From Fragilaria crotonensis (Eukaryota > Bacillariophyta > Fragilariophyceae > Fragilariales > Fragilariaceae): a DNA stretch of 54,550 bases. The notes below the pieces were generated by a model, which saw nothing but the letters and a program-made list of their open reading frames with translations, was not told where the DNA came from and searched no databases. Below, piece by piece: positions 1-54,550 of this stretch (position 1 is the stretch's first letter; each line of letters begins with the position of its first letter). The DNA lies in contig JAKSYS010000415.1 of the NCBI GenBank assembly GCA_022925895.1, positions 1-54,550 on the forward strand, in the 5' to 3' direction. The translations under genes were made by a program, and so were the position numbers.

Positions 1-1818
1 GTATGAGGTCGAAGAAGTCAGACGGAAAGTGTCGGCCAAACCCAGAAGGTGTTGGATCGGCGGTATATCGAGGTAGTAAGAGATTCAGAGCTCAAGTCAT
101 ACATGTTTATGTTTGACGTTCAAGGGGATTCGGATGTGAGGATGGTCTATGATGGATCAAAGAGTGGTTTCAATGATGCCACCTGGGCTCCTGGTTTACA
201 CTCCCAACGGTCGAGGCCATGACTCGAACAGTGTTACTGGGGTTGGTGTGGTGGATCGAGACTTTGGGGAAATGTTCTTGAACTTCCTCTGCACCCAATG
301 GCGCGATTGTACAGCGGTGTTGACTTGTCTCAGCTTACTCTAAATAAAGTTAAGCGAGTTGAGGAGGATCACTTTGTGGGTCAATGGACTCGGAATGCGA
401 TGGGACTCTAAATCAAGCCCGTACCTGGCAGTTCAGGCGGCCACGAGAGTCAAACGCAAGTTCTTGGGCGACCAACATGATTCCAACAACTGTTCCGTTG
501 GAGCAGTTGCATTCTTAATTTACCAGGGAGTGGGCTATGATCCCACGATGCCGTGGATACAAAAGGGGAGGGAGGATGGATCCATTGCTACCGATCTACA
601 CATTTACGTGATGATGTGAGGATAACCGGATCGTCTCAAGAATCAGTCTGGTGTGCAGGGTCAAGGGTGGCAAAACTTTGCAGCTTCTATGGTCTTCAAG
701 ATGCTCCGCGGAAATTGAGAGAGCCGAGTCAAGATCCTGGAGCATGGGCAGGTTCGGTGGTGTCTACTGCACGGAGTTGTAACAAAATTTGTAACAAAGG
801 AAAGATGGCGGAAGACACAGGGTTGCATACGCTGGTTGGCGAACAAGATTGGAACCGGAGATCAATGGAGTGGTGGAATACCTGAAGATGAATACTGAAA
901 GTGCCCCTGCAGGAACTCTACCTCACAAGCAGGCAGAGCGCATTCGGGGTTTTTTGATTTATGTATCTCGGACCTACAAAGCCATGGTACCATATTTAAA
1001 AGGTTTGCACTTGACGTTGGATTTTTGGCGGGCCAACAGAGATGAGGAGGGATGGAGGTTGGTTGAGAGACGCCGAATTGGAGGGATCTATGCCAGTGGT
1101 GGAGATGGAGAAGGCCCCACGATTTGTCTAGATGTGGGACGGAACTTTGGGTCTTTACGGATAATGCGGTGTCGGAAAGTGCGTTCAACAAGGGTTCGAG
1201 CAAGTCCAAGCTACTTCACGAATTGTGCTCCAGAGTGAGAAAGGCTGAAATGGCTTACAGCTTACAAGTTCAAGTCGTTTGGATTGCCGGAACGCGGATG
1301 ATCTCACAAGGGACCGACGGTCTCTCGCAAGGAGATTTAACCAGTGGAGTTATGGCAGGCGACGAATTCTTGTCACATATTCCATTAAATCATGAGCGTT
1401 TGATCGATCCCCAGATTTGAAAGAGTGGTTGGAAACGGCACTTCCAAAGCAATGGGTCTGGTTGAGGACAGGAGAAGATTGGTATCGGCTCCCGTTTGAT
1501 GATCCGTTGACGATATGTGTGGCGCCACCTCCATGTCTTGCCGATGTTGCCCTTGAACAACTATGTGAAGCCAAACTGATACACCCGTTCACGAGTCATG
1601 TTTTTGTCTGTCCTGTTTTGTTTACTGGTCACTGGCGGAAACAGTTTGCAAAAGCTGTGGATGTTGAATTTGGAATTCCAGTTGATCGCCCTGTGGAACG
1701 AGTCGTGTCACGAAAACCTTGTTGTCGGTCTAATGTGCCCTCTCTGCGTTGCAGTCCTTGGGCCATCAAAAGGTCAGATAGAGCAGACCTGGACAAGTTC
1801 AGACATACGATGCTTTGA
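1..1818 (+). pseudogene. Pol remnant: reverse transcriptase and RNase H region
   Basis: Translated pieces match the RT/RNase H part of the Pol at 37516-41213 almost word for word, but are spread over all three + frames. The YVDD catalytic box is lost: at about 606-614 the copy has a deletion that gives VMM in place of VDD. The RNase-H-like stretch with WVFTDNAVSES and AGTRMISQGTDGLS is readable at about 1145-1330. A 276-nt deletion at about 1128 removes the segment between RT and RNase H. The number of breaks rules out a functional product unless the sequence is poorly polished here. Confidence 0.8.
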
Positions 1819-1983
1819 ATGCTCCGCGACGGTGACTCAGCTGCACGGAGTCATATGTGCAAATTTTGGAACTCAGCGAGTAGCCGAGTTGGGCGTGCGA
1901 GGGAGCGTGGCATGGTAAATGCTATAAACAAGGGTGCGTGATGATTTTCCGGTACTCAATCAAGATGTTGAAGCGGAGGATCT

Positions 1984-3258
1984 GTGTCTGATGACAAAAC
2001 GGAAGATGATGATCCAGGGCGGTTCAAGGAAGCTAGAGACGGGGATCACCTCATTACTCCTTTCAATGTGACTCTTGTCATTTCGAGAATTGTAAGAAGC
2101 GATCTCCAATCGAAGGAAACTTGCAGGATGAAGTCGCGTTGCTGGGTATTCGATGGGCAAATCTGGACGCTCTCTGGTCGCGGGAGAGGTCAACTGTTCG
2201 AGCCAATAGATTGGGGGAAAATGTGGATCTCCGTTAGTGAGAGGCGGGCTGGACAGATTACGGGCTACCAAAGCGGGGCCATATCCAGTCGAAGATACCT
2301 TTGGAATGCAAGCTGCGGTCAATCTACTTGAGATCTAGGAGTGTTGGGATTAATTCCAGGACCATACAATATGAAACTACGCTGAAACTACGTTTGATGG
2401 CCATGGGGATACATTCATGTCGGAAGATGGAAAAGGAGGTACGGTTTCGCGTTCTCCTACAAACTCACCCTGGTTCAAGAGGTTCATGCGTGGACTGCAC
2501 AAGCGGATGGGTAATGTATGGATCCCGGATCGGGCTTTGTTGAAACAGGAATTCATGTATTGCTTGATCGTGTTGGAAGAGGATTGGGCTTGTTATTCAA
2601 ACGTGGATGACGTCGGAGGAAAATCGAGAACAGCTTTGGTAGCCACTATGATGTTGGCGTTGGTTTGCAGCGCTGCGAGGAGAAGAGATCGTGAGAGTAG
2701 ACGTCGGTCAGATGAGGAAGCATTGGGTAGAGAGCACGATGCTTCAAGCACCTCACATCCCATTAATGCTATCAGGGCGATTCAAACGCGAAGGGGGGAA
2801 AAGGTATTTTGCCAACCGTTGGCTATGGAATCGAAGTCCGGAATCAAGATTGGACAATGGTTTTGAGAGCGTTAGAGATGTTAGGAGCACAAGACGTTAT
2901 GTCAGGGCCAATGTTCCGGGTCATGGGAAAGGAAGTCGGAACTTTTAAACGCGCAACCACAGCAGACCTCAATCCAAATTTCATAGACTTGCTCGAACGT
3001 GTTCGGAAGCGTTGGTCGAACGTGTTTGGGCAAGAAGTGAATATCAGAAAGGAATTCAGTATTGGACGATCCTTACGAAGAGGTGTGACCGCGGAAGCTC
3101 AAAACGTGGGCATCCCGAAGGAAGTTATTGAAGCCAACAACCGGTGGAGAAAACATGCGAGGTCGAAAGGATTGGGACCGGGGATGACAATGATGGAACG
3201 GTATTCGGACGCAAAGGCAAGCGTTCCAACTCTTGTCAGATTTTCGAGTGAACTGTGA
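1984..3258 (+). pseudogene. Tyrosine recombinase remnant (copy 1)
   Basis: This corresponds to 41270-42568 of copy 2. The C-terminal catalytic part is open from 2809 to 3258 (149 codons). It includes the SLRRGVTAEAQ block and the terminal MMERYSDAK with the nucleophile tyrosine. The upstream part with the first catalytic arginine is frameshifted: copy 2 reads GWFAALRGEE, while here a 2-3 nt loss near 2660 breaks it. It is therefore an inactivated copy of a YR-type integrase, the enzyme that joins circular cDNA of DIRS-group elements to the chromosome. Confidence 0.75.
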
Positions 3259-3886
3259 GTGAGGAAGGGAGGATACCCAACTTTCTTGAAGCTGGCAATC
3301 GGACGTTGTTGACCGGCGAATTGCTCAAGCTAAACCGACGAGAGAAAGTTGGGAAGGGAAGAATGATTTGTGTCGAAGGGGATTTTTGCGCTAAGAACAA
3401 TATTGTTGTTCAAGGCCCTTGTTTTGCGATGATCGCCAGGACTATCGATCAAACTCTATGTAATGGAATCGGACAAGTCTGATTTGCTATCAGTCAAGTC
3501 CGACAAGGAGATGCACGTATCGCACTTTGTCGGAAAAGCAAACCCAATGGGAATGAACTTGAACATGGATTTCAAGTCGGGCTTTTCATTAATGGATATG
3601 ACATAAAGGGGCATCGAATTAATGGCAATCGGAGACCACTTCTGGAATTCGATTCCGGAATGGGAAACAATTGGTATTCAAGTCACGAATCCAAAACATG
3701 GAAAAGGGATTTGGGATGTGACACGCCACCCCCAGCTTGGGACGGAGGTTCAAATGCATAGGGACCCCCGTCGCTCGGTTTTAAGTTTTGATACAAAGAG
3801 TCTTTAAATTTATGAGGGAATTGACTTCACCCGCGGATTCTAGCAACTGTACGAAGTATACTTGAAGGTTGTAAAGTCTAAGGTAC

Positions 3887-3939
3887 CTTTATCGAACTTT
3901 TCCAAGGTAAGAATCATCCGTCACGAACGGATTTGAACG
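3887..3939 (+). repeat. 3' remnant of the outer Copia LTR
   Basis: About 52 nt, starting ttatcgaacttttccaagg and ending gatttgaacg, are shared with 22008-22058 (the 3' end of the outer Copia 5' LTR) and 43204-43255 (directly after DIRS copy 2). Its presence after DIRS copy 1 shows that this copy sits in the same LTR context as copy 2. The stretch up to 3954 (ctgagatgtacgag...) matches 43256-43270. Confidence 0.7.
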
Positions 3940-4141
3940 CTGAGATGTACGAGTAGTTCGAGTATTGGTAGTTGTAGTTTTCTACGTCCTTCCAAGGTCC
4001 ATTAGGGAAAAGGTACTAGTACGTAAGCTACAGTACCTGTCACCACGACAACAATTTCGCACATTCGCACATTCGCACAACATATACACGTTATTGGGAG
4101 ACACGATTACATAAACAAGTCTATCCAAACCTTCCGCTGCC

Positions 4142-4987
4142 ATGAAGCTCGCTGTTCTCTTCACCTTCCTTGGCGTTACTGTTCAAGGTCTAGACGACAT
4201 CACTGTTGAAGATGATGTTTCTATCATTGAGGACACCCTTATGTTGGAGGCCACCACCAGCAGAGCGACGGTAGGTGTCCTCACTGTCGAAGTCAAGAGA
4301 TCCGATTCCGCTCGCACAACGGAGAAATCCGGCATTGCGATAGACCGATACCTCAAAAAGCGCAGGATGACCAAGGCACGGACCAAGGCACGGACCAAGG
4401 CACCGACCAAGGCACGGACCAAGGCACCGACCAAGGCACCGACCAAGGCACCAACCGCCGTACCGACCTCCGCACCGACCTCCGCACCAACCTCCGAACC
4501 ATCCGCCGCACCAACCTCCGCACCGACCTCCGCACCAACCTCCGCACCGACCTCCGCACCAACCTCCGCACCGACCTCCGCAGAGAATTTCGCACCGACT
4601 TCCGCACCGACTTCAGCACCAACCGCCACACCAACCTCCGCACCAACCTCCGCACCAACCTCCGCACCAACCTCCGCACCAACCTCCGCACCGACCTCCG
4701 CAGAGAATTTCGCACCGACTTCCGCACCGACTTCCGCACCGACTTCAGCACCAACCTCAGCACCAACCTCCGCACCAACCTCCGCTCCAACCTCCGCACC
4801 GACCAAGGCACCAACCGCCGGACCGACTTCCGCACCGACTTCCGCACCGACTTCCGCACCAACCGCCACACCGACCGCCACACCGACCGCCACACCGACC
4901 TCCGCACCAACCGCCACACCGACCTCAGCACCGACCTCAGCACCGACCTCGGCTCCGACCTCAGCACCTACAGCAGCTCCTGCCTAA
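4142..4987 (+). CDS. Secreted Pro-Thr-repeat protein, Hint domain lost (U1)
   Basis: The 281-residue ORF starts at an ATG in the context gctgccATGaag. An N-terminal signal peptide ([16 protein letters not shown]) is followed by an acidic segment of about 50 residues, a basic patch ([11 protein letters not shown]), and then about 180 residues of TKAP and TSAP repeats ending APTAAPA. The array stays in one frame. The N-terminus matches the Hint-domain gene at 49232, but the Hint and membrane parts are absent; the stop is created at the deletion junction. If translated it would be a secreted, probably O-glycosylated, disordered protein. Its upstream TATA-like motif differs from that of U2, U3 and U5 (ttacataaac), so expression is uncertain. 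Confidence 0.6.
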
Positions 4988-5111
4988 GGCAGTGTGAAGG
5001 CCAAAGCTGCTATTTCAAAGTACAGCACTGCTGAAAGTATTGGACTCTACCTCACCCTTGACAATTAAGTTATTTTTAATGTATTATCAACATCTTCCGA
5101 GACACGCCGTG

Positions 5112-5330
5112 TCAATATGAATTCCGAATAGAAGACACAAACTTTGAGTTGATTGGGGTTTGGCATTGAACCGTGACGCCACCATTACCATTGTCATTTC
5201 CTGCTTCAATCTCATGTTCTCGTTCCTTTTGTTGCGGCGACAGTGCGAGGATACATTCCATGACCTGTTGCACGACGGCAAAGTGATTCCGCTGAAGCGT
5301 CGAATGCAAGGTACGGATACAATCAGGCAT
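5112..5330 (-). pseudogene. 2OG dioxygenase fragment A (U1)
   Basis: The reverse strand encodes a stretch resembling residues ~135-180 of the dioxygenase at 52079-53530. ALSPQQKEREHE...GGVTVQ aligns with ALSPQQHQERREQ...GGVTVQ, and KVCVFYSEF (readable in U2 and U3) matches KVCVFYSDL. The frame is broken near 5160. It has no catalytic residues. The same fragment lies at the same place in U2, U3 and U4. Confidence 0.65.
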
Positions 5331-5477
5331 TGATAGGAGAAGAAGTCGAGAACAGTACGATGCTTACGCTGGTGCTGATCCAGATCGTGTCGAGTGCATG
5401 AGGTCTGGGAGTTTTATACCTGACAACACAATCTCGATGACTCGGGAGTGGTGGAGGAACAACATACAATACTTAAT

Positions 5478-6001
5478 TCAGTACTCTTGAACCATGATCG
5501 TGTTACCGAAGTAAATCAAGTCGCTGCGAGTCCAGCGGTTGCAGGTTCTTCGTCCGATCGACGGACTACTAGGCTCGCCTCCGCGGACAATTTTGATGTC
5601 CAAAGGAGCTGTTCCACATCTGCATATACGACCTTCTTGAAATGAGTCAGGAATCTCCTTCTTCTTGCCGCCATGATTTTTGCCTTTGTTGTCTAGCATG
5701 GAGCCCAGTCCTTTCGACAGTATTTTGTCGCCAAGTTTGAATCTTATCGTCATGTCCATGCTTGTGAAAAGGTTGTTGTCTCCATATTAATACCAATTCC
5801 GAATAAAAGACACACACTTTGTGGTGATTGAGGTTTAGCACTTGCACCGTGACATTACAAGTACTGGTGTCATCTCCTGCGATATTGCATGACTGTCGCT
5901 GTTCCTGCGGCAACAGGGCGGATGCCGTAATAGACGTCGGTCCACATGCTTTCCCGTCATTTTTGTTGGTACAGTAACCAAGATATTGCGAATGAGCTCA
6001 T
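5478..6001 (-). pseudogene. 2OG dioxygenase fragment B (U1)
   Basis: The reverse-strand translation carries ALLPQEQRQSCN, NVTVQVLNLNHHKVCVFYSE and LVLIWRQQPFHKHGHDDKIQ, which align with residues ~130-200 of the intact dioxygenase. The sequence then degenerates and the HxD iron-binding region is not recognisable. It is a second, independent fragment next to fragment A, so the ancestral unit carried two partial dioxygenase copies. The best open version of this fragment is in U3 (18404-18757). Confidence 0.65.
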
Positions 6002-6484
6002 TTCTTCATGTACAGTTCGTCATGGTGATGTCAATACAGATAGAACGTAGAGAAAAAAGTTCTTATTCCGAGCCTGAAGCAGGAGCGCATCGAGGGAAAC
6101 ACGGCTCCGGTGGGAGAGATCGCCCAATGGGAAGCGTGCTGCAAACAGGTAGATTGAAACTTGATGAAGGCCTTCTCCCTGTGGCTTCGAATCTGGTCCC
6201 TGACATGGCGGCGGCGGCGGCGTGCGATTGAGAATTGTGATTGAAGATGAATTTTGAAGGACGGAAAGCGACGCCTCAAAGAAGTATATGCTGACTTACC
6301 TCAGGTCAAGGCGTGCGTTAGCCACGTCATTTTGAGCGCCAGTCTTCTGCTTTTACAAGGTGGCTGTTCATTCGTGCCAGTCTGTATTGTGCATTCATCG
6401 TCGTGTTGTTTTGCGGAATAATCGCGAACTCTTATTCAATGTTGCTGTGCGATTGGCTTCAAGTGCAACGTAGTTGAATCACGC
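6002..6484. other. Unit spacer with GGC microsatellite
   Basis: This conserved spacer is repeated in U2, U3 and U4. It contains a short (GGC)n run at about 6204-6221 and no convincing gene. Both strands have only short ORFs that differ in frame between units. Confidence 0.4.
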
Positions 6485-6760
6485 ATGCGCATGGTTACAT
6501 CTGAAACTGAAGACCATGCACTTTCTGCAATTGACGATAAGTACAAGGATGGCAGCATTATTTGCTGCGATGCTGCATGCCCTTTGGAGGCACTCCCTCT
6601 AAATGTCCTCATGACGGGACATATGCACGTTGCTGTAAGTGGTATTCATGATACTGAGCAACGAAACGTTTTAATGACATACTTGACGTTAATTGGTACG
6701 CATTTACACATGATCCATGACGCATCTGACGAATCTTCGAACGAAAACATCCGACTCTAG
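6485..6760 (+). CDS. Small conserved hypothetical ORF
   Basis: The 91-codon ORF starts at ATG 6485 and encodes a segment with CCDAACPLEALPL, MTGHMHVAVSGIHDTEQ and LIGTHLHMIHDASDESS. The same peptide is encoded at 15528-15709, 45869-46153 and 48053-48337, and is partly broken near 19310. In those copies a shorter sequence (gataagtaagg, versus gataagtacaagg here) leads in from another frame without an ATG start. The family is not recognised. Residue composition looks protein-like, but preservation could simply reflect recent duplication of the unit. It could be the last exon of a dead gene. Confidence 0.3.
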   Translation: MRMVTSETEDHALSAIDDKYKDGSIICCDAACPLEALPLNVLMTGHMHVAVSGIHDTEQRNVLMTYLTLIGTHLHMIHDASDESSNENIRL

Positions 6761-6795
6761 TCTGTGGAGTGCTTTGGCATACTCACATTCATGCC

Positions 6796-6800
6796 TAACG
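6796..6800 (+). repeat. 5' target-site duplication (taacg)
   Basis: taacg lies directly before the LTR start tgacag and is repeated at 12731-12735 after the second LTR. Joining the flanks restores gcctaacgtgctacag, as seen uninterrupted in U2 (about 15787) and U4 (about 46190). Confidence 0.85.
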
Positions 6801-7683
6801 TGACAGACTTCCAGTATCGCCCTACATATTTTTACATCTATCCCGATCGCTAACTGTCGCCTGTGTGCACAGTAAAACATTGCATCCGGTGCGACACTGC
6901 ACGACTGGAATCAAATCTCTCGTCGTTTGAATTTCATGTTCATCTCATCCCATGAGATTGAACACTCATTTTCAAACGAGACTCAACGCCTCGTGTACCG
7001 ACGACCACACCGCGGCACGAAACGACGTCTCCGAGAAACGAGGAGTGTTCCTCATTGTTCCAAAGGAACACTCCCCATCTATCAGACCTCTCACCTCGTG
7101 TCACTCCTCACTCTTCTCACAATTGTCGAAATAATTCATTTTTAGTGCCACTTACCTTTTCGTGAATACTGCACATATTTGCACATGATGAATGAATTTG
7201 ACCATGACGAATTTTTACCGCCGGTCGTCAAATTGTCAACCTCACCATACTGTACATATATCAGTAGTCAGTACGATGGTACTCACTATTACGACAGCAC
7301 ACAGCACGGCAAGCAGTACAACAGTACTTCTTGCACATCACTTCCTCTGCCCGGCCATAGTCCGTGCACGTCTGAGTCTATCGTTACCGTACATAATGAT
7401 AAACTATTAGACAGTGCCCACTATGACCAAAGCGATATTATTACTAGTCAGTCCCTCGCACATTTATGTAGCGATAGACCGACAGATAGTATACGTATCG
7501 TTGTCTGTAGCGGTAGACAGCATTGTATTGCTGTACCGTTTATAGACACACTAAGCAGTAGTCAGTGTCGTACTAGACACTTACCTACTGGGGGCGTACC
7601 CCGTAACGGTTACGTCCTGGTTCTTAACCTGAACCCTATGCCGACATGCGCGTCGACAGGTTCCGTTAACCCGAACCCTATCA
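6801..7683 (+). repeat. 5' LTR of the gag-only element
   Basis: It is 883 bp, starting tgacagacttccag and ending ccctatca. A 10-bp hairpin stem (ggagtgttcc at 7042-7051 with ggaacactcc at 7065-7074) lies inside. The sequence just inside the LTR starts tggttgctcgccagg and should hold the primer-binding site; I could not match it to a particular tRNA. Confidence 0.9.
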
Positions 7684-7751
7684 TGGTTGCTCGCCAGGTT
7701 GCTATCCTGGCTGCTCGCCTGGTTACTCGCCAGGAAACCCCGAGCCTACCC

Positions 7752-7785
7752 AATTTAAATTTGGTGCCTAGCACCAATTTAAATT
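7752..7785 (+). other. Imperfect hairpin downstream of the 5' LTR
   Basis: aatttaaatttggtgc pairs with gcaccaatttaaatt across a 3-nt loop, with one bulged base. It lies between the 5' LTR and the Gag start, where packaging or dimerisation signals are found in LTR elements. Function is inferred from position only. Confidence 0.45.
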
Positions 7786-7946
7786 GTTCTAACCATTGTT
7801 CTTTTCCCTTCCAGCTCAACTTTCATACCAGCAGTACATGTTCCTACTGCCTGAGAATTGAAATTCTCATTCCTTGTGCTCACTTTTTTTTGCAAAACTT
7901 GTCTAACCCAACTCACCCTTCATCCTTCAACTTTGCAACTCTCACC

Positions 7947-10900
7947 ATGGTCAACCCAGCACTAACCCCTTTGCCTCCAACTGAGGCCAACTGCCCACCC
8001 ACCCATTGTGTCAAACCAACAAAGCACATGGCAATCTATGTCGCCGCCAACGGCAACATTGCAGCTCCATTTGATGCACTCAAAAATGCTGCCCTACCTT
8101 TCAAGAAGCATCCTTCCTACTACGCTGCAACTAACACTTCTTCTTCCACTTCTATTGCTGAATCTAACACCTACAGGCCCAAGAAGAGCCCCAAGCAAGC
8201 TCCAGGCCATTTTCAGCGCACCGCAACGGCCCTGACTCCAGAGCAAGAGTCCGCCGTCATCTCGCGTTTCCTTGAAACCATCGATCAAGAACGCCTCCAA
8301 GGTCAAGACACCAACAACAGAGTTAACTACGCCTGCGAACTCTCCTACGAAGCAGGATCTACCGATATGGGTCGCTCCCATTCTCTTTCCATCGAAAACG
8401 GCGCCATCAACGACATCGCAGCCGCCGAACTCCAAGACATTCAAGACAATTATGCGCGCAATACCTCCGCTTCCACCATCATCCCGCGCCAAGAAGACCT
8501 CCAACTCGCCTCCTACGACAGGCCTATCAAGAACCAACGTGTCAGATTCAATTTTAACGTCGAAACCATCAAGATCAAGAACAACAATGAAGTCGCGAAA
8601 TGCGACTCTTTCAAGATTCCGGCGACGAACGCCGAAGACCTCCACTACAACAAGAGGGGTATCATCCAAACCGCCTTGAAAAGGGCTCTCCAATGCATGT
8701 CCTCAATCAAAATTCCGACGAATACCCGAGGAGAAATTGTCCGAACAGTGGACTGCATCAAAGAATTAGCGCAGAACGTACGTTTTAATACGCCGTGCAA
8801 GCGCGAAGCTCGCAAGAGCGATTCTGACGACGACATCACTTCAAGCGAAGCCAGAGCTTCCCACAACATGTCTACTCACCTCCAGGCACCAAGAATTGGC
8901 GGAGAACAAGCAAAAACAATAATGGCAATAATGGACAAGTTCCAAGTCCAAAATTGCAAATTCTCCTCTGAGTGCCTTTCCAAGTCTCCAGAACTGCTGA
9001 ATCCACCTACATGTGCTACAATGATGCAGCTTCCTATGAGATTGGAAGAACTTCACAGAATTTCTTTCCCAACTTTACCTGAGAAGGTCATTCCATTTGT
9101 AAGGCACCATAACAAAGCAGTCATACAGCATGACAGCATCCTTATCTTGCCTGTGACCCCTCCGGTTACAACTTCCCATCTAACTGTCAGCACTTCAATT
9201 GCTACTCAGAATGATGAGAACACCCCCGTCCACAGTGACGCCATCAATGGCCCTGTTCCGCACGACGGAATTGGTCCGATGTCTGCACGCGATCCCGCAT
9301 TCGAAAATGCCGTTAACCTTAACTTCAACGACGACATTTCCGATAACGGCCTTGACATAGGTAACATGTCATGCGGCATCCGATGGAAACAAATGATGAC
9401 AGAGATATTCATCAAAACTCCCCCGGACGAGAAATCGAAATTCCCTACGTCGAATTCCCCTCCCACGTCACCCTACACAGACAAGACTCCCGCGGACACC
9501 ACCTACGAATCTGCGGACATGCTGACGACTACGATTCCAGCACAGCCACAGACTATGTCCGCCTTCCACCATCCGGACACCAAGATCTACCGTGACTCGG
9601 ACATCAAGCACAAGAAAACTACCCAATTCTCAGTCACACTTCCACAATTTTTGAACAGAAAGCCTGTAGCTTTTGAAAGCTGCAATCCCTTCAGTTTTCT
9701 GTCAATTTCTGAGAACTCTCACAAGTTGCATCCCACCACCGACAGCGCCTCCGATTGCCTACTATCTACGACTGCAGGCATCACCAACTTGATCAAGACA
9801 ATGTCACAAAATCCCCCAGAATACCCATACACAAACAAGACACCAGAGACACTCCTTCATGTCATTCCTGGTGAGTCTAGTTCTGTGTGTTCAAACCATG
9901 AAAACAAAGAAAAATCTATTACTTGCAACTCACTTACTCCTCCTGGCCACAGACACAATGATGTGAATGCAGCAACAGAGGATTATTGCAATGTGATAAG
10001 ATATGAATTGGAGAAACAACAAAGCCTTTGCAAACACAATGCCCTTGCTGTTCAAACTCCCAGATCATTAATTTTACCCGAGAAAAATCCGAAAACACAG
10101 ACATCAACAACAACCGCTCCGTCAACCAAAAATGCACCTCCAGAAGTGAATGCTCACCACCAAGAAATGCACCAACCATTTTTCGATGACAATGAGCATG
10201 ACAACAATGATGACAAACTGCCTCAAATTCCCTTAACCTCCCCAGATGGTGCCCTGACATCATCAACCAGAACTGACTTCACATATCCACCAATTGAAGA
10301 CCTCACAAGGACGCTCCTGAAATATGCCAAGATTGCAAACCTTCAGGAACTTAGCTTCCCAACTGACCTTCTCTCACAAAGAAGACAATTCAATGCCTTC
10401 ATGGATAACCTCCGAATCATATGCAGCATATCACCATGGACACGCCAAGTCTTTGACCTTTGGCCGAGACAAATCAATTACTCTCATCCATGTGTTGGTA
10501 TTGCAATCTTCAATCTGATTTTCACCAACATCTGTGAGCCATGCCAGACACATATTATTGACTGTTCCCCAGATGCCAGAACAGCCATTCTGACTCTAAG
10601 ACGTCACTGTGCACCGCTCACCCAAGATCACATTGAACGCATGCGCGAATCCTTCTACTCCATCAAGCAAGGACATCAAGAAGTTGCAACATCCTACTTG
10701 AATCGCATTCGGACATTATCGCGTGACTGTTATCACGCCGGAATCACAAACACCGATGCTGATATAATCAAACGAGCCATTCATGGCGGCAGCAATCACC
10801 ACTTTTACGCTGCTTCCTACCAACGCTTTGATGCCGACATCCGTCGAGCAGAATTACATGACAAAGAACTACCAACTTTTGCGGAACTTGAGAGCCACTT

Positions 10901-11636
10901 ATTGAATATTGATGATTCCTGTGGACTTACTCTCCCTTCCCAAAACCAGCACAATTACAACCAACATGCAAATTCTGCACACCAACCTTCATCAAGTCTG
11001 CCTTTTCAACATCAAGGCACAACTTATGATGATTTTCCACCACATCAACAGCAAGCCTTCACCAGTTCTTCAATGATGCAACCAAATGCAGCCATAAACA
11101 AGAACAGGCCACCAAATCATTTTCAAAATCAAACAAACAATCTGGCCTCTGAACATCCAAGGAGACAGACTGATGACAATGATTGCAGTATTGCAATGCA
11201 ACAGCCTCAACCTTGTCAAAAGCAACATTGCAACACAAGACCTCATTTCAGACACAATTCTGCAAACAATGCAAATCAAAGGCGTCCTCCAGATAATTTC
11301 AGCTCACCCAATGCTGCAAATATTACATGCTACAATTGTGGACAACTTGGCCACTATGCTAATCGATGCATAACCGTCAACAGATCACAAAACAGCAACC
11401 ACAGAGGACTCCCAAACACAAATCCAAAAAATGATGAAACCGCACCCCACAACCAACGTGCTTATTACATCACTGATTCAATTCCATCTCAATCACATGC
11501 TTTTTACCATCAAGCATACATTGCATCCTGCAATGACCAGGGCAACATCAACTGCCCAAATCCAGTTCCTTCATGGCCTGATATTGACACACCTGAGCAA
11601 ATGGCAATCAACAGAGTATTCCACAATGATTTCTAA
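7947..11636 (+). CDS. gag: Gag polyprotein of the non-autonomous LTR element
   Basis: The open frame extends upstream into the LTR, but the first ATG outside the LTR with a good context is 7947 (ctcaccATGg), giving 1229 residues. The first ~800 residues are low-complexity and rich in Ser, Thr, Asn and Pro. Residues ~800-990 resemble the retrotransposon Gag/UBN2 fold (LTLRRHCAPLTQDH...YSIKQGHQEVATSYLNRI). Residues 1128-1141 form a CCHC zinc knuckle (CYNCGQLGHYANRC). The protein would form particles and bind RNA. It is far longer than a usual Copia Gag, and nothing Pol-like follows the knuckle. The frame is fully open, so Gag is probably still made. Confidence 0.8.
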   Translation: MVNPALTPLPPTEANCPPTHCVKPTKHMAIYVAANGNIAAPFDALKNAALPFKKHPSYYAATNTSSSTSIAESNTYRPKKSPKQAPGHFQRTATALTPEQESAVISRFLETIDQERLQGQDTNNRVNYACELSYEAGSTDMGRSHSLSIENGAINDIAAAELQDIQDNYARNTSASTIIPRQEDLQLASYDRPIKNQRVRFNFNVETIKIKNNNEVAKCDSFKIPATNAEDLHYNKRGIIQTALKRALQCMSSIKIPTNTRGEIVRTVDCIKELAQNVRFNTPCKREARKSDSDDDITSSEARASHNMSTHLQAPRIGGEQAKTIMAIMDKFQVQNCKFSSECLSKSPELLNPPTCATMMQLPMRLEELHRISFPTLPEKVIPFVRHHNKAVIQHDSILILPVTPPVTTSHLTVSTSIATQNDENTPVHSDAINGPVPHDGIGPMSARDPAFENAVNLNFNDDISDNGLDIGNMSCGIRWKQMMTEIFIKTPPDEKSKFPTSNSPPTSPYTDKTPADTTYESADMLTTTIPAQPQTMSAFHHPDTKIYRDSDIKHKKTTQFSVTLPQFLNRKPVAFESCNPFSFLSISENSHKLHPTTDSASDCLLSTTAGITNLIKTMSQNPPEYPYTNKTPETLLHVIPGESSSVCSNHENKEKSITCNSLTPPGHRHNDVNAATEDYCNVIRYELEKQQSLCKHNALAVQTPRSLILPEKNPKTQTSTTTAPSTKNAPPEVNAHHQEMHQPFFDDNEHDNNDDKLPQIPLTSPDGALTSSTRTDFTYPPIEDLTRTLLKYAKIANLQELSFPTDLLSQRRQFNAFMDNLRIICSISPWTRQVFDLWPRQINYSHPCVGIAIFNLIFTNICEPCQTHIIDCSPDARTAILTLRRHCAPLTQDHIERMRESFYSIKQGHQEVATSYLNRIRTLSRDCYHAGITNTDADIIKRAIHGGSNHHFYAASYQRFDADIRRAELHDKELPTFAELESHLLNIDDSCGLTLPSQNQHNYNQHANSAHQPSSSLPFQHQGTTYDDFPPHQQQAFTSSSMMQPNAAINKNRPPNHFQNQTNNLASEHPRRQTDDNDCSIAMQQPQPCQKQHCNTRPHFRHNSANNANQRRPPDNFSSPNAANITCYNCGQLGHYANRCITVNRSQNSNHRGLPNTNPKNDETAPHNQRAYYITDSIPSQSHAFYHQAYIASCNDQGNINCPNPVPSWPDIDTPEQMAINRVFHNDF

Positions 11637-11834
11637 CCATCAGTTCCAACATCTCCATACAGGCCAACAACAAGACACACTACACATCAACTACACTGAA
11701 AACCTTGTGAATCACACTTCACAGACATTCCCGAAAAAAAACCAAAAAACAAATCTTCAGATCAAAAGATTCTGTATGTTTCCAAAGCAAATGCTACAAC
11801 ATCAGCAATCAACAGAGATTTGATTCAAGAGGGG
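11637..11834 (+). other. 3' untranslated region and polypurine tract
   Basis: About 200 nt, A- and C-rich, separate the Gag stop from the 3' LTR. The last bases, caagagggg (11826-11834), are the polypurine tract that would prime second-strand DNA synthesis. Confidence 0.65.
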
Positions 11835-12730
11835 TGACAGACTTCCAGTATCGCCCTACATATTTTTACATCTATCCCGATCCCTAACTGTCGCCTGTGT
11901 GCACAGTAAAACATTGCATCCGTGCTCCAGTAACCAGTGCGACACTGCACAACTGGAATCAAATCTCTCATCGTTTGAATTTCATGTTCATCTCATCCCA
12001 TGAGATTGAACACTCATTTTCAAACGAGACTCAACGCCTCGTGTACCGACGACCACACCGCAGCACGAAACGACGTCTCCGAGAAACGAGGAGTGTTCCT
12101 CATTGTTCCAAAGGAACACTCCCCATCTATCAGACCTCTCACCTCGTGTCACTCCTCACTCTTCTCACAATTGTCGAAATAATTCATTTTTAGTGCCACT
12201 TACCTTTTCGTGAATACTGCACATATTTGCACATGATGAATGAATTTGACCATGACGAATTTTTACGCCGGTCGTCAAATTGTCAACCTCACCATACTGT
12301 ACATATATCAGTAGTCAGTACGATGGTACTCACTATTACGACAGCACACAGCACGGCAAGCAGTACAACAGTACTTCTTGCACATCACTTCCTCTGCCCG
12401 GCCATAGTCCGTGCACGTCTGAGTCTATCGTTACCGTACATAACGATAAACTATTAGACAGTGCCCACTATGACCAAAGCGATATTATTACTAGTCAGTC
12501 CCTCGCACATTTATGTAGCGATAGACCGACAGATAGTATACGTATCGTTGTCTGTAGCGGTAGACAGCATTGTATTGCTGTACCGTTTATAGACACACTA
12601 AGCAGTAGTCAGTGTCGTACTAGACACTTACCTACTGGGGGCGTACCCCGTAACGGTTACGTCCTGGTTCTTAACCTGAACCCTATGCCGACATGCGCGT
12701 CGACAGGTTCCGTAAACCCGAACCCTATCA
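11835..12730 (+). repeat. 3' LTR of the gag-only element
   Basis: It is 896 bp and nearly identical to the 5' LTR. A 14-nt insertion near 11925 and a 1-nt loss near 12267 explain the length difference. It is followed by the target duplication taacg at 12731-12735. Confidence 0.9.
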
Positions 12731-13134
12731 TAACGTGCTACAGTAGGAGTTTCCTACTTGCATAGTACTACTCTCTTCATAAACATGCAACAGGACCTGG
12801 ACGAAATCGAACCTTCTTATTCTTTTTTATATATCTTAAGATTCCGTTGCCAACTTGGAAAATGGATCCAAACAAGATCCAAGTTTTCGTCATAATATGC
12901 ACACTACACACCCGATAAAGAGAGAGAATGTGAAACTATATGAACATGTATGATTGATGAGTTTCACAACAGGAATCTTGAGTCTTGACTCGTCCCCAGA
13001 ATGCCGGTGTACGTCTGATGTCATCTTGAACTCTCAGATGAAGTTCGAGTATTGGTAGTTGTAGTTTTCTACGTCCTTCCAAGGTCCATTAGGGAAAAGG
13101 TACGTGTAAGCTACCTGTCACCACGACAACAATG

Positions 13135-13228
13135 ATTCGCACATTCGCACATTCGCACATTCGCGCATTCGCACATTCGAACATTCGCACAACATTTACA
13201 CTTTATTGGGAGACACGATATATATAAA
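13135..13228 (+). promoter_or_regulatory. Putative promoter: attcgcac repeats and TATA box (U2)
   Basis: A tandem array of attcgcac-type octamers (about 13138-13192) is followed by tatatataaa at 13219-13228, 27-36 nt before the ATG. The same TATA box lies at 16979-16988 (U3) and 49196-49205 (U5). In U1 and U4 it is changed to ttacataaac. The number of octamers varies between units. Confidence 0.5.
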
Positions 13229-13254
13229 CACGTCTATCCAAACCTTCCGCTGCC

Positions 13255-14004
13255 ATGAAGCTCGCTGTTCTCTTCACCTTCCTTGGCGTTACTGTTCAAG
13301 GTCTAGACGACATCACTGTTGAAGATGATGTTTCTATCGTTGAGGGCACCCTTATGTTGGAGGCCACCACCAACAAAGCGACGGTAGGTGTCCATACTGT
13401 CGAAGTCAAGAGATCCGATTCTGCTGCTCGCACAACGGAGAAATCCGGCATTGCGATAGACAGATACCTCAAAAAGCGCAAGAAGACCAAGGCACCGGCC
13501 AAGGCAGCGACCAAGAAACCGACCAAGGCACCGACCAAGGCACCGACCAAGGCACCGACCAAGGCACCGACCGGCACCGACCAAGGCACCAACCTCCGCA
13601 CCGACCTCCGCACCGACCTCCGCACCGACCTCCGCACCGACCTCCGCACCGACCTCCGCACCAACCTCCGCACCAACCTCCGCACCAACCTCCGCACCAA
13701 CCTCCGCACCAACCTCCGCACCAACCTCCGCTCCAACCTCCGCACCGACCAAGGCACCAACCGCCGGACCGACTTCCGCACCGACTTCCGCACCGACTTC
13801 CGCACCGACTTCCGCACCGACTTCCGCACCAACCTCCGCACCAACCTCCGCACCAACCTTCGCACCAACCTCTGCACCGACCAAGGCACCAACCTCCGCA
13901 CCAACCTCCGCACCGACCTCGGCTCCGACCTCAGCACCTACAGCAGCTCCGGCCTAAGGCAGTGTGAAGGCCAAAGCTGCTATTTCAAAGTACAGCACTG
14001 CTGA
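13255..14004 (+). pseudogene. Secreted PT-repeat protein, frameshifted in the array (U2)
   Basis: It has the same signal peptide and N-terminus as the U1 and U4 copies. After several TKAP repeats a 2-nt loss (accggcaccg in place of accaaggcaccg, near 13569) moves translation into another open frame of the repeat. The rest then reads as TNLRT and TDLRT repeats and ends [13 protein letters not shown]... past the normal stop. The ORF is 249 codons. Since every frame of the array is open, the shift did not truncate the ORF, but the product is basic and lacks the Pro-rich tract. A sequencing error in the repeat is an alternative. Confidence 0.65.
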
Positions 14005-14087
14005 AAGTATTGGACTCTACCTCACCCTTGATAATTTAGTTATTTTTAATGTACATGTATTATCAACATCTTCCGAGACACGCCGTG

Positions 14088-14300
14088 TCAATATGAATTC
14101 CGAATAGAAGACACAAACTTTGAGTTGATTGGGGTTTGGGCATTGAACCGTGACGCCACCGTTACCATTGTCATTTCCTGCTTCAATCTCATGTTCTCGT
14201 TTCTTTTGTTGCGGCGACAGTGCGAGGATACATTCCATGACCTGTTGCACGACGGCAAAGTGATTCCGCTGAAAGCGTCGAATGCAAGGTACGGATACAA
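14088..14300 (-). pseudogene. 2OG dioxygenase fragment A (U2)
   Basis: This is the reverse-strand counterpart of fragment A in U1. The overlapping frame 14017-14412 reads LALSPQQKKREHEIEAGN, NGGVTVQCPNPNQLKVCVFYSE, aligning with the intact dioxygenase around residues 135-180. There is no iron-binding motif. Confidence 0.65.
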
Positions 14301-14458
14301 TCAGGCATTGATAGGAGAAGAAGTCGAGAACAGTACGATGCTTACGCTGTGTGCTGATCCAGATCGTGTCGAGTGCATGAGGGGTCTGGGAGTTTTGTAC
14401 CTGACAACACAATCTCGATGACTCGGGAGTGGTGGAGGAACAATATACAATACTTAAT

Positions 14459-14984
14459 TCAGTACTCTTGAACCATGATCGTGTTACCGAAGTAAATCAA
14501 GTCGCTGCGAGTCCAGCGGTTGCAGGTTCTTCGTCCGATCGACGGACTACTAGGCTCGCCTCCGCGGACAATTTTGATGTCCAAAGGAGCTGTTCCACAG
14601 TCTGCATCTACGACCTTCTTGAAATGAGTCAGGAATCTCCTTCTTCTTGCCGCCATGATTTTTGCCTTTGTTGTCTAGCATGGAGCCCAGTCCTTTCGAC
14701 AGTATTTTGTCGCCAAGTTTGAATCTTATCGTCATGTCCATGCTTGTGAAAAAGGTTGTTGTCTCCATATTAATACCAATTCCGAATAAAAGACACACAC
14801 TTTGTGGTGATTGAGGTTTAGCACTTGCACCGTGACATTACAAGTACTGGTGTCATCTCCTGCGATATTGCATGACTGTCGCTGTTCCTGCGGCAACAGG
14901 GCGGATGCCGTAATAGACGTCGGTCCACATGCTTTCCCGTCATTTTTGTTGGTACAGTAACCAAGATATTGCGAATGAGCTCAT
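14459..14984 (-). pseudogene. 2OG dioxygenase fragment B (U2)
   Basis: This is the counterpart of fragment B in U1, almost identical in sequence. The frame changes around 14590 and 14750. The upstream part carries the HHKVCVFYSE block; the downstream part is unrelated to any catalytic motif. Confidence 0.65.
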
Positions 14985-15860
14985 TTCTTCATGTACAGTT
15001 CGTCATGGTGATGTCAATACAGATAGAACGTAGAGAAAAAAAGTTCTTATTCCGAGCCTGAAGCAGGAGCGCATCGAGGGAAACACGGCTCCGGTGGGAG
15101 AGATCGCCCAATGGGAAGCGTGCTGCAAACAGGTAGATTGAAACTTGATGAAGGCCTTCTCCCTGTGGCTTCGAATCTGGTCCCTGACATGGCGGCGGCG
15201 GCGGCGTGCGATTGAGAATTGTGATTGAAGATGAATTTTGAAGAACGGAAAGCGACGCCTCAAAGAAGTATATGCTGACTTACCTCAGGTCAAGGCGTGC
15301 GTTAGCCACGTCATTTTGAGCGCCAGTCTTCTGCTTTTACAAGGCGGCTGTTCATTCGTGCCAGTCTGTATTGTGCTTTCATCGTCGTGTTGTTTTGCGG
15401 AATAATCGCGAACTCTTATTCAATGTTGCTGTGCGATTGGCTTCAAGTGCAACGTAGTTGAATCACGCATGCGCATGGTTACATCTGAAACCGAAGACCA
15501 TGCACTTTCCGCAATTGACGATAAGTAAGGATGGCAGCATTATTTGCTGCGATGCTGCATGCCCTTTGGAGGCACTCCCTCTAATTGCCCTCATGACGGG
15601 ACATGTGCACGTTGATGTAAGTGGTATTCATGATACTGAGCAACGAAACGTTTTAATGACATACTTGACGTTAATCGGTACGAATTTACACATGATACAT
15701 GATCCATGACGCATCTGACGAATCTTCGAACGAAAACATCCGACTCTAGTCTGGAGTGCTTTGGCATACTCACATTCATGGATTCATGCCTAACGTGCTA
15801 CAGTAGGAGTTTCCTACTTGCATAGTACTACTCTCTTCATAAACATGCAACAGGACCTGG

Positions 15861-16574
15861 AAGGTCCGGCCCAAGCACGTTCCAGCCGTTATTTGTGACA
15901 TCGATGAGCGCTGACGCCAGCCGTCCTCCGATTGGCGTGATGCGACAATTTTAGCCATCTTGTTGATCAAACCGAGCCGGCAAGGTCTTTCTTTGTCAGC
16001 AATTTTTTCAGTCTGTCAGCAAATTCTTAAGTGTCAGCAAATTTTGTCAGCAAATTTTAGCTGTCAGCAAATCAGATTGTCGTAAGCAAATTGTGTAAGC
16101 AAATCAGCAAATTTGATTGTCGTAAGCAAATTGTATCAGCAATTCAGCAAAATGCTCCTTAAAGAAAAACGTGAGTCTTGGATTCCCATGTCCACGGCGA
16201 CATAAACAAATGTTCTACTATGAAAGCCAATTCTCTAAACAATTATTTTTGCTGACGAAGCAAATTCGATTCACCCTAAGCAATTTTTTTGCTGAATCAG
16301 CAAATTCGATTCTCCGTAAGCAATATTTTTGCTGATTCAGAAAATTTGCTTTTCAGTCAGCAAATTTGCTTTTCGTAAGCAAATTGTTTAAGCAATTTTA
16401 TTCTGTCAGCAAATTTGTCTTCCTGTAAGCAAATTTTTTTGCAGACGCCAGCTGCACTATAATCACGCCGGCATATCCAGTTTTACACCAGCCAGACATT
16501 GAACGGAACCGATTTCTCCTCCGGCCGGCGCGTTTCTTCTTCATTCACGATTCAGTACCTATGTGCCGGACCTT
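15861..16574. mobile_element. MITE with 10-bp inverted ends and AGCAAATT array
   Basis: The 714-bp insertion begins aaggtccggc and ends gccggacctt, a perfect 10-bp terminal inverted repeat. It is flanked by a 5-bp direct repeat cctgg (15856-15860 and 16575-16579). Removing it restores aggacctggacgaaatc, as in U1 and U4. There is no ORF. Most of 15995-16445 consists of many degenerate copies of gtcagcaaattt and taagcaaatt in both orientations. The ends and the 5-bp duplication do not settle the superfamily. Confidence 0.85.
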
Positions 16575-17014
16575 CCTGGACGAAATCGAACCATCTTATT
16601 CTTTTTTATATATATATCTAAAGATTCCGTTGCCAACTTGGAAAATGGATCCAAACAAGATCCAAGTTTTCGTCAGAATACGCACACTACACACCCGGTA
16701 AAGAGAGAGAATGTGAAACTATATATGAACATGGATGATTGATGAGTTTCACAACAGGAATCTTGAGTCTTGAGTCTTGACTCGTCCCCAGAATGCCGGT
16801 GTACGTCTGATGTCATCTTGAACTCTCAGATGAAGTTCGAGTATTGGTAGTCGTAGTTTTCTACGTCCTTCCAAGGTCCATTAGGGAAAAGGTACGTGTA
16901 AGCTACCTGTCACCACGACAACAAGAATTCGCACATTCGCACATTCGCACAACATTTACACTTTATTGGGAGACACGATATATATAAACACGTCTATCCA
17001 AACCTTCCGCTGCC

Positions 17015-17806
17015 ATGAAGCTCGCTGTTCTCTTCACCTTCCTTGGCGTTACTGTTCAAGGTCTAGACGACATCACTGTTGAAGATGATGTTTCTATCGT
17101 TGAGGGCACCCTTATGTTGGAGGCCACCACCAACAAAGCGACGGTAGGTGTCCTTACTGTCGAAGTCAAGAGATCCGATTCTGCTGCTCGCACAACGGAG
17201 AAATCCGGCATTGCGATAGACAGATACCTCAAAAAGCGCAAGAAGACCAAGGCACCGGCCAAGGCAGCGACCAAGAAACCGACCAAGGCACCGACCAAGG
17301 CACCGACCAAGGCACCAACCTCCGCACCGAACCTCCGCACCGACCTCCGCACCAACCTCCGCACCGACCTCCGCACCAACCTCCGCACCAACCTCCGCAC
17401 CAACCTCCGCACCGACCTCCGCACCAACCTCCGCACCAACCGCCGCACCAACCGCCGCACCAACCTCCGCACCAACCTCCGCACCAACCTCCGCACCAAC
17501 CTCCGCACCAACCTCCGCACCAACCTCCGCACCAACCTCCGCACCAACCTCCGCACCAACCAAGGCACCAACCTCCGCACCAACCTCCGCACCAACCTCC
17601 GCACCAACCTCCGCACCAACCTCCGCACCAACCTCCGCACCAACCTCCGCACCAACCTCCGCACCGACCTCCGCACCAACCTCCGCACCAACCTCGGCTC
17701 CGACCTCAGCACCTACAGCAGCTCCTGCCTAAGGCAGTGTGAAGGCCAAAGCTGCTATTTCAAAGTACAGCACTGCCGAAAGTATTGGACTCTACCTCAC
17801 CCTTGA
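17015..17806 (+). pseudogene. Secreted PT-repeat protein, frameshifted in the array (U3)
   Basis: It has the same 16-residue signal peptide and N-terminal domain. A 1-nt insertion (ccgaacctccgc, near 17328) moves the array from TSAP into the NLRT frame, which runs through the normal stop to 17806 (263 codons). This break is independent of the one in U2. TATA box and octamers are intact. The likely ancestral product is the same short secreted protein as U1 and U4. Confidence 0.65.
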
Positions 17807-17862
17807 TAATTTAGTTATTTTTAATGTACATGTATTATCAACATCTTCCGAGACACGCTGTG

Positions 17863-18075
17863 TCAATATGAATTCCGAATAGAAGACACAAACTTTGAGT
17901 TGATTGGGGTTTGGGCATTGAACCGTGACGCCACCATTACCATTGTCATTTCCTGCTTCAATCTCATGTTCTCGTTCCTTTTGTTGCGGCGACAGTGCGA
18001 GGATACATTCCATGACCTGTTGCACGACGGCAAAGTGATTCCGCTGAAAGCGTCGAATGCAAGGTACGGATACAA
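17863..18075 (-). pseudogene. 2OG dioxygenase fragment A (U3)
   Basis: This is the reverse-strand counterpart of fragment A in the other units. The overlapping frame 17792-18025 reads ILALSPQQKEREHE and PNPNQLKVCVFYSEF. It is not functional. Confidence 0.65.
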
Positions 18076-18233
18076 TCAGGCATTGATAGGAGAAGAAGTC
18101 GAGAACAGTACGATGCTTACGCTGTGTGCTGATCCAGATCGTGTCGAGTGCATGAGGGGTCTGGGAGTTTTATACCTGACAACACAATCTCGATGACTCG
18201 GGAGTGGTGGAGGAACAACATACAATACTTAAT

Positions 18234-18757
18234 TCAGTACTCTTGAACCATGATCGTGTTACCGAAGTAAATCAAGTCGCTGCGAGTCCAGCGGTTGCAG
18301 GTTCTTCGTCCGATCGACGGACTACTAGGCTCGTCTCCGCGGACAATTTTGATGTCCAAAGGAGCTGTTCCACAGTCTGCTTATACGACCTTCTTGAAAT
18401 GAGTCAGGAATCTCCTTCTTCTTGCCGCCATGATTTTTGCCTTTGTTGTCTAGCATGGAGCCCAGTCCTTTCGACAGTATTTTGTCGCCAAGTTTGAATC
18501 TTATCGTCATGTCCATGCTTGTGAAAAGGTTGTTGTCTCCATATTAATACCAATTCCGAATAAAAGACACACACTTTGTGGTGATTGAGGTTTAGCACTT
18601 GCACCGTGACATTACAAGTACTGGTGTCATCTCCTGCGATATTGCATGACTGTCGCTGTTCCTGCGGCAACAGGGCGGATGCCGTAATAGACGTCGGTCC
18701 ACATGCTTTCCCGTCATTTTGTTGGTACAGTAACCAAGATATTGCGAATGAGCTCAT
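18234..18757 (-). pseudogene. 2OG dioxygenase fragment B (U3), best preserved
   Basis: The reverse-strand frame 18757-18404 is open for 117 codons and aligns with residues ~105-215 of the intact enzyme. GKACGPTSITASALLPQEQ aligns with GKTFGPTYVTAAALSPQQH, and LNLNHHKVCVFYSELVLIW with LNPNHHKVCVFYSDLVLIW. A 1-nt loss in the T run near 18719 keeps this frame open further upstream than in other units. The rest of the enzyme, including the HxD motif, is missing. Confidence 0.7.
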
Positions 18758-20268
18758 TTCTTCATGTACAGTTCGTCATGGTGATGTCAATACAGATAGA
18801 ACGTAGAGAAAAAGTTCTTATTCCGAGCCTGAAGCAGGAGCGCATCGAGGGAAACACGGCTCCGGTGGGAGAGATCGCCCAATGGGAAGCGTGCTGCAAA
18901 CAGGTAGATTGAAACTTGATGAAGGCCTTCTCCCTGTGGCTTCGAATCTGGTCCCTGACATGGCGGCGGCGGCGGCGTGCGATTGAGAATTGTGATTGAA
19001 GATGAATTTTGAAGGACGGAAAGCGACGCCTCAAAGAAGTATATGCTGACTTACCTCAGGTCAAGGCGTGCGTTAGCCACGTCATTTTGAGCGCCAGTCT
19101 TCTGCTTCTTACAAGGTGGCTGTTCATTCGTGCCAGTCTGTATTGTGCTTTCATCGTCGTGTTGTTTTGCGGAATAATCGCGAACTCTTATTCAATGTTG
19201 CTGTGCGATTGGCTTCAAGTGCAACGTAGTTGAATAACTCATGCGCATGGTTACATCTGAAACTGAAGACCATGAACTTTCCGCATTTGACGATCAGTAA
19301 GGATGGCAGCATTATTTGCTGCAATGCTGCATGCCCTTTGGAGGCACTCCTCTAAAAATGCCCTCGTGACGGGACATGTGCACGTTGCTGTAAGTGGTAT
19401 TATGATACTGAGCAACGAAACGTTTTAATGACATACTTGACGTTAATTGGTACGAATTTACACATGATACATGACACATGACACATGACGCATCTGACGA
19501 ATCTTCGAACGAAAACATCCGACTCCATAGTCTGGAGAAGGATTGGAAAAATAATACTGCAGGACTCGGATTTCAGTATTGAGGGCGTCTGGTAAATACT
19601 CGGTATACCCCGTCGTAAATTTGAACGAACGGATAGTTATGCAATAATATGAAGTCCAAGTGGTTGGTATAAAATATATTTCCCATTTATATCGAGCTTG
19701 GGTAAATGACCGGTATCTTTCATTCCAGTCTGGTAGGTATCGGTACTACTGCAACGTACTGTAGGGAGCATTTCAGTACTGTAACGTCTAACGGAACTGG
19801 CTTTTACTTTTAGATATTTGCTGCTAAAATTAAGAATGTACCGTCATACGTGTTTAAAAATTCATTGCTGAATGTACATATATACGTCGATATGTCTTAA
19901 TATCGACTTTCGAGATACCAACGCCCTTCCTTGGTAAATAATATAACCAAGGGGTACGGGTTACTGGTTGGTATACTCGAAAGCTCCGTGGTAGGTAGAA
20001 CCAGTACAGATATGAATGCAGTTATCGCATACAAGCATAAACATAGTATTTGGACGAATTAATTTACGACAGTCCCTGGACAGACCACAAAACGAGCATA
20101 TATATCATATTCGTTCACTAAGATCGATCATTTCACTCAGGAGAGAGACGTACTGAAATAGATGGGGTTATCGTAGCTCGTTTTTGATGACGAGCTTGTG
20201 TTCAAAAGATGGCGCGACTTAAATTTTCGTGTATTTTTGGCTCGCCTTAATTTTAGTTTCGTAATTTA

Positions 20269-20911
20269 ATGGCTCATTTCTGCAACATGCCAAACAATAG
20301 AAAGCAAGACGGCAGCAATTCTGTGACCCCATCAGGAGTTCTTGGTAGGCCGCCAACGCAATACACGGTTGAAGATGTGGTCAAATTGGTACGTTTTTCA
20401 TATCTAGCAACTATGACAAAGATTGGCATGGTGGATGCCAAAAGCACTTGACCAAAATTCACTTCGTCTGCCTCCGATAGATTTTTTTCTATGGCAATTT
20501 TGTACTAGCTAATTAAATCGCATCGGCCATCCCACAAACTCAGCACAGGTGATTGTCAATGGCATAGCAATAGACCAAGCCATTTGGGGTTGTCGGCTGC
20601 ATGGAATTGTACCATGGACTACAGTTTACTCTCGTGTGAAGGCTAGGAGGGAAAGCGGTACCTACGATGCTCTTCTTAGAGAAGCAGCAGAGAAGAGAGT
20701 TGGTCTTATCATAGATATTACCCACGATGAATACGATGACGACTCCATAAACGTATCACCTGTCACAATGAGTACCAATCTATCCTCCTGCCGCAGCATG
20801 GCAAGCTCATCACTTTTATCAACGTCACAATCGACCAGGAAGAAAACCCGATTGACCCCGAGACAAGCCAGTGCCGCCAAACTTGAAGCCAAACGATTGA
20901 AGACGGACTAG
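20269..20911 (+). CDS. Transposase-like N-terminal protein, two exons
   Basis: Exon 1 starts at ATG 20269 and ends at 20388 after DVVKL. The following bases gtacgt are a splice donor. The acceptor cagcacag ends at 20548 and exon 2 continues in the same phase with VIVNGIAIDQAIWG to a stop at 20911. The 160-nt intron removes an in-frame stop. The joined protein has about 161 residues and ends in a basic segment (KKTRLTPRQASAAKLEAKRLK). Another frame from about 20920 to 21205 continues with a helix-turn-helix-like peptide (see next entry). I do not recognise a named family. Confidence 0.45.
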
Positions 20912-20915
20912 CTAT

Positions 20916-21207
20916 GATGGAAGGTACAAGGAGGCATTTAAGGATGCCACAAACCTTGTCGCAGCTTCCAGGAGTGAAGGCGGCAAGGGCAAACCAGTTC
21001 AGAGCATATGCGACAGACTGAATACAGAGTATAATCTTGGTGTTGATGGGAAGAGATTGGCACGAAGTACCGTGTATCAAGCTGCAAAGGATGGTCTCGC
21101 TGGTACCAGCCCGAAGAAGATGGGACCGGAACCAGCTATTCCTGTCAAGTTCTTGAAGGTTGTGGCGACACATGCCGAAGTATGCCAGGTTGGAGACGGT
21201 GAGGTAA
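20916..21207 (+). pseudogene. Continuation of the transposase-like protein
   Basis: Beyond the stop at 20911 a + frame reads YKEAFKDATNLVAASR, PVQSICDRLNTEYNLG, KRLARSTVYQAAKDG, SPKKMGPEPAIPVKFL and VATHAEVCQVGDGE. It is helix-rich and looks like a DNA-binding N-terminal domain, ending at a possible splice donor (gag|gtaagg, about 21205). It probably belonged to the same gene before a stop or frameshift near 20911. No DDE or RNase-H-fold catalytic region follows; 21208-21528 holds only short ORFs. Confidence 0.4.
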
Positions 21208-21892
21208 GGGGCCGTGATCTAAACGACTCACCTGTCCAGTTACTATGCTTAACAATATCGAAAATTTATTTATTCCTTTTATCATATCTTCATCATTTTA
21301 CACCGCATAATGAGTCTGAATAGCTAGAAGCATGCTCACCATCACAGCTATGTTATATAACTCTGTAGAAAATGGATAAGAAGTGCGCCGTCCATGTGAA
21401 TCTTTTCTCCAATCCAGAGACTATGTTTATGCCTGTACCAGGCCGTGGGAAAATCTCAGTTCTTGGTGGGGGTATATACCATCGGTATTTGGTATCCGGT
21501 ACCAGTAATAACTATTTTCCAATCCCTGGTCTGGAGTCTGGAGTGCTATGGCATACTCATATTCAAGCCTAACGTACTACAGTAGGAGTTTACTACTTGC
21601 ATAGTACTACTCTCTTAATAAACATGCCACAGGACACAGGACCTGGACGAAATCGAACCTTCCTATTCTTTTTTATATGTAAAGATTCCGTTGCCAACTT
21701 GGAAAATGGATCCAAACAAGATCCAAGTTTTCGTCATAATACGCACACTACACACTACACACCCGGTAAAGAGAGAGAATGTGAAACTATATGAACATGA
21801 TGATTGATGACAAGTTTCACAACAGGAATTTTGAGTCTTGACTTGTCCCCAGAATGCCGGTGTACGTCTGATGTCATCTTGAACTCTGACGT

Positions 21893-22058
21893 TCAAGTAT
21901 TGACGGTACGGTATGATATTTATCAGTACGCATACGCGTAAGAATGAGTAGGATCACAATTTTATCGGTTATCGTTTTACTACTACTGTCGCTTTCCCGA
22001 GTACCCTTTATCGAACTTTTCCAAGGTAAGAATCATCCGTCACGAACGGATTTGAACG
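21893..22058 (+). repeat. 5' LTR of the outer Copia element
   Basis: tcaagtattgacggtacgg to gatttgaacg, about 166 bp. The first 115 bp match 34815-34929 and the last ~51 bp match 43204-43255. It lacks the usual TG...CA ends; the ends are gttcaa and ttgaac. The following bases gtttatcagaccc could be part of a primer-binding site similar to that for initiator methionine tRNA, but the match is only partial. Confidence 0.65.
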
Positions 22059-22463
22059 GTTTATCAGACCCACATAGGTTACGAAATGAGTGAGCAACAT
22101 TATAGGTAAAACGAACGAGCGAAAGCTATGCAATGGCCGAGCGGACCTAGGACTGGGGTAAAACCTAGGATGTGGCTCGTATATGACCTACGCACTGTGG
22201 CACGTAACGGAAAATTTGATACTCGGTAATCGTTGTTCGTATATGTCTCTTGGCCGCAATGGTGGGCGACAACGACCGGTATCAACTGCTCACGTTTTAT
22301 AATTGACCATGCATGGTCACCGTGATGCATCGTACTCGCTGAGGTCGGGACTGATCACCCCGTACCGCCCGGATTGTGACCCGCCTCACAACCCGCTCGT
22401 AGTAGCGTGGCCCGGATACGAACATAGCCCAGTTGCACTCACTTGTCAGCAATTGCTGTACAG

Positions 22464-24047
22464 ATGGACGCCGACCCTGAACCCCAACCTGAGATTCTCC
22501 CACCTATCCCAGAAGTCTATGTTGCTGAGGAGAACCCGGTCCACCGGGTTCTCCAGATCTGCGGTATCGCAAACAATGCAAACCGTTTGACGTTCATTAA
22601 CATCGAGGGCCTTGATACGATTGAAGCGTTTGGTTCCATGAGTGGTGATACGGATGTTACGGAGATGGCTAAACGTATGGCCGCAAGGTCCAGTGCCGCT
22701 ACCGGTAGGGTCATCCTTGGTACTATGCAGATCAAGAGACTGCAGGCGTTGGTATACTGGGTGAAGGATAACACCAACCGCGGGATTGAAATTGACCCTG
22801 ACATGTGGATTGCGGAAGAAATGGCTCGTGCGATGGATTGGAAGGAGTCTGAATACAACTATGGTAAGATTGATGTCGATTTAATTGACCCTGGGAAGTG
22901 CCAAACAGACTTTGCTTGGGACAACTGGCAGATCGCCTTTGTCAACAAGCTGAGCGCCACGATGGGCGCAGCGAAGTTCCCGATTGACTATGTCGTTCGA
23001 CCCGAGATCGATGATGAGTATGAACCGGTGAATGACGATGAGCAGAGACGCTATCAAATTCCCCTTACAGGTGAGAACTTTAAGCGAGACAACAAACTTG
23101 TTTACACCTTGTTGAAGTCAGCTTGCATCAAAACCGACGCCTGGACCTGGATTCAATCATATGACCGAACCTCCAATGGCAGGCAAGCCTGGCTTGTCCT
23201 GGTGGCACACTGTGACGGCACAGGTGAGTTAAACAAGCGTGTGGAAAGGGCCAAGGAGGAAATCTCCCGCCTTCACTACAAAGACGAAAAGGTATTCCCG
23301 TTCGAACGTTACATTACGAAGTTGAAGGAGAATTTCTATATCTTGAGTAAAGACAAAAGTGAGGCGTTAACCGGTAAGCAACAGGTTGATTGTTTGATAC
23401 GGGGTATTCGTTCGTCCGATACAAGTATTACCTCCGCCAAGATCAACATCTTTCAGAGCTATCGATCGGATTCTGACGGTGCTGTGAATTTTATGTCCGG
23501 TCTTGTTGCGAACCTCCATGCATCTGCACAACTGGATTACGCAAATCGAAACTCTGCCGGTAACAAGCGACGTTACGTAAGTGCCACGGACTCTACTGGT
23601 GGACGCGGTCCTCGTGCCCGGACAGGCGGACGCTCGGGACAGCGAGGTGGTCGGCAAAGTGGCCGTGGTCGTGACAATCGTGGAAGCGGACGTGGACGTG
23701 GTGAGTATCGCCGAACATTTGCGAATAATGTGGACATCTCAGACCCGCACCGCAACTTTTCTGCCGACGAATGGGAACGTTTAGGCACCATGAGATCCTA
23801 CGTGTTACAACTCCGAGAAGGCGGACGTGGCGGCAGAGGTAATCGCGGCGACAATCGGTCTGGCAATACGTCCACCAATCGGGCTACAAGCAGTGTGTCC
23901 ACTACCAACAACAACAATGAATCGAATGATAATGCTACAACCGGCGGTGGAAATTCCGTTGTCTCTGAAATCACTGAGCGCGGATCTCAGAACGGTCGCA
24001 GCTTCGGCCGTGGTGCATACAACAATTCGAACTCTAACTCTACTTGA
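22464..24047 (+). CDS. gag: Gag of the outer Copia element
   Basis: The ATG at 22464 gives 527 residues (MDADPEPQPE...). The middle part, about residues 190-340, has the helical Gag pattern of stramenopile Copia elements (FKRDNKLVYTLLKSACI, LTGKQQVDCLIRGI). In place of a CCHC knuckle the C-terminus has two Arg-Gly-rich blocks (about residues 375-410 and 450-475), which are likely to bind nucleic acid. The ORF is intact, in contrast to the broken Pol. The 5' leader 22059-22463 contains a perfect palindrome gaccatgcatggtc near 22306. Confidence 0.8.
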   Translation: MDADPEPQPEILPPIPEVYVAEENPVHRVLQICGIANNANRLTFINIEGLDTIEAFGSMSGDTDVTEMAKRMAARSSAATGRVILGTMQIKRLQALVYWVKDNTNRGIEIDPDMWIAEEMARAMDWKESEYNYGKIDVDLIDPGKCQTDFAWDNWQIAFVNKLSATMGAAKFPIDYVVRPEIDDEYEPVNDDEQRRYQIPLTGENFKRDNKLVYTLLKSACIKTDAWTWIQSYDRTSNGRQAWLVLVAHCDGTGELNKRVERAKEEISRLHYKDEKVFPFERYITKLKENFYILSKDKSEALTGKQQVDCLIRGIRSSDTSITSAKINIFQSYRSDSDGAVNFMSGLVANLHASAQLDYANRNSAGNKRRYVSATDSTGGRGPRARTGGRSGQRGGRQSGRGRDNRGSGRGRGEYRRTFANNVDISDPHRNFSADEWERLGTMRSYVLQLREGGRGGRGNRGDNRSGNTSTNRATSSVSTTNNNNESNDNATTGGGNSVVSEITERGSQNGRSFGRGAYNNSNSNST

Positions 24048-24077
24048 CCCGCGGAAGCTAGTACTCGACGCGCCGCC

Positions 24078-25841
24078 ATGCCCGTAATCTCGAGCGCGCG
24101 ACGTGCTGGCACCCACCAATTATATTCACAACCGACAACCCCAGGGCAACTTGGCACCAACGAAATCGATAATCATGCGGACACCATTTGTGCCGGACCT
24201 AATTGGCGTTTGCTCGAACTCACCGGCGAATATTGCACTGTTGCCCCTTTTTCCTCTGATTACTCTCCCAAACCGGATATTCCCATCGCAAGATGTGCCA
24301 CCACTTACACATGCCCAACGAGCGGCGACTCTGTTGTTCTCGTTGCCAATCAGGTCCTTTGGTTCGGAAACGACCTCCATTGCTCTCTGATTAATCCTCA
24401 CCAGATTCGCGCACATGGTCACGGTGTTTGTGATGACCCCTGGGACCCCCATCGCGACCTTGGGATCACACTTGATCACTTCTTTGTCCCTCTCACCCTT
24501 TCAGGACCAAATTTAATTTTCGAATCCCGAGTGCCAACTGATTGGGAGTTAGAAAATCTTGCTGTTATCGAACTCACCTCTAACGTCTGGGACCCGGCTG
24601 AAATGCACATCCTTGCATCGCACTCTCACACACCCCGTCGTCACGCTGCAACCGCTTCCTCCACCATACAACGTACCGTTTTGTCGGAGTCCGCAACGCT
24701 CTTATCCACTATCTCGGATGCCCTTGACCCCCGTTGTCTTTCCGCTCTCTACACACAGGCGATCACAGTCCTGCATGACGCGCCTACGGGGACAGTACAT
24801 GGTATAGGCGCAACATTTTCAAGCGAACGGCATTCAAGTATCACTGCCGAGAACCTGAGCCGCAAATGGAACATTGGGATTGACACGGCGAAAAAGACAT
24901 TACAAGTTACGACGCAACGTGGAATTCGCACTGCAGTGCATCCGTTACATAGGCGGTATCGTGTTGATCACCTGCATTTGAATCGTCAACGCCTTAACGG
25001 CAACTGGTTTACGGACACCCTATTCTCGAAGGAAATATCTCTCCAGGGTAATGTATGCGCACAGGTATTCACGAATGGACAGTTTACAACCGTCCACCCT
25101 ATGGAATCTAAATCAAAAGTTGCTAACGCGTTGACCGAGTTTGCGGATGATATTGGCATTCCTGACTCGTTGCTTTCTGATGGCGCCGCACCTGAAATTG
25201 TTGGACCGCGAACGGACTTTATGAAGGAGGTCAATCGACTGAAGATTCGGCTAAGACGCTCCGAGGTGGGACGATCAAACCAAAATTATGCTGCAGAACG
25301 TGAGATCGGTGAATTGAAAAAGCGCTGGCGAAATCGGAGGCTTAAACGCAAGGTTCCCCCTAGGTTGTGGGATTATGGTCTTATTTATGAATCTAACATT
25401 CTCAACAGGATTCCGCGCGGCTCACATCAGAGAACGGGCTTAGAAATGGTGACCGGTGAGACTCCGGACATCTCCGAGTGGCTGGACTTTGAATTCTATG
25501 ACAGGGTCTGGTTTTACGATCAAAAGAAGATAGAGATCGATGGCTCCGGACGACGTCTTGCACGATGGCTCGGCGTTGCCCATCGGGTTGGAAGCGACCT
25601 CTGTTATTGGCTCCTCCTCGAATCCGGTAAGGTAATCGCTCGTACGACAGTACAGCATGTTGTGCGGGACGACTATATCAACGAGGACACGAAATCAGAA
25701 ATTGCGCGCTTCGATCAAGCCGTCGAGGAACGTCTGTCAGATCACATTTCATATTACATGAGCCGAACGACTTTTACATACAGGACGAATACATCGATGT
25801 TGGTGCTTCTTACACTAATGACGAAGATTACGACGACATGA
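24078..25841 (+). CDS. pol: Outer Copia Pol, part 1: protease and integrase
   Basis: The 587-codon ORF starts at ATG 24078 in a strong context (gccgccATGc), 30 nt after Gag. The aspartic protease motif is DNHADT with Asp31. A pre-integrase domain (LSRKWNIGIDTAKKTLQ) follows. The integrase core has Asp313 (FTDTLFSK), Asp368 (LLSDGAAPE) and Glu407 (NYAAEREIGEL), a complete D,D,E triad. The last ~25 residues are out of frame: the sequence should continue into the ORF at 25838. This fragment alone could not complete reverse transcription. Confidence 0.75.
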   Translation: MPVISSARRAGTHQLYSQPTTPGQLGTNEIDNHADTICAGPNWRLLELTGEYCTVAPFSSDYSPKPDIPIARCATTYTCPTSGDSVVLVANQVLWFGNDLHCSLINPHQIRAHGHGVCDDPWDPHRDLGITLDHFFVPLTLSGPNLIFESRVPTDWELENLAVIELTSNVWDPAEMHILASHSHTPRRHAATASSTIQRTVLSESATLLSTISDALDPRCLSALYTQAITVLHDAPTGTVHGIGATFSSERHSSITAENLSRKWNIGIDTAKKTLQVTTQRGIRTAVHPLHRRYRVDHLHLNRQRLNGNWFTDTLFSKEISLQGNVCAQVFTNGQFTTVHPMESKSKVANALTEFADDIGIPDSLLSDGAAPEIVGPRTDFMKEVNRLKIRLRRSEVGRSNQNYAAEREIGELKKRWRNRRLKRKVPPRLWDYGLIYESNILNRIPRGSHQRTGLEMVTGETPDISEWLDFEFYDRVWFYDQKKIEIDGSGRRLARWLGVAHRVGSDLCYWLLLESGKVIARTTVQHVVRDDYINEDTKSEIARFDQAVEERLSDHISYYMSRTTFTYRTNTSMLVLLTLMTKITTT

Positions 25842-26813
25842 ATGTACCCGAAGCAATGGAAGCCGACGACCTGGACCATGAGATTACGGATAAGTATTTG
25901 AACGCCGAACTAATTTTCGATGTCGGAACTGGAAGCGAACGAAAAGGGCGTGTCGTTAAACGTGCCAGAGGAACCTCTGGTGAGCCAATTGGTCGTGCCC
26001 ATACTAACCCCCTTTTTGATACTCGGGAATACGTTGTCGAATTTACCGACGGTACCACCGACAACTATTTCGCCAACGTAATTGCAGAGTGTATGTATGC
26101 ACAAGTTGATTCTGAAGGGCGACAATTTCAATTGATACAGGAGATCACAGATCATAAGTCGGACAATTCTGCCATATCAGTAGCGAACGGTTTCGTGACA
26201 AGCAGGAATGGCAACCGAGTTCCGAAAGTTACCACACGCGGTTGGTCCCTCCTGGTCACTTGGAAGGATGGATCATCCGATTGGATACCGTTGAAGGACA
26301 TAAAGATTCGTACCCGGTACAAATAGCTGAATATGCTGTGACTAACAACAGTGCGCATGAGCCGGCATTTAACTGGTGGGTCCACACTGTCTTGCGAAAA
26401 AGGAATCGGATTGTGGCGAAACTGAAGAGGTATTGGAGAACGACGCACAAGTTCGGTATTCGTCTGCCCAAATCTGTGGAAGAGGCACGTGCGATTGACG
26501 AAGAGACTGGTACTGACCACTGGCGTAAGGCATTAGGTAAGGAAATGAGCAAAGTCAAGGTTGCTTGGAAGCCGATGGACGGCGTCACGCCTTCGCAGGC
26601 CGGACCGGGAAAGAACCAGGTCTGATTGGATTTCAGGAAATACGTTGCCATATTATTTTCGATATAAAAATGGATTTCACGCGCAAGGCACGGTTCGTCG
26701 CAGGTGGACATACGACGGATACTCCGGGCTCGCTTACATACTCGAGTGTTGTCTCACGAGACAGCGTGAGGTTGGCATTTTTGATTGCTGGGCTCAATGA
26801 CCTCGATGTTTAG
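25838..26813 (+). pseudogene. Outer Copia Pol, part 2: linker and start of RT
   Basis: Three overlapping frames are needed. 25838-26326 gives the linker (EYVVEFTDGTTDNYFANVIAECMYAQ). The frame around 26305-26600 continues with QIAEYAVTNNSAHEPAFNWW and HKFGIRLPKSVEEA. 26600-26813 gives the start of RT (ARFVAGGHTTDTPGSLTYSSVVSR) and ends at a TAG that interrupts DLDV*AGDVTNAYLNA. At least two frameshifts and a stop make this non-functional. Confidence 0.75.
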
Positions 26814-27299
26814 GCCGGCGACGTTACGAATGCTTACTTAAATGCCGCTTGCCGCGAGAAGATTTGGTTTGAAGGCGGCCTTGAAACTGGTGCAGACCAA
26901 GGTAAAGTATTGATCGTGACGCGAGCGTTGTACGGTTTGAAATCATCTGGTGCCGCGTGGAGAGCGGACCTGGCAGCAACACTGCGCGACCTGCATTTTA
27001 CATCTACTAAGGCTGATCCGGATGTGTGGATCAGGAGTGCTGATACCCATTATGACATGGTTCTCGTATACGTTGACGACATTTTGATATTCGCGAAAGA
27101 CCCAAAGGTAACTATGGATGAGTTGGGCAAACTTTACGAACTAAAACCGGAAAGTGTTAAGAACCAGATATTTATCTGGGCGCAAACATGGAGAAGGTGC
27201 AATTGCCTAACGGTAAGCTTGAGTGGTCCATGGGGAGCAACACGTATGTCAAGAATGCCGTGAAGGTTGTTGAGGCCCTCATTACGGAAGACGACCCAA
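26814..27299 (+). pseudogene. Outer Copia Pol, part 3: RT core with YVDD
   Basis: Beyond the TAG the same frame reads AGDVTNAYLNAACREKIWFE, LYGLKSSGAAWRADLA and the catalytic VLVYVDDILIFA (about 27067-27102), the RT palm of Copia elements. A shift near 27160 precedes LGANMEKVQLPNGKLEWS. The frame gaagacgacccaatggcg is then cut by the nested Copia insertion at 27304 and resumes at 33820. Confidence 0.75.
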
Positions 27300-27304
27300 T
27301 GGCG
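27300..27304 (+). repeat. Target-site duplication of the nested Copia (tggcg)
   Basis: tggcg is repeated at 33815-33819. Removing the insertion and one copy restores the outer RT reading frame (EDDPMAALKTTARNPFP). Confidence 0.9.
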
Positions 27305-27928
27305 TGTAGTTTTAATTGTTACAATGTCGCAACGAGGTAGGCTCGACGACGAATTAGCTTGCTGTGAGCAATTTAACTAATTGTGAGCTTAAACTAACCT
27401 AAAAATGAAATCTCCATCTGCTCCTTGTGAACCTTGTGAATGAAAGTGCATCTGATGTAGATTTGCACTTGGAAATATATGATGGAGAGATCTTCTGGTA
27501 TCCTGAATGTGTAGAATGTAGTGATGAATGCAGATGACAAGTAACACATGGTACTGCAGTTGATGAGTTTCGAGGTACTGTGGCAGACGTACCGTGTACT
27601 GTCATGTTCGTAAAATCCTGAGGTTTGTGATGTTCTGAGTCTTCGAATTTCCGTAGGCTCTGCCTGCGCTTAGTATCTCCGGCAGATGTCGTGTTCTTCC
27701 TTACTTAGGTGCGTCATCAAAATTACTTAAAGTGACGCAGGGTTCGCATCGAGTTTTGAGTCCCGAATGGACGACGTCATATGTCTTACGTCGACATCCG
27801 GACATTCTCTGACGTGGTGGTGACGATTGGAGTAGCGGTAAACAGTAATCCGTACGACGGTACGCCGGTACGCGATTTCGACGGTACTTAACACAGCACA
27901 GTACGGCATGATACCAGTATACGTTTCA
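27305..27928 (-). repeat. 3' LTR of the nested Copia element
   Basis: It is 624 bp, nearly identical to 33191-33814 in direct orientation. It includes several dispersed gtacgacggtac-like palindromes near its upstream end. Confidence 0.9.
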
Positions 27929-27950
27929 CTCCCTCTCGCGTCCAACGCAG

Positions 27951-28388
27951 TTACCAGCCCATGATTCGTGGTCTTAACCTTGTCAAGGTTTCCTCATTGA
28001 CCACTTTCGTCAGTATGTCCGCCAACATGTCCTCCGTTCCGATCGCTTCGATCACAATTTGTCCTTCCTGCACTTGTTGCCTGAAATGGTGATACTTCGT
28101 GTTGATGTGCTTGGTTCTTGGCCGCATTTTCGGACTTTTGACGCTTGTTGCCAATTCCACTGCACCACTGTTGTCCTCAAAGACTCTGCATCTCATGACT
28201 GGCTTGACACTCTTCTTGATTACTCCCTTTTCTTCCAATTCGTCCATCAGTTCGATCAGAGGTAGCACTTCCCTTGTCGCACTTGAAATCGCAATGTATT
28301 CGCTCTCAGTCGTCGATAGCGCCACTTCGCTCTGCACTCTTGATGTCCACAAGATAGGACATCCAGCATACATGAAGATGTATCCCAT
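27951..28388 (-). pseudogene. Nested Copia Pol, part 3: RNase H
   Basis: The 145-codon frame carries the Copia RNase H: SEVALSTTESEYIAIS, the DNSGAVELA box and HINTKYHHFRQQV, ending with a tether-like tail (LADILTKVVNEETLTRLR). It continues the protein of the preceding frame after a shift near 28435, where VYVDASFA is followed by a premature stop. It was one domain of the RT-RNase H enzyme. Confidence 0.8.
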
Positions 28389-28437
28389 CCTTGACTTGGC
28401 AGTGTCACTGTCCTATCCTGATGTCTCTGGGTCCCAG

Positions 28438-30681
28438 TCACCAACAAGCAAATGAAGCATCCACATAGACTTCAAAACCCTTGCTCTCATCAGGTTTCAG
28501 GACTAGACCTTTGTCCTTGGTACCTGCCAAATACCGTCCAATCCACTTAACCGCTTTTCCATGAACTTCCTTCGGTTCGCCGACAAATCTTGCGCATTGA
28601 TGGGTAGCGCATGTCACGTCGATTCTGGTGCATTTCTCCAGGTAGTTGAGCTTTCCTATCACTCTGCGATAGTCAAAATGACCGTCAAATGGTTCGGCGT
28701 TTGGGCATCTGAGTAGTGGCTTGCTTGAAGCTCCTGTTGTCCTCTTGATTGCTGTCTTGTCAGCTTCCAATCTCAATTCCTTGAGAATGTCATCAATCAG
28801 GTGTGGTTGTGTGAGGTTGAAGCTCTTCCCATCTTCACTTCTTTCAATCTTGACTCCCAAGAAATCTGCAATGTCTCCTTCCACTGTAAGATCCAATTCA
28901 GCTTTCTTCATATCCTCAATGATGCTGTCCAACTCCTTGGAATCTGGTCCTGCCAGAATAGAATCATCAGTGTAGAGCACAAAGACACTCTGTCCTCTGT
29001 AGAATAGGCATTCATCATTCTGACTTGCCACAAATCCCACTTTCTTGAGCTTCTCAATCAGGTGCTTGTTCCACACCCTCCCAGCTTGTCTTTGGCCGAA
29101 CAGGTTCTTCTTGAGCTTCAACACATATTCCTCATCACCTTCCACTTCGAATCCCTTCGGAATTGCCATGTATAGTTCGCATTCCACCAACGCTTGAGTG
29201 TACGCCAGCACAAAATCGATTTGCCTTGAATCCCATCCATTGATGAGACATTGGATCAGCACAATCCTGATGGTTGACCATGATGCAACTGGAGCAAAGG
29301 TTTCCCAAAAATTCACCCCTTCTTCTTGCTTGGACCCATCAATGTTCAGTCTTGCCTTCCACTTGTAAATCTCTCTGGTGGCAATCCTTCTCTTCCTCTT
29401 CATTGACCAAACTGATGGTATGATCTTGTGACCCTTTGGCACCGCTGACTTCTTGATCAACTCCCAAACTTCATTCTTGGTGTGCGCTTCCACTTCTTTC
29501 TTCATGGCTCCTTTGAATTCCTCTCGGTCTGGCTCTCTCATCGCCTCGTGGTAATACATGGTGTCCGGATCTTTCGACGCTGCCAACGCAAAAACCTCCT
29601 TTGGCCCTTCGCTCTCTTCTGCGATGGTCACAAACGCAACGTCTTCATCTCCTCTTGGTCTTGCCAAACTCCTTTCATTGTAATCCACTCTTGGCCTGTC
29701 CTTCAACCTTGATGAAATCCTTCTTCCTTCAGCCAATTCCATTCCTTGTTCTTCTGGGATGTCAGGTTGCTCTTCCACCTCCTCCCTCTGAGTTTGTAGG
29801 TGGTCTTCCTTTGCACCTTCTTTGCTGAGTTCCAACTTTCTCCCTTCAGTCCTCGTCCTTGGCTTGAATCCACATTCCACTTGCCATTCTGATGGAGGTG
29901 CCGAGTTTCCCAAAGATTCCCTCACTGTTTGGAATTTTGGGTCAAACTTGACATGGAATTGTGGTGACGCATGACCTGTTGTGAGATTCAAAACCAACAC
30001 AATGCTCCTGGCATGTTGATTGGATATGCCCAAATTGATTCCCATCCTGGATCTGAGCTGCCATTTTGGGAGCTTCTTGCCTGCTTGCATGTTGGCATCC
30101 AGAACAAAGAATGGGCATCCAAATGGTTGGAAGTGATCCAAATTCGTCCTCACCGGTGACTTGCTGAATAATTCCAGCGGTGATTTCATGTCTGGCCTTG
30201 TCGTCGTTGGTGCGTTGTTGAAGATCGCGTTCGCAGTTCGTAGGGCGTATGGCCATAGATGCGCATCGATTGCGGTTGGCCAGCGGTGTTGGGCATGAAT
30301 CAGCATCGTCCTGGCTTGATCTTGAAGGCTCCTGATCCTTCTTTCCGCAACCCGTTTTGGAAGTGAGCGTTGACCCCACAGAACGTTATCGTTTGTCCGG
30401 CGTCCTTGATTGCTTGCATGAATGTTGTCTCCGCGAATCTTCCGTTGTCCGCCTGATAAGCTTGAACCCTGACTCCGTGCCTCTCCGCAAATTGTTCGAA
30501 CGAAATCTTTGCCGCCACGGTCTCTTCTGCATTTGTTGATTTCTGCAGGTAGACATATGAAAGTGAACTGAAGTGATCCACAAAGATTGTTGCCGCTTGA
30601 TACCTCTTCTTGGTAAGCCAACCCTTGACTTGAGCAATCAGACCTGGTGTTCTTGACTCCAGTTGATCCACACTGATGCAT
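28438..30681 (-). CDS. pol: Nested Copia Pol, part 2: integrase C-terminus and RT
   Basis: This is the largest open part of Pol (747 codons; true Pol sequence begins at about 30340, after the frameshift). It starts with VAERRIRSLQDQART, which holds the third acidic residue of the integrase, then WPYALRTANAIFNNAP, a charged linker, and a complete RT: FWETFAPVASWSTIRIVL, QIDFVLAYTQA, LKKNLFGQRQAGRVW and the catalytic YTDD near residue 568. It ends in the first strand of RNase H (EVYVDASFACW). Residues before ~115 are an out-of-frame shadow of part 1. Confidence 0.75.
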   Translation of the reverse strand: MHQCGSTGVKNTRSDCSSQGLAYQEEVSSGNNLCGSLQFTFICLPAEINKCRRDRGGKDFVRTICGEARSQGSSLSGGQRKIRGDNIHASNQGRRTNDNVLWGQRSLPKRVAERRIRSLQDQARTMLIHAQHRWPTAIDAHLWPYALRTANAIFNNAPTTTRPDMKSPLELFSKSPVRTNLDHFQPFGCPFFVLDANMQAGKKLPKWQLRSRMGINLGISNQHARSIVLVLNLTTGHASPQFHVKFDPKFQTVRESLGNSAPPSEWQVECGFKPRTRTEGRKLELSKEGAKEDHLQTQREEVEEQPDIPEEQGMELAEGRRISSRLKDRPRVDYNERSLARPRGDEDVAFVTIAEESEGPKEVFALAASKDPDTMYYHEAMREPDREEFKGAMKKEVEAHTKNEVWELIKKSAVPKGHKIIPSVWSMKRKRRIATREIYKWKARLNIDGSKQEEGVNFWETFAPVASWSTIRIVLIQCLINGWDSRQIDFVLAYTQALVECELYMAIPKGFEVEGDEEYVLKLKKNLFGQRQAGRVWNKHLIEKLKKVGFVASQNDECLFYRGQSVFVLYTDDSILAGPDSKELDSIIEDMKKAELDLTVEGDIADFLGVKIERSEDGKSFNLTQPHLIDDILKELRLEADKTAIKRTTGASSKPLLRCPNAEPFDGHFDYRRVIGKLNYLEKCTRIDVTCATHQCARFVGEPKEVHGKAVKWIGRYLAGTKDKGLVLKPDESKGFEVYVDASFACW

Positions 30682-31883
30682 TGTCCTGGTTCTGTTGCTG
30701 TTCTCAACTTTCTCTCCTGACTGTCCTTCTTGGGCTTAGTCCTCCATGGTCTCCTGGTTGCTTTTCCATACAAGCAGCTTGTGCAGATTGGGATGTCACA
30801 TTTTGCCCACCTCTTTGGGAGTATCCCTTGCTTTGCCATCACTTGCATTTTGGCCATGGATAAATGGTTGAGGCAATGATGCTTCTTCAAGAACTCAGCT
30901 GCCACATTCTCCAATTTCGGTGAATCTTCTTCGTCTTCGATGATCGTTGGAGTTCTGACCGTTTCCGTTCCTTCAGGTCCGTCGAGATTGAATTCGCACT
31001 GTTGGCTTGTTTGTCCGTCCTGCTTCGACGAGAGTTCGACTTCTTCCACATTCATGCTCTCCCGACTCGATTGATTTGTTTCCTCTTCATCTTCGCTTGC
31101 TTCATCATCTGAGACCAAGTTCTGACTGAAAACAACCATATCTTCTGGTTCCTTCAGGCCTGCCTCTTCCATGAAGCTGTGATAGGCTTGGAATCCTGGG
31201 GCTGTGTAGATTGTTGCCACATTCCCTGTTTGCTTGGATAACTTTGCGGTTTTCTTCCTCTGTCCACCATTCCAAAGTAACCTGATTTCATTGTGATAAG
31301 TCTCACACCATGGTTGATCTCCCGAAGCTGTTTGAGCCCAATGTTGGGGTGACAATAGCCTTGATGGTGAGTTAGGCACATAAAGACTTCCTGGCAACTT
31401 GATGACATAGGGCATGCCTTCATCATCCTCAATCGCCCACTCAATAGTTCCAGTTTGAAGTCCTTCCAACACTCCTCCAAGCCCTTTGACCTTTTGCTTG
31501 ACTGGTTTCAATGGAGTGATGAAATCGTCCTTGTCAAACGAAATGCTGTATGAAGCACAATTGTCGATCCGGATGACCTTTGAGTCCGTATCGTATCGCG
31601 CGTTTCCGGGTTGTTGCTTTACCCTGGCCTTGTAGACTTGCGCGGTGAAAACGCATATCGCGTCGATTGAAGGTAGCAGGTTTTCGCGGAAACATGGCTC
31701 GTCGTATTCGCTGACACTTGTTTGCTTTTCCTTCCAGAATTTCCTGTTCGAAGGTGGCTGGTTTTCGCGAAGCCACGTCTGTCCTTGTCCGCTGACCGTT
31801 GTGCGCGTTCCCTTCACTGCTTCCCTGTTCGAAGGTGGCTGGTTTTCGCGAAGCCACGACTTGACATACTCGCTGACCGTCAT
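30300..31883 (-). CDS. pol: Nested Copia Pol, part 1: protease and integrase
   Basis: The ORF starts at ATG 31883, 55 nt past the Gag stop (527 codons). Three tandem ~27-residue repeats (WLRENQPPSN) open the protein. The protease site is RIDNCAS, Asp107, an unusual version of the DTGA/DSGA motif. RLLSPQHWAQ follows, as in diatom Copia elements. The HHCC zinc finger is HHCLNHLS...CDIPICTSC. Integrase Asp residues are in SVDQLES (about 406) and YQADNGR (about 479). A 1-nt loss after HFQNG shifts the frame just before the catalytic Glu. Confidence 0.8.
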   Translation of the reverse strand: MTVSEYVKSWLRENQPPSNREAVKGTRTTVSGQGQTWLRENQPPSNRKFWKEKQTSVSEYDEPCFRENLLPSIDAICVFTAQVYKARVKQQPGNARYDTDSKVIRIDNCASYSISFDKDDFITPLKPVKQKVKGLGGVLEGLQTGTIEWAIEDDEGMPYVIKLPGSLYVPNSPSRLLSPQHWAQTASGDQPWCETYHNEIRLLWNGGQRKKTAKLSKQTGNVATIYTAPGFQAYHSFMEEAGLKEPEDMVVFSQNLVSDDEASEDEEETNQSSRESMNVEEVELSSKQDGQTSQQCEFNLDGPEGTETVRTPTIIEDEEDSPKLENVAAEFLKKHHCLNHLSMAKMQVMAKQGILPKRWAKCDIPICTSCLYGKATRRPWRTKPKKDSQERKLRTATEPGQCISVDQLESRTPGLIAQVKGWLTKKRYQAATIFVDHFSSLSYVYLQKSTNAEETVAAKISFEQFAERHGVRVQAYQADNGRFAETTFMQAIKDAGQTITFCGVNAHFQNGLRKEGSGAFKIKPGRC

Positions 31884-31910
31884 TTGCTTTCCCTTCCAGG
31901 CTGGCCCAAA
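31669..31910 (-). repeat. Three tandem 81-bp repeats at the Gag-Pol border
   Basis: gaaggtggctggttttcgcg recurs at 31750 and 31831, and as gaaggtagcaggttttcgcg at 31669, with an exact 81-bp period. The period is a multiple of three, so it adds about 27 residues per copy to the start of Pol without shifting the frame. Confidence 0.75.
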
Positions 31911-31937
31911 GGACTCGCAGTCCCTTGGGCGTAGCAG

Positions 31938-33161
31938 TCACTCGTCATCCTCTTCATCCGAGATGGCCGCGAGGGCGTTGGCCAATTTCATTCTCGGCGA
32001 GTTCGAGTCCTTCGGCGTCGACCCTTTCTTGGCACCATCGCAACTTGGCTTGAAATCAATTCCCTTGCATTCCGATTCCTTGTGCTTGGTCCATGCCTTG
32101 TGTTTGGAGCACCAATGCCGCTCCTTTCCACCCTCTTGCTTCGTGGTCGGTTCACCTTCCTTTGGTGCAACCTTCTTCCACTCATTGGAGGAGCTTCCTT
32201 TCTTATCAGAAGTCTTGACCTTGCCATTGGATTTTCCCTTGGATTTGCCTTCCTTTCCTCCCTTGTGTTTCTTGTCTGCCTTGGCAGATGAGAGTAGCTT
32301 CTTGACTTGAGCTTGAAGTGCAATAATGGTCTCCTCCTCAGTGGTCCTCTGACACCACTGTTCACTTTCCACTCTGGCTCTGTACTTGTTGAGGGCCCAA
32401 TCCATCAATTGTTCATAACTGACATCTCCACCTTCTTCATAGAAATCTTCCTTCTTCTTGATGTAGTCAACAAATTCTGCATCCTTGCATGCCTTGTAGC
32501 CCTTGAACAGATTCACCAACAAGAGGTCATGGGTAGCTTCACCTCTTGACTGCAACTTGGTGGCCATAGTGAGGACATGATCATTGAACTTCTCAATGTC
32601 TGAATCCATGTTCTTCATGGTCTTGTCTAGGGATGAGAGCTTGGTCCTGACTTGAGTAACTGTAGCTCTTGTATCCACATGGGCAACCATAACCACAACC
32701 TTGAGGAGCAATGTTCCAACTCCTTTGTCCCCTGACATGAAGGGATAAGTGAGCCCCCTGCTTCTGACCTTCTTCTGACCAGCCTCAGTGAGCGTCGCCA
32801 TGATGCAAAGGTACAACATCACCGAATCCTGCGCCGATCTGGTGTCCGAATTGACGTAGGTGTCGGAATGGCGCTTGACGTCTTCGTAGCTCAGCTCTCC
32901 ATAAGATTCGATCAAGTCCTTGGTCATCTCTTCGTTTCCGTCCTTGGGAATGAGATGCAGGGCCAACCAATCATAGACTGCCGCTCGATCGCGAAGTTGA
33001 GCGAGAAAGAGGGGCAAGTTCTCCGAGTCGCAATCGTAATCGATCGACAACTTCTCCGTCGCCGCCTTGAAGAGTTTCGTGTCCGAGGGATTGCTGTAGT
33101 CCAAAATCTCTCTGTTGGCGAGCGCAGGTGTTAGTGCAAAAGCGACGGGGCGATTGGCCAT
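31938..33161 (-). CDS. gag: Gag of the nested Copia element
   Basis: The 407-residue ORF starts at ATG 33161, about 30 nt inside the 5' LTR. Residues ~30-250 follow the Copia Gag pattern (YSNPSDTKLFKAATEKL, VMLYLCIMATLTEAGQKKV, HVDTRATVTQVRTKL, YEQLMDWALNKYRARVE). The C-terminus is Lys-rich (KHKGGKEGKSKGKSNGK). Cys and His in HWCSKHKAWTKHKESECKG may form a minimal zinc-binding site in place of a classical CCHC knuckle. The frame is fully open, as expected for a young copy. Confidence 0.85.
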   Translation of the reverse strand: MANRPVAFALTPALANREILDYSNPSDTKLFKAATEKLSIDYDCDSENLPLFLAQLRDRAAVYDWLALHLIPKDGNEEMTKDLIESYGELSYEDVKRHSDTYVNSDTRSAQDSVMLYLCIMATLTEAGQKKVRSRGLTYPFMSGDKGVGTLLLKVVVMVAHVDTRATVTQVRTKLSSLDKTMKNMDSDIEKFNDHVLTMATKLQSRGEATHDLLLVNLFKGYKACKDAEFVDYIKKKEDFYEEGGDVSYEQLMDWALNKYRARVESEQWCQRTTEEETIIALQAQVKKLLSSAKADKKHKGGKEGKSKGKSNGKVKTSDKKGSSSNEWKKVAPKEGEPTTKQEGGKERHWCSKHKAWTKHKESECKGIDFKPSCDGAKKGSTPKDSNSPRMKLANALAAISDEEDDE

Positions 33162-33190
33162 GGTGTACCAAACTTAGCGCAGAGGAAGCG

Positions 33191-33814
33191 TGTAGTTTTA
33201 ATCGTTACAATGTCGCAACGAGGTAGGCTCGACGACGAATTAGCTTGCTGTGAGCAATTTAACTAATTGTGAGCTTAAACTAACCTAAAAATGAAATCTC
33301 CATCTGCTCCTTGTGAACCTTGTGAATGAAAGTGCATCTGATGTAGATTTGCACTTGGAAATATATGATGGAGAGATCTTCTGGTATCCTGAATGTGTAG
33401 AATGAAGTGATGAATGTAGATGACAAGTAACACATGGTACTGCAGTTGATGAGTTTCGAGGTACTGTGGCAGACGTACCGTGTACTGTCATGTTCGTAAA
33501 ATCCTGAGTTTTGTGATGTTCTGAGTCTTCGAATTTCCGTAGGCTCTGCCTGCGCTTAGTATCTCCGGCAGATGTCGTGTTCTTCCTTACTTAGGTGCGT
33601 CATCAAAATTACTTAAAGTGACGCAGGGTTCGCATCGAGTTTTGAGTCCCGAATGGACGACGTCATATGTCTTACGTCGACATCCGGACATTCTCTGACG
33701 TGGTGGTGACGATTGGAGTAGCGGTAAACAGTAATCCGTACGACGGTACGCCGGTACGCGATTTCGACGGTACTTAACACAGCGCAGTACAGCATGATAC
33801 CAGTATACATTTCA
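33191..33814 (-). repeat. 5' LTR of the nested Copia element
   Basis: It is 624 bp and about 99% identical to the 3' LTR by eye. The tggcg duplication follows at 33815. Confidence 0.9.
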
Positions 33815-33819
33815 TGGCG

Positions 33820-34674
33820 GCGTTGAAAACGACTGCACGGAATCCTTTCCCAAGCGGCTATAAACCCGAATTGGACATTACTCCCGAATTGAATGACGAG
33901 CTGGCAGCGCGATTCTTACAACTAATTGGAATATTGCAATGGGCAATCGAATTGGGCCGCATTGACATATTTGTCGAAGTCTCACAAATCTCACAGCATC
34001 AGGCGCTCCCACGGAAGGGACACCTTGACGCAATTCACCACATCTTTGCATACCTTAAGAAACATGAGAATGGCGCGCGAATTGTTTTTGATCCGAAGAC
34101 CCCAACTATCGATGAACGCGTATTCCGATCTGATGCAGACTGGAGTGACTTTTACGGGGACATGAGCGAAGAGCTGTCGCCGAACATGCCCGAGCCAAAA
34201 GGGAAGAGTGTAAGTATTTCATGTTTCGTGGATGCCAATCATGCCGGAAATGTTATTACTCGACGATCGCATACGGGGATACTTGTTTACGTTCAGAATG
34301 CCCCGATCCTCTGGTTTTCCAAACGTCAAAATACCGTCGAGTCATCCAGCTTTGGTAGTGAATTTGTTGCTTTACGAACGGCGAAGGATATGATCGTGGC
34401 TTTGCGGTATAAACTCCGCATGTTTGGAGTCCCTATTGATGGACCGGCAAATGTTTTTTGTGATAATAACGGCGTCGTGAAGAACACAACAATCCCGGAG
34501 TCAATGTTGGCCAAGAAGCACAACGCCATTAATTACCATGCCATTCGTGAGGCAGTTGCGGCGAAAATTCTTCGAGTTGGAAAAGAAGATGGAATGACAA
34601 ATCTTGCCGATCTCTTTACTAAAGTCTTGACCGCGGATCGGCGACGTGCCCTCTGTCGGCATATAATGTATTAA
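33820..34674 (+). pseudogene. Outer Copia Pol, part 4: RT end and RNase H
   Basis: This resumes the outer Pol after the nested insertion. The ORF formally starts at an ATG (33814) formed by chance at the LTR border. It carries ELAARFLQLIGILQWAIELG, a complete Copia RNase H (SCFVDANHAGNVITRRSHTG, VESSSFGSEFVALRTAKD, FCDNNGVV) and the C-terminal LADLFTKVLTADRRRALC. The domain is intact over 285 codons but has been separated from the rest of Pol. Confidence 0.8.
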
Positions 34675-34814
34675 GTACAACACTCTAGGTTATCGGCTTT
34701 CCGCATGGGCGGTGCCTTTTACCTCCTGGCGCGGTAACGACCGTGGGCTCATATTGACCAGGTTCGTGGGAATAAATCATATGCGTTTCTCACTTTACGA
34801 TTTACGGGGACCGC

Positions 34815-34929
34815 TCAAGTATTGACGGTACGGTATGATATTTACCAGTACGCATACTCGTAAGAATGAGTAGGATCACAATTTTATCGGTTATCGTTTT
34901 ACTACTACTGTCGCTTTCCCGAGTACCCT
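34815..34929 (+). repeat. 3' LTR of the outer Copia element, first part
   Basis: 115 bp match 21893-22007 with few differences. The match stops at gagtaccct, where the DIRS-like element begins; the LTR resumes at 43204. Confidence 0.75.
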
Positions 34930-35234
34930 AAACATGCTCAAGCTACGAAGGTACCAAGGACGTACGGACAAAAGCTACTTCACCAGTTACTATGAATCTA
35001 CGGTCAAGCATATGTACAAGAAGGGTCAGCTACTACACTTGTCTCCAATGGAAAACTGACTCTCGCGCACACTGAAGTATACTCTCATATACGTCAACCA
35101 AGGAGAACAAAATTTCGGAGCGAAGAGACTGATCACTCGTCAACCCGATTGCAGCGTTGTTTCTTGATTTGTTGGCCCTGGGCTTTGTCTGGTTCTAACA
35201 CCTTCAGCTCGTGTTACACCGTTCATCGGGTGGT

Positions 35235-37497
35235 ATGGCTTCGCAGTCGTCCTTTGGTCTTTCCGCGGCTCGCGCTTCGGCGTCGTCGCGCGCTCCAAGT
35301 CCGTCCGATCGTGGCTCAGGTATGTATATCAGTGGCGGGGGTTGTATCGTCTCGTTCGAATGTCGGCCTCTGGCAAGGGCGTGGAGCCGACATAGGTCGT
35401 TTGTTTTGTGGTGGTATCATCGGCAAAGCAGGGCATAAGATGTGCATCATTTCGGGTTGCGGTATTGCAGCACACATTGGGCGCAAGGCTGAATTCCCTT
35501 CGGACGATGATATCGTGTTCATCGCATGCCCAAGCCCGGGTGGAACAGGAGGAGATGATCCACAGCAGTCTGTGCACTTAGACCCGTGGGTTCGCGCAAG
35601 TAGTTTGGGTGACAACCTCGAACGGTACAGAGAGGAGCGCAGGTCAGTGCTAGACTGGGAGACCTTGTTTGTTGGGCTTAATAGCTTAGCTGAAGATTCA
35701 ACGAGATCCCAACTCGAAGAAGATTTAGAGCGGCTGTCAACAAAATTGGATGTCGAGTTAACAGAAAGCAAGACTCCATTCAAGAAGCGTACCAAATTGG
35801 AGGTGGTCTCGCCTCCCGAGGAATTCGCATCTATTGCGGAGTTCGCAGTTGAGATAATTGAAGAGCTGGGTGTGGACTTTGTAAACAATGGCACACTGCG
35901 AGAGGTTGTCCGACAACTGACTGATGGATTCTCGGAGATTGTCTCGCGAGTGGAAACCAATCGCAGTGCCATCCGAACGTTGTCGCATGAAACGAGAGAT
36001 GAGTTCGAAATGGTAGATGTGAAGTTTTCCAAAGTCCATAGCCTACTTGGAAAAAGAGGTCGCGAAGATGGAACATTGTCGGCTTTTGGTGTGTTGCAAA
36101 ACGTTGAAGAACAAGTGGAAGCATTGAAGGCAACGGTGCAACCTGCGGTTGCTCTCGCGTTAGTCGCACAAAATCAAGCCAACCAACAGAAACAAGAAAT
36201 CTTTGAAGCGATGCAAGCGGCATGCAACCCCTTATTCCAACTTTTCTTAAAGTTTTCGAGTGACAAACAGAGACCAGGAGACTTGGTGGATTGGAAATTT
36301 CAAAAGATTGAGTCAGAATTGAAGCGATTGGTGTCGATACTGTCGGGAGAGAAGACCCAAGGCGGATTTGGTTCAGGAAATGGTGTGGGTTTAGTGGCTC
36401 CCTCGCCACCTCGAATCAATACATTCGGATTGAGTGGATTGCCACCAGTCAGTCCGAGGGTCACGAGAAGTCCGAGTCAGCCTTTGGAATTGGGATCAGG
36501 AGGCGCAGGACTGGGCTTGCGTGAGACGGAAGCTCGGTTTAACGCATTGGACGCACAACTGACTGAGTTGAAGAATCAAATGCAAGCGAAGGCAGTTGTA
36601 ATTGGTGGAAGGATATTTAAGTCGCGAGCTGAAGTCAAGTCTTGGTTGGCCCTCCATGCTCGTGCGGGGCCCGCTTATGTTTTCTTTGTGGATGTACACT
36701 CATTGATGGCTCTGAAACTTGGGACGACGCTTGAGGACGCTGCGGCTGACGCAGATTTCGAAAGCAAAGTCAGGAAGAACGGTTACACTACAATCGACGA
36801 AGCGAATGTAGCATCGTCCTTCTCCCGAAGTCTTCCGGCTTTCTTTGGAAAACCAAGTTCCACTGAGTCGCGAAAGTTGCCTGCTCTGAAGACGGCCGAC
36901 GCGTGGGAACCGAAGACTATGGTGGATGGAGCTCGAGATGTGTTGGATCGGTTGTTGGTGGCTGCCGGGAGAGAACTACAGAGTGTGTCAATGGATTTTT
37001 TACAAGGCGAAGGGTTGCTGGTTGCCCAATCCTGTATTCAGAAGGCGGTTAAGTTTGTGACGGATCTCTCGACATGGATGTCGAGGGAATATGTTGAACT
37101 CTTGAAGAGAGGTGGCTCGGAGGTCGAGTGTTGGGGGTTGATTGCGCATTGTGTCCGTGCCGTGTTCGAAGATTTGCATGAAGCCCGGATGCCGGGAAGG
37201 GGCCCGCACTTGACAATGGAGGATAGAGCGGCCTCGTCTATGTGGGGATGCTTCCAAGCGCAGTTGAAGATGCAAGAATTCGAAAAGATGGGGTTCGCCG
37301 CGCATCCGACTCTAAGCCATATTTTGAACATCCACCTCAGAGACCATACGGTCTCAAAGGCTGCGTTTGAAAAGGTGTTGGCGCGGATGGCGACAGTGGA
37401 ATCGAACGCGGTAACGACTGCTTCAGCTCTTAGAGTTTTGCAGAGTGCGGTGGGAGAGGTGAAGAAAGCTGGAAAGGCAGGAGGGGGCAAACCATGA
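35235..37497 (+). CDS. DIRS-like element ORF1 (Gag-like), probable intron
   Basis: The second exon is a long open frame, 35432-37497. No ATG opens it upstream except after 35440. A good start is ATG 35235 (MASQSSFGLSAARAS), followed by the donor gtatgt at 35320 and an acceptor cag ending at 35431. Splicing this 112-nt intron joins the two in phase (~716 residues). The protein has coiled-coil-like stretches (LEEDLERLSTKLDVEL; ARFNALDAQLTELKNQ), a Ser-Pro-rich middle and a conserved C-terminal domain (VFFVDVHSLMALKLG, ESRKLPALKTADAWEP). It has no zinc knuckle. Role as structural protein is inferred from position. Confidence 0.55.
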
Positions 37498-37515
37498 CTG
37501 GATCCCCGAGCATGC

Positions 37516-37851
37516 ATGTCTGATACTGTGGTTGAGTTACCTCAGCCACCTGGAGTAGATCAAATGATTTCGACCAGGTTACAGTTGACTGTAAAAAATA
37601 AAGTGAAACTTTGTTTTGTCTGCTCGGGTATTCCCTTCTACTATTTGTTTGTGGGGAGGACAGCGGAAGCGGAATGGGTTGCGAGTATGGAACCTCCCTT
37701 GGCCAAAAGCAACAAAGACCCACCGTGGATCCCCAGGCACAAGGAACCAAGCTTGGAAGTGGATTGGTGGAGACAAGGGCAAGTGATAGTCTACGAGGGG
37801 CAAGGAGGGCCGCTGATTCAGGACCCAGTTTGGACGTCGGGCGCAGCTTGA
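37516..37851 (+). pseudogene. DIRS-like element Pol, N-terminal part before a TGA
   Basis: The frame starts at ATG 37516, 18 nt after ORF1, and is stopped by TGA at 37849. The same frame then stays open through the RT to 40149. The protein on both sides looks continuous (VWTSGAA*VAWIDVKGRGKARVP). The stop is therefore either a mutation in this copy or a read-through site. Confidence 0.6.
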
Positions 37852-40149
37852 GTCGCGTGGATTGATGTTAAGGGGCGCGGGAAGGCTCGTGTTCCTAAGG
37901 ATGCGGGATGGATCATTCACCGGAGGTCGGTGAAACATTCCGCGTTGGGAGGAGTCACAGATGCAATTTTTTCGTGTTTCCTGGCAAGTCGTTTCAAGGA
38001 GGACTCAAACTGGAGTTTAGTGGCAAACGGGATTAAGACTAGTACTCTGCTCCAAGTCGTTGATCCAACCAACGGAGGTCCAAGCGTGTCAATTCCGAGT
38101 GAACACGATATGTCCGCAAAAGGGCTACAGTGGAATCGACGGTTCGCAAAGGTGAAAGTTCCTTCAGTCTACTCGAAAGACAAGTGGGCGGAGCGACGCC
38201 TCACCGATGTGGAGTTGGCCGATGTACTAGATCTACCTGGCACGTTGAGAAAACGCTTGAAACCCTCGCAGCTGGCGAAGGCGAGAGAGATGAGTGTCCC
38301 CGGGAAGGTAGTAGTCGCGTTGTTCGAATCGTTGTACGCGTTGGTTGCGGGGAACGTATGCGGAGGAAGAGAGGTGTCGAAATCCAAAGTCCACGAACAG
38401 CAAGGGTTGAAACGCAAATCTGAGGGTGGTGATATGCAAGGACCTCTTGGGTCGAAGAGATCTCGAGGAGTCGATGAGGATAGAAAGTCGGAGATGGTAC
38501 TTGTCGAATCAACTACGCTTGATCGTTGTACGGAATCTGCTCCCATTGGTAGCAACCGAAAAGGCAACGAACCCTTCCTCACAGTGTCGGACAAGGCAAC
38601 TAAGTCGGACGATGCGCCGGCTCCTATCCATCTCTTTGATAATCGGGTTTTAGATGCGCTACACGTAGAGGAGGAACAACGGTTGAAAGCGACGGAAGCA
38701 CTTGATGTACTCAGGCGTTTCGGTTTGAGACTGTGGAAGCGGAAGGTACGACGGAGTTTTGCAAATTGGTTAAGAAAGTGGGACTCAGGGGCGAAGACCG
38801 GGTGCAATGCAATGGTACAAGCCGGCTGGAATGCTTGCCGTCGCGCGGACGGGGCATCATGTTGGGATTGGGATGCTGGATCGGCGCTTTTGTTTTGGAG
38901 ATGGCCGGAGGACTATCAACGAGAGTCGTGGGAGGGGGTCGCCCCATATTTTATAGGTGAACTACCATCCTCCAAAAGCCCACAGCCTCCGTATGAGGTC
39001 GAAGAAGTCAGACGGAAAGTGTCGGCCAAACTCCAGAAGGTGTTGGATCGGCGGTATATCGAGGTAGTAAGAGATTCAGAGCTCAAGTCATACATGTTTA
39101 TGTTTGACGTTCCCAAGGGGGATTCGGATGTGAGGATGGTCTATGATGGATCAAAGAGTGGTTTCAATGATGCCACCTGGGCTCCCTGGTTTACACTCCC
39201 AACGGTCGAGGCCATGACTCGAACAGTGTTACCGTGGGGTTGGTGTGGTGATCGAGACTTTGGGGAAATGTTCTTGAACTTCCCTCTGCACCCAATGGCG
39301 CGATTGTACAGCGGTGTTGACTTGTCTCAGCTTACTCTAAATAAAGTTAAGCGAGTTGAGGAGGATCACTTTGTGGGTCAATGGACTCGGAATGCGATGG
39401 GACTTAAATCAAGCCCGTACCTGGCAGTTCAGGCGGCCACGAGAGTCAAACGCAAGTTCTTGGGCGACCAACATGATTCCAACAATCCGTTCCGTTGGAG
39501 CAGTTGCATTCTTAATTTACCAGGGAGTGCGGGCTATGATCCCACGATGCCGTGGATACAAAAGGGGAGGGAGGATGGATCCATTGCTACCGATCTACAC
39601 ATTTACGTAGATGATGTGAGGATAACCGGATCGTCTCAAGAATCAGTCTGGTGTGCAGGGTCAAGGGTGGCAAAACTTTGCAGCTTCTATGGTCTTCAAG
39701 ATGCTCCGCGGAAATTGAGAGAGCCGAGTCAAGATCCTGGAGCATGGGCAGGTTCGGTGGTGTCTACTTCGCACGGAGTTGTAACAAAATTTGTAACAAA
39801 GGAAAGATGGCGGAAGACACAGGGTTGCATACGCTGGTTGGCGAACAAGATTGGAATCCAGGGAGATCAATGGAGTGGTGGAATACCTGAAGATGAATAC
39901 TCGAAAGTGCCCCCTGCAGGAACTCTACCTCACAAGCAGGCAGAGCGCATTCGGGGTTTTTTGATTTATGTATCTCGGACCTACAAAGCCATGGTACCAT
40001 ATTTAAAAGGTTTGCACTTGACGTTGGATTTTTGGCGGGCCAACAGAGATGAGGAGGGATGGAGGTTGGTTGAGAGACGCCGAATTGGAGGGATCTATGC
40101 CAGTGGTGGAGATGGAGAAGGCCCCACGATTTGTCAAAGTGGCTCCTAG
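37852..40149 (+). CDS. pol: DIRS-like element Pol: reverse transcriptase
   Basis: The open frame carries a long N-terminal region with unknown fold and then the RT. Blocks seen are ELKSYMFMFDVPKGDSDVRM, VYDGSKSGFNDATWAPWF, WCGDRDFGEMFLNFPLHP, NAMGLKSSPYLAVQA and the catalytic YVDD at 39604-39615. The spacing and the F-DVPK...YDGS blocks are typical of DIRS-group RTs. Near 40065 the true protein leaves this frame (EEGWRL|RDAELEGS), so the last ~25 residues are not real. It lacks an ATG of its own because of the upstream TGA. Confidence 0.75.
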   Translation, partial: VAWIDVKGRGKARVPKDAGWIIHRRSVKHSALGGVTDAIFSCFLASRFKEDSNWSLVANGIKTSTLLQVVDPTNGGPSVSIPSEHDMSAKGLQWNRRFAKVKVPSVYSKDKWAERRLTDVELADVLDLPGTLRKRLKPSQLAKAREMSVPGKVVVALFESLYALVAGNVCGGREVSKSKVHEQQGLKRKSEGGDMQGPLGSKRSRGVDEDRKSEMVLVESTTLDRCTESAPIGSNRKGNEPFLTVSDKATKSDDAPAPIHLFDNRVLDALHVEEEQRLKATEALDVLRRFGLRLWKRKVRRSFANWLRKWDSGAKTGCNAMVQAGWNACRRADGASCWDWDAGSALLFWRWPEDYQRESWEGVAPYFIGELPSSKSPQPPYEVEEVRRKVSAKLQKVLDRRYIEVVRDSELKSYMFMFDVPKGDSDVRMVYDGSKSGFNDATWAPWFTLPTVEAMTRTVLPWGWCGDRDFGEMFLNFPLHPMARLYSGVDLSQLTLNKVKRVEEDHFVGQWTRNAMGLKSSPYLAVQAATRVKRKFLGDQHDSNNPFRWSSCILNLPGSAGYDPTMPWIQKGREDGSIATDLHIYVDDVRITGSSQESVWCAGSRVAKLCSFYGLQDAPRKLREPSQDPGAWAGSVVSTSHGVVTKFVTKERWRKTQGCIRWLANKIGIQGDQWSGGIPEDEYSKVPPAGTLPHKQAERIRGFLIYVSRTYKAMVPYLKGLHLTLDFWRANRDEEGWRLVERRRIGGIYASGGDGEGPTICQSGS

Positions 40150-41213
40150 GTTGGAAGCGGATTTAAAGGTACTCATGGATCTGACGGCTTTTGATGAAGC
40201 GCCATCGATCAATGTACGAGCAACTTGCACTGCTGCCGCGTATTTAGTGGGAGACGCGTCTGGTTCGGGATTGCCTCTGGGTGGACGGAGAAGAAGGGTT
40301 GGATATTGCCTTTGGTTCTTGGGATGGCAACTTGTCATCTCAATCGTCAAATTTTAGGGAGGGATACAATCTGATTCTGAGGTTGGAAGAGTTGTTGAAG
40401 TCGGGAAAGGTTAGATGTGGGACGGAACTTTGGGTCTTTACGGATAATGCGGTGTCGGAAAGTGCGTTCAACAAGGGTTCGAGCAAGTCCAAGCTACTTC
40501 ACGAATTGTGCTCCAGAGTGAGAAAGGCTGAAATGGCTTACAGCTTACAAGTTCAAGTCGTTTGGATTGCCGGAACGCGGATGATCTCACAAGGGACCGA
40601 CGGTCTCTCGCAAGGAGATTTAACCAGTGGAGTTATGGCAGGCGACGAATTCTTGTCACATATTCCATTAAATCAAGGAGCGTTTGATCGATCCCCAGAT
40701 TTGAAAGAGTGGTTGGAAACGGCACTTCCAAAGCAATGGGTCTGGTTGAGGACAGGAGAAGATTGGTATCGGCTCCCGTTTGATGATCCGTTGGGACGAT
40801 ATGTGTGGGCGCCACCTCCATGTCTTGCCGATGTTGCCCTTGAACAACTATGTGAAGCCAAACTGATACACCCGTTCACGAGTCATGTTTTTGTCTGTCC
40901 TGTTTTGTTTACTGGTCACTGGCGGAAACAGTTTGCAAAAGCTGTGGATGTTGAATTTGGAATTCCAGTTGGATCGCCTGTGTGGAACGAGTCGTGTCAC
41001 GAAAACCTTGTTGTCGGTCTAATGTGCCCTCTCTTGCGTTGCAGTCCTTGGGCCATCAAAAGGTCAGATAGAGCAGACCTGGACAAGTTCAGACATACGA
41101 TGCTTGGAATGCTCCGCGACGGTGACTCAGCTGCACGGAGTCATATGTGCAAATTTTGGAACTCAGCGTGGAGTAAAGCCGAGTTGGGCGTGCGAGGGAG
41201 CGTGGCATGGTAA
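40060..41213 (+). pseudogene. DIRS-like element Pol: RNase-H-like domain
   Basis: Two frames carry it: 40060-40275 (EKAPRFVKVAPRLEADLKVL, AAAYLVGDASGSG) and 40281-41213. The second has LDIAFGSWDGNLSSQSSNF, WVFTDNAVSESAFNKGSS and AGTRMISQGTDGLSQGDL, giving conserved Asp and Glu residues of an RNase-H-like fold as in DIRS elements. A Cys/His-containing C-terminal domain (HPFTSHVFVCPVLFTGHWRK) follows. Both frameshifts are also present in copy 1, except where copy 1 lacks the sequence. Confidence 0.7.
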
Positions 41214-41700
41214 ATGCTATAAACAAGGGGTGCGTGATGATTTTCCGGTACTCAATCAAGATGTTGAAGCGGAGGATCTGGTGTCTGATGACAAAACGGA
41301 AGATGATGATCCAGGGCGGTTCAAGGAAGCTAGAGACGGGGATCACCTCATTACTCCTTTTCAATGTGACTCTTGTCATTTCGAGAATTGTAAGAAGCGA
41401 TCTCCAATCGAAGGAAACTTGCAGGATGAAGTCGCGTTGCTGGGTATTCGATGGGCAAATCTGGACGCTCTCTGGTCGCGGGAGAGGTCAACTGTTCGAG
41501 CCAATAGATTACAGGGGAAAATGTGGATCTCCGTTAGTGAGAGTGCGGGCTGGACAGATTACGGGCTACCAAAGCGGGGCCCATATCCAGTCGAAGATAC
41601 CTTTGGAATGCAAGCTGCGGTCAATCTACTTCTGAGATCTAGGAGTGTTGGGATTAATTCCAGGACCATACAATATGAAACTACGCGAAACTACGTTTGA
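41104..41700 (+). pseudogene. DIRS-like element: zinc-finger-like start of the YR ORF
   Basis: This frame has no ATG. It reads CEGAWHGKCYKQGVRDDFPV, HLITPFQCDSCHFENCKKRS, LLGIRWANLDALWSRERSTV and GMQAAVNLLLRSRSVGINSR. The paired Cys and His residues suggest a zinc-binding region ahead of the recombinase core-binding domain. It overlaps the end of the RNase H frame by about 110 nt and shifts frame again near 41690 into the catalytic part. Confidence 0.6.
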
Positions 41701-42568
41701 TGGCCATGGGGATACATTCATGTCGGAAGATGGAAAAGGAGGTACGGTTTCGCGTTCTCCTACAAACTCACCCTGGTTCAAGAGGTTCATGCGTGGACTG
41801 CACAAGCGGATGGGTAATGTATGGATCCCGGATCGGGCTTTGTTGAAACAGGAATTCATGTATTGCTTGATCGTGTTGGAAGAGGATTGGGCTTGTTATT
41901 CAAACGTGGATGACGTCGGAGGAAAATCGAGAACAGCTTTGGTAGCCACTATGATGTTGGCGGGTTGGTTTGCAGCGCTGCGAGGAGAAGAGATCGTGAG
42001 AGTAGACGTCGGTCAGATGAGGAAGCATTGGGTAGAGAGCACGATGCTTCAAGAAGCACCTCACATCCCATTAATGCTATCAGGGCGATTCAAACGCGAA
42101 GTGGGGGAAAAGGTATTTTGCCAACCGTTGGCTATGGAATCGAAGTCCGGAATCAAGATTGGACAATGGTTTTGGAGAGCGTTAGAGATGTTAGGAGCAC
42201 AAGACGTTATGTCAGGGCCAATGTTCCGGGTCATGGGAAAGGAAGTCGGAACTTTTAAACGCGCAACCACAGCAGACCTCAATCCAAATTTCATAGACTT
42301 GCTCGAACGTGTTCGGAAGCGTTGGTCGAACGTGTTTGGGCAAGAAGTGAATATCAGAAAGGAATTCAGTATTGGACGATCCTTACGAAGAGGTGTGACC
42401 GCGGAAGCTCAAAACGTGGGCATCCCGAAGGAAGTTATTGAAGCCAACAACCGGTGGAGAAAACATGCGAGGTCGAAAGGATTGACTCCGGGGATGACAA
42501 TGATGGAACGGTATTCGGACGCAAAGGCAAGCGTTCCAACTCTTGTCAGATTTTCGAGTGAACTGTGA
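41645..42568 (+). CDS. Tyrosine recombinase (integrase) of the DIRS-like element
   Basis: The 307-codon frame holds the core-binding and catalytic domains. The first catalytic Arg is in GWFAALRGEEIVRVD (codon at 41981). The second cluster is in SIGRSLRRGVTAEAQNVG, and the nucleophile Tyr is in MMERYSDAKASVP (codon at 42512). YR enzymes integrate circular double-stranded cDNA by site-specific recombination and leave no target duplication, which fits the junctions of this element. The formal start ATG 41645 is not necessarily the real one, as the domain joins the preceding frame (IQYETTR). Confidence 0.75.
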   Translation: MLGLIPGPYNMKLRETTFDGHGDTFMSEDGKGGTVSRSPTNSPWFKRFMRGLHKRMGNVWIPDRALLKQEFMYCLIVLEEDWACYSNVDDVGGKSRTALVATMMLAGWFAALRGEEIVRVDVGQMRKHWVESTMLQEAPHIPLMLSGRFKREVGEKVFCQPLAMESKSGIKIGQWFWRALEMLGAQDVMSGPMFRVMGKEVGTFKRATTADLNPNFIDLLERVRKRWSNVFGQEVNIRKEFSIGRSLRRGVTAEAQNVGIPKEVIEANNRWRKHARSKGLTPGMTMMERYSDAKASVPTLVRFSSEL

Positions 42569-43203
42569 GTGAGGAAGGAAGGATACCCAACTTTCTTGAA
42601 GCTGGCAATCGGACGTTGTTGACCGGCGAATTGCTCAAGCTAAACCGACGAGAGAAAGTTGGGAAGGGAAGAATGATTTGTGTCGAAAGGGGGATTTTTG
42701 CGCTAAGAACAATATTGTTGTTCAAGGCCCTTGTTTTGCGATGATCGCCAGGACTATCGATCAAACTCTATGTAATGGAATCGGACAAGTCTGATTTGCT
42801 ATCAGTCAAGTCCGGACAAGGAGATGCACGTATCGCGTACCCTTGTCGGAAAAGCAAACCCAATGGGAATGAACTTGAACATGGATTTCAAGTCGGGCTT
42901 TTCATTAATGGATATGACATAAAGGGGCATCGAATTAATGGCAATCGGAGACCACTTCTGGAATTCGATTCCGGAATGGGAAACAATTGGTATTCAAGTC
43001 ACGAATCCAAAACATGGAAAAGGGATTTGGGATGTGACACGCCACCCCCAGCTTGGGACGGAGGTTCAAATGCATAGGGACCCCCGTCGCTCGGTTTTAA
43101 GTTTTGATACAAAGAGTCTTTAAATTTATGAGGGAATTGACTTCACCCGCGGATTCTAGCAACTGTACGAAGTATACTTGAAGGTTGTAAAGTCTAAGGT
43201 ACC
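42569..43203 (+). other. 3' non-coding region of the DIRS-like element
   Basis: About 635 nt after the recombinase stop hold only short ORFs. Two similar segments, atggaatcggacaag...tatcagtcaagtccggacaag, lie near 42775-42825. It probably contains the element's 3' terminal repeat. It is shared with 3259-3886. Confidence 0.5.
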
Positions 43204-43255
43204 TTTATCGAACTTTTCCAAGGTAAGAATCATCCGTCACGAACGGATTTGAACG
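43204..43255 (+). repeat. 3' LTR of the outer Copia element, second part
   Basis: ttatcgaacttttccaagg to gatttgaacg matches the last ~51 bp of the 5' LTR at 22008-22058. Together with 34815-34929 it rebuilds a full LTR. Confidence 0.7.
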
Positions 43256-43460
43256 CTGAGATGTACGAGTAGTTCGAGTATTGGTAGTTGTAGTTTTCTA
43301 CGTCCTTCCAAGGTCCATTAGGGAAAAGGTACTAGTACGTGTAAGCTACAGTACCTGTCACCACGACAACAATTTCGCACATTCGCACATTCGCACAACA
43401 TATACACGTTATTGGGAGACACGATTTACATAAACAAGTCTATCCAAACCTTCCGCTGCC

Positions 43461-44378
43461 ATGAAGCTCGCTGTTCTCTTCACCTTCCTTGGCGTTACTG
43501 TTCAAGGTCTAGACGACATCACTGTTGAAGATGATGTTTCTATCATTGAGGACACCCTTATGTTGGAGGCCACCACCAGCAGAGCGACGGTAGGTGTCCT
43601 CACTGTCGAAGTCAAGAGATCCGATTCCGCTCGCACAACGGAGAAATCCGGCATTGCGATAGACCGATACCTCAAAAAGCGCAGGATGACCAAGGCACGG
43701 ACCAAGGCACGGACCAAGGCACGGACCAAGGCACGGACCAAGGCACCGACCAAGGCACGGACCAAGGCACCGACCAAGGCACCGACCAAGGCACCAACCG
43801 CCGTACCGACCTCCGCACCGACCTCCGCACCAACCTCCGAACCATCCGCCGCACCAACCTCCGCACCGACCTCCGCACCAACCTCCGCACCGACCTCCGC
43901 AGAGAATTTCGCACCGACTTCCGCACCGACTTCAGCACCAACCGCCACACCAACCTCCGCACCAACCTCCGCACCAACCTCCGCACCAACCTCCGCACCA
44001 ACCTCCGCACCAACCTCCGCACCGACCTCCGCAGAGAATTTCGCACCGACTTCCGCACCGACTTCCGCACCGACTTCCGCACCGACTTCCGCACCGACTT
44101 CAGCACCAACCTCAGCACCAACCTCCGCACCAACCTCCGCACCAACCTCCGCTCCAACCTCCGCACCGACCAAGGCACCAACCGCCGGACCGACTTCCGC
44201 ACCGACTTCCGCACCGACTTCCGCACCAACCGCCACACCGACCGCCACACCGACCGCCACACCGACCTCCGCACCAATCGCCACACCGACCTCAGCACCG
44301 ACCTCAGCACCGACCTCAGCACCGACCTCAGCACCGACCTCGGCTCCGACCTCAGCACCTACAGCAGCTCCTGCCTAA
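43461..44378 (+). CDS. Secreted Pro-Thr-repeat protein, Hint domain lost (U4)
   Basis: The 305-residue ORF is the same protein as in U1 with about 24 more residues, from extra TKAR/TSAP repeats. Signal peptide, acidic segment and basic patch are identical. Two [12 protein letters not shown] insertions interrupt the array, as in U1. It ends [11 protein letters not shown] at the shared deletion junction. Upstream the TATA motif is replaced by tttacataaac. It is open throughout in a single frame, which may reflect selection or recent duplication. Confidence 0.6.
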
Positions 44379-44507
44379 GGCAGTGTGAAGGCCAAAGCTG
44401 CTATTTCAAAGTACAGCACTGCTGAAAGTATTGGACTCTACCTCACCCTTGACAATTAAGTTATTTTTAATGTATTATCAACATCTTCCGAGACACGCCG
44501 TGTCAAT

Positions 44508-44722
44508 ATGAATTCCGAATAGAAGACACAAACTTTGAGTTGATTGGGGTTTCGGCATTGAACCGTGACGCCACCATTACCATTGTCATTTCCTGCTTCA
44601 ATCTCATGTTCTCGTTCCTTTTGTTGCGGCGACAGTGCGAGGATACATTCCATGACCTGTTGCACGACGGCAAAGTGATTCCGCTGAAGCGTCGAATGCA
44701 AGGTACGGATACAATCAGGCAT
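44508..44722 (-). pseudogene. 2OG dioxygenase fragment A (U4)
   Basis: The - strand frame 44456-44722 reads ILALSPQQKEREHEIEAGND, GGVTVQCRNPNQLKVCVFYS, aligned with the intact enzyme around residues 135-180. It has no catalytic residues. Confidence 0.65.
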
Positions 44723-44872
44723 TGATAGGAGAAGAAGTCGAGAACAGTACGATGCTTACGCTGTGTGCTGATCCAGATCGTGTCGAGTGCATGAGGGGTC
44801 TGGGAGTTTTATACCTGACAACACAATCTCGATGACTCGGGAGTGGTGGAGGAACAACATACAATACTTAAT

Positions 44873-45396
44873 TCAGTACTCTTGAACCATGATCGTGTTA
44901 CCGAAGTAAATCAAGTCGCTGCGAGTCCAGCGGTTGCAGGTTCTTCGTCCGATCGACGGACTACTAGGCTCGCCTCCGCGGACAATTTTGATGTCCAAAG
45001 GAGCTGTTCCACATCTGCATATACGACCTTCTTGAAATGAGTCAGGAATCTCCTTCTTCTTGCCGCCATGATTTTTGCCTTTGTTGTCTAGCATGGAGCC
45101 CAGTCCTTTCGACAGTATTTTGTCGCCAAGTTTGAATCTTATCGTCATGTCCATGCTTGTGAAAAGGTTGTTGTCTCCATATTAATACCAATTCCGAATA
45201 AAAGACACACACTTTGTGGTGATTGAGGTTTAGCACTTGCACCGTGACATTACAAGTACTGGTGTCATCTCCTGCGATATTGCATGACTGTCGCTGTTCC
45301 TGCGGCAACAGGGCGGATGCCGTAATAGACGTCGGTCCACATGCTTTCCCGTCATTTTTGTTGGTACAGTAACCAAGATATTGCGAATGAGCTCAT
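44873..45396 (-). pseudogene. 2OG dioxygenase fragment B (U4)
   Basis: Counterpart of fragment B in the other units, nearly identical to U1. The HHKVCVFYSELVLIW block is readable at 45042-45308; the remainder has diverged. Confidence 0.65.
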
Positions 45397-45868
45397 TTCT
45401 TCATGTACAGTTCGTCATGGTGATGTCAATACAGATAGAACGTAGAGAAAAAAGTTCTTATTCCGAGCCTGAAGCAGGAGCGCATCGAGGGAAACACGGC
45501 TCCGGTGGGAGAGATCGCCCAATGGGAAGCGTGCTGCAAACAGGTAGATTGAAACTTGATGAAGGCCTTCTCCCTGTGGCTTCGAATCTGGTCCCTGACA
45601 TGGCGGCGGCGGCGGCGTGCGATTGAGAATTGTGATTGAAGATGAATTTTGAAGGACGGAAAGCGACGCCTCAAAGAAGTATATGCTGACTTACCTCAGG
45701 TCAAGGCGTGCGTTAGCCACGTCATTTTGAGCGCCAGTCTTCTGCTTTTACAAGGTGGCTGTTCATTCGTGCCAGTCTGTATTGTGCTTTCATCGTCGTG
45801 TTGTTTTGCGGAATAATCGCGAACTCTTATTCAATGTTGCTGTGCGATTGGCTTCAAGTGCAACGTAG

Positions 45869-46153
45869 TTGAATCACGCATGCGCATGGTTACATCTGAA
45901 ACCGAAGACCATGCACTTTCCGCAATTGACGATAAGTAAGGATGGCAGCATTATTTGCTGCGATGCTGCATGCCCTTTGGAGGCACTCCCTCTAAATGCC
46001 CTCATGACGGGACATGTGCACGTTGCTGTAAGTGGTATTCATGATACTGAGCAACGAAACGTTTTAATGACATACTTGACGTTAATTGGTACGCATTTAC
46101 ACATGATCCATGACGCATCTGACGAATCTTCGAACGAAAACATCCGACTCTAG
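45869..46153 (+). pseudogene. Small conserved ORF without ATG (U4)
   Basis: The frame encodes the CCDAACPLEALPLNALMTGH peptide described at 6485, but enters from a different upstream frame because three nucleotides differ (gataagtaagg). No ATG opens it. It is repeated at 48053-48337. Confidence 0.3.
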
Positions 46154-46306
46154 TCTGGAGTGCTTTGGCATATCATACTCACATTCAAGCCTAACGTGCT
46201 ACAGTAGGAGTTTACTACTTGCATAGTACTTGTACTACTCTCTTAATATACATGCAACAGGACCTGGACGAAATCGAACCTTCTTATTCTTTTTTATATA
46301 TATATC

Positions 46307-46644
46307 CTACTATATTATAAATTAATTGTGTGCGTGTGTGCGTGCGTGCGTCCGTCTGTTACGGAGTATGACCACTCTGGGGTACTGGATCAAATGAATA
46401 CTGTCTCATACTCGGAGTATGATATATGTCATACATGCATACTGGAGTACTCCGTAAGCGATGTCGGTAAGATTTGCATATACGTAGTTGCGTCAGTGCG
46501 TGCGTCTGTTACGGAGTATGACCACTCTGGGGTACTGCACTACTTGCGTATAGTACTGAACTGTACAAACAGTACACACAACCGTGCACAACCCATACCG
46601 TACACGTATTCCAAAAGTCCGACCAATTGGGAGGTACCCACTAG
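46307..46644 (+). mobile_element. ~340-bp repeat element, orientation A
   Basis: It interrupts the host sequence ttttttatatatatatctaaag. It begins ctactatattat and ends gtacccactag, flanked by tatatc on both sides (46301-46306, 46645-46650). Inside, cgtctgttacggagtatgac...ggggtactg occurs twice about 150 bp apart. An inverted copy is at 48481-48838 in the equivalent host position. It has no ORF of note. Confidence 0.6.
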
Positions 46645-46683
46645 TATATCTAAAGATTCCGTTGCCAACTTGGAAAATGGATC

Positions 46684-47256
46684 TTACATGGTCTGGGGTG
46701 GGAGCACAGTACTGTGCCTCCAGCGCCACTACTACAACGGGGCACGAAAGTACTAGTACGGACGCCACGGGCACGACGACCTGTACTATCGTTGCCCCGG
46801 ATCGGCAGTTCATATCGGCATGTCGTATGAAGACATACGTAATGGATACGGGGACATCCACGATTCACCGTTGAACGCGAAAACTAACTCCAACGTGAAC
46901 TCGCCGATCCAAGCCGCTGGAGTGGGAGATTTGCCCACATCGATCCACCAACGTGAACCGACTGCGCCAAGCAAACTTCCATCCCAGCAACTAAGTCAAT
47001 AGCTTACTAATCGTTTAATTTTCCCCAAGCCCACCCCTGGACCACCCAACATCCGGGGAGTTGGAGCTGAATTTACCGTCGAGGGAATCCCCTCGACCAA
47101 CCCAAACATCAGTCTACCTCGTCCCGACAGTCGTGCGTTACCACTAAGGCGGGCTACCTACACCGTCGATCACGACGGAGAAATACTCTGGGCAACCCGA
47201 ACGGAAACAAGAGAGAACAACAGACTGGTTTTGAAGTGGCGCAGCGAACAACTTCG
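46684..47256 (+). mobile_element. Unclassified 573-bp insert with coding-like fragment
   Basis: It splits the host sequence ggatc|caaacaagatcc with no clear target duplication. A 60-codon ORF (46820-47002) is followed by a + frame at about 47060-47256 with ISLPRPDSRALPLRRATYTV and WATRTETRENNRLVLKWRSE. The composition is protein-like, but no start is seen and I recognise no family. It may be a fragment of a captured gene or of another retroelement Gag. Confidence 0.4.
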
Positions 47257-47421
47257 CAAACAAGATCCAAGTTTTCGTCATAATACGCACACTACACACC
47301 CGGTAAAGAGAGAGAATGTGAAACTATATGAACATGGATGATTGATGAGTTTCACAACAGGAATCTTGAGTCTTGACTCGTCCCCAGAATGCCGGTGTAC
47401 GTCTGATGTCATCTTGAACTC

Positions 47422-47938
47422 ACAAGCGACACGAAACCTCGCGACGACGGCATCACTTGACGTCGTCGACGACGACGACACTAGCGACCCTACTCCTTGC
47501 GACACTAGACGCTAGCGGCCATGATGGCGACGCTTTCCGAGAACTGCTTCCTCAAATGTTACCATGTATGGTATTAGCTTATATTTGTTCTAAACTAAGG
47601 ATCTACTACGTCTACTCTAGCTAATCCTAACAAAACAACTATCGTGCATTATTGCCACTCGTCGTCGTCGTCGTTCTCAAGATAAGTATGGAGGGTAACA
47701 AATGCGGGAGGGGGCTGCATTCCCTGCAGTCATCAATAACGGTGTGCGGTGGAATTTGTTTGAAAGAATACTGGAGTACTCCGAGTATGGAATAAAATGC
47801 GACACTAGGATAAAGAATGACCCGGAAAACACAACTTTATTTGTATTCACGATAAGGCCGGGGAAACGACATTTTCTAAAACAAAAGTTGGGGGGTCAGT
47901 TTTTCATCGCAACTTTTCGCTACCGTAAGGGTGGGCCT
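47422..47938. other. 517-bp unique segment between two unit copies
   Basis: It joins the 3' end of one spacer (…cttgaactc) to the middle of a second spacer copy (ttacaaggtggctg). It has two (cgtcgt)n runs, at about 47461-47480 and 47660-47675, and a stretch gaatactggagtactccgag. No gene is supported; short ORFs only. Confidence 0.4.
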
Positions 47939-48480
47939 TACAAGGTGGCTGTTCATTCGTGCCAGTCTGTATTGTGCTTTCATCGTCGTGTTGTTTTGCG
48001 GAATAATCGCGAACTCTTATTCAATGTTGCTGTGCGATTGGCTTCAACGTAGTTGAATCACTCATGCGCATGGTTACATCTGAAACCGAAGACCATGCAC
48101 TTTCCGCAATTGACGATAAGTAAGGATGGCAGCATTATTTGCTGTGATGCTGCATGCCCTTTGGAAGCACTCCCTCTAAATGCCCTCATGACGGGACATG
48201 TGCACGTTGCTGTAAGTGGTATTCATGATACTGAGCAACGAAACGTTTTAATGACATACTTGACGTTAATTGGTACGCATTTACACATGATCCATGACGC
48301 ATCTGACGAATCTTCGAACGAAAACATCCGACTCTAGTCTGGAGTGCTTTGGCATATCATACTCACATTCAAGCCTAACGTGCTACAGTAGGAGTTTACT
48401 ACTTGCATAGTACTACTCTCTTAATAAACATGCAACAGGACCTGGACGAAATCGAACCTTCTTATTCTTTTTTATATATA

Positions 48481-48838
48481 CTAGTAGTGGGTACCTCCCA
48501 ATTGGTCGGACTTTTGGAATACGTGTACGGTATGGGTTGTGCACGGTTGTGTGTACTGTTTGTACAGTTCAGTACTATGCGCAAGTAGTGCAGTAACCCA
48601 GAGTGGTCATACTCTGTAACAGACGCACGCACTGACGCAACTACTTTTTTATGCAAATCTTACCGACATCGCTTACGGAGTATATATGACATACTTGTAC
48701 TCCAGCATGCATGTATGACATATACTCATATACTATATACTCCGAGTATGAGACAGTATTCATTTGATCCAGTACGCCAGAGTGGTCATACTCCGTAACA
48801 CACGGACGCACGCACACAATTAATTTATGATATAGTAG
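48481..48838 (-). mobile_element. ~350-bp repeat element, orientation B
   Basis: This is the inverted copy of 46307-46644. It begins ctagtagtgggtacc and ends tatagtag, and sits at the same host site (between tttttatatata and tatctaaagattcc) in the second spacer copy. Sequence identity to copy A is high but with small indels. Confidence 0.6.
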
Positions 48839-49195
48839 GATATCTAAAGATTCCGTTGCCAACTTGGAAAATGGATCCAAACAAGATCCAAGTTTTCGTC
48901 ATAATACGGACACTACACACTCGGTAAAGAGAGAGAATGTGGAACTATATGAACATCGATGATTGATGAGTTTCACAACAGGAATCTTGAGTCTTGACTC
49001 GTCCCCAGAATGCCGGTGTACGTCTGATGTCATCTTGAACTCTCAGATGAAGTTCGAGTATTGGTAGTTGTAGTTTTCTACGTCCTTCCAACGTCCATTA
49101 GGGAAAAGGTACGTGTAAGCTACCTGTCACCACGACAACAAGAATTCGCAAATTCGCACATTCGAACAACATTTACACTTTATTGGGAGACACGA

Positions 49196-49205
49196 TATAT
49201 ATAAA
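49196..49205 (+). promoter_or_regulatory. TATA box of the Hint gene
   Basis: tatatataaa lies 27-36 nt before ATG 49232. Only two or three attcgcac octamers precede it (49143-49168), fewer than in U2. Confidence 0.5.
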
Positions 49206-49231
49206 CACGTCTATCCAAACCTTCCGCTGCC

Positions 49232-51516
49232 ATGAAGCTCGCTGTTCTCTTCACCTTCCTTGGCGTTACTGTTCAAGGTCTAGACGACATCACTGTTGAA
49301 GATGATGTTTCTATCGTTGAGGGCACCCTTATGTTGGAGGCCACCACCAACAAAGCGACGGTAGGTGTCCTTACTGTCGAAGTCAAGAGATCCGATTCTG
49401 CTGCTCGCACAACGGAGAAATCCGGCATTGCGATAGACAGATACCTCAAAAAGCGCAAGACGACCAAGGCACCGGCCTAGGCAGCGACCAAGGCACCGAA
49501 GGCAGCGACCAAGGCACCGAAGGCAGCGACCAAGGCACCGAAGGCAGCGACCAAGGCACCGACCAAGGCACCGACCAAGGCACCGACCAAGGCACCGACC
49601 AAGGCACCGACCAAGGCACCGACCAAGGCACCGACCAAGGCACCGACCTCCGTACCGACCTCCGTACCGACCTCCGTACCGACCTCCGTACCGACCTCCG
49701 TACCGACCTCCGTACCGACCTCCGTACCGACCTCCGCACCAACCGCCGCACCAACCTCCGCACCAACCGCTGCACCAACCGCTGTGCACCAGCCGCCGCA
49801 CCAACCTCCGCACCAACCTCCGCTCCAACCTCCGCTCCAACCTCCGCTCCAACCTCCGCTCCAACCTCCGCACCAACCTCCGCACCGACCAAGGCACCAA
49901 CCGCCGCACCGACCTCGAACCGACCTCCGCACCGACCTCCGCACCAACTGCCGCACCAACCTCCGCACCAACCTCCGCACCAACCTCCGCACCAACCTCC
50001 GCACCAACCTCCGCACCAACCTCCGCACCAACCTCCGCACCAACCTCCGCACCAACCTCCGCACCAATCTCGCGCCAACCTCCGCACCGACCAAGGCACC
50101 AACCGCCGCACCGACCTCCACACCAACCGCGCACCAACCGCCGCACCAACCTCCGCACCAACCGCCGCACAACCTCCGCACCAACCTCCGCACCAACCTC
50201 CGCACCAACCTCCGCACCAACCTCCGCACCAACCTCCGCACCAACCTCCGCGCCAACCTCCGCGCAACCTCGCACCAACCTCCGCACCAACCTCCGCACC
50301 AACCTCCGCACCAACCTCTGCACCAACCTCCGCACCAACCTCCGCTCCAACCTCCGCAGCAACCTCCGCACCAACCTCCGCAGCGACCTCCGCACCGACC
50401 TCCGCACCGACCGCCGCACCAACCGCCGCACCAACCGCCGCACCAACCGCCGCACCAACCTCCGCATCAACCTCCGCACCAACCTCCGCACCAACCTCCG
50501 CACCGACCTCGGCACCTACATCGGAACCAACCTCCGCACCAACCTCCGCACCAACCTCCGCACCCACCGCCGCACCCACCGCCGCACCCACCGCCGCACC
50601 CACCGCCGCACCAACCTCCGCACCAACCGCCGCACCGACCTCGGCACCTACATCGGAACCTACAGCGTCGCCAGCATGCTTCCCTGGCGACGCAATCGTC
50701 ACGGTCGAAGGCAAGGGTCAAGTGGAAATGAGGGATCTCATGATTGGCGACCGTGTCCTAGGCATGGGTGGGAAATTCCAATCTATCTACGCCTTCGGTC
50801 ACTGGTCTACTAACAGGACCTCTCAGTACATTCGCCTCTACACCAACGCTTCCAGTACACCACTCGAGCTCTCATCACGACATTATGTCTTTCTCTACGA
50901 ACAGCAGGAAATCCCTGCGGTTCCTGCCTTGTTGAAGGTCGGTGACGTCCTTTTGGGGTCAGATCCCACTCGGGCCGCACTGGAGATTATCAAGATTGAA
51001 ACTGCTACGAAAGATGGTGTATTTGCACCATTGACAGTCGATGGCACCATTGCCGTGAATGGAGTTGTGGCCTCCAGCTATGTTTTCCAAACATGGTATT
51101 CTCTCGATCAACCACATGACTACCTTTATTTCTTGGGCTGGTACAAGATCATGTCCCACAAAACCTTCAGTCATATGAGGCTCAGTCCCCTTCGGTTTGC
51201 GTCCATGGGAATCTCTCCTTGGTTTGGTACCATTGCTGACAAGGAAGGTAGGAACATTCTCAGCTGTGCCTACGCGCATGCCGGCACATGGATGCATTCC
51301 AGCACTCATGGCTTCGGTGTTGTGGCATTGGGAACTGTGCTCTTTTATGGCTTGTGTGGAATTTCTTTGTTTTCTTACTTCATCGAGTGTCTTGTTGGAC
51401 CAGTCATGGGTCCATCTGTCATTGCTCTCATTATCGTCGCATCCATGGTGGCATTCAAGAAGCAGCATCAGACCAAAGCGACTGCGGGTAGTAGTAAGAA
51501 GGTCAAGATTCATTAG
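49232..51516 (+). CDS. Secreted PT-linker Hint (Hedgehog/intein-like) protein
   Basis: The N-terminus has the same signal peptide and acidic segment as U1-U4. After [10 protein letters not shown] a TAG stop (49478-49480; AAG in U2 and U3) interrupts the frame, and several 1-2 nt indels lie in the 1.2-kb [12 protein letters not shown] array. The Hint domain is intact in one frame from 50677 to 51516: [16 protein letters not shown] with the nucleophile Cys, [17 protein letters not shown] with the conserved His, and VNGVVASSY. Two hydrophobic helices ([35 protein letters not shown]) and a basic tail follow. Hint domains self-cleave, as in Hedgehog. As sequenced the gene is broken; errors in the array are a plausible cause. 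Confidence 0.65.
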
Positions 51517-52078
51517 GTTGTGCTCCACCGGAGTGCGTTTTATGTACGTTACTACCGCGAAAGGCAGTGTGAAGGCCAAAGCATCCATTTCAAAGTACAG
51601 CAGTGGCGAAAGTATTCGACTCTACCTTACTTGTATAATTAGGTAATTTTTCCTGTGATATTGACATCGTACAAGAAAGATCTTTTATCTTGTATTACAT
51701 GAAGCATGATGCCCCGACTGCTTCGGTCACTGTATGTTGGTGAAGTCGATGGAATCTTGAGAGGCAGAAAGAACGCGCGCGAGGCAGCTGTATTCTTGGC
51801 GTACTATCACACGACCATTTTTCTAACTAGTGGACTTTCGGTCAAAGTTCCGATGCTGCAATGTGCGCAGCCTGGCTCACGAATAGTTTCAAGAAAGCAC
51901 ACAAGGATGCGGCGCTTATGGTCTTGTGTGTTTTCATCAAGCCATGTATAGGGAAACGGGCGTATCGACCATGAGCATTTGCCTTGTGGCATGTTATCCT
52001 TCTTGCCATGACAGGAATTCCGCCATTCACCCAATCAATTGCCTTACATTATGATTCATAGTACCTTCGTTTATTGCA
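51517..52078. other. Convergent intergenic region
   Basis: It separates the 3' ends of the Hint gene and the dioxygenase. 51563-51640 (ggcagtgtgaaggccaaagc...) is the sequence found directly after the stop of the truncated PT genes, which locates their deletion junction. 51700-52030 holds a - strand frame (HKANAHGRYARFPIHGLMKT) that may be a gene remnant but is not recognised. Confidence 0.45.
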
Positions 52079-53530
52079 TTAGTTGTAGTTGTTGGATGAT
52101 GATGATCGAGAGGCTGATGTTTCTTGACAATGACGATAAAATCTCTCGGCAACGTACTTCTCTAATCCAAGATCCATCATCATGGTCACCACTGTCACCT
52201 CACCAAGAGACATTAATGTCGTCAGGGGCATACTGGGGTCTATGTCAAGTTGTTGCAACACAGCAATTAGTGTTTCCAGATTGTCGTGATGATCATCTTC
52301 CATGTCAACCGATTGCGCAAGTTGGTCCAGAACAGTTTGGACTGTCATGGGGAGTAGATCTGCAGGTCTCGATGCTTGGTTGTCATCATGATCATCATCC
52401 TGGGTCGGTAGTAGTAGTAGTGAGGAGGAGACCGTCTTGTCGGACGTGTGATTCGTTTCTGTCGCCACGTTCTGGATTGGAAACATGACATCACTTCGCA
52501 ACACGAATTTAGTACCACCACCACTATGAGCACCACAGTTCTGGTCGTCAACATTTAGTGTCAAGCCTTGACTGGCATGATACAGTTCGTGATTGAATAC
52601 AAGGAATTTGCCTAATTTGGGCACAACCTCCAACATGTTCTCGGACGGTTGTAAGGAATTCAAAAATACTGTGTTCCCACCATGAAAGTGGACCCCACCA
52701 CCTGTATTCAAGTAGAGGAGGATGGTAAGTTTGCTTTCGTACATCTTCTTGTCTTTGGTCGTTGTTGTTGTTGTTGTTGTGGCATCGTAATGTGGAAGAA
52801 AAATATCATGATCGGCAGTATCATAGCGCAGCAACCGCAACCGTGGGTTGATCCGGTAATCATACGATGATGATGTTGACGAATCGTCCTTTTTTCCCTG
52901 AATACCATTCTTACGACACCATGATTGAATCGCCTCGTCAATTCCAGCCTTCTGGAAGGCTTGTTGCAACCATATCAACACCAAATCCGAATAAAAGACA
53001 CACACTTTGTGATGATTGGGGTTCAGTAATTGAACCGTGACGCCACCATCACTGCCATCTCCCGCTGCAACATTTCGTTGTTCTCGTCGTTCCTGATGTT
53101 GTTGTGGAGACAGGGCGGCTGCTGTAACGTATGTTGGTCCAAATGTTTTCCCACCATTATTGGTAGTTCGATAACCAAGATTGTGAATGATATAAGAGCA
53201 TTGTGCGGGAGAAAGTAGCAGTGACCTTGTTTCGAGCAACAGCGGAGTGTGGGGAGTGAGAGGTCGATGACAATGCCGTGGTGGGGTGTGATGTACTGCC
53301 GTTGTCGTAGTTGTGCTGCTTGTCATGGTACCATCATTACTGCCACTGGCACTGTCACAAGTACTGGAACCATCTTCCGTGTCGTGATGATGGCTCTCAT
53401 GATCCTCAGAGTCCGTGTCGCCGTCATCATCATCATCATCGGCGTCTATAACTAGTTTATCGACACCCAGAATCTCAAACAGAGCTTCATCTGCAGAGCT
53501 TATTGAGAGCCTTGGACTGGACTTGGTCAT
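52079..53530 (-). CDS. 2-oxoglutarate/Fe(II) dioxygenase, prolyl hydroxylase-like
   Basis: The 483-codon ORF starts at 53530. The first ~110 residues are acidic and low-complexity (DADDDDDDGDTDSEDHES). The double-stranded beta-helix core has the HxD iron site in FLPHYD (His247, Asp249), LTILLYLN, GGNTVFLNSL, the distal His in NHELYHASQG (about His318) and the 2OG-binding Arg in FVLRSDVMF. These are the residues needed for a prolyl-4-hydroxylase-type reaction. The last ~100 residues are an unrecognised helical domain. There is no signal peptide, so it is probably cytosolic or nuclear. Fragments of it occur in every other unit. Confidence 0.85.
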   Translation of the reverse strand: MTKSSPRLSISSADEALFEILGVDKLVIDADDDDDDGDTDSEDHESHHHDTEDGSSTCDSASGSNDGTMTSSTTTTTAVHHTPPRHCHRPLTPHTPLLLETRSLLLSPAQCSYIIHNLGYRTTNNGGKTFGPTYVTAAALSPQQHQERREQRNVAAGDGSDGGVTVQLLNPNHHKVCVFYSDLVLIWLQQAFQKAGIDEAIQSWCRKNGIQGKKDDSSTSSSYDYRINPRLRLLRYDTADHDIFLPHYDATTTTTTTTKDKKMYESKLTILLYLNTGGGVHFHGGNTVFLNSLQPSENMLEVVPKLGKFLVFNHELYHASQGLTLNVDDQNCGAHSGGGTKFVLRSDVMFPIQNVATETNHTSDKTVSSSLLLLPTQDDDHDDNQASRPADLLPMTVQTVLDQLAQSVDMEDDHHDNLETLIAVLQQLDIDPSMPLTTLMSLGEVTVVTMMMDLGLEKYVAERFYRHCQETSASRSSSSNNYN

Positions 53531-53893
53531 GGGCTGAACGACTGTATTAAGGACGATGAAGGGTTTAAGTGGACGTAAATGCGAGTCTGTCAGTTACCAG
53601 TTGACTCTACTACCGGTAGTAGAGCCTATCATACTGACTACCGATGTACCGTGACGCAAACTACCGTGAACCCACCTACCGCCGCGTACCGGCCTACCGT
53701 GAACCAATCTACCGGTACATGTAGTGCGAACCAAACTACCATCTACCTTGTGGGGGTTTCGTGAAGAAATAAATGATACCAGTATTTCGGAAAAGTGAAC
53801 AGGCTTCTCGATTCTCTGAATTGACAATAAATCGTCTAGGCAAGCAGAGCTCACAATTAATTCATACTTGAACATTTTCATCAAGGCAAATTC
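53531..53893. promoter_or_regulatory. Divergent promoter region with palindrome and ctaccg array
   Basis: It lies between the dioxygenase start (- strand) and the U6 gene (+ strand). ctctactaccggtagtagag at 53605-53624 is a perfect 20-bp palindrome. It is followed by degenerate copies of ctaccgtgaacc and ctaccg to about 53750. Both are candidate regulatory sites. Confidence 0.4.
53605..53624. repeat. Perfect 20-bp palindrome
   Basis: ctctactacc is followed by its exact reverse complement ggtagtagag, with no spacer. Confidence 0.9.
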
Positions 53894-54418
53894 ATGAAGC
53901 TCATTCTTCACTTTGCCATCCTCGTAGCTGTTGCTACAGCTCAAGGTTTTGACATCACTATCGATGCGATTTCCATTCTCGTCAAGGAGGCTACAATCGA
54001 AGGTGTCTTCCCCGTCAAGGTCGAGCGATCCATTTCGGATGTGACCACCGGTACCCGTGGCCTCAAGTTGGTGCCAACCAAACGCAACAAGGGCAAGAAA
54101 ACACCACCCACAGCATCTCCAACATCACAGCCTAGCCCAGCAGAGGTGGTGCCAAGCCTAGAGCCCATACCACTACAGCCTGTCCCACGGTCTACCCCAG
54201 AGGCTACTACCCGAGCAGAATGCTTCCCTAGTAATGATGCCCAGTACGTCATGGTGGACACAGTGAGAATTTGTCATGTCACGATTGGTGACCGTGTTCT
54301 TGGGAGGATGGGTGAGAAGAGTGGTAATGTCAAGATCAACATCCATGAGATAGTTGTGCTTGTACCGATGAAGTGCTTCAGAAACGTACTTGTAAAACAC
54401 TTCATTTTTGAATATTGA
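53894..54418 (+). pseudogene. Divergent Hint-family gene, truncated (U6)
   Basis: ATG 53894 opens a 174-codon frame with a signal peptide (MKLILHFAILVAVATAQG), a segment like that of U1-U5, a short Pro-rich linker (PTASPTSQPSPAEVVPS) and the start of a Hint domain: AECFPSNDAQY, then TIGDRVLGRMGEKSGN. After about 54330 the sequence no longer resembles Hint and instead matches reverse-strand dioxygenase sequence. A deletion has fused the two convergent genes. The linker is much shorter and less regular than in U1-U5. Confidence 0.65.
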
Positions 54419-54550
54419 TATTGCTTGTTGTAATCGTTGTGGCGTTGTTGTAGTCGTTGTGGCATAACAGCATGTGGTAGAAAAAAATGGCAACATCAGC
54501 AGCCTCGCCGTAGTAGGCGCAGTAAACAAAATCGTGGGTTGATCTGATCC
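54330..54550 (-). pseudogene. 2OG dioxygenase fragment of U6
   Basis: The - strand reads YKYVSEALHRYKHN near 54370-54415, like EKYVAERFYRHCQE at the end of the intact enzyme. At 54420-54550 it reads QINPRF and FFLPHAVMPQ, like RINPRLRLLRYD and FLPHYDATT. The C-terminal segment and the HxD region are thus adjacent, with ~150 residues deleted. The iron-binding Asp is not preserved. The gene continues beyond the window. Confidence 0.55.

Follow-up and report, generated by a model that had tools for sequence, protein, structure and literature searches.

In fly Hedgehog, Asp303 is the general base that activates the sterol, and an engineered D303H form is active with a wider sterol choice (reported in part of PMC9163320). 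According to sections of PMC2362128, in some Hog proteins of protists and algae the Hog domain is preceded by a signal peptide and an N-terminus specific to the lineage, and in moss and red algae the motif-J Cys is replaced by Ser, Thr or Asp. Hint (IPR001767) expansions have been described in diatoms, with more than 290 genes in Pleurosigma pacificum and 112 in Seminavis robusta (a passage of PMC12803021). In plants, secreted Hyp-rich proteins receive their proline hydroxylation in the ER (PMC7773692, in part).

The window analysed here is a stretch of 54,550 nucleotides from contig C354 of Fragilaria crotonensis, which holds an array of related units (U1 to U6). Many duplications and long ORFs resembling retroelement polyproteins were seen on this contig. 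In U5, a gene with a Hint domain faces a 2OG/Fe(II) dioxygenase gene, with these features:

49232..49477, + strand: U5 signal peptide and small N-terminal domain, 82 codons, terminated by TAG at 49478-49480; relatives in U1-U4, C87b, C173, C152 and C626
49481..50676, + strand: U5 Pro-Thr (PT) linker of 12-bp repeats, whose APT reading frame shifts six times as assembled
50677..51513, + strand: U5 Hint domain (residues 1-136, 50677-51084; PF01079, hedgehog 1at0/6tyy) and C-terminal tail; stop at 51514-51516
52082..53530, - strand: U5 2OG/Fe(II) dioxygenase, 483 aa; PF13640 stretch at about 52571-52834; N-terminus without the look of a signal peptide

We favour, with a probability of roughly two in three, the reading that these are unrelated convergent neighbours co-duplicated in the array, a Hog-like precursor and an intracellular dioxygenase, and not an enzyme and its substrate.

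The Hint stretch (50677-51513) is an open frame of 279 aa that matched PF01079 with an E value of 9.6e-22 (78.1 bits, cut-off 29.7) and, in the PDB, hedgehog 1at0 and 6tyy. Hydropathy placed a hydrophobic stretch, probably a hairpin, at about 51304-51471 in the tail. For the 82-aa N-terminal part no Pfam family at E <= 1 and no Hedge domain were found. The Hint module is under purifying selection, with dN/dS values of 0.24-0.27 in four pairs; those of the tail were 0.28-0.67.

The signal-peptide frame from ATG 49232 runs into the TAG at 49478-49480, which the earlier note missed, and six frame changes in the PT array come before the Hint frame, so that U5 as assembled has no single open frame from signal peptide through PT linker to Hint (SP-PT-Hint). 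The convergent pair described in that note was therefore found as a Hint domain facing an intact 483-aa dioxygenase, but with the frame of the Hint gene broken. The TAG is a substitution, as U2 and U3 read AAG there. The near-identical contigs C173 and C626 showed 30 gap runs in one and 4 in the other; deletion-type consensus errors thus occur in this assembly and may explain the frame changes in the U5 Hint gene. Such errors, together with the open dioxygenase and Hint frames, argue against the whole U5 unit being non-functional, with both genes relics in a decaying array, whereas the substituted TAG, the six frame changes and the surrounding duplications and retroelement-like long ORFs are what a relic would show; on balance we consider it unlikely.

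The full-length dioxygenase ORF matched no Pfam family at E <= 1, and its 266-aa core matched PF13640 (2OG-FeII_Oxy_3) with 28.8 bits (cut-off 27). A match to the NCBIfam FlmC 2OG-Fe(II) oxygenase (E 4.6e-4) was below the family cut-off. Since both PF13640 and NCBIfam point to a 2OG oxygenase, the PHROGs label 'DNA endonuclease V' (E 5.7e-4, residues 245-322) was set aside. The ORF is not a product of chance, as 300 mononucleotide shuffles of 51517-53893 gave no ORF longer than 296 aa. H247 and D249 (HxD) and Lys341 aligned with paralogues, and the distal His candidate H318 failed to align. Lys341 aligned with a Lys present in two of these paralogues, C284 and C61, which by eye we take to be P4H-like. 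The Arg of LRSDVM was rejected as the 2OG anchor since the alignment puts Lys341 at that position, and we therefore make no claim that the protein differs from P4Hs there. The nearest paralogue found was C494 (30% identity over 128 positions). A sequence search of the PDB returned only an unrelated chain (FAM175B, E 0.62) and a phage search a single match (E 0.2); in viral contigs, single-protein queries reaching only close relatives gave no confirmed relative of either the Hint protein or the core of the dioxygenase. AlphaFold2 models of both proteins as single sequences had mean pLDDT values of 31.7 and 38.1 and were not used.

As the earlier note had observed, the dioxygenase has no visible signal peptide. 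In its first 45 aa the best 15-residue hydropathy was 1.36 (at residue 16) compared to 1.97-2.47 for three signal peptides, as determined from the ORF as assembled with the first exon taken unsplit. A 19-residue test misses U5's own signal peptide as well, so the 15-residue values and the sequence itself are what supports the call. No lost signal peptide was seen within the unsplit frame, which is open above the start up to 53593 and holds no upstream Met.

The copies of the two genes elsewhere in the window were as follows:

4142..4984, + strand: U1 signal peptide and PT, open frame, without Hint
13255..13953, + strand: U2 signal peptide and PT, one frame change, without Hint
17015..17728, + strand: U3 signal peptide and PT, one frame change, without Hint
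43461..44375, + strand: U4 signal peptide and PT, open frame, without Hint
5112..5247, - strand: U1 dioxygenase fragment a, 75-76% DNA identity to U5; other a copies at 14088-14224, 17863-17999 and 44503-44639
5731..5995, - strand: U1 dioxygenase fragment b, about 71% DNA identity to U5; other b copies at 14713-14978, 18488-18751 and 45126-45390
53894..54319, + strand: U6 signal peptide, short Pro/Ser/Thr linker and first about 33 Hint residues, Hint from Cys at 54221
54444..54544, - strand: U6 dioxygenase-like stretch, not open, 71% over 101 bp

Fragments of both genes had been reported in U1-U4. Each of these units does hold a signal peptide with PT and two dioxygenase fragments (a and b, at the identities listed), the b fragments spanning about residues 118-211, but none has a Hint match, and the genome search for Hint listed none in C354 besides U5. 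The fragments reported in U6, which is truncated by the contig end (also the window end), are present and weak: the Hint piece of about 33 residues had 39% identity (E 0.016), and the dioxygenase-like DNA match reached E 4.6e-6 when low-complexity filtering was switched off and only E 0.035 at the protein level. The pairing proved older than the U1-U4 duplications, as had been proposed, since the U5 dioxygenase is separated from the type b fragments of C87, U1, U2 and U4 by a dS of 0.77-0.88 (dN/dS 0.28-0.34) while the signal-peptide domains of U2, U3 and U5 share 98-99% protein identity. This divergence of the dioxygenase region under constraint (dN/dS about 0.3), beside Hint genes, counts against a chance meeting of neighbours.

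A whole-genome tblastn with the dioxygenase gave 10 matches, eight in C354 (self included), one fragment adjoining C87a and one weak match at C494. The C87 fragment (type b) spans two frames. C87:1-3236 and window 9017-5748 were 96.8% identical over 3,279 aligned positions; because of this shared 3.2-kb block the C87 copy is not independent, and C87a was rejected as a second case of the pair. All close dioxygenase copies therefore belong to a single duplicating array family, made up of C354 and the end of C87, and the recurrence counts once.

The neighbours of all 29 Hint loci were compared using PF13640 and Hint lists that are lower bounds, as the searches score best candidates only. Among the matches listed, only on the window contig did a Hint locus have a PF13640 gene no more than 3 kb away; the next nearest to any other locus was 17.9 kb away, and none of the 53 other PF13640 matches listed lay within 17 kb of one. 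The genome list missed U5's own gene, which was added to the count by hand, so a neighbour elsewhere could be missed. A six-sequence PF13640 profile detected no core at E <= 1 in eight Hint-locus stretches (L017-L024). The known relative C494 was absent from the results of one tblastn run with the dioxygenase, and the negative result is thus carried by the profile searches. The SP-PT-Hint frame is open in C87b (544 aa) and in C173 (579 aa), and no PF13640 neighbour was found at either among the matches listed. Intactness is therefore uncoupled: these open Hint genes are without a PF13640 dioxygenase, and the only intact dioxygenase adjoins a Hint gene broken as assembled. A recurrent Hint neighbour of this dioxygenase family was accordingly not recovered, as none was listed outside the array family in the same genome.

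C173, of the same Hint subfamily and outside the array, faces a convergent Cupin_8/JmjC-type 2OG gene unrelated in sequence to the U5 dioxygenase; a 2OG-type gene of another family in this place counts against the chance-neighbour reading. Its product likewise has no signal-peptide-like N-terminus. Each of the four Hint loci that have a 2OG gene at most 3 kb away belongs to the SP-PT-Hint subfamily and is convergent with that gene, whereas 0.077 convergent cases were expected for the 29 loci, which makes a second independent case somewhat surprising. (The set of 110 used for this count excludes PF13532, with 7 matches, none of whose contigs holds a Hint locus.) From these figures it could be proposed that the subfamily sits tail to tail with 2OG genes of any family, tied by oxygen- or iron-dependent regulation or by convergent transcription. 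We judge this about as unlikely as a relic U5 unit, because C152 and C626 are near-copies of C173, leaving only two independent loci, the '2OG' class was widened after the data were seen, the expectation for any orientation within 3 kb is 0.31, and no 2OG neighbour was found at C87b. The C173 neighbour is curious, post hoc and borderline when set against chance.

The catalytic residues were compared in 25 aligned copies from the 29 Hint loci. Cys1 was present in all 25, a count that is partly by construction since 19 copies were picked by their start at Cys. The TxxH-type His was found in 24 (one gap), with Ser as the first residue in 23 and Thr in 2. At the Asp303 (D46) position, 24 copies had His and C876 had Tyr. 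At the Cys400 (C143) position, which would correspond to motif J, none of 23 aligned copies had Cys (Ser 18, Asn 4, Thr 1); C313 reads beyond a probable frame change there. If it transfers the alga's own sterols, a Hint domain with His for Asp303 would be the natural counterpart of the engineered swap. Less probable again than the two alternatives above is a larger proposal, that SP-PT-Hint proteins form a natural 'D303H' Hog family that frees mucin-like PT proteins and attaches a sterol other than cholesterol to them, its loci keeping a tail-to-tail 2OG gene (PF13640 or Cupin_8) as functional or regulatory partner.

PF13640 takes in prolyl 4-hydroxylases. Least probable of all is the enzyme-substrate pair of the earlier note, in which the dioxygenase would hydroxylate PT-linker prolines before glycosylation and linkage would be kept for joint inheritance or regulation: the convergent pair in U5, the fragments in U1-U4, U6 and C87, the family membership and the alignment of Lys341 with C284 and C61 favour it, but the single array family, the uncoupled intactness, the lack of a listed PF13640 neighbour at C87b, C173 and the other Hint loci, the distance of the 53 other matches and, in both 2OG proteins, an N-terminus unlike a signal peptide, which makes an encounter with a secreted PT linker unlikely, all weaken this tempting story.

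In the co-duplication reading that we prefer, two unrelated genes, convergent by chance, would have been duplicated together in a retroelement-rich array in which most copies decayed. The Hint gene product would be a Hog-like precursor with signal peptide, small N-terminal domain, Pro-Thr linker, Hint and membrane hairpin. Its Hint domain most likely cleaves itself off at the first Cys, which would detach the PT part from its membrane anchor; water or a sterol-like molecule is the probable acceptor, and His replaces Asp303 of fly Hedgehog. The dioxygenase would be an intracellular PF13640 hydroxylase, and the PT linker is probably not its substrate. With convergent 2OG genes beside Hint at two unrelated loci, the question arises whether more than chance is involved.

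Compared to known systems, the U5 dioxygenase resembles PF13640 oxygenases, including prolyl 4-hydroxylases, in its core over the cut-off, H247/D249 and Lys341, which aligns with a Lys in two paralogues; it differs in having its own N-terminal half and no signal-peptide-like N-terminus, and by 15-residue hydropathy it appears to lack the ER targeting of secretory prolyl 4-hydroxylases. The Hint family is large, as in Pleurosigma and Seminavis; the passage on those expansions (in PMC12803021) does not deal with neighbours, active-site residues or PT linkers. Unlike the protist and algal Hog proteins in the sections drawn on from PMC2362128, whose main text makes no mention of diatom, heterokont or stramenopile, the proteins described here carry a PT linker and a terminal hydrophobic stretch. 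The Fragilaria copies differ from Hedgehog in having His for Asp303, Ser, Asn or Thr for Cys400 and a C-terminal hydrophobic stretch, with no Hedge domain found in U5, and share with its Hint/Hog part (PF01079; 1at0, 6tyy) the profile match, Cys1, the (S/T)xxH motif and a secreted precursor.

The convergent gene pair in repeat unit U5 of the array is real. The assembly searched comprised 62.1 Mb in 881 contigs, the window being the entire 54,550-base contig C354, and the two genes were placed as follows.

50677-51513, plus strand: U5 Hint domain (PF01079, 78.1 bits; hedgehog 1at0, E 3e-8, and 6tyy, E 2.1e-9)
52082-53530, minus strand: U5 dioxygenase ORF of 483 aa, with a 266-aa core that is the PF13640 match

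About 560 bp separate the stop codons of the two genes. The PF13640 score of the core was 28.8 bits, barely above the cut-off of 27. G+C at the three codon positions of the dioxygenase (0.55/0.41/0.44) was similar to that of a dioxygenase gene on contig C494 (0.56/0.41/0.48) and a Cupin_8 gene on contig C173 (0.56/0.40/0.47). Just before U5 lies an inverted repeat of 163 nt (46484-46646 and 48482-48644), 98% complementary, with arms 1.8 kb apart.

The earlier note held that fragments of both genes recur in U1-U4 and in the diverged end unit U6. This stood for U6, where weak pieces of the Hint gene and of the dioxygenase gene were found, and for the signal peptide, the Pro-Thr (PT) linker and two dioxygenase fragments (a and b) that each of U1-U4 retains, but not for the Hint domain, since the genome-wide Hint search gave no match in U1-U4. 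Beyond C354, the genome search recovered the dioxygenase as a fragment in two frames adjoining C87a, a Hint copy on contig C87, and as the weak relative at C494. Positions 1-3236 of C87 were 96.8% identical to window 9017-5748, which spans the larger part of one b fragment, the block that follows it and the beginning of a long retroelement-like ORF, indicating that C87a is part of the same duplicating DNA. No match between C87a and U5 covered 52068-52807, a stretch containing the greater part of the catalytic half. The first 7 kb or so of the contig (1-6802) are repeated some 39 kb further on (38991-46198) with 97-98% identity, which makes U1 and U4 recent duplicates.

Comparison of the U5 dioxygenase with the b fragments of C87, U1, U2 and U4 (74-90 codons; U3 left out) gave dS of 0.77-0.88 and dN/dS of 0.28-0.34; for fragment a of U1 the values were 0.30 and 0.54, from 16 codons. 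These values indicate a long-standing linkage within the array family, in agreement with the earlier note, and an enzyme that was constrained for much of that time. In the Hint region, dS was 0.30 for U5 against C87a and 0.79 for U5 against C173, and four Hint pairs showed dN/dS of 0.24-0.27 for the Hint module and 0.28-0.67 for the tail. The discordance between dS 0.77 (dioxygenase) and 0.30 (Hint) suggests either unequal exchange or an ancestor that had at least two dioxygenase copies. The pair is best read as neighbours, old within one array family, that were copied together.

The U5 Hint gene may be truly broken, or its frame changes may be consensus errors. Its signal-peptide frame runs from ATG at 49232 to TAG at 49478-49480, a substitution, the codon being AAG (Lys) in U2 and U3. 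The order of its APT frames ahead of the Hint frame is 0-2-1-0-2-1-2, and the PT linkers carry one frame change each in U2 and U3 and none in U1 and U4. Contigs C173 and C626, copies of one locus, were 99.2% identical by blastn with 8 mismatches and 40 gap openings, and in the MAFFT alignment they had 22 mismatches, the gap runs numbering 30 for C626 compared to 4 for C173. This gap-dominated difference, mostly gaps in C626, indicates that deletion-type consensus errors are present in the assembly. Open signal peptide plus PT frames without Hint occur at 4142-4984 and 43461-44375, possibly encoding secreted PT proteins with no need of self-cleavage.

The enzyme-substrate relation proposed earlier was not upheld, as the strict neighbour test failed in this genome and the compartment is probably wrong. 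The test set held 29 Hint loci and 110 2OG/Fe(II) oxygenase (2OG) loci from PF13640, PF13621, PF03171, PF02373 and PF05721, both lists being lower bounds; the U5 gene was added by hand and the C87 fragment left uncounted. A 2OG gene lay within 3 kb at 4 of the 29 Hint loci (PF13640 at C354; Cupin_8 at C173, C152 and C626), in convergent orientation every time. Since C626 and C152 are near-copies of the C173 locus (99.2% and 95.4% DNA identity), the independent cases number two. Among the 29 Hint loci listed, the same dioxygenase family was a neighbour in zero cases outside the array family, which speaks against this type of dioxygenase as a recurrent Hint neighbour, and any listed 2OG family in one. 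For a convergent 2OG gene within 3 kb of 29 loci the Poisson expectation was 0.077 (P(>=2) 0.003; P(>=1) 0.07), and for any orientation 0.31 (P(>=2) 0.04; P(>=1) 0.27); this excess is borderline because the broad class was picked post hoc and several of the loci are near-copies of one another. Judging from one genome, a looser link of Hint loci to 2OG genes is conceivable but not likely. The second case is the following.

L019:5547-7091 (L019 being the extracted C173 stretch): Cupin_8/JmjC-type gene, E 4.4e-29, in convergent orientation to the Hint gene of the locus and 1.2 kb away from its Hint match

Near-copies of this gene were found in the Hint-locus stretches L020 and L023, and its protein showed no meaningful sequence match to the U5 dioxygenase. 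The U5 N-terminal domain had nine matches at E <= 0.01 (U1-U5, C87b, C173, C152 and C626), and a weak one in C87a (E 0.001). Both loci with a convergent 2OG neighbour, U5 and C173, belong to the subfamily sharing this domain. At its third locus, C87b, flank searches found no 2OG gene, and the 3' flank carries an ORF that is retroelement-like by eye.

With respect to compartment, the best 15-residue hydropathy within the first 45 aa was 1.36 for the U5 dioxygenase and -0.31 for the C173 Cupin_8 protein, compared to 1.97, 2.37 and 2.47 for the U5, C87b and C173 Hint proteins, in line with the earlier note, which saw no signal peptide in the dioxygenase. A 19-residue test (>1.6) found nothing in either 2OG protein, although it misses the U5 signal peptide too. 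The C87b and C173 Hint proteins have, in addition, a hydrophobic stretch at the C-terminus. In plants, secreted Hyp-rich proteins are hydroxylated in the ER (PMC7773692); together with the low hydropathy, this suggests that the dioxygenase is intracellular and that a partnership with the PT linker is unlikely.

Active-site residues were compared in 25 Hint copies from the 29 loci, several of them near-copies (C152, C626, C444 and C12b were left out). Cys1 was present in 25/25, a count partly preset by picking 19 of them by a start at Cys. The TxxH-type His was found in 24/25 with one gap, and the motif begins with Ser in 23 copies and with Thr in the other 2. Where fly Hedgehog has Asp303, 24 of the 25 have His and C876 has Tyr. 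By phmmer, the same U5 residue stands opposite Asp of 1at0 and His of 6tyy, which we take to be an engineered mutant (D303H). We think that this natural His is the most useful outcome of the analysis. According to a review (PMC9163320), and likewise PMC8529194, engineered D303H retains its structure, stays active and accepts a wider choice of sterols. The Cys400 position holds Ser, Asn or Thr in all 23 copies aligned there, C313 reading past a probable frame change. If Cys400 corresponds to the motif-J Cys, as we infer, its loss agrees with moss and red algal Hog domains, in which that Cys is reported to be changed (PMC2362128).
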